Assembly (NCBI RefSeq): GCF_011397635.1
Contig: NC_064773.1
Location: forward strand, 6,158,782-6,222,781
Origin: Epinephelus fuscoguttatus
Taxonomy: Eukaryota; Chordata; Actinopteri; Perciformes; Serranidae
DNA: 64,000 nucleotides
Direction of reading: 5' to 3'
This document shows, piece by piece, positions 1-64,000 of the stretch (the stretch's first letter is position 1; the number at the start of each line of letters is the position of its first letter). Made by a program: the position numbers and the translations under genes. The notes beneath the pieces are model-generated. The model searched no databases and had not been told where the DNA came from. It saw nothing but the letters and a program-made list of their open reading frames with translations.

Positions 1-611
1 ATTCAAAGTTCACTCTGCTCCACAAGGTCCATTTAGTGGCTGCTCTGGAGCTCTTGATCATATCACATGATCTTCCTCAACAGACTAAGTTGTCAGTTTT
101 TCTTTGTCTTTTCTTTTTAGCATTTTAAGAACATTTCATGCATGTTGGTTTACAAATTAGGACTTAAGTTCATTCCTGACGTTGGAAAAAGATCAATAAT
201 TACTTGTTGTAGCGTGTCAGTTATTAGATAGGAAAGGCTGATGGACAGATAATCTGAGGCAATGAGGCACAATGAGACGGACCAGTGAAAAGGAAGGATG
301 GTAAAGAGACAATTGGCTGATTAATCCATTAAGGCAGTGGTTCCCAACTGGTCCAGCCACAAGGTCCAGATTTCTCCAGAAGTCATTAGTTTAAGGTCCA
401 CACAGTTTAATATATTCAGCATCAAACTTGCGTTAGGCCATGTTGTTGAGCTGGTTTTCTGTCTCTGTCAAGCTGTTCATTGGTCACTCACTCTAAAGCA
501 GGAAATGGAACTTCACATTCAAAAAATTGTGCCAGAAATTCACTGTACCTTACAATATAAGGTGTGTTTATACAAAGTCGGGAGTTACTTCTCACATTAA
601 TTACTCACTCT
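1..611. other. No gene seen
   Basis: I see AT-rich sequence without a supportable exon, RNA gene or recognisable repeat. The short open frames here lack family resemblance. Confidence 0.5.
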
Positions 612-1330
612 GTCCATCCATCCATTTTCATCCGCTTATCCGGGGCCAGGTCGCGGGGGCAGCAGGCCGAGCAAAGCACCCCAGACGTCCCTCTCCCCAG
701 CAACACTTTCCAGCTCCTCCTGGGGGACCCCAAGGTGTTCCCAGGCCAGACAAGATATGTAATCCCTGCAGTGTGTTCTGGGTCTGCCCCGGGGCCTCCT
801 ACCAGTGGGACATGCCCAGAACACCTCTAACAGGAGGCGCCCAGGAGGGTCCTGATCAGATGCCTTCTCAGCGTAGTGGAGGGGCAGCGGCTCTACTCCG
901 AGCTCCCTCCAGATGTCCGAGCTCCTCACCCTATCTCTTAGGCTGAGCCCAGACACCCCACGGAGAAAACTCACTTTCACCACTTGTATCCACGATCTCA
1001 TTCTTTCGGTCACTACCCAGAGCTCATGACCATAGGTGAGGGTTGGGACGTAGTTGGGCCAGTAAATGAAAAGCTTTGCTTTGTGGCTCAGCTCCCTCTT
1101 CACCACGATGGACCACGATGCATCACTGCAGAAGCTGCACCAACCCGCCGATCCATCTCATGCTCCATTCTACCTTCACTTGTGAACAAGACCCCGAGAT
1201 ACTTGCACTCCCTCACTTGAGGCAATACCTCTCCTCCAACCCGAAGGAGACAATCCACCGGTTTCCGCCACAGAACCATGACCTGAGACTTGGAGGTGCT
1301 GACTCTCATCCCAACTGCTTCAAACTCATT
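612..1330 (-). mobile_element. LINE fragment: end of reverse-transcriptase ORF and 3' tail
   Basis: Read on the minus strand, two overlapping frames (about 1309-1100 and 1106-636) give the C-terminal part of a non-LTR retrotransposon ORF2. Visible blocks include KYLGVLF, LTYGHELWV, RMRSW, LRDRVRSSDIW and PTGRRPRGRPRTHCRDY. The element ends in a TGGA-type simple tail (plus-strand tccatccatcca near 615-626). The frame change near 1,100 and several substitutions show a dead copy, truncated at its 5' end as is usual for LINEs. A second fragment of the same 3' end lies in a kin intron (about 32,665-32,930). The clade (L2-like or RTE-X-like) is not settled from sequence alone. Confidence 0.85.
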
Positions 1331-1599
1331 CGTGAAGAAGCTTTGGTTTTCTCACGGGTCCTCACTCTGGACGAAAAATCCAAAACACGACCATTCTTGA
1401 TGAATTGAAGTGAAAAGGGTTCACATTTAACAACAGGTAAAAAAAAAACATTAAAACATCTGTTCACAAACTCTTGCACAACTTGTGCAGTGTAATCCAA
1501 GTTGAATTTATCCAGCCGTGTGCTAGGTACATCCAAAACACATGCATTTTCACAAAAACTTTACCTTTTAAAACACTTTTCCTTTACATGAATTCAACA

Positions 1600-1990
1600 A
1601 GTATGTTCCCTGTTTTTGGATTCTTCATTCACCATGCCTGGTTATGTTTAGCCAACACATACACAAGGTTGGGTTCAGGAAAAAAGAACAGGGTTTGGCT
1701 TTACAGTCTTAAGGGAAGCAAACACAGGCCTCCTGGGTGGAAGTCAGTGGTTGTTGGACCCATCCACCACCCCTCTGTCCCACCTTACTTGGACTTTCGC
1801 CCCCTTAACTTTCATTCTTGTCCCACTGTGTTCCCCCCGATCCTGCTTGGCGCCGTTTAACTGTAATGGAGACCGGCTGCATATCATGCTTGTATGATGG
1901 ACGGCTTTTTTGGTCAGCGTCTAACGCTGGTAGTCACTGCCCAAGCGCTGGATTTCAACAACTTTGGAGTGAGACGGGGTGTGAGGGCTG
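1600..1990 (+). repeat. Interspersed repeat, family X copy
   Basis: This stretch contains blocks such as gggtttggctttacagtctt, gttgttggacccatccacca and cactgcccaagcgctgga. The same blocks recur, in either orientation, at about 50.1-51.1, 54.2-55.4 and 60.8-61.4 kb, with part of the family also at 58.5-58.8 kb. There is no coding capacity, so a non-autonomous DNA transposon or foldback element is the likely nature. Confidence 0.7.
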
Positions 1991-2089
1991 GAAGGAACTG
2001 AATTTCTTTTTTGATATATGCAAGTACAAGAGAAAATGACGATTAACTAAATCTTGAATCGTGATTCTTGAATCAATTGAGGCGGCCTA

Positions 2090-2580
2090 CTGCAACGGGA
2101 GGCGCTGTTGAAGACTTGTGGGAGGAGCTGTTGATGACGCCGCACGTGCGACCCACTGGTGGTGGATAAACAGGAAACAGCTGACAGCAGGAATTAGCGA
2201 GCAGCTAGTAACAAGAGGGAAACGCAAACCTGACAGACACTGTAAAGATGAGCAACTGGGGAGACAAGGAATTGCGCGCCCTCCTTGTCCTCGCAAACGA
2301 AGAGGCCATTAACCGTCAGATGACGGGGACAGTGAAGAGAGAATTGCCGAAGGACTGACCAGCCGCAGCTTCCCTCCCACGTCACTGTTTACGTCACACG
2401 CTGAGCTACACGTTTTGTTGCTTGCTCACGTCCCCCATTGCCCCGAAAAAGGCACATTCTGTATAAACAAAAGTAGGTAGGCGGCATTTTGCTGCACTCC
2501 CCGATTTTGTTTTTATACTGCCAATGCTGAAAAAAGACTGATTGGGCTTTCCTGCACATTTGCACAGCTCCTATCTAAAA
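2090..2580 (+). mobile_element. PIF/Harbinger-like transposon remnant
   Basis: A compact block carries a fragment of a Myb/SANT-like protein gene (2248-2358). It is followed by sequence I recognise as typical of fish Harbinger-type elements, with blocks such as ccccgaaaaaggcacattct and gattttgtttttatactgc. Outer ends were not delimited by target-site duplications. No transposase (DDE) ORF is present, so it is a non-autonomous or decayed copy. Confidence 0.6.
2248..2358 (+). pseudogene. Truncated Myb/SANT-like protein of a Harbinger element
   Basis: A 36-codon frame begins at an ATG and reads MSNWGDKELRALLVLANEEA, then INRQMTGTVK. The pattern of a Trp near the start, an acidic/LL helix and an RQMTGTVK block matches the Myb/SANT-like DNA-binding protein encoded by PIF/Harbinger transposons. 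It stops after 36 codons, far short of the full protein, so it is a broken copy. Recognition rests on motif memory, not on a search. Confidence 0.55.
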
Positions 2581-3240
2581 AGGGCTTTAGTCTTTTAGAA
2601 AGTTTAACATGTTTATAACAAACATCTTAAAACATTAGTCGCTGTTGGGATTGAGTTCATTGCTGGCCTCGGGAACAGCAGTTGATGAAAAAAAAATCTC
2701 ACCTTAATCTCAGTCTTTTTCAGAGTTTGCCCAATTGTTTCAGTTTAGCACTTTTAAGGACTTCTTATCCATGTTGGCTTCAAAAGGTAAGATAAAAGAG
2801 TTGTTTTTGACCCTGGAGAGAGGCAACAGTTGACAAGAAATTCTCACCGCAGTGTCCATGTAGTAGCTCTAGTTCTGGAGCTTTCAGTTGTATCACACAA
2901 TGTGATTAATTAATGATTAAAAACTATAAATAATTGTTGTTTTAAGGTGTCGGATATGAGGATTTACTGCTTTTCTCTCTCTTTTTTTTTTTGGACTGCT
3001 GGTCAGACAAAACAAAGAATATAAGGATGTCACTTGGGGCTCACATTTGATATTTTACAGATTACATACAAATGATTCAATGACATTAAGGGCTTGGACA
3101 AAACAAGTAATTTGAAGATGTCACTTTCTGCATATTTTCACTAATTTCTGAGATTTTACAGATTTAAAAAAATGAATCAAATAATCTGAATTAATCCTTA
3201 GCTGCAGCCTGAAATGGAATTATGAATGACTAAGACTGTC
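2581..3240. other. No gene seen
   Basis: AT-rich sequence with weak internal similarity between the segments near 3,000-3,080 and 3,090-3,180. No exon or RNA gene could be supported. Confidence 0.45.
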
Positions 3241-3244
3241 TTGG

Positions 3245-3245
<1 letters not shown>

Positions 3246-3280
<35 letters not shown>

Positions 3281-3669
3281 GAACCCACTGGAACCCACAC
3301 ACACACGTAAACACACATTGGGTTTTGGTTAGACGTGTGGTCTGGACAGGAAAGGGCCGGGGCCGCCACACTCAGCAGGACACGGACCTCAGGCAGTTCA
3401 CACTACACACACACTCATGCAAATACACTGCCAGGCCATCCTTACCCACCTATCCTGTTGCAGTGGGGGGTCGGAACCGGCCAGACACACACACACACAC
3501 ACACGCACACAGAATCATAGACATCCTCATATTCAAACACACACACTCAGTTGGCGGAAACTGGCAGTGACATGCTGTCCGGCGGCTCAGGCTCAGGGCT
3601 CTGAGGTTGGGCTGAGCCATCTATCATACAGCCAGAAACACAGTAACCCAAGACATGAGTGGCAGGGGA

Positions 3670-3706
<37 letters not shown>
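3246..3706. repeat. Cluster of (AC)n microsatellites
   Basis: Three dinucleotide tracts lie close together (about 3246-3278, 3484-3504 and 3671-3706) with shorter ACAC runs between them. The long Thr-His open frames here are a by-product of the repeat. Confidence 0.95.
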
Positions 3707-3710
<4 letters not shown>

Positions 3711-4625
3711 GAAGAAGACATGTGTAAGTATTCTCACAAACAAAACACTCCGTCAGACAAAGCCCGCGGTGCGCTGCGTCACGCTATGCTGGCAGTCTAT
3801 GAGAAACCCTCAGTATGAATCTAATGAGACGTTTTGATCAGATTCCTCACACGTACGCACGAATAGCTCTCACTGTTAGCATCAGTGTTATCCTGATTTT
3901 CAAAGGAGAGTTTCAGTATCAGGATAAAAAAATAAAAAAAATCTTGGATAAACACAATCCTTGTAATTATTCGGATTTTTGGTCGACATTTACAAAACAA
4001 GATATTCTGCAACATGTTTATACACTCAATAAATCAATTATTCAATAGACATTAAAATAGATCAGTTTCAGTTTCCATGAACATGATATTAAATTGAATA
4101 TTTATGGCCTTTATTGGTTTTGGACAACAAAACAACAAGACAACAAGACATTTGAAGATGTCCTCTCAGACTTCGGCTTTAGCTTCTAACTATCTTTGTC
4201 TTTTTAACCTGTTGTTGCTGCTGAGTCAGTTTGACATCCTGGATATATCCTTCAAACACAGACTGTAGACCCCTCTGTCTGCTTCTCTCTGGAATCACTC
4301 TTTCATTTCTCCAAAAATATGATAATATTCCTTCAGGGAGTGCAGTTAGTTACAGTGTGGGCTCCATGCTTACTGCGACAGCTTGTAGGACCATCACAAA
4401 GGGGCGGGGCTTATAAACAGGTCAGTTTTCTGGTGGAGGGTCCCCAAATCCACCTTTCATATGTGCTTCTTTGAAAAAAAATGAAGTGAATGCCCTCGGT
4501 ACTCAGCCTCCACTAATGTGTACCAGGAGTCCCAAGTTTTAAAAAATTGTGTGAGAAGATCAGTCGTCCTGGTTCGAGACATCTGAATCACGCCACTGTT
4601 TTCAGCAAATTATCAATAGATAATA
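3707..4625. other. No gene seen
   Basis: AT-rich, no supportable exon. Short frames without family resemblance. Confidence 0.4.
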
Positions 4626-5111
4626 GGCCCGTTTCCACCGCAGGAGCGTCGAGGTAATTTTACGGGGCCGGGGCCGTTGGTGCACGTCTCCACCGCAGGA
4701 ACCACCCCCGAAGGACAGAGTTCTGGAACTTTTACAGGGGCTAAACAAGTCCCTGCCTCGGAGTAGGTACTCAGAACGGCCCCGAAAAAATCCTGGCTGG
4801 GGCTTGGGGATTACTTGGTGCTGATTGGATATACTCAAGGCGGAATGCGATGTTTTGTAATTACTATCTACTTATATCTCATATCTACTTATTGTAGATT
4901 AGCTGGGCTAACCGTTAGCTGTTAGCTGTTAGCGGTGTCTGTATGAACTCATTAACTCAATATACAGAGCCCGGTAACTTTACAGGAACCTTCCTCCTAC
5001 TCCGCTCTCTCAGTGGAGACACGGCGGTTGAGAGGGCCGAGGAAGAGGACATTCCTGTAGTAGTTCCTGCCCCCCAGATAGCACCAGGAACTTCTTCAGT
5101 GGAAACGGGCC
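4626..5111. mobile_element. MITE with terminal inverted repeats and TA flanks
   Basis: The left end reads GGCCCGTTTCCACCGCAGGA. The right end, reverse-complemented, reads GGCCCGTTTCCACTGAAG, giving a perfect 13-bp terminal inverted repeat. Both ends are flanked by TA, as expected for a TA target-site duplication (Tc1/mariner or PIF-like integration). A second inverted pair (tctccac / gtggaga) lies inside. It has no coding capacity, so it is a non-autonomous DNA transposon of about 486 bp. Confidence 0.8.
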
Positions 5112-5544
5112 TAATGACCTGAAAATATAATATAAACTCTACTTATTAGTTCAACATTCTTTATTTTATACTGTATAATCTAGAAGTATGGTGGTGACTG
5201 ATGATTTCCTAGCTTAAAAGTGAGCTATTGTGATCTGTGTGCTGATGCTAACAATGTAGTAACACGAGGGCTAGTACTAGTGAGCTGGGCTGCTGGAGTG
5301 TGGATACAAGACCTAAGCCTGACCAATAGGACCTGATGGGCAGGGCCAAGTTGGGACAAATATTTGCAAATGATGTTAGGGTCGGGTCAGCGTACTTGAT
5401 ACAGTGCTTCAGGTTCTTTTTAGTGAAAATATAGTCTAAAAATAACTAAAAATTGACAAACCTACAGTTTGTGTTTGGCTACTATTTAAGTTTTTCTTTT
5501 CTTTGACTTACGGTACGTTAACTGCATCAGGCTTGGGTCGGTTG

Positions 5545-5735
5545 GGGGCTATTGTCACCTCACAGCAAAAGGGTTCCTGGTCCGAACCCAGGGTGGGGGA
5601 GCCTCTCTGTGTGGAGTTTGCATGTTTCCTCCAGGTACTCCAGCTTCCTCCCACAGTCCAAAGACATGCAGGTTAATTGGTGACCCCCAAGAGGATAAGT
5701 GGTTACGGAAAATAGATGGAATGAAAGAATGTTAG
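5545..5735 (+). mobile_element. tRNA-derived SINE fragment (family i)
   Basis: It shares tgtggagtttgcatgtt and cttcctcccacagtccaaag with the full-length copy at 15,820. The tRNA-like B box is still visible (ggttcctggtccgaaccc). It is truncated and diverged. Confidence 0.75.
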
Positions 5736-6239
5736 GTTTGGGTCAGGTTTGGCTACTGCTGTCTTGGATTCTGGTTCGGACAGAAATATGTGGCCCAAAC
5801 TGCCCTCTGTTGGCTACCACTGTAAGTCAGTAACACTCGTCATGCTTGTTGTAGTGATCTTGGAAGAATCGCCTTAGATGACTACCATGGCTACAGAGAC
5901 ACATATACAAAACCTCAACAGAAAATCTAAATAATACCGAGACACCACACAATACTAAGCAGCTGACTGACATGAAGGTTACCATGTTACAGATACTCAA
6001 CAGTGGCTCTAAATATCCACTATCAGCAGCTTTGACCCCTAAACATCACAGTCTTTATTGGCTATATTCTTAACTGGTTAGTGTCCCACTTCCCAGCCCA
6101 CTTCACAATCAAGCCTTCAGCCTGAGTAAGTGCCCCACTTCATTTGTAAAACACCCCTGTGAATGATACAAACCGCCACTTCCCCTGTCTAAATCTCTTC
6201 CTCTCTCTCTCAACAGGCCTCACCATTCACGCCCCTCTG
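5736..6239. other. No gene seen
   Basis: Intergenic sequence without a supportable exon, RNA gene or recognised repeat. Confidence 0.4.
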
Positions 6240-7260
6240 AAACCTGAGCCGCTCAGATTGATGGGAGGATGGCTCTCATTTGGACCAGGAGAAAAGTGGC
6301 CAGTTTAAGGGCTGCTACTGTATTTTAAACGCTACGGGTGTTAAAGAGACTGATGAGCCTGGCGGCGGCGGCGGCAATGGTGACCCTCCCTCCTGGCTCG
6401 GTGCAAAACCCCATTGGGAGAATGAGAGAGAAGAGGGGGGTGGAATGGAGGCGGGAGACAGGGGGAGGAGGAGGAGGAAGAGGAGGAGGGGAATAAATCT
6501 GCGTGGCGGCGGGAATCGATCGTTTCTCCCCTCCTTCCCGCGCTATCTCATCTGCAGGGGCTGAGAGAGGCAGAGCGGTTTAAACGATCCTGACCTTGTC
6601 CGACATAAATAGTCAGAAAAGTCCACAGAGCTGATAGCTTTGTGTAAGGCTGGGGGGGGGGTGGGGGGAGAAAAGAGGGAGGGGGACACATTGAGATAAG
6701 AAGGTGGGGGGGGGGGGGGGTGAATGAGATAATGCCCTGGCGTTACTACATCAGAGTCCATGTCGCTCACACGCACAGACGTCGCCGTGGGAAACAGCCT
6801 CGGCCTTGCTTCCTGTCTTCCCTCCTTCATCGCTATCTCTCCCTTCTTCTTCCTCTCGGATCAGAAAAAGAAGGGAGTCGAGAGCGGAGAGGAGGAGTGT
6901 AAAGTCTTTCCTCCGCAGAGCTCTCATCTTTCTTTCTGTGATTACCTGAGAGAAGGATGGAGGAAGTCAATTGGCTCCCATGAACACCCATTCTGCACTC
7001 CTGAAGAAGACGTGAGTGTTTTAAAGTAAGAAAGGAGCTCTTTTGTGCGGGCGCCCCTCTTCTTTTCTTTTGAGTGTAATGCCGCTGTACCTGACAGTGG
7101 CGCTGCCCCGGGTAAAGGCAGAAATCTCTGCCTCCATTGTCACCTGTTCCTCTAATCATTTTCCGCCCTTCATGCCACAATGGAGGAGGGCGATAACGAT
7201 AACGAGGTGAAGCTAATACAGAGCGGCGGCGGGGCCCCCGAACACAATGTTCAGATGTCT
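6240..7260. promoter_or_regulatory. GC-richer candidate conserved non-coding element with GATA motifs
   Basis: This stretch stands out from its AT-rich surroundings in composition and lack of repeat character. It contains five WGATAR-type GATA motifs (6543-6548, 6632-6637, 6694-6699, 6727-6732, 6833-6838), where about one to two would be expected by chance. It also has two long G runs (about 6651-6660 and 6707-6720) and, near 7,130-7,170, adjacent CATTGT, CACCTG and CTAATCA boxes. The open frames do not resemble any protein I know. A regulatory role is an inference; alternatives are an unrecognised 5' exon or simply a GC-rich segment. Confidence 0.3.
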
Positions 7261-7303
7261 TCACTCGTTCTGCACACTCACACACCTTTATACCTTTATA
7301 CAC

Positions 7304-8085
7304 TCCTTAATGCAGAAACACACACACACATCTTTTTGCTTCAGTCACTCACACGCAGATGTTGAAGTCCTTTCATTAGGGCGCCAACTGTCAAACCACC
7401 CTCATGTTACACACAGTTAACACGTAATAACAGAAGAGTGACGTTTTTTTCTGCTTTACTGGAAGTAGTCGAGTTAGTGGCTTTTAACTGGCTGGTGGTT
7501 TGAATCCTGGTATTGGGTAGCAAAATATCTGAGAACCTTTTCTTCCTCTCTACACTCAACATTTGACCTCTAGGGACCTAGAGTGGTCTCCTTTGGTCTG
7601 AATCAGGACTAATTTTGTCACAAAGCTGTATAATTGCCTAGAGTTGGTTCGTGTTCTCACGGCAGCATTTACAAGCGGACCAGATCAAATGCCTTGTGTG
7701 AGAAAGCTGCTCTTGATTGGTCAGAATTTCCATGTGGGAAAAATCCAGGAAGTAAAGCAAACGTTGAAGAAGAGTACACTTGCAAGATAAATGTGACACT
7801 TTCTAATGTCACAATGGAGGGACAACTACGCAGGTTGATTTTAGCGCTGCTCATCGTGGACTATATTGCTGTCATTGTTCATTTTAGTCAAAGCATACAG
7901 TTTGAAAACGAGGCGCGGCTCCAACTAGAAAACAATGTTTTGATGCATTGGATGTGCTGAATGTGCATATTAAGGCAGTACAGGAGGAGGTGCACATTAA
8001 TAATCCTCCAGGACTGTAACATGCTCATGTTTAACCCAAACAGTGTGTCATGTGACTGCAGTTGCTTCACATCCAGGTCGGAACA
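7304..8085. other. No gene seen
   Basis: Contains a short ACAC run near 7,320. No exon could be supported. Confidence 0.4.
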
Positions 8086-8292
8086 CCTTCTCACCACAAA
8101 CCAACCGCGCCAGAGTTCGTTTGTAACCGGACTGAGACCACCTCTTCAAGAAGGTCTCGGTCCGGCTGTTTTGGTGCACACCTGAGTGTGAATGCTGTGT
8201 TCACACCTGCCCAAACGAACCGCACTGAGGGGGCAAACGAACTTGAGCTCGATTGAACTGAGCCAAACGGAGCAGGTGTGAAAGCAGCCTAA
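8086..8292 (-). mobile_element. MITE-like element fragment
   Basis: On the minus strand it begins aggctgctttcacacctg, followed by gttcgtttgccccctcag. I recognise these blocks from abundant small non-autonomous DNA transposons of teleosts. A local palindrome (gagaccacctcttcaagaag / ggtctcgg) lies near 8,130-8,165. The distal end is not clearly defined. Confidence 0.5.
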
Positions 8293-8447
8293 AACGGATA
8301 CAGAGATGCTGTATTGAGGTGAGGTATTGTAGTTCACAGCATGTGCCACAAGAGGTCAGTCTGTACTGGTGGCACAGGCAGCTAAGCTGAGAAAAAGTGT
8401 GACTGCAAATGGTGGGGTTAACGTTCCAGGACCAGCAAAAATGCTGG

Positions 8448-8449
<2 letters not shown>

Positions 8450-8492
<43 letters not shown>
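8450..8492. repeat. (TA)n microsatellite
   Basis: An uninterrupted TA tract of about 40 bp is followed by T-rich and TTTA-rich sequence up to about 8,522. Confidence 0.97.
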
Positions 8493-8494
<2 letters not shown>

Positions 8495-8778
8495 ATTTTT
8501 TTATTTATTTATTTATTTTTTAAAGAGCTGTGAGACAATACCATACTCTTATTTGGAGGAGAAAACAAAGGCAAAGGGTAAAACTATAGGTAAACCAAAC
8601 ACTGATTTATTTAAATGTTATTTAATTGTAGAGTTGCATACAGCACATTTACTTATCCCCACCTTCCCTTTGCCTTGTTCTTGCTGCTGTGGACTGCTTC
8701 CCTACATTGAATCAACGCAGTACCCTACACCAAAGCCTGACCTACACTTTCCCAGAAATGTAACTACACATGGCAGCG

Positions 8779-9690
8779 ATGCAGACCTCCTGTCTGTCTC
8801 TGTAAGCTGAAACCATTTCCCTCAGTGGAAACAAAGCTTTTATTTACTTTAATTTCACAGATAAGAAACAATAAATTGTGAAGACAATAAAGCCTCCACA
8901 AAAATAACATTTTAAGTCTTGTGTGTGATTTATCCTGGCTTCATATGAGCAGAGGAAATCTCTGCTTGCCGCTAGGCTAATTCATACAATGTAAAATGCC
9001 ATAGGCTTGTGCTAATAATGTTAGCACTTTATATTTGTGGGGAAATGTGTGTTTAATGTGTGTTTTGAATCAACTCAACTTTACAGCACTTCACAAAAAC
9101 CCCACCACTAACTAGTGTTTTGGAGGTGTAACTGCAGAGTGACACTGACACCACCGCACAAGTATAAACACTCACAACTGCGTAGGCACGTTTGGCTGCC
9201 ATGCATATTTTGCAGTCATTTGGCGCAAAGACCGCACACTTTGCTGCGAGGTTGCGTGACGCGTATGTATAGAGGTGCTCGTGCGAAGTATACCTAGAGA
9301 CTGTGAACATGAGGTCAGAGGTCATCACAATGGCGGTGAATAATTTACATACCATCTCCGATGGTGGCGGAGACAACGTCTTTTCCTCTGCAGAGAGGAA
9401 TAAAACAGCAATAAAATTATGATCTCCTCTTCATCGAGAGTGTCCATGTTTGTGTTTATCCGGAAATACAGTGTCACTGCCTTCTTCGCTTTTCACAACC
9501 TCTGTGTCTGAGTGCTGCGGTCTGCCCCTAGCAGAGACCACCAGTATCAGCCGTTTTGGCTGCATCGACGAACGTCCGTGCTGCAGCAAGTACACACACA
9601 GGTGCAGCACACCGTGTACGCGTACGTTTGGCCTCACAGCAAGTATACTTCTCGCTTTAGCCTGATAGCTGACTCTGTGGGGGTCGGGGC
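8779..9690 (+). repeat. Interspersed repeat, family Y, long copy
   Basis: The first 300 bp (from gcagacctcctgtctgtctc, through cctcagtggaaacaaagctt, to gccataggcttgtgctaata) recur almost unchanged at about 37,479, 40,437 and 40,773 inside itih2 introns. A downstream block (gtgttttggaggtgt.actgc near 9,115) also recurs at about 37,836. Partly inverted segments near 9,280 and 9,640 (gcgaagtatacc / aagtatacttctcgc) suggest a DNA-transposon-like structure. No coding capacity was seen. Confidence 0.65.
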
Positions 9691-12044
9691 TGTCTGGTCC
9701 TATGTAACTGAGGTTTGCACTGTCTCGATTCATGTTGCTGCTGTCTGCCTTCTGGCGAGGTCGTGCACGCACATCTGCATTTTGCCCTCTGTCTTATAAA
9801 TCATATTGTTTCATATTGAGTCCACAGTCGGTTGTTCCGATCCACGACTATACAACTGTGGTTGCACAGGTCTGTGTGACCCAATAAAACACATACAAGA
9901 GTCCATGAATCCATGATTTCGTTGTTGTTTTACTGGTCGGCACTGAAAGACTTGCATTCTGACTCTTCACACAGACCTGCCTCCAAAGACTTCTCTCAGC
10001 TCTGACTCCAGGTAGAATACCTTGCAAGCATCAAGACAGAGAAGAAAATCATTGCAGCAGAGATAACTCTCCAAGCGTCGTACCGTCCTGCCACAAAGGA
10101 GAATAAACCACTGTGCATTGTCTCTGTGTGACTGATAAGCCTTTTAACTGGACTTCCTGCTCCTGTTTCTTCTTCTCACCTGAACACGGCACCAACATTT
10201 CCACTAAATAAACATTATAGAAGACAGACAGAAACAGTCTGCTCTCAGCGTTCATAATTATGACCCAGGCTCTGCAGAATTACCAAAATGACAACCCCCC
10301 TCCATCCCCGGATCCCTCACCCTTCCTCACCCACATCCATGTGACGTTGGATTGCTGGGCCTTGCCAGCGAGGGGGAGATGAGAAGGCTGCTGCTCTCCG
10401 ACTGTGTTTATCAGAGTCTGGCATCGCTGTAATTTCAGTGTTCAGATGCAATCGCTCCCCACTCCCCTCAGGAGTAAACAATAACAAGCACAAATACAAT
10501 AGACAAACAAGGCCTGCAGGACATGTATGCACACACACACACGTCTATATGCACACACAGATGCACAAAAGCATACACTCTGGACACACACGTAATAATA
10601 AATGCAAACCACAAGCACCTTCTGTCTTGTTTTCCGTCGTTATTTGACAGTAACTGCTGCCAGAAATGTAAACATCTCATTTCTTGTCTGCATTAACATG
10701 AAGAACCACAAGATAAATACAGAATGACTGCACTCAGATCAGATACTGGATCTGAATATGGTGGCTCAGCTGGTCACAACTAAACTCTTTGTCACACAGT
10801 AAACCAGAAGCATGTGTTGTGTTGCTCTTACACACTGTTGGGCCTCTTTGAGTTTCACTTACAGGCAGGTTGCTGCTGACAGCAACACATTTCTTATCAG
10901 ACAGCGCAGCCTGGTGGACACTTCATGAACTGCAACTGAAGTCCAACTGAGAGGTGAGCAATGCTCCTGCTGATGAAACTACAAATGATTAAGACATGAT
11001 TTATTGATCCCTGGATGGAGTGGACTTTCCATTTGCACAAAGGGGTCAGAGGTCAACCCTTTGTTTCCTTTTCAAGACAACAGTTGACCTTGAAAATTGC
11101 TTTAATTGAACAGTTTTTATAGTACGTATATTTATTGACTTTATAGCTTGTATAGGAAATGTGTATAATTTTGTTTCTACTGACTATTTGAATAAAAAGA
11201 AAAAAACATGACGCAGATGAGTTTCCCTTTTTGAGGACATATACAGCAAATGGCACCATTTTTATTTAATAATATACTTTTTCATCAATGTTTGATCACA
11301 GGTATATTTCCAAGGTGGCAATCTGAATCACTTGCAAGGACCCACCCTCTCTATGGGCCCCTCCACCCCACAGGTCCAGTACAATCACACTGGATTTTGC
11401 CAGCTCATATTTTGGGCTGTTTTGACTGAACAGTGTGAATTTCATATAGCCTATGTAACGTTCATTTTGGCTGGAATAAAAGGGGTGCAAATCCTGGCAG
11501 GTGCAGTACCAGTATTGCCAAATAGTGCACCCACATTCAGCGACTTTTTGAAGGGCGGGGGCGAAAAGAAAAAAAAGGAGCACATATAGCACGTTCTCGC
11601 CACTGAAGAGGGCACTAAGTTCCACGTGTTTTCAAGAGCACTTTAGACATGTTTATGTTATACAAATGGCACATTATATAGCCTTAAAACAGACTAACTA
11701 GACAGACTACTCAGTTTGTAGTTAGGATCAGCATCCACAAGAACTGTGTAGATTCAACGCTGGACTGTGAAGAACACACAGAGACATGGATGTATGAAGG
11801 AAATAAATCCCTGGGGGGTCAGGGGGTCCTCCCCCAGAACATTTTCAATTAAGCAGATGCCATTTCCTGTATTCTAGTGCATTTTAACACCATATTAGCA
11901 CCAGATAATCCAAACTGGTTCTGTGAGATATAGTTCTGGCTCAGTATAGATCAAAAAAGGGCCCAACATAAAAGTCATTGCAACAGTAATGTTTCATAGT
12001 ATTACTTGGTCCTAATAACCTTCTGGGGTTTAGTGTGTTTTTCC
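9691..12044. other. No gene seen
   Basis: Non-coding sequence with short ACAC runs near 10,530-10,600. One diverged copy of the 32-bp minisatellite unit lies near 11,603-11,650. Open frames here have no recognisable domain. Confidence 0.4.
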
Positions 12045-13197
12045 ACCCAAGAGAGCAGTTGTGTTTTGCCAACCAGGAGGGCACTTTAGCACACGTTTTG
12101 GCTCCAAAGAGGGCACTTTAGCATGCTTTTTGGCTTCCAAGAGGGCACTTTAGCACGCTTTTTGGCTTCCAAGAGGGCACTTTAGCACACGTTTTGGCTC
12201 CAAAGAGGGCACTTTAGCGTGCTTTTTAGCTCCCAAGAGGGCACTTTAGCACACGTTTTGGCTCCCAAGAGGGCACTTTAGCATGCTTTTTGGCTCCAAA
12301 GAGGGCACTTTAGCGTGCTTTTTACCTCCCAAGAGGGCACTTTAGCACACGTTTTGGCTCCCAAGAGGGCACTTTAGCGTGCTTTTTAGCTCCCAAGAGG
12401 GCACTTTAGCACACGTTTTGGCTCCCAAGAGGGCACTTTAGCATGCTTTTTGGCTTCCAAGAGGGCACTTTAGCACGCTTTTTGGCTTCCAAGAGGGCAC
12501 TTTAGCACGCTTCCAAGAGGGCACTTTAGCACGCTTTTTGGCTTCCAAGAGGGCACTTTAGCGTGCTTTTTAGCTCCCAAGAGGGCACTTTAGCACACTT
12601 TTTGGCTCCAAAGAGGGCACTTTAGCGCTCGTTTTGGCTCCAAAGAGGGCACTTTAGCATGCTTTTTGGCTCCCAAGAGGGCACTTTAGCACGCTTTTTG
12701 GCTCCCAAGAGGGCACTTTAACACACGTTTTGGCTCCAAAGAGGGCACTTTAGCATGCTTTTTGGCTCCAAAGAGGGCGCTTTAGCACGCTTTTTGGCTC
12801 CCAAGAGGGCACTTTAGCATGCTTTTTGGCTCCAAAGAGGGCACTTTAGCATGCTTTTTGGCTCCCAAGAGGGCACTTTAGCATGCTTTTTGGCTCCCAA
12901 GAGGGCACTTTAGCACACGTTTTGGCTCCCAAGAGGGCACTTTAGCGTGCTTTTTAGCTCCCAAGAGGGCACTTTAGCACACTTTTTGGCTCCAAAGAGG
13001 GCACTTTAGCGCTCGTTTTGGCTCCAAAGAGGGCATTTTAGTGTGCGTTTTGGCTCCCAAGAGGGCACTTTAGCGTGCGTTTTGGCTCCCAAGAGGACAC
13101 TTTAGCACGCGTTCTGGTTCCAGAGAGGGAACTTTAGCACACGTTTTGGCTCCAAAGAGGACACTTTAGCGCGCATTTTGGCTCCAAAGAGAACACT
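12045..13197. repeat. Minisatellite, 32-bp unit, about 36 copies
   Basis: Tandem units read approximately gagggcactttagcac followed by gctttttggctcccaa. The distance between successive gaggg blocks is 32 bp (for example 12,077 to 12,109). Variants alternate between agcacacgttttggct and agcatgctttttggct forms, and the last units (13,080-13,197) are the most diverged. An isolated diverged unit lies upstream near 11,603, and the block cagtgtgaatttcata occurs on both sides of the array (about 11,431 and 13,238). Confidence 0.97.
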
Positions 13198-15819
13198 GTC
13201 CACCTTTAAATTCCTGTTAAGACACTTTGAGAACTGACAGTGTGAATTTCATACACTCACCTGTTCCAAGAAAGGAGAGGATGCAGTTCTCGGCAGTAGT
13301 AATAGCAGAGGGGAGCAAAGGGCGCAACCTAACATTGGGTAAATTGTAACATGGACTTTTTATGTTGTTACACAGGGTCGATCCTGTTTTGCTTCCAGCC
13401 AGTTGACCACAATACCACTGAGCAATGACCTGCAAAATTCCACAGAGATTGGACATTTTTCAGTGGAGTTCAGTAACATAGGAATGTTTTCAGCCGACAT
13501 AAGCAAATTTCTTTGTCATACTTGTTTTTTGATGACTGAGCTGTCTGTGTAAGTCACTGAATCCAATCATACATCATCCTAATACTGTCTTGTTGCCTTA
13601 AACATAGCACCATCTTGATCTATGTTACCAACTCCCAGCAAGTGTTATCTAGGCTTGATCAGATTTCCACACAGCAGGGTTAGTTGCAACATGGTGCATT
13701 TTCTCTTGTCCTTAATTAAATGAGATATACTTTGTATTTTTAATTTGTCAGGTATCTTATTGACACATAGTTTCACAGTCTTGTTGATATTCATACATTC
13801 AAAACTCGTAAATTGACATGTAAATCTAGGTTAATCTATGGGTCCAACCATTGAATGTGGATGATAGACTAGCAGCTGGATGGATACCTATTCTTTCTCT
13901 GATATAGATGGAGACCTATAGTATATAGATAGAATTGTATTGAATTAATTATGTATAGACTTTTCCAGCAAGTGTTACCACTAATCCCCTCATTTTAGAT
14001 CATTGATGAACCACGAAAGAAGATTGTATTGTTACAGTGTCTGGTTGTGTCAGGGTTTATGCTGTGCACGCTCCTACCAGGTGCAGCACAACTTGGCGTA
14101 ACAGGTGTTTTTCAGAAGAAGAAGAAGCCGTTGCCATGTTGTTTACAGCTCCGGATATGTGGGGAAGATGGAGCGTCCCCGGACGTGGGGAGAAATGTAT
14201 GTTTGAACATTTCGTGTTAATAATAAACAAATGTATTTGAGTTCTATAGCTATGTCAATGTGACTTTAACCTGACATTACTTGACGGAAGTGGTAAAGTT
14301 TGATTGCTGATGTAATTATTTAGCTAACTGACAAAATGTGTTTTATATTTTTGTCCTCTTGATCCTTGCTGATGCATCATGTTGAAGAGTTTGAGCTCTG
14401 CAGACATCAGGATATGAAAATTACACTCATGTTTATCTGCGTTGGTTTATACCCTGATGTCTATTCTGTACCTATATTCTACACTGTGATGTGGCTTAAT
14501 GAAAAGAGCAACAAAAAAAATCAAGTCACTAAATATTCTTAAATTACTTTATTGTGCCTTTAAATGTTTAGTCAACATAACAGTTATTAGTTCATGTTGG
14601 TTCTCTTTGCAGCATCATAAAATCCAACTTAAGGAGCTGTGTGATCAGTGAACAGTCTGATCAGTATTGTCATTTAAATTAGTATTCAATAAATCATGGT
14701 ATATTGTGCAACCTTATCAAATCTTCAAAGGATGTTTTTTCTTCGGGGTTCCTACGCAGTATGGAAAATTGTCTAATTTGATTTCAATAATTTTCAGGCC
14801 AGGCTTAGTATGGAAAAAAGAAAAGAGTATATAAAAATATCTGTGTTTTCAGCCCATTGTCCCTGTTCTGTTCTCTAAAATATGAAATTTCTAAAGATAA
14901 ATTGATCATGCAAGCAGAGTGTTTTTCATGGTGTTTGAAGCAGGCAGCCAGTGTGGCCAAGATGTTTACCACTGAATAAAAGATTGCAGGCCACAGCAAG
15001 CTTGATGTCGTCGAAAACAAGGCAAGAAATATGCTTGTAATTTATTGTACAGTGCTGCCTCAACATCTGAACGTTGCAGCTTTGCCCCCAGTGCCTTATA
15101 ACTGAGCCTAAAAATCTATAGAGTTTCAAAGTCTCGAAATTTGGATCTGAAGCCTAGAGCTTATTCAGTATTCTGATACAGATGAGGCATTAGTATAGTC
15201 TGTTAGTTATGACAGAGTAGCACCACTGGCCAGTTAAATCACTCCATCCCTAAAAAATTAAAACAGCACAAGGCAATGCCAGTGATACTTTTTTTTTGTT
15301 TTGTGTGTTATCTACCCTTTTGCGGGACACACCAGCAGAGGATGCTCAAGGGATCCTGGAGCAACACACCATGGCAGAGTCAACCAGAACGGGAAGGACT
15401 ACAGAACCCACCAAAAGACTGATATCATCATAGAGGGAGTGGAGGTGTGGTACAAACCTAAGATAATAACCTAAGGTGTTGCCTAGCTTCTAGAGTTGAT
15501 GTATGTACTCAACCTGGCATCCAAAACCATTTGGTTTCACTTTTGAATTGTTCCACAAATATGTGATATTCTGGGCCATAGAATTTCTCAGGCTCGGCTA
15601 ATGGTGCAAGATAATTAACTGCTTTATGTGAAAGCAAAGTGACATTTAATATTGGGCTGTCATCCCTGATCTGCCTCTGCACAAATCCTATGAAAAGTTG
15701 TCAACAACGAATACCCTTACCTAACCCTCATATGCAATTTTTTCTATTGACTCAAAAGCTCTGTGTTGTTGATGAGACTGTTTGAAAAAAAGATATTTGT
15801 TGATAACTGTTGTAGTCAA
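13198..15819. other. No gene seen
   Basis: AT-rich intergenic sequence. None of the small frames (for example at 14,029-14,220) shows a recognisable protein family or a convincing exon context. Confidence 0.4.
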
Positions 15820-16151
15820 GGGCGGCACGGTGGTGTGGTGGTTAGCACTCTCGCCTCACAGCAAGAGGGTTGCCGGTTCGATGGGGGTGTGGGAGCCCTT
15901 CTGTGCGGAGTTTGCATGTTCTCCCCGTGTCAGCGTGGGTTCTCGCCGGGCACTCCAGCTTCCTCCCACAGTCCAAAGACATGCAGATTGGGTTAATTGG
16001 TTACTCTAAATTGTCCATAGGTGTGAATGTGAGCGTGAGTGGTTGTTTGTCTCTATGTGTCAGCCCTGTGATAGTCTGGTGACCTGTCCAGGGTGTACCC
16101 TGCCTCTCGCCAGCCCCCCCGCGACCCTCAATGAATGAATAAATGAATGAA
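15820..16151 (+). mobile_element. Full-length tRNA-derived SINE (family i) with target-site duplication
   Basis: The head gggcggcacggtggtgtggt continues into an A-box-like ggtggttagcactc and a B-box-like ccggttcgat, marking a tRNA-derived Pol III promoter. The body (cttcctcccacagtccaaag) and the L2-like 3' part (gtgatagtctggtgacctgt) end in an ATGA-type tail. A perfect 12-bp direct repeat, tgttgtagtcaa, flanks the element (15,808-15,819 and 16,152-16,163), showing insertion by target-primed reverse transcription. Truncated relatives lie at about 5,545, 51,245 and 60,590. Confidence 0.93.
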
Positions 16152-16222
16152 TGTTGTAGTCAATGTCATAACAAGTTAAAAAAAATCATAAAATAGTAAG
16201 TGACAAACAGTCTCGTTAGGTA

Positions 16223-19200
16223 TGCCATAAAAAGTCATAGTATAGCATGTCGAAAAAAGGGATAAAAAAGTCATAGTATAGCATGTCGAAAAAAGTGATT
16301 AAAAAGTCATAGTATAGCATGTCGAAAAAAGGGATAAAAAAGTCATAGTATAGCATGTTGAAAAAGGTGATAAAAAAGTCATAGTATAGCATGTTGAAAA
16401 AAGTGATTAAAAAGTCATAGTATAGCATGTCGAAAAAAGTGATTAAAGTCATAGTATAGCATGTCAAAAAAGTGATAAAAAGTCATAGTATAGCATGTTG
16501 AAAAAAGTGATTAAAAAGTCATAGTATAGCATGTCGAAAAAGTGATTAAAAAGTCATAGTATAGCATGTCGAAAAAAGGTGATAAAAAAAGTCATAGTAT
16601 AGTATGTCGAAAAAAGTCATAGTATAGCATGTCGAAAAAAGTGATTAAAAAGTCATAATATAGCATATTGAAAAAGGTGATAAAAAAGTCATAGTGTAGC
16701 ATGTTGAAAAAAGGTGATAAAAAAGTCATAGTATAGTATGTCGAAAAAAGTCATAGTATAGCATGTCGAAAAAAGTGATTAAAAAGTCATAGTATAGCAT
16801 GTCGAAAAAAGTGATTAAAAAGTCATAGTATAGCATGTTGAAAAAAGGTGATTAAAAAGTCATAGTATAGCATATTGAAAAAGGTGATAAAAAAGTCATA
16901 GTATAGCATGTTGAAAAAAGGTGATAAAAAAGTCATAGTATAGCATGTTGAAAAAAGTCAGTTTAGCATGTCGAAAAAAGTGATAAAACAGTCATTGTAT
17001 AGCATGCCGAACATAGTGATTCTATAGTTATAGCATGTTGAAAAAAGGTGATAAAAAGTCATAGTATAGCATGTCGAAAAAAGTGATAAAAAAGTCATAG
17101 CATGTGGAAATAAGAAGATAAAAATGTCATAGTATAGCATGTTGAAAAAAGGTGATTAAAAAGTCATAGTATAGCATGTCGAAAAAAGTGATTAAAAAGT
17201 CATAGTATAGCATGTCGAAAAAAGTCATAGTATAGCATGTCGAAAAAAGTGATTAAAAAGTCATAGTATAGCATGTCGAAAAAAGTGATTAAAAAGTCAT
17301 AGTATAGCATGTTGAAAAAAGGTGATTAAAAAGTCATAGTATAGCATGTCGAAAAAAGTGATTAAAAAGTCATAGTATAGCATGTCGAAAAAGTGATTAA
17401 AAAGTCATAGTATAGCATGTCGAAAAAAGGTGATAAAAAAAGTCATAGTATAGTATGTCGAAAAAAAGTGATTAAAGTCATAGTATAGCATGTCGAAAAA
17501 GTGATTAAAAAGTCATAGTATAGCATGTCGAAAAAGGTGATAAAAAAAGTCATAGTATAGCATGTCGAAAAAAGTCAGTTTAGCATGTTGAAAAAAGTGA
17601 TTAAAAAGTCATAGTATAGCATGTCGAAAAAGTGATTAAAAAGTCATAGTATAGCATGTCGAAAAAAGGTGATAAAAAAAAGTCATAGTATAGTATGTCG
17701 AAAAAAGTGATTAAAAAGTCATAGTATAGCATATTGAAAAAGGTGATAAAAAAGTCATAGTGTAGCATATTGAAAAAGGTGATAAAAAAGTCATAGTATA
17801 GTATGTCGAAAAAAGTCATAGTATAGCATGTCGAAAAAAGTGATTAAAAAGTCATAGTATAGCATGTCGAAAAAAGTGATTAAAAAGTCATAGTATAGCA
17901 TGTTGAAAAAAGGTGATTAAAAAGTCATAGTATAGCATGTTGAAAAAAGGTGATAAAAAAGTCATAGTATAGCATGTTGAAAAAAGTCAGTTTAGCATGT
18001 CGAAAAAAGTGATAAAAAAGTCATAGTATAGCATGTCGAAAAAAGTGATTAAAACGTCATACCATGTTGAAAAAAGGTGATAAAAAGTCATAGTATAGCA
18101 TGTCGAAAAAAGTGATTAAAAAGTCATAGTAGAGTATGTCGAAAAAGTCATAGTATAGTACGTCGAAACAGTCAGTTTAGCATGTTGAAAAAAGTGATTA
18201 AAAAGTCATAGTATAGCATGTCGAAAAAGTGATTAAAAAGTCATAGTATAGCATGTCGAAAAAAGGTGATAAAAAAAGTCATAGTATAGTATGTCGAAAA
18301 AAGTGATTAAAAAGTCATAGTATAGCATATTGAAAAAGGTGATAAAAAAGTCACAGTATAGTATGTCGAAAAAAGTGATTAAAAAGTCATAGTGTAGCAT
18401 GTTGAAAAAAGGTGATAAAAAAGTCATAGTATAGTATGTCGAAAAAAGTCATAGTATAGCATGTCGAAAAAAGTGATTAAAAAGTCATAGTATAGCATGT
18501 CGAAAAAAGTGATTAAAAAGTCATAGTATAGCATGTTGAAAAAAGGTGATTAAAAAGTCATAGTATAGCATATTGAAAAAGGTGATAAAAAAGTCATAGT
18601 ATAGCATGTTGAAAAAAGGTGATAAAAAAGTCATAGTATAGCATGTTGAAAAAAGTCAGTTTAGCATGTCGAAAAAAGTGATAAAAAAGTCATAGTATAG
18701 CATGTCGAAAAAAGTGATTAAAAAGTCATAGCATGTTGAAAAAAGGTGATAAAAAGTCATAGTATAGCATGTCGAAAAAAGTGATTAAAAAGTCATAGTA
18801 TAGCATATTGAAAAAGGTGATAAAAAAGTCATAGTATAGCATGTCGAAAAAAGGTGATAAAAAAAGTCATAGTATAGTATGTCGAAAAAAGTCATAGTAT
18901 AGCATGTCGAAAAAAGTGATTAAAAAGTCATAGTATAGCATGTTGAAAAAAGGTGATTAAAAAGTCATAGTATAGCATATTGAAAAAGGTGATAAAAAAG
19001 TCATAGTATAGCATGTTGAAAAAAGGTGATAAAAAAGTCATAGTATAGCATGTTGAAAAAAGGTGATAAAAAAGTCATAGTATAGCATGTTGAAAAAAGT
19101 CAGTTTAGCATGTCGAAAAAAGTGATAAAAAAGTCATAGTATAGCATGTCGAAAAAAGTGATTAAAAAGTAATAGCATGTTGAAAAAAGGTGATAAAAAG

Positions 19201-21402
19201 TCATAGTATAGCATGTCGAAAAAAGTGATAAAAAAGTCATAGCATGTTGAAAAAAGGTGATAAAAAAGTCATAGTATAGCATGCCGAAAAAAGTGATTAA
19301 AAAGTCATAGTATAGCATGTCGAAAAAAGTGATTAAAAAGTCATAGTATAGCATGTCGAAAAAAGTCATAGTATAGCATGTCGAAAAAAGTGATTAAAAA
19401 GTCATAGTATAGCATGTCGAAAAAAGTGATTAAAAAGTCATAGTATAGCATGTTGAAAAAAGTGATTAAAAAGTCATAGTATAGCATGTCGAAAAAAGTG
19501 ATTAAAAAGTCATAGTATAGCATGTTGAAAAAAGGTGATTAAAAAGTCATAGTATAGCATGTCGAAAAAAGTGATTAAAAAGTCATAGTATAGCATGTCG
19601 AAAAAGTGATTAAAAAGTCATAGTATAGCATGTCGAAAAAAGGTGATAAAAAAAGTCATAGTATAGTATGTCGAAAAAAGTCATAGTATAGCATGTCGAA
19701 AAAAGTCAGTTTAGCATGTTGAAAAAAGTGATTAAAAAGTCATAGTATAGCATGTCGAAAAAGTGATTAAAAAGTCATAGTATAGCATGTCGAAAAAAGG
19801 TGATAAAAAAAAGTCATAGTATAGTATGTCGAAAAAAGTGATTAAAAAGTCATGGTATAGCATATTGAAAAAGGTGATAAAAAAGTCATAGTGTAGCATG
19901 TTGAAAAAAGGTGATAAAAAAGTCATAGTATAGTATGTTGAAAAAAGTCATAGTATAGCATGTCGAAAAAAGTGATTAAAAAGTCATAGTATAGCATGTC
20001 GAAAAAAGTGATTAAAAAGTCATAGTATAGCATGTCGAAAAAAGTGATAAAAAAGTCATAGTATAGCATGTTGAAAAAAGGTGATAAAAAAGTCATAGTA
20101 TAGCATGTTGAAAAAAGTCAGTTTAGCATGTCGAAAAAAGTGATAAAAAAGTCATAGTATAGCATGTCGAAAAAAGTGATTAAAAAGTCATAGCATGTTG
20201 AAAAAAGGTGATAAAAAGTCATAGTATAGCATGTCGAAAAAAGTGATTAAAAAGTCATAGTATAGTATGTCGAAAAAAGTCATAGTATAGCATGTCGAAA
20301 AAAGTCAGTTTAGCATGTTGAAAAAAGTGATTAAAAAGTCATAGTATAGCATGTCGAAAAAGTGATTAAAAAGTCATAGTATAGCATGTCGAAAAAAGGT
20401 GATAAAAAAAGTCATAGTATAGTATGTCGAAAAAAGTGATTAAAAAGTCATAGTATAGCATATTGAAAAAGGTGATTAAAAAGTCATAGTATAGCATGTC
20501 GAAAAAAGTGATTAAAAAGTCATAGTATAGCATGTTGAAAAAAGGTGATTAAAAAGTCATAGTATAGCATGTCGAAAAAAGTCATAGTATAGCATGTTGA
20601 AAAAAGTGATTAAAAAGTCATAGTATAGCATGTCGAAAAAAGTGATTAAAAAGTCATAGTATAGCATGTTGAAAAAAGGTGATTAAAAAGTCATAGTATA
20701 GCATATTGAAAAAGGTGATAAAAAAGTCATAGTATAGCATGTCGAAAAAAGTGATTAAAAAGTCATAGTATAGCATGTTGAAAAAAGTGATAAAAAAGTC
20801 ATAGTATAGCATGTTGAAAAAAGGTGATAAAAAAGTCATAGTATAGCATGCCGAAAAAGGTGATAAAAAAGTCATAGCATGTCGAAAAAGTGATAAAAAG
20901 TCATAGTATAGCATGTCGAAAAAAGTGATAAAAAAGTCATAGTATAGCATGTCGAAAAAAGTGATTAAAAAGTCATAGTATAGCATGTTGAAAAAAGGTG
21001 ATAAAAAAGTCATAGTATAGCATGTCGAAAAAAGTGATTAAAAAGTCATAGTATAGCATGTCGAAAAAAGTGATTAAAAAGTCATAGTATAGCATGTTGA
21101 AAAAAGGTGATTAAAAAGTCATAGTATAGCATGTCGAAAAAAGGTGATAAAAAAGTCATAGTATAGCATGTTGAAAAAAGGTGATAAAAAAGTCATAGTA
21201 TAGCATGTCGAAAAAAGTGATTAAAAAGTCACAGTATAGCATGTTGAAAAAAAGTGATTAAAAAGTCATAGTATAGCATGTTGAAAAAAGGTGATTAAAA
21301 AGTCATAGTATAGCATGTTGAAAAAAGTCATAGTTTAGCATGTCGAAAAAAGTGATAAAAAAGTCATAGTATAGCATGTTGAAAAACTGGATAAAAAAGT
21401 CA
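16223..21402. repeat. Satellite array 1, about 36-bp unit, 5.2 kb
   Basis: About 140 tandem units (length divided by period) have the form gtcatagtatagcatgtcg then aaaaaagtgattaaaaa. Variants include gttg and attg for gtcg, ggtgataaaaaa for gtgattaaaaa, a shortened form lacking the gtgatt half, and a gtcagtttagcatg form. The gtcagtttagcatg variant recurs in two contexts at spacings of roughly 400-1,000 bp (near 16,958, 17,573, 17,985, 18,170, 18,653, 19,098, 19,704, 20,115, 20,305), indicating higher-order structure. The array lies downstream of atp5f1c and shares its core with array 2 at 23,291. Because 36 is a multiple of three, the minus strand shows long frames repeating MLYYDFLITFFD, which I do not consider genes. 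Confidence 0.98.
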
Positions 21403-21995
21403 GACAAAATCAAGATAAGCTAGATCTTTGTTGACATTGTACAGACATACTTGTGTACCACAGCAGAACGAAATTGGGATACTCTCCACTTTGGTGCAAA
21501 AGAAGACAAAAAAAAACAAGATAAAATAAAATATATGAAGAGTAGAAGAATATATATAATCCAACATATACAAAATATACACTTAAGTGTGATCTAAAGT
21601 GCAGGTGATAAATAGATTATTGTTGGTGATGAATATATTGTTCATTGCACGTGACTCATTTTTGAAGAAAAAAGGCAGCTAGTCAGATGTGGTTTATATT
21701 TATTAGTGCTATTGCCGTTACAAAAGCTATCCCTGAGTCTATTTGTCCGTGACTTCAGTGCCCTGAATCTCCTGCCAGAGGGCAGCAGCTCAAACATCCG
21801 GTGTCCTGGGTGTGTGCAGTCTCTCAGGATGCTATGTGCTCTCTTGAGACAGCGAGTACTGTAGAGGTCCTACAGGGAGGGGAGAGGATGGCCAATGAAT
21901 TTCTGGGCAGTGTTAATGACCCTTTGTAGTGCCATCTTGTGCGCCATGGTACAGCTGGAGAGCCGCACAGAGATGCAGTATGTCAGCACACTCAA
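21403..21995 (-). mobile_element. LINE fragment (Rex/CR1-like ORF2 C-terminus)
   Basis: On the minus strand, about 21,970-21,725 reads KMALQRVINTAQKFIGHPL, a stop codon, then DLYSTRCLKRAHSILRDC and GHRMFELLPSGRRFRALKS. This is the C-terminal region of CR1/Rex-type LINE ORF2 proteins. The in-frame stop shows it is inactive. It sits at the right edge of satellite array 1, with diverged satellite units continuing on its far side (about 21,997-22,066). Confidence 0.75.
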
Positions 21996-21996
21996 T

Positions 21997-22066
21997 AGTA
22001 TCGCATGTTGAAAAACATCATAGTATATAGCATGTCAAAAAAAGTGAGAATAAGGTCATAGTACAC
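21997..22066. repeat. Diverged satellite units beyond the LINE
   Basis: Segments tcgcatgttgaaaaacatca and catagtatatagcatgtc are recognisable copies of the array 1 unit. They show that the satellite once extended to within about 200 bp of the atp5f1c polyadenylation signal. Confidence 0.8.
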
Positions 22067-22266
22067 TTACCATCTTTAGGACCCAAACAGCAGTAAAGAG
22101 ACATCATTCATTGGCTTACCTTAGAAATATTTTATTTTCATCAAGTAACACATTTGGAGGATGGATTCCATAAGACTGAAGCATCAAGATTCATAGTTCT
22201 CAGTCAACAGCAGTTATTGTGATGAAAAACACATACAGATGAAAAGCATGAAGGTTGTGTAAGAGG

Positions 22267-22272
22267 TTTATT
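22267..22272 (-). terminator. atp5f1c polyadenylation signal
   Basis: AATAAA on the minus strand lies about 110 bp past the atp5f1c stop codon. Cleavage is expected near 22,240-22,255. Confidence 0.8.
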
Positions 22273-22381
22273 TTCTCCATATATTTTACAAATAGAAGCA
22301 CATATGTTCATAGACTCTGGACAACACGTGCCTGAAGTACTTTGAAGAGCTAAAGGTAATGGAAACGAAGGTCTTGCTCGT

Positions 22382-25300
22382 TTATCTGCAGAGAAAGAGG
22401 GAAAAAAAAAAGGTAAGAACAGTGTTCAATATGGCTGGGAACAGGGTGAAAACTCAGTCTAAAAGGCATCTAGACTAGGGCTGAACTATTGTATTCATTT
22501 ATCCAATTGATAACAACATGTTTGTTTGTGTGATGTATTATATTGTGATGTATTATATTGTACAAATTATAATGTTTACTCTGCTCAGCTTTGTTTGTTT
22601 TTTTGCAATGTTATGTTTTTAAATAAATATTCACAGAAATTCTGCATCAGTTCATGTCGTTTCATCCAGCCACTGGCCAGCATGAAAGATCAGTTGAGTG
22701 TATTTGGTGTGGTGTGAGTTATATTATAGAAAACTTTATTGCAATTTCAGTTTGAAAAAATATCAGCCCCCATCTAGGGTTTGGATCAAAGAATTTAGGC
22801 TTAACATTTCTACATAGGTTGCTGGTCAAACTAGCCAAGAAGGGATCCTAACATTACAGTCTGCTCTACAGTGTTACCTCCTCTGTTAAAACAAGCCTCA
22901 GTTCCTGAGTTCAGAAAAGGATGAGGAGGAATAGATTTCGTTAGAGAGGAGAAAGAGACATGCAAGAATGTGATAGTTTCTGGAAATTTATAAAGACATG
23001 CATGGATGAGAAAAGAGTCTAAGAAAAGTTTTTGTAGTGATGGAGGAATACAATGATGGGTTGAGTTACTGAGGAAAATCTGCACATTGTTAAGTGAGAC
23101 AAGAGAATGAAAACACAGCAAATACTTACAGAGCAGCAGCTCCAGAGATGATCTCAATGAGCTCCTTGGTGATGACAGCCTGTCTGGTACGGTTGAAGGT
23201 GAGGGTCAGCTTGTCAATCATCTCAGCTGAGGAAGGGAGAGACAAATCTGTCAGTTACTGTCACAATGTTCAACGTTTTTACTTTAGTATGTAAAGTCAT
23301 AGTGTAGTGTTTCGTCCAAAACATGATCAAAAGTCATAGTATAGCATGTCGTCCAAAATATGATCAAAAAAGTCATAGTATAGTATGTCGTCCAAAGTAT
23401 GATCAAAAAGTCATAGTATAGTATGTCGTCCAAAATATGATCAAAAGTCATAGTATAGTATGTCGTCCAAAATATGATATAAACATCATAGTATAGTATG
23501 TCGTCCAAAATATGATCAAAAAGTCATAGTTTAGTATGTCGTCCAAAATATGATCAAAAAAGTCATAGTATAGTATGTCGTCCAAAATATGATATAAACA
23601 TCATAGTATAGTATGTCGTCCAAAATATGATCAAAAAAAGTCATAGTATAGTATGTCGTCCAAAATATGATATAAACATCATAGTATAGTATGTCGTCCA
23701 AAATATGATATAAACATCATAGTATAGTATGTCGTCCAAAATATGATCAAAAAGTCATAGTTTAGTATGTCGTCCAAAATATGATCAAAAAAGTCATAGT
23801 ATAGTATGTCGTCCAAAATTTGATCAAAAAAGTCATAGTATAGTATGTCGTCCAAAATTTGATCAAAAAGTCATAGTTTAGTATGTCGTCCAAAATATGA
23901 TCAAAAAAGTCATAGTATAGTATGTCGTCCAAAATATGATATAAACATCATAGTATAGTATGTCGTCCAAAGTATGATCAAAAAAGTCATAGTATAGTAT
24001 GTCGTCCAAAATATGATATAAACATCATAGTATAGTATGTCGTCCAAAGTATGATCAAAAAAGTCATAGTATAGTATGTTGTCCAAAATATGATAAAAAG
24101 TCATAGTTTAGTATGTCGTCCAAAATATGATATAAACATCATAGTATAGTATGTCGTCCAAAATATGATCAAAAAAGTCATAGTATAGTATGTCGTCCAA
24201 AATATGATATAAACATCATAGTATAGTATGTCGTCCAAAGTATGATCAAAAAAGTCATAGTATAGTATGTTGTCCAAAATATGATAAAAAGTCATAGTTT
24301 AGTATGTCGTCCAAAATATGATATAAACATCATAGTATAGTATGTCGTCCAAAATATGATCCAAAAAAGTCATAGTATAGTATGTCGTCCAAAATTTGAT
24401 CAAAAAAGTCATAGTATAGTATGTCGTCCAAAATTTGATCAAAAAAAGTCATAGTATAGTATGTCGTCCAAAATATGATATAAACATCATAGTATAGTAT
24501 GTCGTCCAAAGTATGATCAAAAAAGTCATAGTATAGTATGTTGTCCAAAATTTGATAAAAAGTCATAGTATAGTATGTCGTCCAAAATATGATATAAACA
24601 TCATAGTATAGTATGTCGTCCAAAATTTGATCAAAAAAGTCATAGTATAGTATGTCGTCCAAAATTTGATCAAAAAAAGTCATAGTATAGTATGTCGTCC
24701 AAAATTTGATAAAAAGTCATAGTATAGTATGTCGTCCAAAATATGATATAAACATCATAGTATAGTATGTCGTCCAAAATATGATCAAAAAGTCATAGTA
24801 TAGTATGTCCAAAATATGATATAAACATCATAGTATAGTATGTCGTCCAAAATTTGATCAAAAAATCATAGTATAGTATGTCGTCCAAAATATGATCAAA
24901 AAGTCATAGTATAGTATGTCGTCCAAAATATGATCAAAAAAGTCATAGTATAGCATGTCGTCCAAAATATGATCAAAAAGTCATAGTATAGTATGTCGTC
25001 CAAAATATGATCAAAAAGTCATAGTATAGTATGTCGTCCAAAATATGATCAAAAAGTCATAGTATAGTATGTCGTCCAAAATATGATCAAAAAAGTCATA
25101 GTATAGTATGTCGTCCAAAATATGATCAAAAAAGTCATAGTATAGTATGTCGTCCAAAAAATTAGCGAAATGTCACAGTATAGCTGTAGGTCAGATTTCT
25201 CTGCTATAAACATTAAAACCTAGTACCGTTTCAATGAGCACCATATGAGAATGACACGAGCTCCACTCAAGCCAAGATTCAAACTCGTGGCAGAGCAGTC

Positions 25301-28300
25301 ACAGGCCTGTTTCTATCTCTTCATGAAACATGTGAACAGAGAAAAGGGAGCTGCTCAAAGCTGTTTTTTTCCCTAACAGATTTTATTCAGATTGTGTCTT
25401 GTTTTCATTTACTTTACGACTAATACAGCGATTTGGTTTCACTTTGTGTTAAATGTGTCTGCATATGAAGAGCATCCCACTGTGACAATGGACAATAAAT
25501 ACTGTTTAAGTGACATGGAAATGTGTGTTGTTGATTTCATTTGATAAAAACGTTAGGAAATGTTTGTAACTGGACATAAACTTCAGATATCCCTGGTCTA
25601 AACAGACATTTAGACACTATGGCAATCACCAGAAATATGTCATGAGTGGGTGTTCGGCTACTCTCAGGTACTGCAGGTGTGAGTATTAGGACAGAGATAG
25701 AGATGGTAAATGTGTTTGGCAGGAAGTCTTACAGGCGTTCTTGCTGGCGCTGTCCATAGCGGTCATCCTGGCACTCTGCTCAGCAGTGGAGCCCTCCTTC
25801 AGGGCCAGGTAGATGACGTTGACCAGAGCGAACTCCTGGTAGTTCCTCAGCACGTCAGCATCAATGTCATCATAGATGCTCAGGCTTTCTGTTGGGGAGG
25901 ATTACAGATGTTCAGCATCTCTCTGTACCCGAGGATGTGCCTTCAACTTTTCAAAAACAACAACAACAACAAAAACAACAACAACAACAACCATACCTGC
26001 ATTAGCAACTGTCTCTGTGGAAAACAAAGGCTTCTGTTCAGTCTTGTAGGAGATGACAGACCTGTATCAGAGACAGGGAAATGTATTTTACATGATTAAT
26101 GTGATAGAGTATTTGTACACATTTCAAATTTATGTCGATCTCTCAGGTTGTGTAACTTGAAATGATTTTATTCAAATAAGTCATCAGGGGAAGGAGAAAG
26201 GTTGTGTTCCATTGAGCAAACGAGAGGTTTTTGACCTCGTCTTGTTTTTACAAATACAAGATTACTTCACTTAAGTCTGTCATGATAGCTAATTTTGTTC
26301 CCTTTAAAAGAGCGGTGAACTTTTAATTCTTAAGAATATCTAGACATTGGAATATAAAAAAATATTTACCATTTTAAAAAGTTAAGTTGTTCACGTATAC
26401 AAGAAAAGTATATATAAAATTCTAGTCTGTCTGAGACCTAATACAACATTTGGACATCAAACGATGCCTTGTGACAAATAGACAAGCTTAGCGAAGCCCG
26501 AGAACACCGCAGCTACACTGGCAACACCGCCTGGAAGCTGGTGGCTTTATAGAGTGGAGGATTTTGGAAGGTAAAACTACGAACGACGGGAGTTGCCAAG
26601 CTAACGACGATCAGGACTCTTCGTTTTAGCTGCAGGCTATGGGTTAGTCTTGCATGACTAGCCTCCCTGGGGGGGGGGGGGTATTATTGATCTAGGAGCT
26701 GTAAACTGAATTGCACACACGGGATAAATAAAGTTTTCGTCATCGGTGTCTGTGTTATTTTCTTTGGAACTGCACAAGTTGGCGGAGTGGAGAGCGAGAG
26801 GAAAAAAAGAGGTAAAAATTGCTGTACCCAAGTCTCAAAATGGTCGGGAAAACCCTGCATTTTAATCTGGCATCATACTGGCTAAAATGTTGGAGACATT
26901 CTTATGTATACAAACACACATGTAAGAACAGCGGGTAAGATCGAGGTCATATCATATCGAATGAGTCGATAAAGTAATTATAGCGACAGGCCTGACTTTA
27001 CTTTTAAGTAACTTTAACTAACTTATAGTAACTAAGCTCCATGCACAAAGTCATGGTCATGTCACTGTGAAACTGACAATCTCAGGTTGAAGAAAGCTCA
27101 AAACATAAAAATCACCCCCACTCAATAATTTTATTATAGTTTATTTGATGGTCAGTTACAGATTTCTATTCGGGTATTTATTACTTTGAGTTTAATATTC
27201 AGGCATTCAGATTTATTTTTGTAGGTAGTTAGCCAGTTTCTGATGAAGTTCAAGATTGATCATGTCCAAAAGTGTTGGGGTGGTGATATCGGCCAATTCG
27301 TCCACAATCTCCTGCTCCAAACTAACGTTATTATAACAGCCTTTATTAATCCACTGTGGGTCGACCTCTAATACAAATCCAAATGAAGAAAAATAGAGTA
27401 CAAACTGAGTGTCGTACCTGAATCTGTTGAAGAACACAGCGCCCTGGTCAAATTCATATCCAGAGTTGAGCAGCTCGGTGGCGACGATGGAGGCATCGCT
27501 GAAGCTGGGGGGCTTACGGCCGACTTCCTTACAGTTGAAGATGATGTGCTTCCCATGAGTTCTGATGAGGAACAGCGAGGATTATATATTAGTACAGGAA
27601 AACAATCATCACCTGCACACTTCATTCTTTGATCTGTGTTCTCGCACACAGAAACCTTGCACACTAATTCATCAGTTTTATGAGGATGAACTTCAGGAGG
27701 CTCAGTTCCCCGTCCTACCTGTGCAGCAGGCCTCTCAGCTTGTCTCCCACATTGACCACCATGACCTCCTTGCCAGCGCTGGTCAGGGTATTGATCTCGT
27801 TCTTGATGGCCTTGGCTATACCAGAGTGGATGGCACCACAGAGCCCACGGTCAGAAGTCACACCGACGATCAAGTGCTTGGCCGCCTTGTCCTCTGGCGC
27901 TTTGATGTCAGCCTTCTCGTACAGGGCTGGAGAGCAGAGAGGAAAATTAGTCCAGTGTCGAAAACTTTACATCACACCATCTAGCAAAGTGAGAGACAAC
28001 ATGGTGGCAACTTGAACATACCCAGAGCACCAGAGCCGTACACTCTGGCAGGCTTCAGGCTCCTCTCGGCACGAGCATACTTGGCAGCGGCCACCATCTT
28101 CATGGACTTGGTGATTTTCTGGATATTCTTGATGGACTTCAACCGAATGGTGACTGGAGAGAAGATATTACTCAGACTGACACCAGTTTGGATTATATTG
28201 AAACTCTAATATAAACCTGACCAGCTCACTGAACTATATTAACCTATCTGAAAACTTAGTGATCATTTCTTTACTGTCACTCGGGTTTTGTTTTTGGGTT

Positions 28301-30446
28301 TGTTAAGAGAGTATGAGTAGGAAAGTGCACTTAAAAATGTAACTATCACATTATTATTGGTGCTTTTTGTGATTAGTTTGATGTTAAATTTGTTCAATAA
28401 AAGACTACATTAAATAGTTTACTTTTTTAATTCAACAAGCTATTTATTGTATCTTAGCAGTAAACTGAAATCAGCAGAAAGTCAGAACTGAACACACTTT
28501 AATATCTGTTTATCCCAGGTAATATTGTTATGGCAACATTCAGCCATGAAATCACAATCTTTTGGCATTTAACTAATTTATATTGATAAATATGGAGGTG
28601 ATGACAATGCAAGTAGGGCTGCCACGATTAATTGACTAATCGATGACTAATCGGTTTGAGTCATTTTTCATAGAACAGTACTATTAAAGTCCCCCAAAAT
28701 ACTTGTATCGCAGCTTCTTACGTTCAGATATTGGCAGCTTTACACACTCTCCCGTGACAGTGAACTAAAACCCTTTGGCGTGAGTACGAAACAAGACATT
28801 AGATGACGTAATTTTGGGGTTTGTGCGAGATAGACCGCCATTTTTCAACATTTTAACACATTTTTCGATGAAATGATTAGTCGACTAATCGAAGAAATAA
28901 TCGACAGATTAGTCGACAATGAAAATAATCGTTGTGCAAGCACAATAAAAAAAAAAGCAGTAAATGAACAAAGCTAAAAATAACCAAGTGATTTCATTAT
29001 TTTAAAGCTGATGTATCGAATGCCAATCCATGTTTTTTGTCTTTATGATATGCACTTTGTATGTTACTCGTTTGTCATATGTATGCACCTGTTGTGGAAA
29101 TGAATTTTCTCCTTGAAGACAAATAAACTGTGTTCATCATTTCCCCTTGTCGTAATTTCTGCATTACAACACAAAATTGCCATCTAAGGAAAGTGGCCCC
29201 AAGGGCTACAGTAACAAATAATAATCAAAAATACAAACGCAAGTGATGAAAATGCTTACAGATTAATAATGGTGATTAACTAGTCAGAAATTGTCACTTA
29301 GTCTGACAGTGTTGCTCTGATAGCAGCTGGGCCGTGTTACTGTCTACTGTCCTCCATTTATCATTCACAACACCCAACTAACAGTTACTGTTCAAAGCCA
29401 GCAATATTTGTTACTTCCAACCGGAAAGCCAAAAACCACAGCTTTAAATTGGTCAAATCCCTTGTTAACTGTCCAACATTTTTACTCCTCTCTCTCTCAA
29501 ATCACATGCATTTTCATCACCTTCAGTTTTATAAATTAATGGTAGTTATTCCCCTCAAAGTATCCTACAGTCCTACGCTGCATGCATCACCTTCAACCAA
29601 AATAGACCACAACAGAATGTATCAAACCCCACTTTCTTGCTGCGTTCAGGTGCACAAACTGAGCATTATTTCCCTCATACTATACCAGATTTTAGCAGAC
29701 ACTATGAAGATGTTGCATCTGTGGTGTTGTCAGTGTTTGATTATGGTCTGTAACCTGTTGTTACGTTGTCATCTATGCACATAAAGAGAGTAGTACACAA
29801 AAGTACTTACTGTCCTTCAGGGTAGCCATGTTCCTGACCTGCCCACTGTGAACAGAAACGGTGCATGTTAGCTTTAGCTACTAGCTTTATCAACATGTAA
29901 CATTACCAGAGTTTAACAGCTTTGAACCACGTTAATACAAACTCGTAACAGGTATTGAAACATGAACATTTGCTTCGTTGTTAGCTAGCGCTGCAAGTGC
30001 GCTACTAGCATCAGTTAGCTTAGTAACTGCTGCACAAGTTAGCTTAAGCTGTTAGCACTAGCTTACTAGCGGTGTGATTGGAGTGTGTGTAAGATCATGC
30101 AGTGACACAAAAGTCAGTCATTGGTGAAATGTTCACTCTCTTCACGAGCTTCTCGTACAATGTCAGAGTGTTTTAGCCAGTACGTGTCAGATTAGCTAGC
30201 ATTAGCTTAAGTTGTCCATTGAGTGCAGCACACCGGTGTCATTCATTAGCCGCGGCCTCCACGTTAGCACGTCCTTGCGTTCAATAACTGCGCGTGTTAC
30301 AGACAAGACGTTACAAACTCATTTCAATCATATATCTCTTTCAGTGCACACAGTGACGACACTGCTAAAGATTGTTGTGGAAGTATTTAAATAGTTTTGA
30401 TTTACCATTGTGGGGAGAACACCAACGCGCTGGTTCTGGCGAACAT
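22382..30446 (-). CDS. atp5f1c: ATP synthase F1 subunit gamma, mitochondrial
   Basis: Encodes the central rotor shaft of mitochondrial F1Fo-ATP synthase, which couples proton flow to ATP synthesis in the F1 catalytic head. Nine coding exons join in phase: 30406-30446, 29811-29845, 28022-28153, 27719-27926, 27418-27561, 25997-26061, 25733-25888, 23130-23226, and the terminal 22382-22385. They give 293 residues, against about 298 in mammals. Residues 1-20 ([13 protein letters not shown]...) form a mitochondrial presequence. The mature chain starts near ATLKDITIRL, and the N-terminal coiled helix carries [32 protein letters not shown] is the conserved central block, and the C terminus [14 protein letters not shown] fits the gamma-subunit signature. 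The protein ends GAAAL without the final Asp of one mammalian isoform. Intron 7 contains satellite array 2; other introns contain an hAT-like element and microsatellites. It is divergent from kin. Confidence 0.97.
23291..25165. repeat. Satellite array 2, about 38-bp unit, in atp5f1c intron 7
   Basis: About 49 units (length divided by period) have the form gtcatagtatagtatgtcg then tccaaaatatgatcaaaaa. A frequent variant replaces caaaaag by ataaaca (gatataaacatcatag), and the two forms partly alternate as dimers. The first 19 bases match the array 1 unit except for one C/T change, so the arrays share an origin. The array ends only about 65 bp before the 3' splice site of exon 8 (23,226), leaving a short unique stretch with a branch-point-like TAACTGAC and a pyrimidine tract. 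Confidence 0.98.
25955..25990. repeat. (AAC)n microsatellite next to an atp5f1c 5' splice site
   Basis: An AAC tract on the plus strand appears as (TTG)n in the atp5f1c pre-mRNA. It starts within about ten bases of the exon 6 donor (GCAG|gtatgg, exon edge 25,997). Confidence 0.9.
26100..27212. other. atp5f1c intron 5, non-coding
   Basis: No exon seen. The block at about 26,460-26,800 (including a 13-G run near 26,670 and a gggataaataaagtttt segment) differs in composition and may be a transposon remnant, but I could not assign it. Confidence 0.35.
27213..27417 (-). other. In-frame read-through ORF past atp5f1c exon 5
   Basis: If the exon 5 donor at 27,417 is not used, the reading frame stays open for about 67 more codons ([20 protein letters not shown] onward, ending NYLQK). 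It then stops at a TAA that overlaps an AATAAA hexamer (27,212-27,217, minus strand). This would permit a composite terminal exon. It may be chance; the tail has no recognised domain. Confidence 0.2.
28612..28945. mobile_element. hAT-like MITE in atp5f1c intron 2
   Basis: The element starts agggctgccacgattaa and is rich in attagtcgactaatcga palindromes, ending near aataatcgttgtgcaagc. I recognise this arrangement from abundant palindromic hAT-type non-autonomous elements. The right terminus is diverged and no clean 8-bp duplication was confirmed. Confidence 0.6.
28946..29810. other. Rest of atp5f1c intron 2
   Basis: AT-rich sequence without a further exon or clear repeat. Confidence 0.4.
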
Positions 30447-30478
30447 GGTTACTCCTATGAAGGTCAGACACGCAGGAC

Positions 30479-30510
30479 TGCGCAGGCGCAGGTTAAAGGC
30501 AAAATGGCCG
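30479..30510 (-). promoter_or_regulatory. atp5f1c promoter-proximal NRF-1-like and YY1-like sites
   Basis: The sequence tgcgcaggcgca (30,479-30,490) matches the NRF-1 GCGC-N2-GCGC type motif. Within ten bases follows caaaatggcc, a YY1-type AAnATGGC box. They lie 30-65 bp upstream of the start codon. Nuclear respiratory factor 1 commonly drives nuclear genes of oxidative phosphorylation, so this fits the gene. Binding is an inference. Confidence 0.55.
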
Positions 30511-30624
30511 AATGCTGCATTCAGGGACTGACAGAAACATCGTTGAACAGGGATGTACACTAAGTAACTTTTACACTGTTTAAATAAATCGTAAGATTCG
30601 TGTTTACTGAGCAAACATACCTGC

Positions 30625-30725
30625 ATGTTGTCTTTATGTTTAATGTTTTCTATGTTTTACTGTAAAGCGCATTGAGTTTACCTGTTTATGAAATGCGCTG
30701 TACAATTAACATTGACTTGACCTGA
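30625..30725 (+). mobile_element. LINE/SINE-type 3' tail remnant
   Basis: The segment tgtaaagcgcattgagtt ... gaaatgcgctgtacaatta is a diverged version of the 3' end shared by many CR1/L2-type LINEs. It lies between the atp5f1c and kin promoters. Only the tail is recognisable. Confidence 0.5.
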
Positions 30726-31660
30726 CATCCGGGGATTTTTTATTTTTATTTTTTTAATATAAATATTTATATTTTTGTATTTGGATAAATAGACATAGCA
30801 GCTACGACCAAGGTCAACAAAGCTGAACAAAGAAATGTTCAAGAAAATGGACAGGTGTGTATTTATGTTTATATTTATAGATGTTTTTTTGGTACAAAAT
30901 CCGTTCTAATACAAACCAAAATCATTTGTAAGACTTTTTGTTTGTTTTTATTCTATCCTTTTTTCATAATATATTCAGCATATTGTGTGAAGTAATTATA
31001 GTACATACACCCATATATATGGTAACTGTCATGATGATTTATTTAAAGGGACGTTTTATATAAATTTATATGAAAAACATCAATGACCCACAATAAAAAA
31101 TAAAATAAAACGTCTATATACGAGTCAAGTTTTCTGTAAGTTGTAAACCATACAAATAGTTTAAATAAATAAATAAATGAATACTGAACATATACATGGA
31201 CTGATCTGATCCATAATTCCTAACTTTACAGTGTATTTTTACAGTGTAATTTGCATGTAATTTTTTAACATGCACTAGTCCAACTTACACGTTTAGTTGC
31301 AAAAATTTAAAAATTCTTTATTTATGTTTATGAGTATTGTAAAAAAAAAAAAAAAAAAAAAGCTTATAAATATTGAATAGTTTTTCTAGTTTTACTGGCT
31401 CATTATTTGTACTCTATGTTTTTTTAATGAAGCAATTAATTTGTTTGCTTTTTATCTTGTCTTTTTTGTTTATCGTGTTTTCTGTTTTTATTTGTTGCTC
31501 CCTAACATGCTGTGATTTTCTCACTGGGTTATCAAAGCAGTCAGTCACTTAGTCCGTGAACGCACCTGGAGTTATCGCGTTGTTTTAAGCCTGTGCGCGA
31601 GATTATGACGTTCAACACGCGGAAACTGTGTTTACGTTACCAGCAGTTGTTCGTGCTTGA
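30726..31660. other. atp5f1c/kin intergenic region
   Basis: AT-rich, with a 20-A run near 31,341-31,360. An ETS-like caggaagt box lies at about 31,715, 30 bp before the kin start. No RNA gene seen. Confidence 0.45.
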
Positions 31661-31748
31661 GCTGCGATTCGAGCAGTTTTTTTTCTCGGTTTTAAGCGTC
31701 ATTAACAAATAAACAGGAAGTGTTGTGTGTTTATTGTCGCCGGTCAGG

Positions 31749-34700
31749 ATGGGGAAAGCGGATTTTCTCTCTCCTAAGGCGATAGCCAACCGGATTAAAT
31801 CCAAAGGGCTCCAGAAGTTGAGATGGTATTGTCAGATGTGTCAGAAACAGTGTCGAGACGAGGTGAGCTGTTCGTTAAGTCGGTGTTATTTAGTTTATCT
31901 GTTGTTGCTGGTTTTGTTTTTAACGTATTTATCTTTTCAGAATGGCTTCAAATGTCACTGCATGTCTGAGTCCCACCAGAGGCAGCTGCTGCTCGCCTCC
32001 GAGGACCCCAACAAGTTCATGGACTATTTCTCTGAGTGAGTTCATGTATGGCGCATGAATCAGGCATGTTAGCTGTGAACTACAGATGGTTAGGGCTCAT
32101 TCTTGTGTCTTCTCTTCACAGTGAGTTCAAAAGCGACTTCCTGGAGCTGCTCAGGAGACGTTTTGGTGAGTCCTGACTCCACACAGATGCTCCAGATGTT
32201 TGGATCCAACAACAGCAGCACTGATTCAGTTTGTCTTCACCTGCAGGGACCAAGAGAGTTCACAACAACATCGTCTACAATGAATACATCAGCGACAGAG
32301 AGCACGTCCACATGAACTCCACACAGTGGGAGACTCTGACTGACTTCACCAAGTGGCTGGGCAGAGAAGGTAATCCACATACACACTTCTCCTAACATCC
32401 ATGATGATGAGGACGAAACATTTAGGAAAGGAAGTCCTCCTCTCAGACACAGATATATTTACAGTAGCAGTAGTAGAATTTCAATATTGGCAAATAAAGT
32501 AAATATTAAATGTAAAATGTAAAGATTTCATGGCAAAGGCAGACAAATATCTTAAAATATCAGTATCAGATCTTTTAAAAAAGCAGCTGTACATCAATTC
32601 ACCATAAAGTGGTTGAAACCCAGCCACTCAAAAATGGAAGTAAATAATTAAAAAAAATATATATAATGCTCAGACATCCAGAGGGAGCTCAGAGTCGAGC
32701 TGCTGCTCCTTCGTGTAGAAAGGGGTCAGTTGAGGTGGCTCGGGCATCTGATCAGGATCCTCCTGGGCACGTCCCACTGGTAGGAGGCCCCGCGGCAGAC
32801 CCAGAACACGCTGGAGGGATTACATCTGGCCTAGGAACACCTTGGGGTCCGCCAGGAGGTGGAAAGCGTTGCTCAGCCTGCTGCCCCCGCAACTTGGCCC
32901 CGGATAAGTTGATGAAAATGGATGTATGGATAAAAAACTTTAAGGGTAAAAAAGGAGGGTTTTCAGAGAATGGTCAGAAATGATGGGGCTAATATTAACA
33001 GTCCACTGTGTAAGATTTAGGGGAATTTCAAGGCAGCTAGCAGTGAGGACTGCAGAATACAACAGCAAAAAAATCCTGTGTCAAGTTTTTACAGGGAGCC
33101 AGATTATCTACTGAGGTTTCTAACTGGTAAAAACACCTAATAAAGCAGTTTGACATCACAAATCAGTGTTTCTCAGACGCTATTTGGCAAGTCTAACATG
33201 GGCCACTAAACCTGGCACCTGCTTATGTATGCTCACCTTTTTGTGCTTATAACTTAAGATCCAGGCATTCACCAGGAGCTGAACTATCTGCAGATGTCTC
33301 TTAATCTCCAAAACAAACGGACCTGATGATTTAAAGGGGAACTAATGTTTTTTTCAATCTGGGCCCTATTTTCTGATCTACTTTTGTCTAAATGAGTGAT
33401 AGGATGTTCAGTATGTGACATTTCTCCAGTATGAAGCTAGGGCTGACCTGCCTGCAGCCCGTGAGTGCGCTATATTAAATAATAGGGCACTCAGACAGCG
33501 TCAAACGTCAAAATACGTCCACTAAAAGTGCATTTTTTTCACACAGATAGGCTCGGATTGTTAGTATAATTATCTGACAACATAACGGAAAGGAGGAATG
33601 AACGTCTGTGTTTACCTTTAACTGGATTCAGACATGTTCCTCTGCCTGTTGCTGCTCCCTCTTTCTCCTCGTCCGCTCTTCAGTTTCAGTGAGCTCTGTA
33701 TCCCTGTACTCTGGTTCAAATAAATACGGGCGCTCATCAAATTCAAATGGCTCATCCAGATCCAGTTGGTCAAAATCAGGTAAAAATTCAGCCATGACTA
33801 CTCCAAACAGAGTAACTCCTCGCGTTTGTAAGCTCACTCCAGCGGTAACTTCCTGCAACAACTCAAATCTCGCGAGACGTGAGATTTCAGAGCCAGACTT
33901 TCACTCTGTGAGTGAGTGTTTTGACTTGCCACAACAAACATGTCTGAATTTGGGGTGTTGGTGGCTAAGTGGATAGAGCAGGCGCCCCATGTACAAGGCT
34001 GTTGCCGCAGTGGCCCGGGTTAGACTCTAGCCTGTGGCCCTTTGCTGCATGTCATTCTCTCTCTCTCTCTCCCTGTCACACTTAGCTTGCCTGTCGATTA
34101 AAGGCTAAAATGCCCAAAAAAATATCTTAAAAAAAAAAAAAACATGTCTGAACACAGAGTACACGGACGTAGAAACTGTAGAAACATGGCGTAGATGAGG
34201 ATCTGCTCCCTATGTACACTTAAAAGACTCATTCTAAGGTAACGAAAACACAAAGATTCTTATTTCCAGGTGATCATAAACTAAAGAAAACATACTTATT
34301 ATATTATATTCCATTGCTGCCATTATATCCCCCTGAATCCTACACACTGGACCTTTTAAAGAAATGAATAAGGAAGAGATTTAAAAAGTAAAATGTGTTG
34401 GCACAGCTCATGGCTACTTATGAAACAAGTCCGTTTGTCAAATGATGATGAAAACACTAAATGTCGATCATGTAAATGTGGCAAAAAAACAACAACATGT
34501 ATGTCTTTTTAAATGAATCATGGAAATTACATGATCATGACATGTTGCATATATTTTATTTTATTTTATTTTATACTCTATAAAGTGACTTTCAGTGTTT
34601 TGAAAGGTGCTTTTTAAATAATAAGAATAATAAAATAAAATTAAAAAAATTAGGAATCATGAAAATGATTTTGGTTTGAAATGCAATGGATTTGGTATCA

Positions 34701-36637
34701 AAAAGAAAAATCATTGTAGCCATCAGACACAATATTTAGAAACCAGGTCCTGCTATATTAAATAGGTGTTATTTTAAATATGTAATAATGAGCTGAATGT
34801 CACCGTTAGGTTTATGCAAGGTGGACGAGACCCCTAAAGGCTGGTACGTCCAGTACATTGACCCCGAGAGTATCCGCCGCCAAGAGGAGCTGGCGAAGAA
34901 GAAGAAGCATGAAATGGACGATGAAGAGAGGAGCGCCAAGTTCATTGAGGAGCAGGTCCGCAGAGGCCGCGACGGCAAAGAGCCGGACGTGAGTAAAAGG
35001 CAGGAGAGAGTTCAGCTTCGCACATGCTCAGTTTGACTGAATAAAGATCAATAAGAAATATTTTGTTCTGTATTTTGCTCCGTAGGAAACTCCAGTTTAC
35101 ACAGAGCTGAAACGTGAGAGTGAAGAAGAAAAAGGTTTGTTTTGGTTTTTTTACGTTTTTGTTGTCACGTTTCCCTCGTGCATTTCTGTCCACTCAATTT
35201 CACACATTTTTTTCCTGCAGTTGCTTTCAACCTGGGCGCCTCCTGCTCAATCGCTGGCCCCTCCAAATCCAGGTACAGAGCTCTGAGCGTGCTGATAACG
35301 CTGCTGCTGCTAAATCACCAAGCAAGTATAATTCAATAACTTTTGCCTGATATGTCTCCCTGTGTAGCTCCGTCCTGGGTGCTAGCGCCCTCAAAGCAGC
35401 AGCATCGTCCTCAACCAAGAGGAAAGACATTAGCTCAGACACCAGGGGGGAGAAGAAGAAGAAGTCTGCTCTAGAGGAGATCATAGAGGTAGAGAAGATG
35501 GGTTTTGTCTCGTCCTTTCGGTGTGTTTGAGTTCGTATTTACTCCAGCTGTGATGCTGTTTTCGTTTAGATGGAGGAGGAGAAGAAGAAGAAGCAGTCGG
35601 TCAGAACAGATTACTGGCTGCAGCCCAACATCGTGGTCAAAGTCATCACCAAGAGACTGGGAGAGAGGTACCACAAGAAGAAGGCCGTTGTCACGGTAAT
35701 GATGCTTTGCGTTTCCGTGCATGAGGGGAGACGGAAAGAAGATCTCTGCTGCTAATAGCTGTGGATTTGTTTGTGTTTTAGGAGGTGCGAGACAAATATG
35801 GAGCCGTGGTGAAGATGATCGACTCCGGAGACAAACTTAAACTGGACCAGAATCACGTAGAGACGGTCATACCTGCACCAGGTAACCCACCAAAACTCTT
35901 TAACACTTAACTTACAAAAACAGTTCTACAGATTATGGACTTCTCTGTGTTTCTCAGCATCTTGTTGTCGCTCTGTCTGCAGGTAAATGCGTTTTGATCC
36001 TGAACGGTCCGTACAGAGACACGGAGGCTCTGCTGGAGGGAATAGACGAGAAGAACTTCAGCGCTATGCTCACACTCGACTCTGTAAGTACCTCTAGGCT
36101 GCAGGCACATCTGACAGGAACAGTGGCTGTCACATGTCAGTCCATCATCTACTACAACTGGTGGGTCAGGGTCCGAGAGTGGGTCATGGGTCCATTCTGA
36201 ATGGACCGCAAGTGACTCACAAATGTGTTGCGTTTGTAAAACAAACTTTATTTTGAAGTACAGTAAATTTCTGGCGCAGAGCTTTTATTTTGAAGTGCTG
36301 TTTCCTGCTGGAGCCTGAGTAAGTAAGAGTCAGAGTTGTGTGAGAGTTTGTAAACGGAAGTTTTGATAAAGTTTCGCTGATTTCAAACGTGGCCCCCTAT
36401 GACTTCAATTCATTAAGAATTTTCTCTGTTTTTGGATTCTTCGTTCACCAGTAAGGCATGCCAAAAAAAAAAAGTTTTTCCTCGCAAATGAAATGTAACA
36501 CAGGGTGAGTAACTGATACACAAGTAATCATTTTATGGGTGAAGTGCACCTTTAAAGTCTCATCCTCTCTTCTTCAGGGTCCACAGAAGGGGAAGCGAGT
36601 GGACGTCGCCTATGAGGATTTCTCAAAGATGGCCTGA
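31749..36637 (+). CDS. kin: DNA/RNA-binding protein KIN17
   Basis: KIN17 is a conserved nuclear protein that binds curved DNA and RNA and has been linked to replication, repair and RNA processing. Twelve coding exons join in phase: 31749-31862, 31941-32035, 32122-32165, 32247-32369, 34810-34988, 35086-35134, 35221-35272, 35368-35488, 35570-35695, 35782-35881, 35983-36083, 36578-36637. They give 387 residues (human about 393). The zinc finger uses C28, C31, H44 and H50 (WYCQMC ... CHCMSESH) and spans exons 1-2. A winged-helix region follows (about 51-160, with HVHMNSTQWETLTDFTKWLG). A charged KKKK-rich middle precedes the C-terminal SH3-like/KOW part (DYWLQPNIVVKVITKRL, then KYGAVVKMIDSGDKLKLDQ). 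The start MGKADFLSPKAIANRIKSKG is characteristic. Intron 4 (2.4 kb) holds a LINE fragment, an antisense exon-like ORF and a SINE. The gene is convergent with itih2. Confidence 0.97.
32665..32930 (+). mobile_element. LINE 3'-end fragment in kin intron 4
   Basis: Blocks atctgatcaggatcctcctg, cgtcccactggtaggaggcc and cttggccccggataagttga are the reverse-strand counterpart of the LINE at 612-1330, ending in the same TGGATG-type tail. It is 5'-truncated, frameshifted and inactive. Confidence 0.85.
33628..33795 (-). pseudogene. Antisense exon-like ORF, P2RX7-like fish multicopy family N-terminus
   Basis: On the minus strand an ATG at 33,795 opens MAEFLPDFDQLDLDEPFEFD then ERPYLFEPEYRDTELTETEE, followed by a basic/glutamine-rich stretch and a stop. 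The RPYLFEPEY block resembles the first exon of a multicopy fish protein family often annotated as P2X purinoceptor 7-like; this is from memory. No continuation is visible nearby, and related flanking sequence appears near 62,390-62,640. It is probably a dispersed, inactive first-exon copy inside the kin intron. Confidence 0.35.
33949..34139 (+). mobile_element. tRNA-derived SINE (family ii) with 13-bp target-site duplication
   Basis: The head ggtggctaagtggatagagc and a B-box-like cccgggttagactc mark a tRNA-derived SINE. It has a CT-rich middle (33 bp of TCTC) and an A-rich tail. The direct repeat aaacatgtctgaa flanks it exactly (33,936-33,948 and 34,140-34,152). A second copy lies at 57,949-58,138. 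Confidence 0.9.
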
Positions 36638-36770
36638 ACCAACAACCCTCCTGTTCTAACCTCAGGGACTCTACTGTGTCAGAGTTATTCACCTGTACAT
36701 ATCCACACACACCTCACAGTGCACCCCCAGTGAACCATGACAAAGACACACAGCGATGTCATCAATGTTT

Positions 36771-36776
36771 TTTATT
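36771..36776 (-). terminator. Candidate itih2 polyadenylation signal inside the kin 3' UTR
   Basis: This is the first AATAAA on the minus strand after the itih2 stop codon (37,025), about 250 bp downstream. A GU-rich stretch (gctgtgtgtctttgt) follows at a suitable distance. Using it would place the itih2 3' end inside the kin 3' UTR. Confidence 0.6.
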
Positions 36777-36828
36777 TTGTGTTAATATTCAAGGTTATCT
36801 TTAAACTTTCAGATGTAAATTTTGTCCA

Positions 36829-36834
36829 AATAAA
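36829..36834 (+). terminator. kin polyadenylation signal
   Basis: AATAAA lies 192 bp past the kin stop codon and is followed by a GU-rich ctctggtgttctttgtg. Cleavage is expected near 36,845-36,860. Confidence 0.8.
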
Positions 36835-37024
36835 CTCAACAAAAAGTGACTCTGGTGTTCTTTGTGAAAAAAAATTATAATTTTAAAAGAAAAAAAATCA
36901 ACTCAGGAAGTGTGTGTATGCACACAAACACCAGTGGGAAAGAAGAAAAGTCTTCCTCACTCTTTAAATGGGTGTAACAGGAGTTAATAGCAGCGCAGGG
37001 TACTTGGATGTGTCTCTGGGCTGC

Positions 37025-40000
37025 TCAGAGCGGCGGCAGGAAGCTGTTGAGATTTGGGACGATGTAGTGGGTGTAGTGGCCGTCGATGAAGCCCTTCCCA
37101 CTGTTGTGTATGAACCAGCAGTAGATGTTGGAGCCGCGCTTCTTATCCTGCCTGTAGTCCTTCTGCCAGCCCCTAAAACACACACACACACACACACAAG
37201 TTTAAGGTTTTAATAAGAAATGCGTTTGTTTAGAAATCACTTCCAGTAAGAGTTAAGACGTACCTGGTGACGAGCAGCCTGTTGCCCTTCACTTCCATGA
37301 TGGCCTCCTTCTTTAGAGGGTCGAGTCCTTCGCGCACATCGTACACCCTCGCCTCAGGCTCTCTGGAAAACTGCCCTGAGAGATCACACACACATTCTCA
37401 GCTTCACAGGATCAGTAAAAAAGTTAGGTGGAAGTTATACTTGTGCGTTGAACAGACGCCGCACCTAAGGTGACGCAGACCTCCTGTCTGTCTCTGTAAG
37501 CTGAAACCATTTCCCTCAGTGGAAACAAAGCTTTCATTTACTTTAATTTCACAGATAAGAAACAATAAATTGTGAAGACAATAAAGCCTCCACTAAAATA
37601 GCATTTTAAGTCTTGTGTGTGATTTATCCTGGCTTCATATGAGTAGAGGAAAAGTCCGCTAGCTGCTAGGCTAATTTATACAATGTAAAATGCCATAGGC
37701 TTGTGCTAATAACATTAGCATGTTGTATTTGTGGGGAAAATGTGTCCAGATAAAGACAAGTGTTTGTCTGTGAATGCTGTGAGTTATAGTGAAGCTGATT
37801 TGTGTACTTGTGTTTGAAATTGCCTCGTGCCTAGTGTTTTGGAGGTGTTACTGCAGAGTGACACAGACAAGTATAAATGCTCACAACGGTGTAGGCTATG
37901 GCGTAGGGTCTGCTGCACAACTATAAATCCCGCTTTAGGCTGTGGTTCAGTTGGTAAAGTTGGTAACATTAAACAATAACCATCAGTAACACCAGATAAA
38001 GTTACTGTTAATGTTTGATGATTGGTGGAGACGTACCTATGAGTCCATGGACCAGAGGAGAGTACTGGTTGTCGTTGGGAATGTAGATACCGAGGAAGTC
38101 AACGTTGACCGGATGTTTCTTCCACACGCGGTGAAGCAGCACCATCACCTCAATGTTATTATTTATTATGATGGAAACATGAGAGTTCTTCACGATGGCT
38201 ATCCTCACACTGAAACACACAAACATGACAACACGAAATTAAAAAAAGTCTTCTGATGTGAAAGCGGCAGACGCTGTGATTAAAGGTGCAATGGTGGTTA
38301 CCCATCCTGTGTGATCTCGGCTGTGGCCCCCCAGGTGAAGGAGTGGTTGCTCTGGCCATCATTCATGTCGATGCTGTTGGTGCTGACGGTCACGCTGACT
38401 CCATCAGGCTGGTAGTAGACGGAGATGGTGCCGAAGTAGGTGCGCAGTTTGCTTTTGTGGGCCTGCTTAGAGCCAACCAGCTGACCGTTCACCACCAAAC
38501 CTTAAAGAGAAGGAGCAACACATGGCAACGTTACGGTGAAGATTCTCAGTCACCCAGGTCATGGTAATGTTAAGGGTTACATCGCTGGCACCTGGACCTG
38601 CTTAAGTTTCTTGAGAATGTTTCCCGTCTGATCCAAGAGGCTTGAAAACTGATTGTCCTGGATTGTCCCTCTTCCTCTTAGACAGGTGTGTAATGTGTTT
38701 ATTTTATATGAAATACATTGCGAGACGTGGTTTACATCCATATATGAGTTTACACTGTGTCTGTTTTTTAACTTGCTTCCACAACAAATTCACACATTCG
38801 CTAAATTAAGATATTTACAGCACAAGTTGACGGTGCTCATGGAAACACTACCACTTTTGTCCACAGGGTAGCGCCAAAAACAACACAAAATGAAAGCTCC
38901 TTGCAGTTGCTTTAAAGTACAGAGATGTGGTGTTTTACTACACAGTGCAGTCAGATTACCTGTTCCAGTGTCAGACACCAGGTTGAGAATGTGACCAGGT
39001 GTGGAGTCGATGTTGAAGCAGACGTCCATGTTGCTTCTGGGCAGGTGGACGATGAAGTGAGGGTCGTTATCCACTGGGTGAGAAACACTGAGCTCGTCAC
39101 ACATCGAGAACTGTTTACATTCAACACTGCAGCTGGAAGACTGGTCATGATTATATAGAGGTCATCAATGTGTGTGTGTATGTGTGTGTGTTACCTAAGT
39201 TGACCTGTTGAGGCAGGGCCCACTCCTCCGGGCCCTTCGCAGCCTGACTTGGGGGGGCCGTCGTTGTCATCTGGACCCAGGGTGGAGGCTGGTAGACGAC
39301 ACGCACCGGAGCCAGACCAGAGGACGCCGAGCCTCCTCCTCCTCCTCCTACTCCTACTCCTGCACACACACACGACACAGTGTAAAGGTCACCCAGGTGT
39401 CACATCATCACCACTGACATCACTGACTCTAGGTTAGCTGTGATTTAGTTTGTAGTTCGTTTCTTCTGTGCTGCATTTTGGTGTCCTCTATAAAGGTCGA
39501 TATATTAGTGTAAGAAAACCAACCACCTTTAAAAAATCCAGTTTAACCATAACGTCAGCAGATAAAGAGTGTATCGTCTGTCGGGTACCTATGCAGCAGC
39601 CGTGCTTGGGGTCCTTCGGGGAGTCGGCCAGCAGCCTCTCCTTGGCGTCCTCGCTCTCCACCAGCATGGCGGTGAGAGGAGTGACGAACTGATGCTCCAC
39701 GGCCAGACTCATGATCCGCTGTGTGATCTTCCTCTTCTTGACAGCCGTGGTAGCCAGAGACCTGCGGGAGAGACAAGCTGCAGCTGACAAATACTGACAG
39801 TGATGCAAATTACAATCGTATTTCTACAAACATTTAAATGTTTCCTGATAGAAGTGGTATAGAAACCTTGGGCTTATTTCTTCTACGCTCCTGAGCCTCT
39901 CACCTTTCAGAGAGCAGCTGTTTGATGGTGATGTACGCCCACAGTTGTCTGGCAAAGCCTGTGAATGAGTGCTGCTGCTTGGCCAGCTCCATGTCCAGCT

Positions 40001-43000
40001 CCGACATGTCACCTTCTGTCTCCAGGGTGATGTCCAGGCGGGCCTGCAGGATGAGATGAGACAGAGGTCACTGGTAGTCCGGCTTCTTCCCTTCACCCAC
40101 GGCCTTGAAACCTCAGAACTTCTGATTGTAAACATGTTGTCAATGCCTGGATGTGTGTGTGTTATACTCACAGCAGATGCGGTGGTGAAGCTGGTCAGTG
40201 TGCTGCTGTCAGATGGCAGCACCTTCCCGGCCACCACCAGCTCTGAGCCGCTGAAGTATTTATCAAAGCGGTTCTGGGTGACGTCGGACACAGAGTCGTC
40301 TGGGAACTGAATGGTGATTCTCCTCAGCAGAGGAGAGGACACCTGGCTGTAAAACGTCTGCAGGAGGAGAGAAGAAGACGATGTGGTCAATCTTTAAACC
40401 CTGATTTCCTTCACGTCACAATGAAACAACATGTTGTCTGAAACCATTTCCCTCAGTGGAAACAAAGCTTTTATTTACTTCAGTTTCACAGATAAGAAAC
40501 AATAAATTGTGAAGACAATAAAACCTCCACAAAAATAGCATTTTAAGTCTTGTGTGTGATTTATCCTGGCTTCATATGAGTAGAGGAAATCTCCACTAGC
40601 TGCTAGGCTAATTTATACAATGTAAAATGCCATAGGCTTGTGCTAATAACGTTAGCATGTTGTATTTGTTTGGAAAACGTGTTTAGTGTAAGACAGTTGT
40701 TTTGTCAGTGAACCTTGTGAGTTGTAATGGAGCTGAATTTTGTAACGTTACCTTTGTTAAATGCTGCTGTTGTCCCTGGTTTCATATGAGTAGAGGAAAA
40801 GTCCACTAGCTGCTAGGCTAATTTATACAATGTAAAATGCCATAGGCTTGTGCTAATAACATTAGCATGTTGTATTTGTGGGGAAAATGTGTCCAGATAA
40901 AGACAAGTGTTTGTCTGTGAATGCTGCGAGTTATAGTGAAGCTGATTTGTGTACTTGTGTTTGAAACAGTCTCTATTAAGTCATGTTTAATGTGTGTTTA
41001 ATGCGTGTTTGCATAGACCAAATCTTTTGCCTTAGTTACTACTGTTCTGCATCACTGCAAAATATTAGGCCCAACACAGAACACATGTTGCATGGAGCTG
41101 ATTCCACTTTCATAAAGGGACCAAAGATGTTTTTTGATTTAAGTGATGCTGAGTTGTTTGCTGAACGTCATTGTACCCGTAGCTGCTCTGCCGCATCATG
41201 GTTGGCGTAGATCCTCTGAGCCATGCCCCTGTTCTCCATGGCGATACGCTCCAGGAAGTCATAGTCCACATCAAAGCCGATGCCAAGCGAGAAGAGAGAA
41301 AACTCCTCCCTCATCACCCTCTTCACGTTCTTTTGGATGGTGCTCAGCTTGATCTCACCTGCAGAAACCAGCATATCATCTTATTGTGTCAAGAAACCTT
41401 CATCTTGTATTATCTTTGATGCTTTTTTGCTTTTATGTCACAGTTTATTTCTTCCTCTGGTGGATGAGCTGCTAAACCTGACCGCTGAATTTAACTTGCT
41501 CAACAGTCTTACCCACAGTGGGGTCTCCATCAGACACCAGGATGATCATGGAGACGGATCGAGGGTCGATGAGCCCCTGATTGGACGCCCTCACCAGCAT
41601 CTGGACTGCTCTCATCAGAGCCTCATTGATGTTGGTGCCTGGGGTCAAAGGTCAGTAAAATACACTCATCATCACACAGTTTGTGTTTATCAGATTATCA
41701 AAGCAATCAAACTACTCTCTCATACCTCCGTTGGGTTTGATGTTCTGGATGTATCTCTTGGCGTCTGCGATCTGAATGGAGGAGCCGGGGACCAGCTCCT
41801 CGCTCCAGCAGCGTATGTTGTGGTTGAAGTCGATGATGCTGAAGTGGTCATCTATGGTCAGGTCATCCAAAATAGCCTGCATGGCCTCCACCGTCTGTGA
41901 GAGAGGTTTGGATTTAGATGCATTCTGCGGACTGACCACACGGCGGCAGCATTTCACAGAGCAGCTGGTGACAATCACCAACAAACAGGAATGATGCTGG
42001 AGGGGCCAAAGTGCAGAAAAACTTCATGTAAACAACAACTTACTTGCTTCATCTTGACTCCCCACATGGATCCACTGACATCGATGACAAACACAATGTT
42101 TTTAGGGAGAGGGGAGAGGTTGGCGGGGGCGAAGAACTGGACAAAGTGGCCGTCTGAGACCTGGAAGAAACAGACGAGACTTGAAAGATCATCTCCAAAC
42201 TGTTTCTAGCCGTATGTCATATTTAAACAAGTTAAAGTCTGGAAGGGTCTAACGAGTGTCATACCTGTAGCTCTCCTGCATTGCTGTCCCTGGTCACATC
42301 ATAACTGACGGTAAAGACGCCGTCGATAGCGCTGCCGGTGCAGTTGTCACACTTTCTCTGCTGCTGGAGGTTGGGCTTGAAGACGATATGAGCCTGGGGA
42401 CAAAGACACAGTGCATGTTACCACTGCTTAGACATTCAGATGCCTGCCTACACATTAAGGAGATTATTAATATCTCTGTGTGTATATGTTCTTTACATAT
42501 ACCTCAAAAAATACTGAACAGATTTTTGAGAAACTTAAAGATAAAAAATGACTCACTCAGTGTAAAAGTCCTTAGTACAGGCAGGCAGTCCAAAATGCAT
42601 CTGACTGCTAAAAATCCTTTATGAATACATGGATAAACTAATGCATTTAGACTAGAGAGTCTTCATCAGGGTGTAAAATGTATTGGAAACAGGTGTCATG
42701 TGAAGGTCATGTGTCACAGGTCACATGATATATTGGTGTAGCCCTACTAGACAAATAAAACAACACTGACAGAAATTGCAAATGAAAATGACATAAATGT
42801 TTACTCTAATATAATTAACATATTTATCAACAAGAAAAAAGGTTCAATACAAAATAAACAGAAAGAAAACAAGAGTGAAATACAATAAAAATGAACTTGA
42901 ACTCGTGGAGTTGCCCCCTGCTGGCCAGTAGAAAGACTGCAGGTTTAAGGCACTGAATCGGCTTCACGTTTCAGACGTACGTCCACTTCTTTGATACAGT

Positions 43001-46000
43001 CTATGACCTGAGCTTACAGGTGAATTCTCTCAACTCTTGAATTCACTGGATAATTGCAAACAAATTTTAAACAACAGATGTCTTTGAACTCTAAATGATC
43101 TTTCACAACTGGACTGTATTTTACTGTCATGGTGGCACTACAGCAACATATTCCAGACCTTGGAATCATCCCACTCCACAGAGTTGACGGATTCGTCTGG
43201 CATTGTGACACGTAGCAGCAGTTTCTCAGTTAAAATAAAAAACAACCCATGAGCGCTAGGGGGGGAAATGCCATTGTAGGAGTAACATCAATGACTGCTA
43301 CAGATGAGATAGACACTGCTATTGAAGCTGTTCTAAATCCATGTCTTCTCAACATCGGCCAACATCATAGTTCGTTTTGTTTTGCTCCACTCGACTCTTA
43401 AAACTTTGGCAAAACAGGTATGTTGGCATGGCTACGCATGACGTTTGATTTAGGCGGATATGTTGTCTCTAGTGATTGGTTGGAGAATATCAAATCCCCC
43501 TCTCCAATGGAAACCAGTTAGACTGAAGATGGAAACAGAGTGTAACAGCGTGACATATCTATATCAAATATTCGAAATGTAATAAGACCTTGCATCAGGA
43601 TTATTAGACGGACCTTGCCTTTAAAATAAAGACCACAGATATGATGCATTTACATGTCCAGAGTTTAGTGGTTGTGAATCTGACTCACTCAGGATTTTGC
43701 CTAATTGTACAAAGCCCTGAAAATAATTCCAGACAGGAGTCAGGTCTCTCCAAAAATCACTGCACCATCATCCCATCAACACACAGATTTGAAAATTGAC
43801 ATTTCCAAACATTTTCTATCTCTGGTGTCTTCCAGTCTTACCTTGTCTTTGGATGATGTCACTTTGATCAGCCCTTCAAACTGCTCTCCGAGGGTGTTTG
43901 GTGTTTGTACCGTGGAGATTCCCTTTGGCTCAAAGATGTACACATCCACCTACAGAGAGACAGGGTCAGGGGTGACTGCAGGAACATACACAGATATACA
44001 AACACACACATATTCATCATGGTATTCTCACCTGGAACTGTGGCACCAGCCTCCCAGGCTGCAGGTACAGCGAGTGCTCGTAGAAACCCAGCTTCCTGTA
44101 CATCATCTCCTGGTAATGGAGCTCAAACTCGATGTTGCTGCCGGGAGGAACGTGGACTTCTGTCTTAAACGTCTCCATGTCCTGAGAGTTCGCTCTGTAG
44201 CAGAAGTCGCAGAAGCAGAAACATTTCAGTGTGTGTGAAGCTGTCGAGCTCTACAGAGGATTGGACTCCAAGAGGCTGCTCAGTACCTGACGATGCCCGC
44301 CGCCTTCCCTCTGGCTCTGGCCTGGGCGTAAAGGTTCCTCGCCACTGTCTTCTCCTTCACCGAGCCCACGAACGTTATCCCGTTCACATTCCTGCAACAT
44401 AAAAAGAAAAGTTAAAACCCTACAGGCTGTGTTCAGAAGGCTGTTTGGAGTGTGTGTGAAACTGGGCTCACATGGTGAAGTTGGTGATGAAAGCTCGTTT
44501 GGGGATCTGGACGTTGAAGCCGATGCTCTGAGCTTTGGAGCCTGAATTGATCACCGAGCTCCTGACGGTGGTGTGGGCGAATCGGGACGTGATGCGGCTC
44601 TCCACCTTGTAGCTCCTGACGGTGATGTCATCTCCGCGGATTGCCTGTGCGGGTAAAGACAGAACTACTGAGGAGGATATTAAGGTGAGAGAAGGAGGAT
44701 CTGGGTGTTGAGAGCTCAGCAGCTGAGGTGAGTAAGACTCTGGGACATTTTCTTTGACCTGGACCTCTCCATATTTTGGACTCTGCTTCCCTTTCACTTG
44801 GGACTTAATTTTTACCACACCGTTTCCACCCTTATCTTTTGTCTTCATTTCAAACTGTTTCAAATAACTAAAGATCTTAAATGGTGGTACATATATATTC
44901 CTTTATATTTCGGTATACACTGACTATGGATAAGCACCTCATACAACCCCACTTCAGAAGATTCAAACTATTCCTTTAATCTGACTAAGGTGGTCTTGAT
45001 TGCAGCCATGGTACATTTGGCATGGTGTCTTCAGTTTCAAGTCGTCCCAACAATAATATATAAATTACAGTTTTGAAGATTCTGTTGGTAAATTTGGATC
45101 CCTCAGTGTGAGCTTCACGAAATTACAGGGTTGAATCTTTCACAAAGCTTTAATATTTTGACTAATTCAGTGTCATAAAATGTTAACTCCATGGAGGTTT
45201 TGGGATTATTGTGCATAAAACATATAGATTTATTTTTATTCTTTCAGTCGTCTCGACTACTGATTTCGCGGCAGCTTGATGCATTCACTTGAGAAGAAAA
45301 TAATCACTGTTTTTCTGAATTAAAGTCATTATTATCTGAGAATTATGGTATTGTAGCTTTATGAAAAAATTCTGCTCATTTTTCAGAATTAACGAGATCA
45401 GTATTTCAGAATTATGAGGAAAGTTGTTATTTTTAAAAATTTAACTTGGTTTTCTAAATTAATAAAAATTATCTCAGTATTGTGAAAAAAAAAACGTTTT
45501 AATGAAAAAAATCCACTAATTTTTTAAAATTAAGAAAATTATTATCTCGTAATCATGAAAACAGTTTTCACAACAAATTTCTGCTATTTTTTCCAAATTA
45601 AAAAGATTATTTTCTCAGAATTATGAGAGCAGTTTTCATTAAAAGTTGATTCTGTTTTTTCTGAATAAACGAGCTCATAATTTTGAGACAGTAAGCTTTT
45701 TAATTTGGAAAAAATAGTGGAATTAAACCTTTTTTTCATAATACTGAGATAATTTTTATTAATTTAGAAAACCAAGTTGAAAAATTCTGCTTGTTTTTCC
45801 AAGTTAATGAGATTGTTATATAAGAATTGTGAGAAAAGTGTTCATGAAAAAAATTCTTCTTGTTTTTCTGAATTAATAAGATAATTTTTCCATGAATCTT
45901 TTGTCATTATTCTGATAAATGATATTATTAATTCAGAAAAACAAAACATAACTGTTTTCTTTCAGTGAAGCTTTCGTATAAGTTGGTCTGAGACAAATAT

Positions 46001-46271
46001 ATATATATATATTTTTTAAATGTGATAAAACCAGACAATAATGCAGCGACCTGACATGACTGTTCCGCTGATTAAAGACAGACAAGGGAAGCGACGCAGG
46101 ATTAGAGCAGAACAAAGTCAATAACCCGTCAGTCATGGGAATCTCTTCAAACAGCAGCATATTGACTATTAGATAAGGTTAAACTCTGTCACAGTGGAGA
46201 GCGCTCAAACAACAAGCAGAGAGTCATACCTCAAAGTCTTCCTGCTCCTCGCTGGTCAATACCGCTCTCTG

Positions 46272-46324
<53 letters not shown>

Positions 46325-49170
46325 AGCGTCATACCGTCTTAATCTCCTCCCTGAGGGAAGATTATAAATCACAAAGTGCTGTTATTAAGACACAGGTGAC
46401 ACAGGATTACAGTCAGGATCACAGCGGGTTTATTTGAGGATGCCTTGTTGGGTTTTGTGTAATCAGTGAGATGCACTCCACAGATCGATGGCTGCAGTTA
46501 TTGCAACATCAGTGAGGAAAGCAAAGCAGCAGTTCATGCTCTGTGTTCCACAATTACACATGAATATAAGTCAGGAAAGTCAGTTTGTATGGACCAAGAT
46601 CTCACCTTGTGTCTCTCCCGGTGGTCCGGCATGTGTGACTGGTGGCAAGAAAGAAAATTAGGATTAAAATCACATAAAACCATCAAACTTATTTATTATA
46701 CATTGAGAAAAATCTGTATTTTTTCTGCAACAATTTGAGAAAAAGTTGTATTTTTATGTTGTTTTTTTTTAAACCCACATTTAGAAAGACTTTAGAGATA
46801 ATGCACTGACGTGTCAGCAGGACAAAAGTGAGTTTTAAAGGCTCAAAGGTCAGGACAAGAACTTAGATTTCATTTCAAAAACTAATTTACAGACAAGAAA
46901 AAAAAGTTTGTTGCAATATCCATAAGACAAACATTTTGTATTTTTTATGCAGCAAACAAAGAATAAGTTGCTCGTATTTTTCACATGATTTAACTTACAT
47001 TTAGACAAACATTAGAGATAATGCGTTGCCCACAAAAGTGAGTTTTTAAGTGAGTTTTAAACCTTTGAAATCCTGGACTGACATCACTTTTCTTGTGCTG
47101 CGTTTCGACGCCTTTCACACGTTTTCAAACCTCTGAACTTTGGTTTGATTTCGGAGAATGAGCAACGAGCAACTTGACAAGAGATGTCCTGAAAACTGCA
47201 AGAAATCAGAAGATTTAGAAAATAATTTTCAAAAATCTAGGTAAAAATGTACAGAAAAATAAGTTTATATTTATCATAACTATTCATTTAAAATGATGTT
47301 ACAGAATTATAATTTTTAAGCACCTTTTCAAGTCATTCACCTGTTTTTGATTTTTACTTTTCTTTTTTTTATTGAAAATTTTCCTCTACTTTGGACTCAT
47401 TTCTTGCTAATTTGGGGGTGATTTTCGCTAAATTTGCTCACTGTCGTCTTCACATGTTTGTAAAAGAAGTCAAGCCAATGTGCTTTGGTTTCAAAGGGTT
47501 AAAGGTCGAAGGTCAGGGTGAGGATTTCATTAGATTCTATTTCAAAAACTGATTTAAGATGAATAAGACATTCATTTTGTATTTTTTCTGCAACAACACA
47601 TTTAGACAAACATTAGAGATAATGCGTTGCCTTGGCAGCAGCACAAAAGTGAGTTTTTTAAGTGAGTTTTAAACCTTTGAAATCGCTTTTCTTTAGATGC
47701 CTTTCACGAGTATTTAAACCTCTGAACTCTGAGCAATTTGGTTTTATTTCTTTTAAAAACACGGGGAAAATTTCACATCAATGACAAAAATGGAGAACCA
47801 TACAGAGGTGGAGGTGTGGTTGTTTTTCTTTCCCAACTTTGATCATTTCTGATCCATTTGTGAATTAATTAATATATATATTTATACGCCAAAATGTCCT
47901 AAGATTTAGTTTTAGCACATCCTGTCTGTATATATTTAAGGAATAGTATCCTTGTATTTAATTTAAGTATTTTTTTTTCTTTTTTTGGTTTTTGGTTTTC
48001 TAGATAAGTATCTTTGTCCTTTTACTTTTTTCTTTTTAAAATAATATATTCAAACACACAAATGGAAACCTGACACATTTTTGGAACTGCTCCTGCGCTG
48101 TAATTTGAGCATCTGCAACACGGGGAAAGGGCAATGACCAACGTGGCAAGAAATTTGTAGATACACTAAATCATTTATAAAAATCTATGGAATAAAATGT
48201 ACAGGAAAATATATTCATATTAATCATAATGGTATATTTAAAATTATGTTAAAGAATTGTTTATTGTTTGTTTTTAAGCACATTCTCAAGTCATTTCCTT
48301 GTTTTTGTTTTATTTTTTCTTGTACTTTTTGCAAATTTCTTGCTAATTTTTGGGGTAGTTTCCCCGAAATTTTGTTCACTGCCTTCTTCTCGTGTTTGTG
48401 AAAGAAATCAAGCCAATCTGCGCTGGTTTCAAAGGGTTAAAGGTCAAAGGTCAGGGCAAGGATTTCATTAGATTTAATTTCAAAAACTGATTTGTACACA
48501 AGGCAGAAAGGTTTCTGTAACAATACCGAAAATCCACCAAGCAAAATTTGCCCGGTAAGATGAATAAGACATACAGTTGGTAGTTTTTGTGCAACAGTTT
48601 AGAGATTAGACAAGAGATCATTAAATATTGGCAAAAAATACCTTCCTGTGGTACAAAGGTGAGTTTTTAAGTAGGTTTAAAGGCCAAAGGTCAGGACAGG
48701 AGTTTAGATTTGATCAAAAATTCATGCTATCTAATAAAATACAGTTTACAACTTTTACAGTACTTGCAAGATGAGAAAATAAACTCTTTCTCTTTAGACT
48801 GATGTCAAAATGAGTGAAAATCATGAAGTCCCATAAAAGCAAATTTTGTAAAAATAACAGAGGAAGTCAGAAATCAAAATGAGACCAAACAGCCACCAAC
48901 AGCTGCAAAATCTGCATCATCATATACATCAGAATATTCAGTTTAAGATCATAAATCATGACCAATCTGATCCTTACTCTGAGTTAAGATCGACGTCAGT
49001 CTAAAAAGTGTTTAAAGTTCTGTTCTTTAAATCAAAACCCGTCTCCCAGTCCCTGTTAGCGCCGTCCAACTCACCCTCTCTTCCTCCCATTCTCCATCTA
49101 TCACAAACTCAAAGCAGCGGCCCTGTTGGAGGAGCAGGAGCCCCAGAAGCAGCAGCAGCAGACGCCTCAT
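37025..49170 (-). CDS. itih2: Inter-alpha-trypsin inhibitor heavy chain 2
   Basis: A secreted heavy chain that is cross-linked through chondroitin sulphate and transferred to hyaluronan. Twenty-one coding exons join in phase: 49075-49170, 46606-46638, 46230-46268, 44472-44644, 44287-44391, 44032-44194, 43842-43949, 42265-42393, 42044-42160, 41726-41894, 41513-41638, 41177-41358, 40172-40357, 39904-40043, 39589-39761, 39195-39359, 38960-39073, 38302-38500, 38037-38209, 37264-37375, 37025-37172. They give 949 residues (human about 946). Signal peptide 1-18 is followed by a propeptide with furin-type RHKR at 41-44. The VIT domain (about 57-185) is followed by VWA with MIDAS D309-V-S311-G-S313. 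The Asp-Pro cleavage/attachment motif NDPHF is at 704-708. A C-terminal propeptide carries LLHRVWKKHPVNVDFLGIYI and NSGKGFIDGHY. ITIH2 rather than ITIH1/3/4 is supported by sequence and by synteny with kin. Confidence 0.96.
37479..37990 (+). repeat. Family Y repeat copy in itih2 intron 19
   Basis: It shares gcagacctcctgtctgtctc, cctcagtggaaacaaagctt and gccataggcttgtgctaata with the copy at 8,779. It includes the downstream gtgttttggaggtgttactg block. Confidence 0.85.
40437..40965 (+). repeat. Two tandem family Y repeat copies in itih2 intron 12
   Basis: The first copy (40,437-40,690) and second copy (40,773-40,965) both contain tgctaggctaatttatacaa and taaaatgccataggcttgtg, in the same orientation. 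This is a local duplication or a double insertion. Confidence 0.85.
42394..43841. other. itih2 intron 7, non-coding
   Basis: No exon seen. A block at about 43,250-43,630 differs in texture and may be a transposon remnant, but I could not assign it. Confidence 0.35.
44645..44863 (-). other. In-frame ORF extension upstream of itih2 exon 4
   Basis: The frame of exon 4 stays open for 73 codons into intron 3 (MKQFEMKTKDKGGNGVVKIK ... VVLSLPAQ), ending at the acceptor ttacccgcacag. The sequence is Lys-rich and Ser/Pro-rich without a known domain. It could be an alternative, extended exon 4 or chance openness. The main model uses the acceptor at 44,644, which restores phase with exon 3. Confidence 0.2.
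45443..45778. repeat. Nested inverted repeats in itih2 intron 3
   Basis: An outer pair of 49-bp arms (45,443-45,491 and 45,730-45,778) matches at 48 of 49 positions when reverse-complemented. An inner pair of 22-bp arms (45,584-45,605 and 45,696-45,717) is perfect. The surroundings (45,300-45,930) are AT-rich and contain repeated ttctgaattaa and cagaattatgag words, suggesting a decayed foldback or tandem element able to form a long hairpin. Confidence 0.85.
46274..46322. repeat. (CA)n microsatellite at the itih2 exon 3 acceptor
   Basis: A dinucleotide tract of about 49 bp reads as (TG)n in the itih2 pre-mRNA. It runs directly into tttcag, the 3' splice site of the 39-bp exon 3. The acceptor therefore lacks a normal pyrimidine tract apart from three Ts and the alternating TG. 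Confidence 0.95.
46740..48700. repeat. Degenerate direct duplications in itih2 intron 1
   Basis: The segment at about 47,170-47,560 is repeated at about 48,118-48,500, offset roughly 940-950 bp (compare caagccaatgtgctttggtt with caagccaatctgcgctggtt, and tttcaaagggttaaaggtc in both). A second word, attagagataatgcgttg, recurs near 47,010 and 47,612, with diverged forms near 46,790 and 48,610. The unit is AT-rich and non-coding. Confidence 0.75.
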
Positions 49171-49172
49171 GT

Positions 49173-50094
49173 TTCCAGGCCTGTGGGCTCAAACACACGT
49201 ACAATCACACACACATATATAAAAAATAACACACACAGAGCGCAGGGAGAGTGACGGTCCTTCTGCAGAGAGCCTGGAGGGAAACACAGCCGAGTTGAAA
49301 ACTGAAGGTTAAACTCCACTGAGCTGATCGACTCGCAGCCCCAGTCAATATTTGTTGTGTTTCATGTGAGCCGGAGGGGAGAAGGAAACTTTGAAACTTG
49401 ACCTGCAGTGTGGGCAGGGTAAATAGGATCACTTATTCAACACAGATTTCACATCACGCAGACGGTTTAAAGATTCTGATGTAAACGTCACAAACTGTGG
49501 AGAAACGTGGAGCACGTGTGGCCAAATATCATCCTGATGTGCTGCTGATATTAAAGTAGCAGCTTTTTAAAATCACATAAAGACACAGAGATGAATATTT
49601 TCATGGCACATTTCCCAGTTTACATTAGAGAGATGTAATGCTGCATTGTGGCCACACGATGGCGCCAGAGTAGGTCTAACTGCTGAGGCCTTTACTCCCC
49701 TCAGTCGCACTGTAATGCTGAAAGTAAATGTCTCTATTGGCAACTTGACTTAATGTTTGATTTTTAGGGAGAAAACTGGTTTTAAATTATGTTTTTTTTT
49801 AACTGAACAATGATATAAAAGCAAAGTGTGTCCTGAGGTGATTCAGAATCATTTTGGTTGTCTGATTACATTAAAAAAAACCCAAATAACACCCTTGTTT
49901 AAAGGTGTTTAACATATATCGTCTTTGTTTATTAGTCTATATCATAACAATAGTATTAAACATTTAGAGTTACATTATTTATTATGGAGTAGTTTTGGTC
50001 AGATTTCCAACCTTCTCACTGGAAAAATACTGCCATTGTATCTCTGCATACCATTGAGTTACATTTGTATGTAGATAACCTGACACTTTATATT
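49173..50094. other. itih2 5' flank / itih2-itih5 intergenic
   Basis: The itih2 promoter must lie here. A TATATA-like block is near 49,217-49,224, but I could not fix a start site. No other gene is seen. Confidence 0.4.
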
Positions 50095-51130
50095 TCTAAC
50101 AATACTGTGGATAACGTGTAGGCACAAAACGGCTTATCGTTGGGAAAAGGTCATGTTTTGGCTTAAAATACCCATGATCGGTAGTGTAAACGTAGTGACA
50201 GGTGGCTAAAAAAACACCCACATTCGGTGGCACAAATGGCGCCGCAAACATCTCGGCAGGTTGCTGAAAAAAGCAACACATTCTCACGCCGACCTCGTCA
50301 CATATTGAAGTTTGGTCTACGTCCACATACGACGTGCAAGGTACCCAGGGTGCGTTGGTTGTTGATGTTCTGGGACGCCGTGTCAAGTTCTGCCTGTTAC
50401 ATGCATTGTCTGTTTTCATAATACATGTCTGTATCATGCCGACGTTTAAGGACGCCTTTTTTCATTGGTTTGTGACGCCACAAGTCTCCACCCAAGGGCC
50501 AGATTTCGACGGCTTCAGAGTGAGATTGGGCTCGCAAAGACACCAGTGTTCAGTGGCACAAACGCTGGTTGCTAAAAACCACCCATGCTTGTTGGCATAA
50601 AGACTTACAGAAACGCAGCCACCGGCCTTTGTTTATTAGGATATGTCATAAAAATAGTAGTAGTATATATTTGAGGCAGCTGATAGAAGATCGTGGTTAA
50701 TCAACCCAATCGGCTGAAAAAACAAAAAACACTTGATTATGGTGAGGAAAAGATCACGTTTGGGCTTTATAAAAATCCTGGTGTTCATTGCACAGTCACA
50801 GCTTGAGAAGCCGTTGTCTCTGTGAAAAGCGCTTTTCCCCGCAGGAAATGCAATGTCTAACTGAAAAACTACCTCTTTCTGTGGCACTAACCCCACTGTA
50901 AAATGGCAATGGGTCACTAAAGAGCACTCACACTGGTGGCTGAAACGCTGCTGGACATGCAGCGATGACTCCTCAAGCGCACCCAGTTTGTCGTTTGCTG
51001 CAGTGGCCTGCAGCTTGGCAGACGTCTTGCCTAGCTTGCACGCCACCCACCATCTCCTCCACATCCCAATGACAAAACCAGTAACTACGTCACTTTGAAA
51101 ACGCTGATACGATACTACTTGATATGATGA
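50095..51130. repeat. Family X repeat copies between itih2 and itih5
   Basis: Blocks include gcgttggttgttgatgttct, caagttctgcctgttacatg and tttggcttaaaatacccatg. They also occur in inverted orientation at 55.3, 58.6 and 61.3 kb. The 171-codon minus-strand frame here falls within this repeat and has no domain. Confidence 0.7.
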
Positions 51131-51244
51131 ATGTGGGATGACACTCTCCATCGTAACAATGAGGATGCTCTGGATTTATATGTCTAGGAAACACTATCAG
51201 TTCCTATAGTGCCAAAGTTCTCCAAAATCTCTAAAAACAATATT

Positions 51245-51571
51245 CATTCATCTGTGGCATTGGTCGCAGAAGGCTGGAGCCTATCCCAGCTGACACTGGG
51301 TGAGAGGCAGGGTTCACCCTGGACAGGTCACCAGACTATCACAGGGCTGACACATAGAGACAGACAACCATTCACACTCACATTCACACCTACGGACAAT
51401 TTAGAGTCACCAATTAACCTGCATGTCTTTGGACTGTGGGAGGAAGCTGGAGCACCTGGAGGAAACCCACGCTGACACAGGGAGAACATGCACACTCCGC
51501 ACAGAAGGGCTCCCACACCCTGGGTTTGAACCAGGAACAAACAACAGTGCTGACAAACTCTCCAAACTCTT
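51245..51571 (-). mobile_element. tRNA-derived SINE (family i), minus orientation
   Basis: Reverse-complemented, it contains ccagggtgtgggagcccttc, the body cttcctccc...acagtccaaag and the 3' part gtgatagtctggtgacctgt. The direct repeat taaaaacaatatt flanks it (51,232-51,244 and 51,572-51,584). The tRNA-like head is partly replaced by unrelated sequence. Confidence 0.85.
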
Positions 51572-52087
51572 TAAAAACAATATTTTGAAAATGAATTCAA
51601 TAAATCTAAAGACGCAGAGTCCAATAAAGTGACTAGCACACAGCATGTCAAACCTTTTGAATTTACTACGGACTGATTGACCTAGAGGTTCATACCCGCC
51701 GCCTAGTGGTGAGTGTGAGTAGCACATGTGGGAGATTTTTGTTTGAAATGCTGCAATGATTTCTTCACTTATATCATTATTTACAATTGAGTTTAAATGT
51801 CGTTAAACTCCTCCATAAAAAACACATGTAAGTGGCATGTAACCCTGCTCTCTCTGGACACGTTTAGGGACTTTTTCCGGGTTGAACTCATAATTAAAGA
51901 AAAAAAAAAAGAAAAAACATTCCGGCACTCCCTGAAGGCAGCAGCAGCCCAAATTGCCCCTCATTGAGCAGTGGGACAGAAACACAGCATCCCTCTCCCC
52001 AGGTGGGCGTATTCTTCTTCTCCCCGCTCTGTGCGGTCACTCGGCTCTGGACACACGGAGACTTGGAGACTCTGCGCGCTGGAAATA

Positions 52088-52108
52088 ATGTCCCATTTAT
52101 CTTTTTAA
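52088..52108 (+). promoter_or_regulatory. Upstream ORF in the itih5 leader
   Basis: A six-codon ORF (MSHLSF, stop) ends 24 bases before the itih5 start codon. If the mRNA starts upstream of 52,088 this could reduce initiation at the main start. Confidence 0.4.
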
Positions 52109-52132
52109 GTTTTACTGGAGAAGGACTGCAAG

Positions 52133-55100
52133 ATGCTGCTGCTGCTGCTGACTTCACTGATCTGCCTCATCCCGAGTGCGCTGGGGCAACTGGAGGAATC
52201 CCAGTTTGGAGATGACGCTGATCTGGAGCTCGCAGACTTTGAACTAGACATTGTAAGACATTTAAAGTCTGAGGTGTTGTATATTCTGCTGCTGGGATTT
52301 CATTATCTAACTGCTTTGTTTGCACACACAGGCGCCACGCAGGGTCCCACGGCAGGTGAAAACTATGTTGACCAAGGTAAAGCCAGATTTACTGCAGATA
52401 TGACGCTATTTGAATATTAAAATTTAGATGCAAAATGTTGGTTTGGTTGGTTCGAGTCCATATGTAACACTTTAAATAGCCAAAGGAAGCGAAGGAAGAC
52501 AAAATGGTTTGTTTGAATCGAAGGATAAAAACAAGCCTTGTGTTTTACGCACGATAATTTGGCACATCTGCTAAATATTGATGCCTTTTAATCTGTCAAT
52601 AATCTGAGAGCTGAGGAATTTATGATGAACTGACCCCTTTAAACGCTTGGCAGAACATAAGTTTATATTTGTTATGGTGATCTGAAATGCATGACCTAGT
52701 TTGAGTTATTTAGAGCATGTTTTATCACCCTAAACTTGCGCGCTTTGGGCGTGACGCGCAGGAGATCCGCCAAGCGCGCAGATGTGCCAGAGTATGTAAT
52801 GTGCTGGGTCTCAGCTCATGGGAACAAATTCCTCAGCCTGTGTTTGGTTATTGTAACTATGGGGAAAGTCAGGTTTCATTGGAGTGAGATATTTTGGCTA
52901 ATCAAAAATAAAAGATTTTCAATGTGCACAGCAATGGCGCGTAAAATCGTGCCAAATTATTTTTTCAAACGGAGATGTGGAACTCCAGGTGATATTTAGG
53001 TGTTGGTGTTTTAACGTTACCTCTGCAGGAGACCAAACCTCACATCCAGGAGCTCTCCATCAAGACCACCATCATCTCCCGCTACGCCTTCACCGCGGTG
53101 TACTGCGCCATGCTCAACCGGCACTCCGCCGCTGCAGAGGGCGTCTTCCAGTTCCAGATCCCCGCTGGTGCCTATGTCTCTAACTTCACCATGTAAGAGT
53201 CGCACAGGACACCTGAGCTGCAACAAGAACTCACAGACAGAGAGACTGAAAATCACAGTAACACGATGAAAGCGTTATAGATTTGGATTTTAGGAAGAAG
53301 TGCGTTCTTCTAAACGTGATGAAAACACCTTTACAACATAAACAATGGGCATGTGATTGTAAAATACTCTGAACCCACTCTGGAGCATATCATTTGGTGT
53401 TGAAACATACAACTCACCAAAGAAAATGGGTACAATGACAACATACAATACCCCTGACCCTTTGAAATGAGTCTTCTTGCAGGGATGCACCGATCTGACT
53501 TTATCAGGCCGGGTACCGATACCTGGGCTTTGGGTATCAGCCGATAGCAGTGCCAATATTATATTGTTTATTAATAAGCTTAAACACTGCTTTCCAAACT
53601 TTGTGAAACAAAACTGAATAAATAAAGACAGAGATAGAATTTTACCGGTTAAAAAAAATCTTTTACCTTTTAAAAGCAGCGACAAGAAGTCAAAACTCAA
53701 TTAGGCAATAGAGCTGCATAAAATAAGACCAACATGCAAACATTAAATCACACTGAAGACACATACTAGAGCAAACAAAGCTGATGCAAACTACACAGGA
53801 ATCAAAATTAAATTATGAATAAATCAAAATGTTATGTTTAGGTTTAGTACAAATAGGAATGTAAATTCCAGACTAACATTAAAACTGAAACCGCAAACAA
53901 AGAATTGACTTTAACAGATAGGCCCCAATGTCACTGACATCTGATCCAGCTATTTGAGTCTGTATCAGCCTGAAATCTGATATCAGGATAAGATCGGTGT
54001 CCCTACTTAAGACAAACACATTCTCGACCCCAACACCAGTGAGAACAGTGACGTGTAAAAAAGGTTATAAAATACTAAAATATTAAAACCATTACAAACA
54101 ACCACAGGCCACTGAAAACATGTATGTTTTAAGACTTGTCTTAGGGGGAGCATTTGGTCAAGAGTGGAAGGCTATAACTTTTGGAGCAGCTTCCGCAACA
54201 ACACATTATCACTCCAACCTCGTCACGCATCGACGTCTGGCCATGGACATAACACGTCCACATATGACGCAATCTGGAAATCCATCAGTAAAAAAAACAA
54301 AAAACAAACAAAAAAACCCACTTTTTTTTCTTCCTTTGCCTCTGGAGGCACAGCCCGGAGTTTTTCGACTAACGGAAGTCCAGGGGCCTCGGCGATCGCT
54401 CATGCCCTTCACTTCCGGCGGTGCCCCCAGGGAATGGCCGTGTTGTTTACAAATACTTCGGGTGGAAAACATCGTTCAAACTCACCCCCCCCCCCCCCCC
54501 CCGTCGTCTTTCACACAGGGCTGCCGACAGATTCTACAATGTAAATTGCAGAATCTGTCTTGAGAGATTACATATGACGTGCAAGGTACCCCTCCCTCCC
54601 GCCCCTCTCCGACTTTTGCCCCCTCAACTTTCGTCCTTGTCCCACTGTGTTTCCCCCTGATGCCACCGGGCGCCGTTAAACTAAAACAGCAACCAGTCGT
54701 GAATCATGCAGACGTTGACCTTTTTTTTTGTCTGTTGGTTTCTGACACCTCAAGTCACTGCCCAAGCGCCAGATTTCGACGACTTCGAGATGAGTCCGAG
54801 CTCACTGCAAAGGCACAATTATGATGCTCCAGGTATCCCTCCAGCATCGGTTTTGGATGTTCAGGGACAGTATGTCAGTTTACACTTGTTACATGAGCCC
54901 AGTCTCACTCTGAAGTCGTTAAAATCTAGCGCTCGGACAGTGACTTGTGACGTCAGAAAACAACAAAAGAAAGTCGTCATTTAATGTCGGCATGATATGC
55001 AGCTGGTTGGTGTTACAGTTTAGCAGCACCCGGCAGCATCAGGGGGAAATGCAGCGGGACAAGGACGAAAGTTGAAGGGGGCAAGCATGAAGTGTGGTGG

Positions 55101-58100
55101 ATGGGTCCAACAAACATTGACTTTCACCCAAGAGAGTGGTGTTTGTGTCCCATAAGATGCTAAAGCCAAACCCTGTTCTTTTATCCTAAACCTAACCACA
55201 TTTGTTTGTTGCTGAAGGGAAAAAAAAGCATCAATTCACGGTCTTGCACAGACATAGTGCTTTTATTTTGAAAGAGACTGTATGTAAATGTTAAATTTAA
55301 TTATGTATTTTGAATGAAGACAATGCATGTAACAGGCAGAACTTGACACAGTGTCCCAGAACGTCAACAACCAACACACCCAGGGTACCTTGGACGTCGT
55401 CGTGGAAAGTCACTACAGAGTAACTTATTAAAATGGAGAGCAGAGATAATATTAAAACTGCCAGAAAACATTTTGGAAGCCATTTGTAAACCAAAAAAAT
55501 TCATCAGCAGAAAATGACGCACCAAAGCTACCACTTAGAACTACAGCAACAGCATTGTCCTGTCCATCTGGAGGGATTTACAGGGTTGCTATGGAGACGT
55601 TAGCAAAGAGACAAGACGGGGTTAAAACTTTAATACTGCTGTAAAAACACACACGGTGACCAGAGTTCACCCATAAACAGGTAACAACAGGATTTAACCG
55701 CACAGATTCAGTGTTTTTGTGAGAGAACGCCCAGCTGAAATGTGACAATAGGAACTCCTGAATATGAGCGCCACTCTAATCCTCGACCTTTGACCCCTGT
55801 GAACCAGGATCATAGGAGGGCGTGTCTACCAGAGCGAGGTCAGGCCTAAGGCAAAGAGGGTCAAGCAGGAGAACGGCAGAGCTAAGAACAAAGAGTCAGG
55901 TGATGCAAGGTAAGAAACCTGAGAGTGTGTGTGTGTGTGTGTGTGTGGCCACTCCTATGGTCTGGCGTCTCCTCCTAATTACACAGCAGCATCCGCTCCC
56001 TCTAATGTTCCTATTTTGCAAACACAGATTGATAATATCCCAACTAGACGGCCACAGAGAGTGAGTGTGTGTCCTGTGTGTGTGTGCGTGAGTCTGAAAT
56101 AAGATCATTCCTCCAGAGACGAGATGACTGTCGTATAAATCTGCGACCCAGGAGACGTGACATATGGAAGGAGTGACATCACGTTTCCAGCTGTCATATG
56201 AAAAAGTGACATTTTATTAAATGTGATTTGGTGATTCAGTGACTCCGCTGTAAAAAGACGGAGCAGACGGAGGAAGAAGATTGAAGTGGAAGATTAGACA
56301 GAGGCAGCACTTCATATTCATGATATCACCACTTGGACTGTTGAGTTCACAGCTCCACCTCGTCTCTACTCCTCCTGTTTTCATATTTATTTCTTCTTCT
56401 CTCGTCTGTATTTAATGTTTTTCTGTTTACAGCTGCTGCTCTTTTCATTTCACACATGTTAATGAGTAAAATCAATATTCAAAATCTTACTGAGGGGCAG
56501 TGATGGATAAAAATCAATAACACAAGAAAAAAAAGTTACATAAAAAAGCTCCTTAAATAAACTATTTACGTGGATTAAACCAAGGTACATCTTGACTAAA
56601 CACAGCAAAGACAAGTCCTCTGTGTTTTTCAAGTTTCAATTTCTAATGTTAAAGTCACCATGTGGAGAATCTGAACATTCCAGCTGGTGGCACCACCAAG
56701 TGGTCGTCTTAGAGGTGACTCTGTAGCCGGCAATTCACGGCAAACTAACACTGGATGACTACAACAGGATTCAAAACGGGTTTCAACGCCTTCAGTTTTA
56801 AATATGTTTTCACTGACCTCCGTGTTGAGAGAGAGAAACACATGGAGGTACTTTTACTGAATTCATGTCTGACCTTATAAACGATACACTTTTTTGGAAA
56901 ATGAGGTACGTAAACAGCTAAAGCAAGATAGCAGCAACAAGTAAATTCACAATTCCATTTAGCTTGTGTGAAATCTACAGCATGGTTGCCAGAAGAAAAC
57001 GTTGGCATTGTACATTTCTTCAAACCATAGATACATTCTCGGAACCCACCGGCTGTATTCGGCGTCTGACTTCCGGCAGACGGCGATACAGCCTCTGGGG
57101 GCAGACTGCCGATTTTTTGGCATTCCGGTTTGATTTGGGCGGAGGAGGCGAATTTCCGTTTCCGACTTCCGTTTATATATAAGTAAATATGCTGAACCAT
57201 TGCGATGGATACATAGTTTGCAGTAACGCCAATTATGTTCCGCCTCGTTAGTTCACCGCACAGAGCTTTTAACCTGGCAACAACTGCAGCCAGCTCAAAC
57301 GTGATTGGTCAATATCACACGGACTACAAACAGCCTACAACCGGAAACCAGGGCTCTTCCGCTCTTCTTCCGGAGGCAAGATCTCTGGGGTTTGCCTACA
57401 GACTGTACATTCACTGAATGTAGAGTCTGTATATAGAGACTACCATAGATACGTTACATTTGTACGCTCACATGTATAATATCGACGTTAGTGTATGAGA
57501 CGGCTGCCAAGTTGCAGATAACTGTTCAAGACCAACAAACAACAGGTTGTTTTTTGACTGGTGTCCGCGTTTCCAGCTGTGTTTAAGCCAATAAACATGG
57601 TTGTTTTTTAAGCCCAGTTCAGACCCAATATTTGCAACGAGAAGAGTTGAAACTGGAACTACTTACAATGCGCTGTTCTGCAACGTTCTAAAAAAACTGC
57701 CGGTTCACACCAATGCAACTGGATGAGATGATGTATCATCTCTATGCAACAACTCTGTGTACTTCTGTTCTGATTTCCAGCTTCTCAGGTTCATTTTGTT
57801 TTGTTTCTTAAAATATGAATGAGGATAGTGATAGTGAGATACTGGCTACAGCTGCATTTGGAGTAGAGATGAAAGGGAGAAAAACAGAACGAGCATCAGA
57901 TGGACTGTATTCATAATAACTATGGTACAATAATATAAATAGCCGGCGTCGGTAGCGTAGTAGATATTGCTGGCGCCCCATGTACAGAGGCGATGCTTCG
58001 CTGCAGCAGATGCAGGTTAGGTTCCGGCTTGCAACGCTTTGCTGCATGTCATCCCCCTCTCTTTCTCTCTCTCTCTCCCCATTTCACACTGTCCTGTCAA

Positions 58101-60424
58101 TTAAAGGCAAAAGGCCCAAAAAATAATCTTTAAAAACAATAAACAGCCAGCGCCAATTCATCAGTCAATGCACACACATACAGCAGCAGCAGCGACCTAC
58201 CATCTGACACCAGCACACAGTAAGGACGGAAACAGAGGGCTCAGCAGGAACAGAGCACCTGCAAGCAAAGTAAGCAAGCACACTGTCTGCGGTTATTTTG
58301 ACTTGACCAGCAGACTTCACTACAAGCTGATTGGCTGTTGAAACAGGTGATGTTCTTTAAAACCAGCCACCTGCGATCTGACCAGCTGAGTGTCAGGTGA
58401 CACCATCAGCACACTTGAGTCGAACTCAGACCGGCCAGTTCACACTGCTGCAACTTTCCTCTGCAACGTTCTAAAACGGTTTCAACTTGTAAATCTTTGG
58501 TCTGAACCGGGCTTTTGTGATCTGTCACTGCATTTCCAACAGCCACCAAATATGGGTGTTTTTTAGTGGCCTACTGCTGCATCTCCAGCAGCATTTACGC
58601 TACAGATCGTGGGTATTTTAAGCCAAAACATGAACTTTTCCTAACTATAACCGAGTTGTTTTTGTGCCTGCGTCACCACAGTATTGTTAGAAATGTTGAG
58701 TTTCAAGGTTTCTGCTCTATACAAATGTAACATTTCCGTTTTATGCAGCGATGTACAATGCCACCATTTTTCTGGTGACTAGACAGGAAATCTGACCAAA
58801 ACTGTCATTAAATTCAATATATGAATTCATATTACAGGACCATTCGTCTAAACATTAAATTACTACAGGGAGTTACAAAGCAAAGTAACTTTTGATACTG
58901 ACATTTTTCGGTGTGTGTTCAATTGTTAGAAATGTCAGTGTATATTTGAAGTTTCAAGTTCACAACTTAATATTCAAACAAGCTCAAAAAAGCAAACTAC
59001 TGCTCAAAAAGTACAAAATTTCTCTCTGAAATTTGATGAAGTCGAAGTATAAAGTAGCAGAAAATGGAAATACTTAACTAAGGTTGAAGCACCTCTAACT
59101 GCACTGAACACCATCACACTCCACCTCCCTCCTCCCCTCCAGCCCTGAGCCGGAGGTGGAGGTGTTCAAGATGGTGGCCAGCATCCCGGGTCGCAACCGG
59201 GCCATCTTCCTGCTGACCTACGAAGAGCTTCTGCAGCGGAGGCTGGGACGCTACGAACACGTCACCAGCCTGCGGCCGCTGCAGCTGGTCAGCCGCCTCA
59301 GTCTGGACGTCACCATCGTCGACCACTCGCCTGTCACCGACCTCCAGGTGCTGCCACTCCGCAACGGCAGGAACACCGCTGCTTCCAGCAATGCAAGTGG
59401 ACCCAATGCACCCAAGACACCAGGTTTACACACACCTTATTATTCTATATGTTAAATTCATTACATATTTTTGCACTTTTTCATTTTTAGATATTTTTTC
59501 TACTCAAATATTCTTTTTGATTTATTTATTTCTACTCTAAATAAATAAACAGGCCAAAGAAATCATTTAGGTTTTATCAGATATTTTCTGAATTCTGTTT
59601 TAGTAACACGTATAATTAAACAGACATCTTTAAAAACAGGATGAATCAGGGTGCCATTCTCTTAATAGCCCTACATATAACCAACAACAAAGGGCGCAAA
59701 GAGCATTTTTAGATCCTCCCTTTTACGTCACGGACACTTTACTTGTTTCAGGCTTTTGATCTTGTGCCAATTAAAACATGAACACACTTCCTTGTATTTG
59801 TGTCTCAGCCAAGCCCGAGCCGCCTGTCACCACTGTGATCAAAATTGAAAAGAACGTCTGCAGGATCACCTTCAGCCCCAACATTGTCCAGCAGGCCAAG
59901 ATCACCACCAACGGCATCCTGGGAGACTTTGTGATCCGCTACGACGTGCAGAGAGACATGGGGATCGGAGACATTCAGGTGCACGGCGCTCCTTCGAGAC
60001 TCTGGACAGGCAAACACATAATAAACAGAGATGAAGAGGGTTGTGATGAAGAAAAGCAGACTGTGAAAGAGCATTAGTTTTCAGATTTTGCAAGTGTGCA
60101 CATAAATTTCCCATCCAACTACACACACACACACACACATACACCCACCTGTTAGTGATTCATTTCTCTGGTTTCCTGCCATGACAGTCGCTCCGCTGCC
60201 AAACTCTTCTGTCTGTCTCCAGATCCAAACTATGGTTTGCTGATCACACATACAACTACTGCAACTCACAACCTGCTGCACGTCTGTAAACTTATTTTCT
60301 TTCCCAGGTTTTAAACGGCCATTTCGTCCACTACTTCGCCCCCAAAGACCTGCCAGTTGTGCCCAAGAATGTGGTGTTTGTGATCGACACCAGCGCCTCC
60401 ATGTTGGGGACTAAGATCAGACAG
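52133..60424 (+). CDS. itih5: Inter-alpha-trypsin inhibitor heavy chain 5 (5' part)
   Basis: A secreted matrix/hyaluronan-associated heavy chain. Seven coding exons are visible, in phase: 52133-52252, 52332-52376, 53029-53192, 55808-55909, 59143-59423, 59809-59978, 60308-60424. They give the first 333 residues. Residues 1-18 ([18 protein letters not shown]) are a signal peptide, followed by an acidic segment. The VIT domain starts near [18 protein letters not shown] and continues through [14 protein letters not shown] and [27 protein letters not shown] and [20 protein letters not shown] lead into the VWA domain, whose MIDAS D321-T-S323-A-S325 lies in exon 7. The rest of VWA and the C-terminal region must lie beyond 64,000, since no next exon (expected to begin after IRQ) is found in 60,425-64,000. 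ITIH5 rather than ITIH6 is supported by adjacency to itih2 and kin. Confidence 0.93.
53481..54004. mobile_element. hAT-like MITE in itih5 intron 3
   Basis: The left end agggatgcaccgatct and the right end gatcggtgtccct form imperfect inverted termini, with internal ggtaccgatacctgggcttt words. I recognise these from abundant non-autonomous hAT elements. No 8-bp target-site duplication was confirmed. Confidence 0.7.
54165..55400. repeat. Foldback family X element in itih5 intron 3
   Basis: The left half (about 54,590-54,800) and right half (about 54,895-55,100) are inverted copies. For example cccctcaactttcgtccttg on the left pairs with caaggacgaaagttgaaggg on the right, and ctgacacctcaagtcactgc pairs with tgacttgtgacgtcag. 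Outer family X blocks continue to 54,180 and 55,400. A run of about 19 Cs lies at 54,484-54,502. No long ORF resembles a transposase. Confidence 0.75.
55910..56999. other. itih5 intron 4, proximal part
   Basis: Contains a GT microsatellite at about 55,925-55,947 and shorter GT runs near 56,065-56,090. No exon seen. Confidence 0.45.
57000..57430. repeat. Possible interspersed element in itih5 intron 4
   Basis: A GC-richer block with gaacccaccggctgtattcg and ccggaaaccagggctcttcc. I associate it with dispersed fish repeats. No second copy lies in this window, so the call is weak. Confidence 0.3.
57610..58514. mobile_element. MITE with terminal inverted repeats, interrupted by a SINE
   Basis: The left end AAGCCCAGTTCAGACC and the right end, reverse-complemented AAGCCCGGTTCAGACC, match at 15 of 16 positions. 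The word ctgcaacgttctaaaa occurs near both ends. The interior is interrupted by a family ii SINE (57,949-58,138), so the element is older than that insertion. Confidence 0.75.
57949..58138 (+). mobile_element. tRNA-derived SINE (family ii) nested in a MITE
   Basis: It shares ggcgccccatgtacagaggc, tttgctgcatgtcatccccc and a CT-rich block with the copy at 33,949. It is flanked by an imperfect direct repeat (ataaatagccggcg at 57,935-57,948 and ataaacagccagcg at 58,139-58,152). The sequence is more diverged than the kin-intron copy. Confidence 0.8.
58515..58830 (-). repeat. Family X repeat fragment in itih5 intron 4
   Basis: The segment gatcgtgggtattttaagcc and aaaacatgaacttttcc is an inverted, diverged copy of 50,130-50,190. 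Confidence 0.65.
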
Positions 60425-60589
60425 GTAAAGCGGCACACTCAGTGGATATATAAGAATGTTTATTTACCTGGGTGACCTGTTGGGTGCAGCAGAGTATTCT
60501 AAATTCAACTACTTAAGAGACAGTTTGGGATTTTACTGTTAAACGTGTTATTTTTGCATGTTTAAGCCCACTCACTAAATATCCCTGTG
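60425..60589. other. Start of itih5 intron 7
   Basis: Begins at donor gtaaagc. No further itih5 exon occurs before the window end, so this intron exceeds 3.5 kb. Confidence 0.6.
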
Positions 60590-60700
60590 CAATGGTTGAC
60601 ATTGTCGCCTCACAGCAAGAGGGTTCCCCTAAGGGTGTGGGGTTTGAACCCATACCCTTCTGTGTGGAGACTGCATGTTCTCCCTGAAAGTTCACCCTTA
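60590..60700 (+). mobile_element. SINE (family i) fragment
   Basis: Contains ttgtcgcctcacagcaagag, ggggtttgaaccca (B-box-like) and gactgcatgttctccct, as in the full-length copy at 15,820. The 3' half is missing. Confidence 0.75.
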
Positions 60701-60824
60701 ACAAAGATCCACTTACTGGGTTTTCCCAGGGCTCTCGACTGCATCTTGCAGTCTTCATCAGAGGGTGGGTTTCTGGTAAATTCCATCTGCTGACAAACAT
60801 CATGGTACAGGGTTATAGTTTCTT

Positions 60825-61445
60825 GAAAAATCAACCTGGTCTCGAGTCTTTGAAAACCGGCGCTTGGTCAGTGACTTCTGGTGTCAGACACCAACAAAAA
60901 TGGCCATCCTGTGACGTCAGCATGATACGCAGCTGGTTGCCATTATTGTTTAACGTCAGGGGGAAACGCCTAACTAAAGTTAAGGCACTGAGAGTCCGGG
61001 TAGGGTGGCTGGGAGAGGTCGTGGATGGGTCCAACAACCACTGCCCTTCAGGGAGGCCAGTGTTTGCTTCCCATGTGATTGTAAAGCCAAACCCTGTTCT
61101 CTTTACTTGAACCCAACCACAAACTTTTGTTGCTTAAACCCAACCACGTGTGTGTAGGTAAAACGTAACCATGTGCGTTTGTTGTTGAAGGAAAAAAATT
61201 CGTAGGGTTGTACCGACGTACTGTAGTGCCTTTTTTTTTTTTTGAAAGAGACTGTATGCAAATGTTAAATTTCCTGTGAAAACAGAAGTGTATGAAAGAA
61301 GACAATGCATGTAACAGGCAGAACTTGACATGGCGTCCCAGAACGTCAACAACCAACGCACCCAGGGTACCTTGGATGTCGAATCTGAACATGGAAAGTC
61401 CTTGACCAAACGTCGATATGTGACGAGGTCGGAGTGAGAATGTGT
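60825..61445 (-). repeat. Family X repeat copy in itih5 intron 7
   Basis: Contains gtcgtggatgggtccaacaa, ttgtaaagccaaaccctgtt and ggcgtcccagaacgtcaaca, inverted relative to the copy at 1,600 and partly to that at 50,340. It ends in tgacgaggtcggagtgagaa, an end shared with 50,280 and 54,205. Confidence 0.8.
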
Positions 61446-62620
61446 CAGAAAAATATGATAGGTGGATGCTGAGTTAAGATTATTTCATCAAACTCCATTG
61501 AGATGAAAAACTACATCTGCGGGCCTTTCAGTTTTTTAATCGCTTCCTCTTGATCTGCTCCTTGTGGGAAGCTTTCTGCGAGAGCTCATACCTGACTCCA
61601 GAATTGAATTGGGCCATTTCCACCTTGGACCAGAAGTACCAGATATGGACTTCTTTTTTTGTGTCACAGGAAATTGTTGCTTCCCATGCAAAGAAATTCA
61701 CCCTGCTTTAATAACAAAATTTCAATGCCCGAATTGGATCAGGAACCTGACACCCCACCTCCTCCCTCCCACACTGGAATATCAATATCAGACCTCTTCC
61801 TCCATCTGCAATAGCACGGTAATCCCCTCGGCCAGACACGGAGCTGATCTCTGCAGCTGCCGTGACCACAGCAACAGAGGAGACGAGAGAAAAAACAGAT
61901 TTTCAGTGAGAAGGAAAAATGGAAACATACAGCACAAGGCCGTGCTGTGAGGGAGGAAGGTCACTGTCTATGGGGTAATGGAACTTTGTAGACAACAGCA
62001 CCCTCGACCCCTTGATCCGTCCCCCCACCCATTGCCAGCCCCCAGCGGGCCGCAGGAACAGAACAACAAGTGTGTTTTGATGTGGCTCCACAATAGAGGG
62101 TTTCAGTGTGGGTCAGTCTGTGGTTCTGACCCTGTTGTATACAGCCCATATAGACAACTATTAACCCCCCGGTGTCAAATTATATATCACACCCACGCTC
62201 GAGGGTGCAGAGATTCTGACAATGTGAAGCTCCAGAACACAAAAGTAGGAAGAAGTCTACGTACTTTTACTTCTCTGTTTTCCTATATGGACCATTCACA
62301 GCAAAGTAGAAGAAGGTCAAGAAATACGAATTCTGCGTAATTATCGGATTTTAGATTTTACTGATTTCTTACACTTGACACCTTAAAGAATAAGTTTGGC
62401 ATTTTTCAACCTGGAACCTATTGTCCCATGTTTTTATATCGAAGTGACGAATGGGAACAATTTTTTTAACTTGGTCCAGTACTGAGCAAGAGGGCTGCAG
62501 CTGGCAGCTAAGACACAGGCTGCAGTGTAACCACTTGCAGCATGGTTTTTTCCATCCATGAAAAGTGTTTGTTTTCGTCACTGACAGGCTCAGATTGTTC
62601 TTATGAGTGTCTGACAATAT
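61446..62620. other. itih5 intron 7, no gene seen
   Basis: Open frames at 61,564-61,950 and 61,978-62,340 show no domain and lack exon context. Part of 62,385-62,640 resembles the flank of the antisense ORF in kin intron 4. Confidence 0.4.
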
Positions 62621-63008
62621 TATGGAAAGATCTCTTTCAGCAATAGACCTTTTTAAAGAGAAAGATCATTTTTGTTTGACCAGAAACAGCCCTGAAATCA
62701 CCATTCCCAAACCCACCAGACTCCATTTAAATAAACAGTAATTTTAGAGTGTATAGAGCATGCATACCTTTACATCTAACTGGGTGAATTAAGGGTTTAT
62801 TTCACCCAAACGGGAGCTGGGTATAGGTGGAACAATGGAACAATTAATCCAGATGGTTTTTGTGAGATCTATTTTGTGTCTGTTGACTTTGAGTCAGGTG
62901 TGCTTTACGCTTATAAAATTGTTCTTTATTTAAATGGAGTCTGGTGGGTTTGCTGATAGTTGTTTCAGGACTGTTTCTGGTCTATCTCTGTAGGGATCCC
63001 TTCCATGT
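62621..63008. mobile_element. Non-autonomous element with inverted arms
   Basis: Arms at about 62,621-62,735 and 62,925-63,008 are inverted copies. The best part pairs acccaccagactccatttaa with ttaaatggagtctggtgggt, and both arms carry the gaaacag / ctgtttc words. There is no ORF between them. Probably a MITE. Confidence 0.7.
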
Positions 63009-63751
63009 TTTCAGACACTTAAAATAATAATCCGTGTCTGTCAGAGGCAGAAACAAGTGCTTTTATTGGACGAAAATTAACATTTCGCGCATGTTTAAAA
63101 ATAATAATTTTAACATAAGTCTCTGGGACAAAACAAACAAACAAACATGGGAAATTAGGGTCCTGGTTGAATAATACCAAAGTTACACTTTAGGTCTATG
63201 GAGTAGAGTTAATGGTTACAGCCCAAACTGTACTGTTATACATCAAACAAGTTTCATGAAAATCTGACATTTCTTTAGAGAGAAAATCAAATTAATGCAA
63301 AGATTTCTACCATTTTTTTCCCTGTTGAAGGGTTTTTTGGGGAGTTTTTGCTTTTTCCTAACAGCATATGGGACCCATTCAAAACCTATTAGAAAAAACC
63401 TAAAGATGCATGACTAATGGCAGATTACCAAAAAGGAATTTAAGGTCAATGGACAGATATAAAACAAGTAAAAATTCTTCTTCAGATAAACTAGCTTTCT
63501 GCCTCTTTCAACAAATTTTGACTCTAGTTTTCAAAGCTACTGACACCACCCTCCTGGACTCTATTTATTGATGAAGTCTGTGTAAAAACACCACAGCTGG
63601 TAAAAGGGTTGGGCGTTTGATTGATGGTATGCGTGTTTTGTTTCCAATCACTGTAGCTTTGGCGCTATAATACAATAACCATGGCTACACCACAGAAACC
63701 ATGACCACGTTGTGTATGCAGCATTCTGTTGATGCCAGAGGTCTAAGATTT
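63009..63751. other. itih5 intron 7, no gene seen
   Basis: AT-rich intronic sequence without a recognised feature. Confidence 0.4.
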
Positions 63752-63935
63752 GTCAGTGGTAAATGGTAAATGGACTGCTCTTGTATAGCCCTTTTCTAGT
63801 CTTCACTCACACAATGATGGAACAGCCATCAGAAGCAATTCAGAGTCCAGTATCTTGCCCAAAGATACTTTGACATACAGATGGGAGGAACCAGGGATCA
63901 AACGGCCGATCATCTAATTAGTGGACGACCCTGTT
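63752..63935 (-). mobile_element. tRNA-derived SINE (family iii), minus orientation
   Basis: On the plus strand it reads ggtaaatggactgctcttgt ... cagtatcttgcccaaagata ... attagtggacgaccctg. Reverse-complemented, a B-box-like gtttgatccctggttcc is visible. I recognise it as a common teleost tRNA-derived SINE. The A-box end is diverged or truncated. Confidence 0.7.
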
Positions 63936-64000
63936 TGCAAGAAATTCAACATGTGGTTTGAGGGATATTATGTCCAAAAACACTACCCTTGTTTTCTACG

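What the first reader, a model, noticed from the sequence alone, without database searches (positions are those of the whole stretch)
16223..25165. Two related satellite arrays bracket the last two exons of atp5f1c
Array 1 (36-bp unit, 5.2 kb plus remnants to 22,066) and array 2 (38-bp unit, 1.9 kb) share the 19-base core gtcatagtatagYatgtcg but differ in the second half of the unit. Exon 8, exon 9 and the 3' UTR of a housekeeping gene lie in the 1.2 kb between them. The simplest reading is one ancestral satellite that seeded twice and then expanded and homogenised separately, with the exons held by selection. I know of no description of this satellite.
Basis: partly seen in the sequence, partly recalled or inferred. 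Interest (0 to 1): 0.72.

Follow-up and report, generated by a model that had tools for sequence, protein, structure and literature searches.

The report
Seabass-type satellite arrays around atp5f1c exons
Two stretches of short tandem repeats, similar in sequence to a repeat already mapped near the centromeres of the Asian seabass, sit inside and just behind a gene for the energy enzyme ATP synthase, where they likely arrived separately and then grew on their own; RNA read through the inner one would almost lack the two-letter signals used in splicing, which would help explain why the gene tolerates it.

Summary
Array 1 (36-bp unit, 16,228-21,402) and array 2 (38-bp unit, 23,293-25,183) lie in the same orientation around exon 8 and the last exon of atp5f1c (minus strand). 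They are related over the whole unit, and the monomer tree separates them with one change. The claim that the satellite is undescribed is wrong: the 38-mer FISH oligo Lca_38, pericentromeric in Asian seabass (PMC4833346), shares the core and, with array 2, the unit length. Whether two different family members were seeded, or one seed was copied locally, is open: column bootstraps put the array 2-Lca_38 pair closest in 62.5%, the two arrays closest in 26.6%. Array 1 holds a 2.15-kb internal duplication. New here: array 2 fills 75% of intron 7, stops 66 bp before the exon 8 acceptor, and has no AG and 15 GT in 1,891 bp on the gene's sense strand (141 and 236 on the other). This follows from unit and orientation; a rough test found no selection inside the array. 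Genome-wide copies, related species and species identity could not be tested. An ordinary kind of thing, with one testable idea.

The parts
16228..21402 (+). Array 1: 36-bp unit, 150 monomer pieces including short forms (about 25 bp) and partial ends, 5,175 bp
   Evidence: TRF; wraparound decomposition
16228..19239 (+). First copy of the 2.15-kb-offset internal duplication of array 1; the other copy is 18,380-21,402 (92.5% over 3,081 aligned columns)
   Evidence: self-BLAST; longest exact repeat 306 bp at 16,683-16,988 and 18,381-18,686
21420..21985 (-). Likely 5'-truncated LINE fragment (recalled, not confirmed) that separates array 1 from its remnant; ends approximate
   Evidence: sequence; Pfam gave 0 families for a typed translation of part of it
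21990..22075 (+). Decayed remnant of array 1-type monomers
   Evidence: score 58 to the array 1 unit, 37 to array 2, 46 to Lca_38; shuffle maxima 31, 30, 31 of 300
22250..22385 (-). Last exon of atp5f1c with stop codon and 3' UTR; AATAAA at 22,272-22,267; 3' end approximate
   Evidence: acceptor and AATAAA positions
23130..23226 (-). Exon 8 of atp5f1c (exon number as in the finding)
   Evidence: tblastn 100% over 32 residues; splice sites; Pfam PF00231
23227..23292 (-). 66 bp left between array 2 and exon 8, holding the acceptor, its polypyrimidine tract and a likely branch point (by eye)
   Evidence: sequence and coordinates
23293..25183 (+). Array 2: 38-bp unit, 51 monomer pieces including partial ends, 1,891 bp, 75% of intron 7
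   Evidence: TRF; decomposition; intron 7 ends
23227..25732 (-). Intron 7 of atp5f1c, 2,506 bp
   Evidence: splice-site positions

Best explanation
Two arrays that match the Asian seabass pericentromeric satellite Lca_38 in sequence lie in the same orientation in intron 7 and behind the 3' end of atp5f1c, and they likely arrived as separate insertions of already different family members and then likely grew by block duplication. Shown: the shared core and unit, the clean separation of the monomers, repeated multi-monomer blocks inside each array, the open exons with canonical splice sites, and the near absence of AG and GT on the gene's sense strand. Inferred: that pericentromeric DNA was the source, that the arrays entered separately, that unequal exchange or gene conversion spread the variants, and that the orientation of array 2 would make it nearly invisible to the splicing machinery. 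The arrays most likely do nothing for the gene; they would persist because they stop short of the branch-point region and offer few false splice sites.
For: Lca_38 oligo and its pericentromeric FISH signal (PMC4833346). Alignment scores above all of 500 shuffles: array 1-array 2 45 vs max 25, array 1-Lca_38 35 vs 20, array 2-Lca_38 44 vs 15. Distances 0.117/0.104 within, 0.285 between, 0.307 and 0.253 to Lca_38; 1 of 177 monomers has a nearest neighbour in the other array. One label change on the tree. Longest exact repeats 306 and 198 bp against maxima of 228 and 151 in 30 shuffles of monomer order. About 1 kb of flank on each side of the arrays shares only short matches of 11-16 bp. Sense-strand AG 0 and GT 15 in array 2, 2 and 9 in array 1; array 2 has 46 donor-like sites antisense and 0 sense. 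Array 2-Lca_38 is the closest pair in 62.5% of 5,000 column bootstraps.
Against: Lca_38 is one printed 38-mer. In 26.6% of bootstraps the two arrays are closest, and by consensus score array 2 is as near to array 1 (45) as to Lca_38 (44). Rooted with Lca_38, array 1 is a clade (0.785, on a branch of near-zero length) but array 2 is not (its ancestor node, 0.521, includes array 1), which also fits array 1 having come from an array 2-like seed. Same orientation and a 1.9-kb distance would also follow from local copying. One 15-bp exact match joins a flank of array 1 to one of array 2 (E = 0.006). Acceptor-like sites by my simple rule are 0 on both strands of array 2, so only donor-like sites favour the present orientation. 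Variants that make AG or GT are as frequent as neutral expectation. No genome-wide or cross-species copy could be looked at.
Confidence: 0.5

Rival explanations
1. One array arrived at atp5f1c and a piece of it was copied about 2 kb away across the two exons; the two then diverged in place.
For: Same orientation, short distance, full-unit homology; the two arrays are the closest pair in 26.6% of column bootstraps; with Lca_38 as root the node of array 2 includes array 1.
Against: The array 2-Lca_38 distance (0.253) is below the array 1-array 2 distance (0.285), though not decisively; no shared flank beyond matches of 11-16 bp.
Confidence: 0.38
2. The arrays are functional: the conserved core is a binding site, and the arrays shape chromatin, splicing or the 3' end of atp5f1c.
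For: Change is lower in the core than in the linker between arrays (0.134 vs 0.401, permutation P = 0.010), between array 1 and Lca_38 (P = 0.034), between array 2 and Lca_38 (P = 0.0044) and within array 2 (0.051 vs 0.146, P = 0.031).
Against: Within array 1 the core varies as much as the linker (0.112 vs 0.102, P = 0.61); columns are not independent and the linker changes cluster; no CENP-B-box-like site in either array; folding as DNA is weak (z -2.8 and -0.7 for array 2, +1.5 and +1.1 for array 1).
Confidence: 0.07
3. Assembly artefact: the arrays or their order are not real.
For: Tandem arrays are prone to misassembly; no reads were available.
Against: Longest exact internal repeat is 306 bp; monomer order is irregular; a LINE-like stretch and a remnant follow array 1.
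Confidence: 0.03

Closest known systems
Lca_38, pericentromeric tandem repeat of Lates calcarifer (PMC4833346; passages, outline and abstract seen)
   Same: Shares GTCATAGTATAGTATG exactly with array 2; the printed oligo is 38 letters, as is the array 2 unit; same order of core, TC insert and A-rich linker.
   Different: Linker differs by several changes; array 1 has a 36-bp unit without the insert; here the arrays lie in and behind a gene, whereas Lca_38 was reported as pericentromeric by FISH.
Euchromatic copies of heterochromatic satellites, such as Drosophila 1.688 and Tribolium satellites near genes (PMC10048060; passages seen)
   Same: Arrays of a family known from heterochromatin lie close to genes.
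   Different: Here about 143 and 49 copies; the 1.688 arrays near genes are described there as mostly up to six repeats. The heterochromatic source is inferred here.
Vertebrate intronic minisatellites (recalled)
   Same: Units of 36-38 bp and arrays of 1.9-5.2 kb fit the size class.
   Different: Similarity to a family known from pericentromeres; two related arrays around one gene end.

Membership tests
Lca_38 satellite family | Shared monomer sequence | tested here: met
   Scores 44 (array 2) and 35 (array 1) against maxima of 15 and 20 in 500 shuffles; second half alone P = 0.022 (array 2) and 0.17 (array 1, not significant)
Lca_38 satellite family | 38-bp unit | tested here: inconclusive
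   Met by array 2 (38), not by array 1 (36)
Lca_38 satellite family | Pericentromeric, high-copy arrays | not testable with these tools
   The genome search did not complete; no cytogenetic data for the window
Satellite DNA with concerted evolution | Monomers more alike within than between arrays | tested here: met
   0.117/0.104 within, 0.285 between
Satellite DNA with concerted evolution | Heterochromatic location | not testable with these tools
   No chromatin data
CENP-B-box satellites | TTCGnnnnAnnCGGG motif (recalled) | tested here: not met
   0 exact matches in both arrays, both strands
TE-borne tandem repeat | Array lies within a transposable element, so arrays share element flanks | tested here: inconclusive
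   Flanks of the two arrays share only matches of 11-16 bp, best E = 0.006; whether either array lies in an element was not tested otherwise

The most novel reading that the evidence does not exclude
A splice-silent satellite: a pericentromeric satellite unit whose one strand lacks both splice dinucleotides can colonise introns of essential genes up to the branch point, but only in that orientation, so intronic copies of this family would be strongly strand-biased genome-wide.
Probability: 0.25. Interest if true: 0.6.

Novelty: new member of a known kind. Interest (0 to 1): 0.38.

Why it matters
The strand property gives a simple, countable prediction about which satellites genes can tolerate: intronic copies should lie with the AG- and GT-free strand as sense.

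Tried and rejected
Further copies in the window: none at up to 3 mismatches; the best 80-bp tiles outside the masked array regions score 28, within the range that shuffled flanks reach (maximum 38). Core in viral contigs and genome contigs: 0 matches each; the tool warns that records of the window's own genome may be left out. Hairpins: as RNA the + strand folds better than shuffles (one 115-base piece of array 2, z -5.3; one 110-base piece of array 1, z -3.3), but the gene's sense strand gives z -1.5, -1.8 and -0.3, and as DNA the effect is weak or absent; not adopted as a mechanism. Edge decay: array 1 shows no gradient, and in both arrays the last full monomer is the clearly decayed one (5 mismatches each; the first of array 2 has 4). 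CpG deamination: CpG is not depleted (array 1 92 vs 79 expected, array 2 46 vs 37); in array 1 ATGTTG far outnumbers ATGTCA (48 vs 2), in array 2 it is 3 vs 1, which fits spread of a founder change better than deamination on both strands. Selection against AG or GT inside the arrays: none seen; that test goes column by column and scores 2 AG-making variants in array 2 although its sequence has no AG, so it is rough. The left flank of array 1 has a weak signal (6 of 300 shuffles as good), not pursued. A yellow drum paper with a primer match was checked and is unrelated. Rfam at gathering threshold and tRNA scans were empty. TAF3 probes gave only chance-level matches (E 0.10-0.62). Two Lates papers were searched for a 38-bp repeat: '38 bp' occurs in neither (passages).

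Full report
Observation. The core with up to 3 mismatches occurs 183 times in the window, every listed match on the + strand and within the arrays, against 0.01 expected. Wraparound decomposition gives 150 monomer pieces in array 1 (16,228-21,402) and 51 in array 2, with 0.037 and 0.046 substitutions per aligned base. A remnant of array 1-type monomers lies at 21,990-22,075 (score 58, shuffle maximum 31 of 300), beyond a stretch that I take, from recall, to be a truncated LINE; Pfam gave no family for a typed translation of part of it.

The gene. Exon 8 is 23,226-23,130, the last exon starts at 22,385, exon 7 ends at 25,733, and AATAAA lies at 22,272-22,267 (derived from the motif hits). Typed exon translations (266 residues, transit peptide not included) match solved ATP synthase gamma chains over their full length, best E = 6.8e-135. 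Intron 7 is 2,506 bp; array 2 is 1,891 bp of it and stops 66 bp before exon 8. No call identified the species; that it is a teleost is inferred from recall of its repeats and from Lca_38.

Already described. A text search for the core and its reverse complement in 5.39 million papers found three papers; one, the Asian seabass genome paper PMC4833346, prints the FISH oligo Lca_38 and reports a pericentromeric position (passages; outline and abstract). The other two hold one 12-letter word each and are about cabbage and fungal viruses. Further searches with shorter or other words and with the name listed no other fish paper on this repeat (8 of 8 papers listed; 5 of 5; 20 of 38; 40 of 43); the one fish paper among them was unrelated. 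The supplement with the full consensus list could not be read.

Relationship. Array 1 and array 2 consensus units align over their whole length (score 45, shuffle maximum 25 of 500), and so does each with Lca_38 (35 vs 20; 44 vs 15). The second halves alone: array 1-array 2 P = 0.0046, array 2-Lca_38 P = 0.022, array 1-Lca_38 P = 0.17, not significant. With 128 of 150 and 49 of 51 monomers (30-41 bp), mean distances are 0.117 and 0.104 within, 0.285 between, 0.307 and 0.253 to Lca_38; 1 of 177 monomers has a nearest neighbour in the other array. The tree needs one label change (200 shuffles: mean 43.7, minimum 37); rooted with Lca_38, array 1 is a clade (0.785, near-zero branch) and array 2 is not. 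Over 5,000 column bootstraps array 2-Lca_38 is the closest pair in 62.5%, the two arrays in 26.6%, array 1-Lca_38 in 10.9%. I read this as a 38-bp type near the ancestral form with the 36-bp type derived, but the order of events is not settled.

Growth. Array 1 aligns to itself at an offset of 2,152 bp with 92.5% identity over 3,081 columns, against 83.7-87.6% in the other 24 of the 25 rows shown (159 rows in all). Longest exact repeats are 306 bp (array 1) and 198 bp (array 2), above the maxima of 228 and 151 when monomer order is shuffled 30 times. So blocks of several monomers were likely duplicated, more than once and at different sizes. The flanks of the two arrays share only matches of 11-16 bp, the best a 15-bp exact match with E = 0.006.

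Strand. On the gene's sense strand the consensus of either unit has no AG and no GT. Array 2 has 0 AG (73 expected from composition, minimum 59 of 200 shuffles) and 15 GT (102 expected, minimum 81); array 1 has 2 (96 expected) and 9 (184 expected). These shuffles treat each copy as independent, so the fair yardstick is the unit: of 20,000 composition-matched random 38-mers, 1.3% lack both on at least one strand. The antisense strand of array 2 has 141 AG, 236 GT and 46 donor-like sites, the sense strand 0 donor-like sites; acceptor-like sites are 0 on both strands. The Lca_38 oligo has 0 AG and 1 GT on the same strand (all). Array 1, which is not in an intron, has the same property, so it belongs to the unit, and the orientation of array 2 alone has a chance of one in two. 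Variants that create AG or GT are as common as neutral expectation in both arrays by a rough column test. The orientation filter is therefore a hypothesis drawn from one intron.

Core against linker. Change is concentrated in the linker between the arrays (0.401 vs 0.134, P = 0.010), against Lca_38 (P = 0.034 and 0.0044) and within array 2 (P = 0.031), but not within array 1 (0.102 vs 0.112, P = 0.61); columns are not independent and the linker differences cluster. This does not establish a binding site.

Verdict. A real pair of arrays similar to a known fish satellite, in an unusual but not unheard-of place (PMC10048060, passages). The new points are the family assignment, the 36-bp subtype, the internal duplication history and the splice-silent strand.

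Noticed in passing
12073-13191: A third, unrelated tandem array with a 32-bp unit (35.2 copies); six 14-letter words of its unit were found in no paper of the library.
   Followed up: partly
15808-16163: A SINE-like element (recalled) flanked by an exact 12-bp duplication at 15,808-15,819 and 16,152-16,163, ending 64 bp before array 1 (read by eye).
   Followed up: partly
20654-21037 and 24330-24716: Open frames of 127 and 128 codons run through the arrays on the minus strand; repetitive, unlikely to be genes.
   Followed up: no
31713-32039, 39488-44902, 59108-59455: Frames that look like KIN and ITIH-family exons (recalled, not searched), which would match the vertebrate ATP5F1C neighbourhood.
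   Followed up: no
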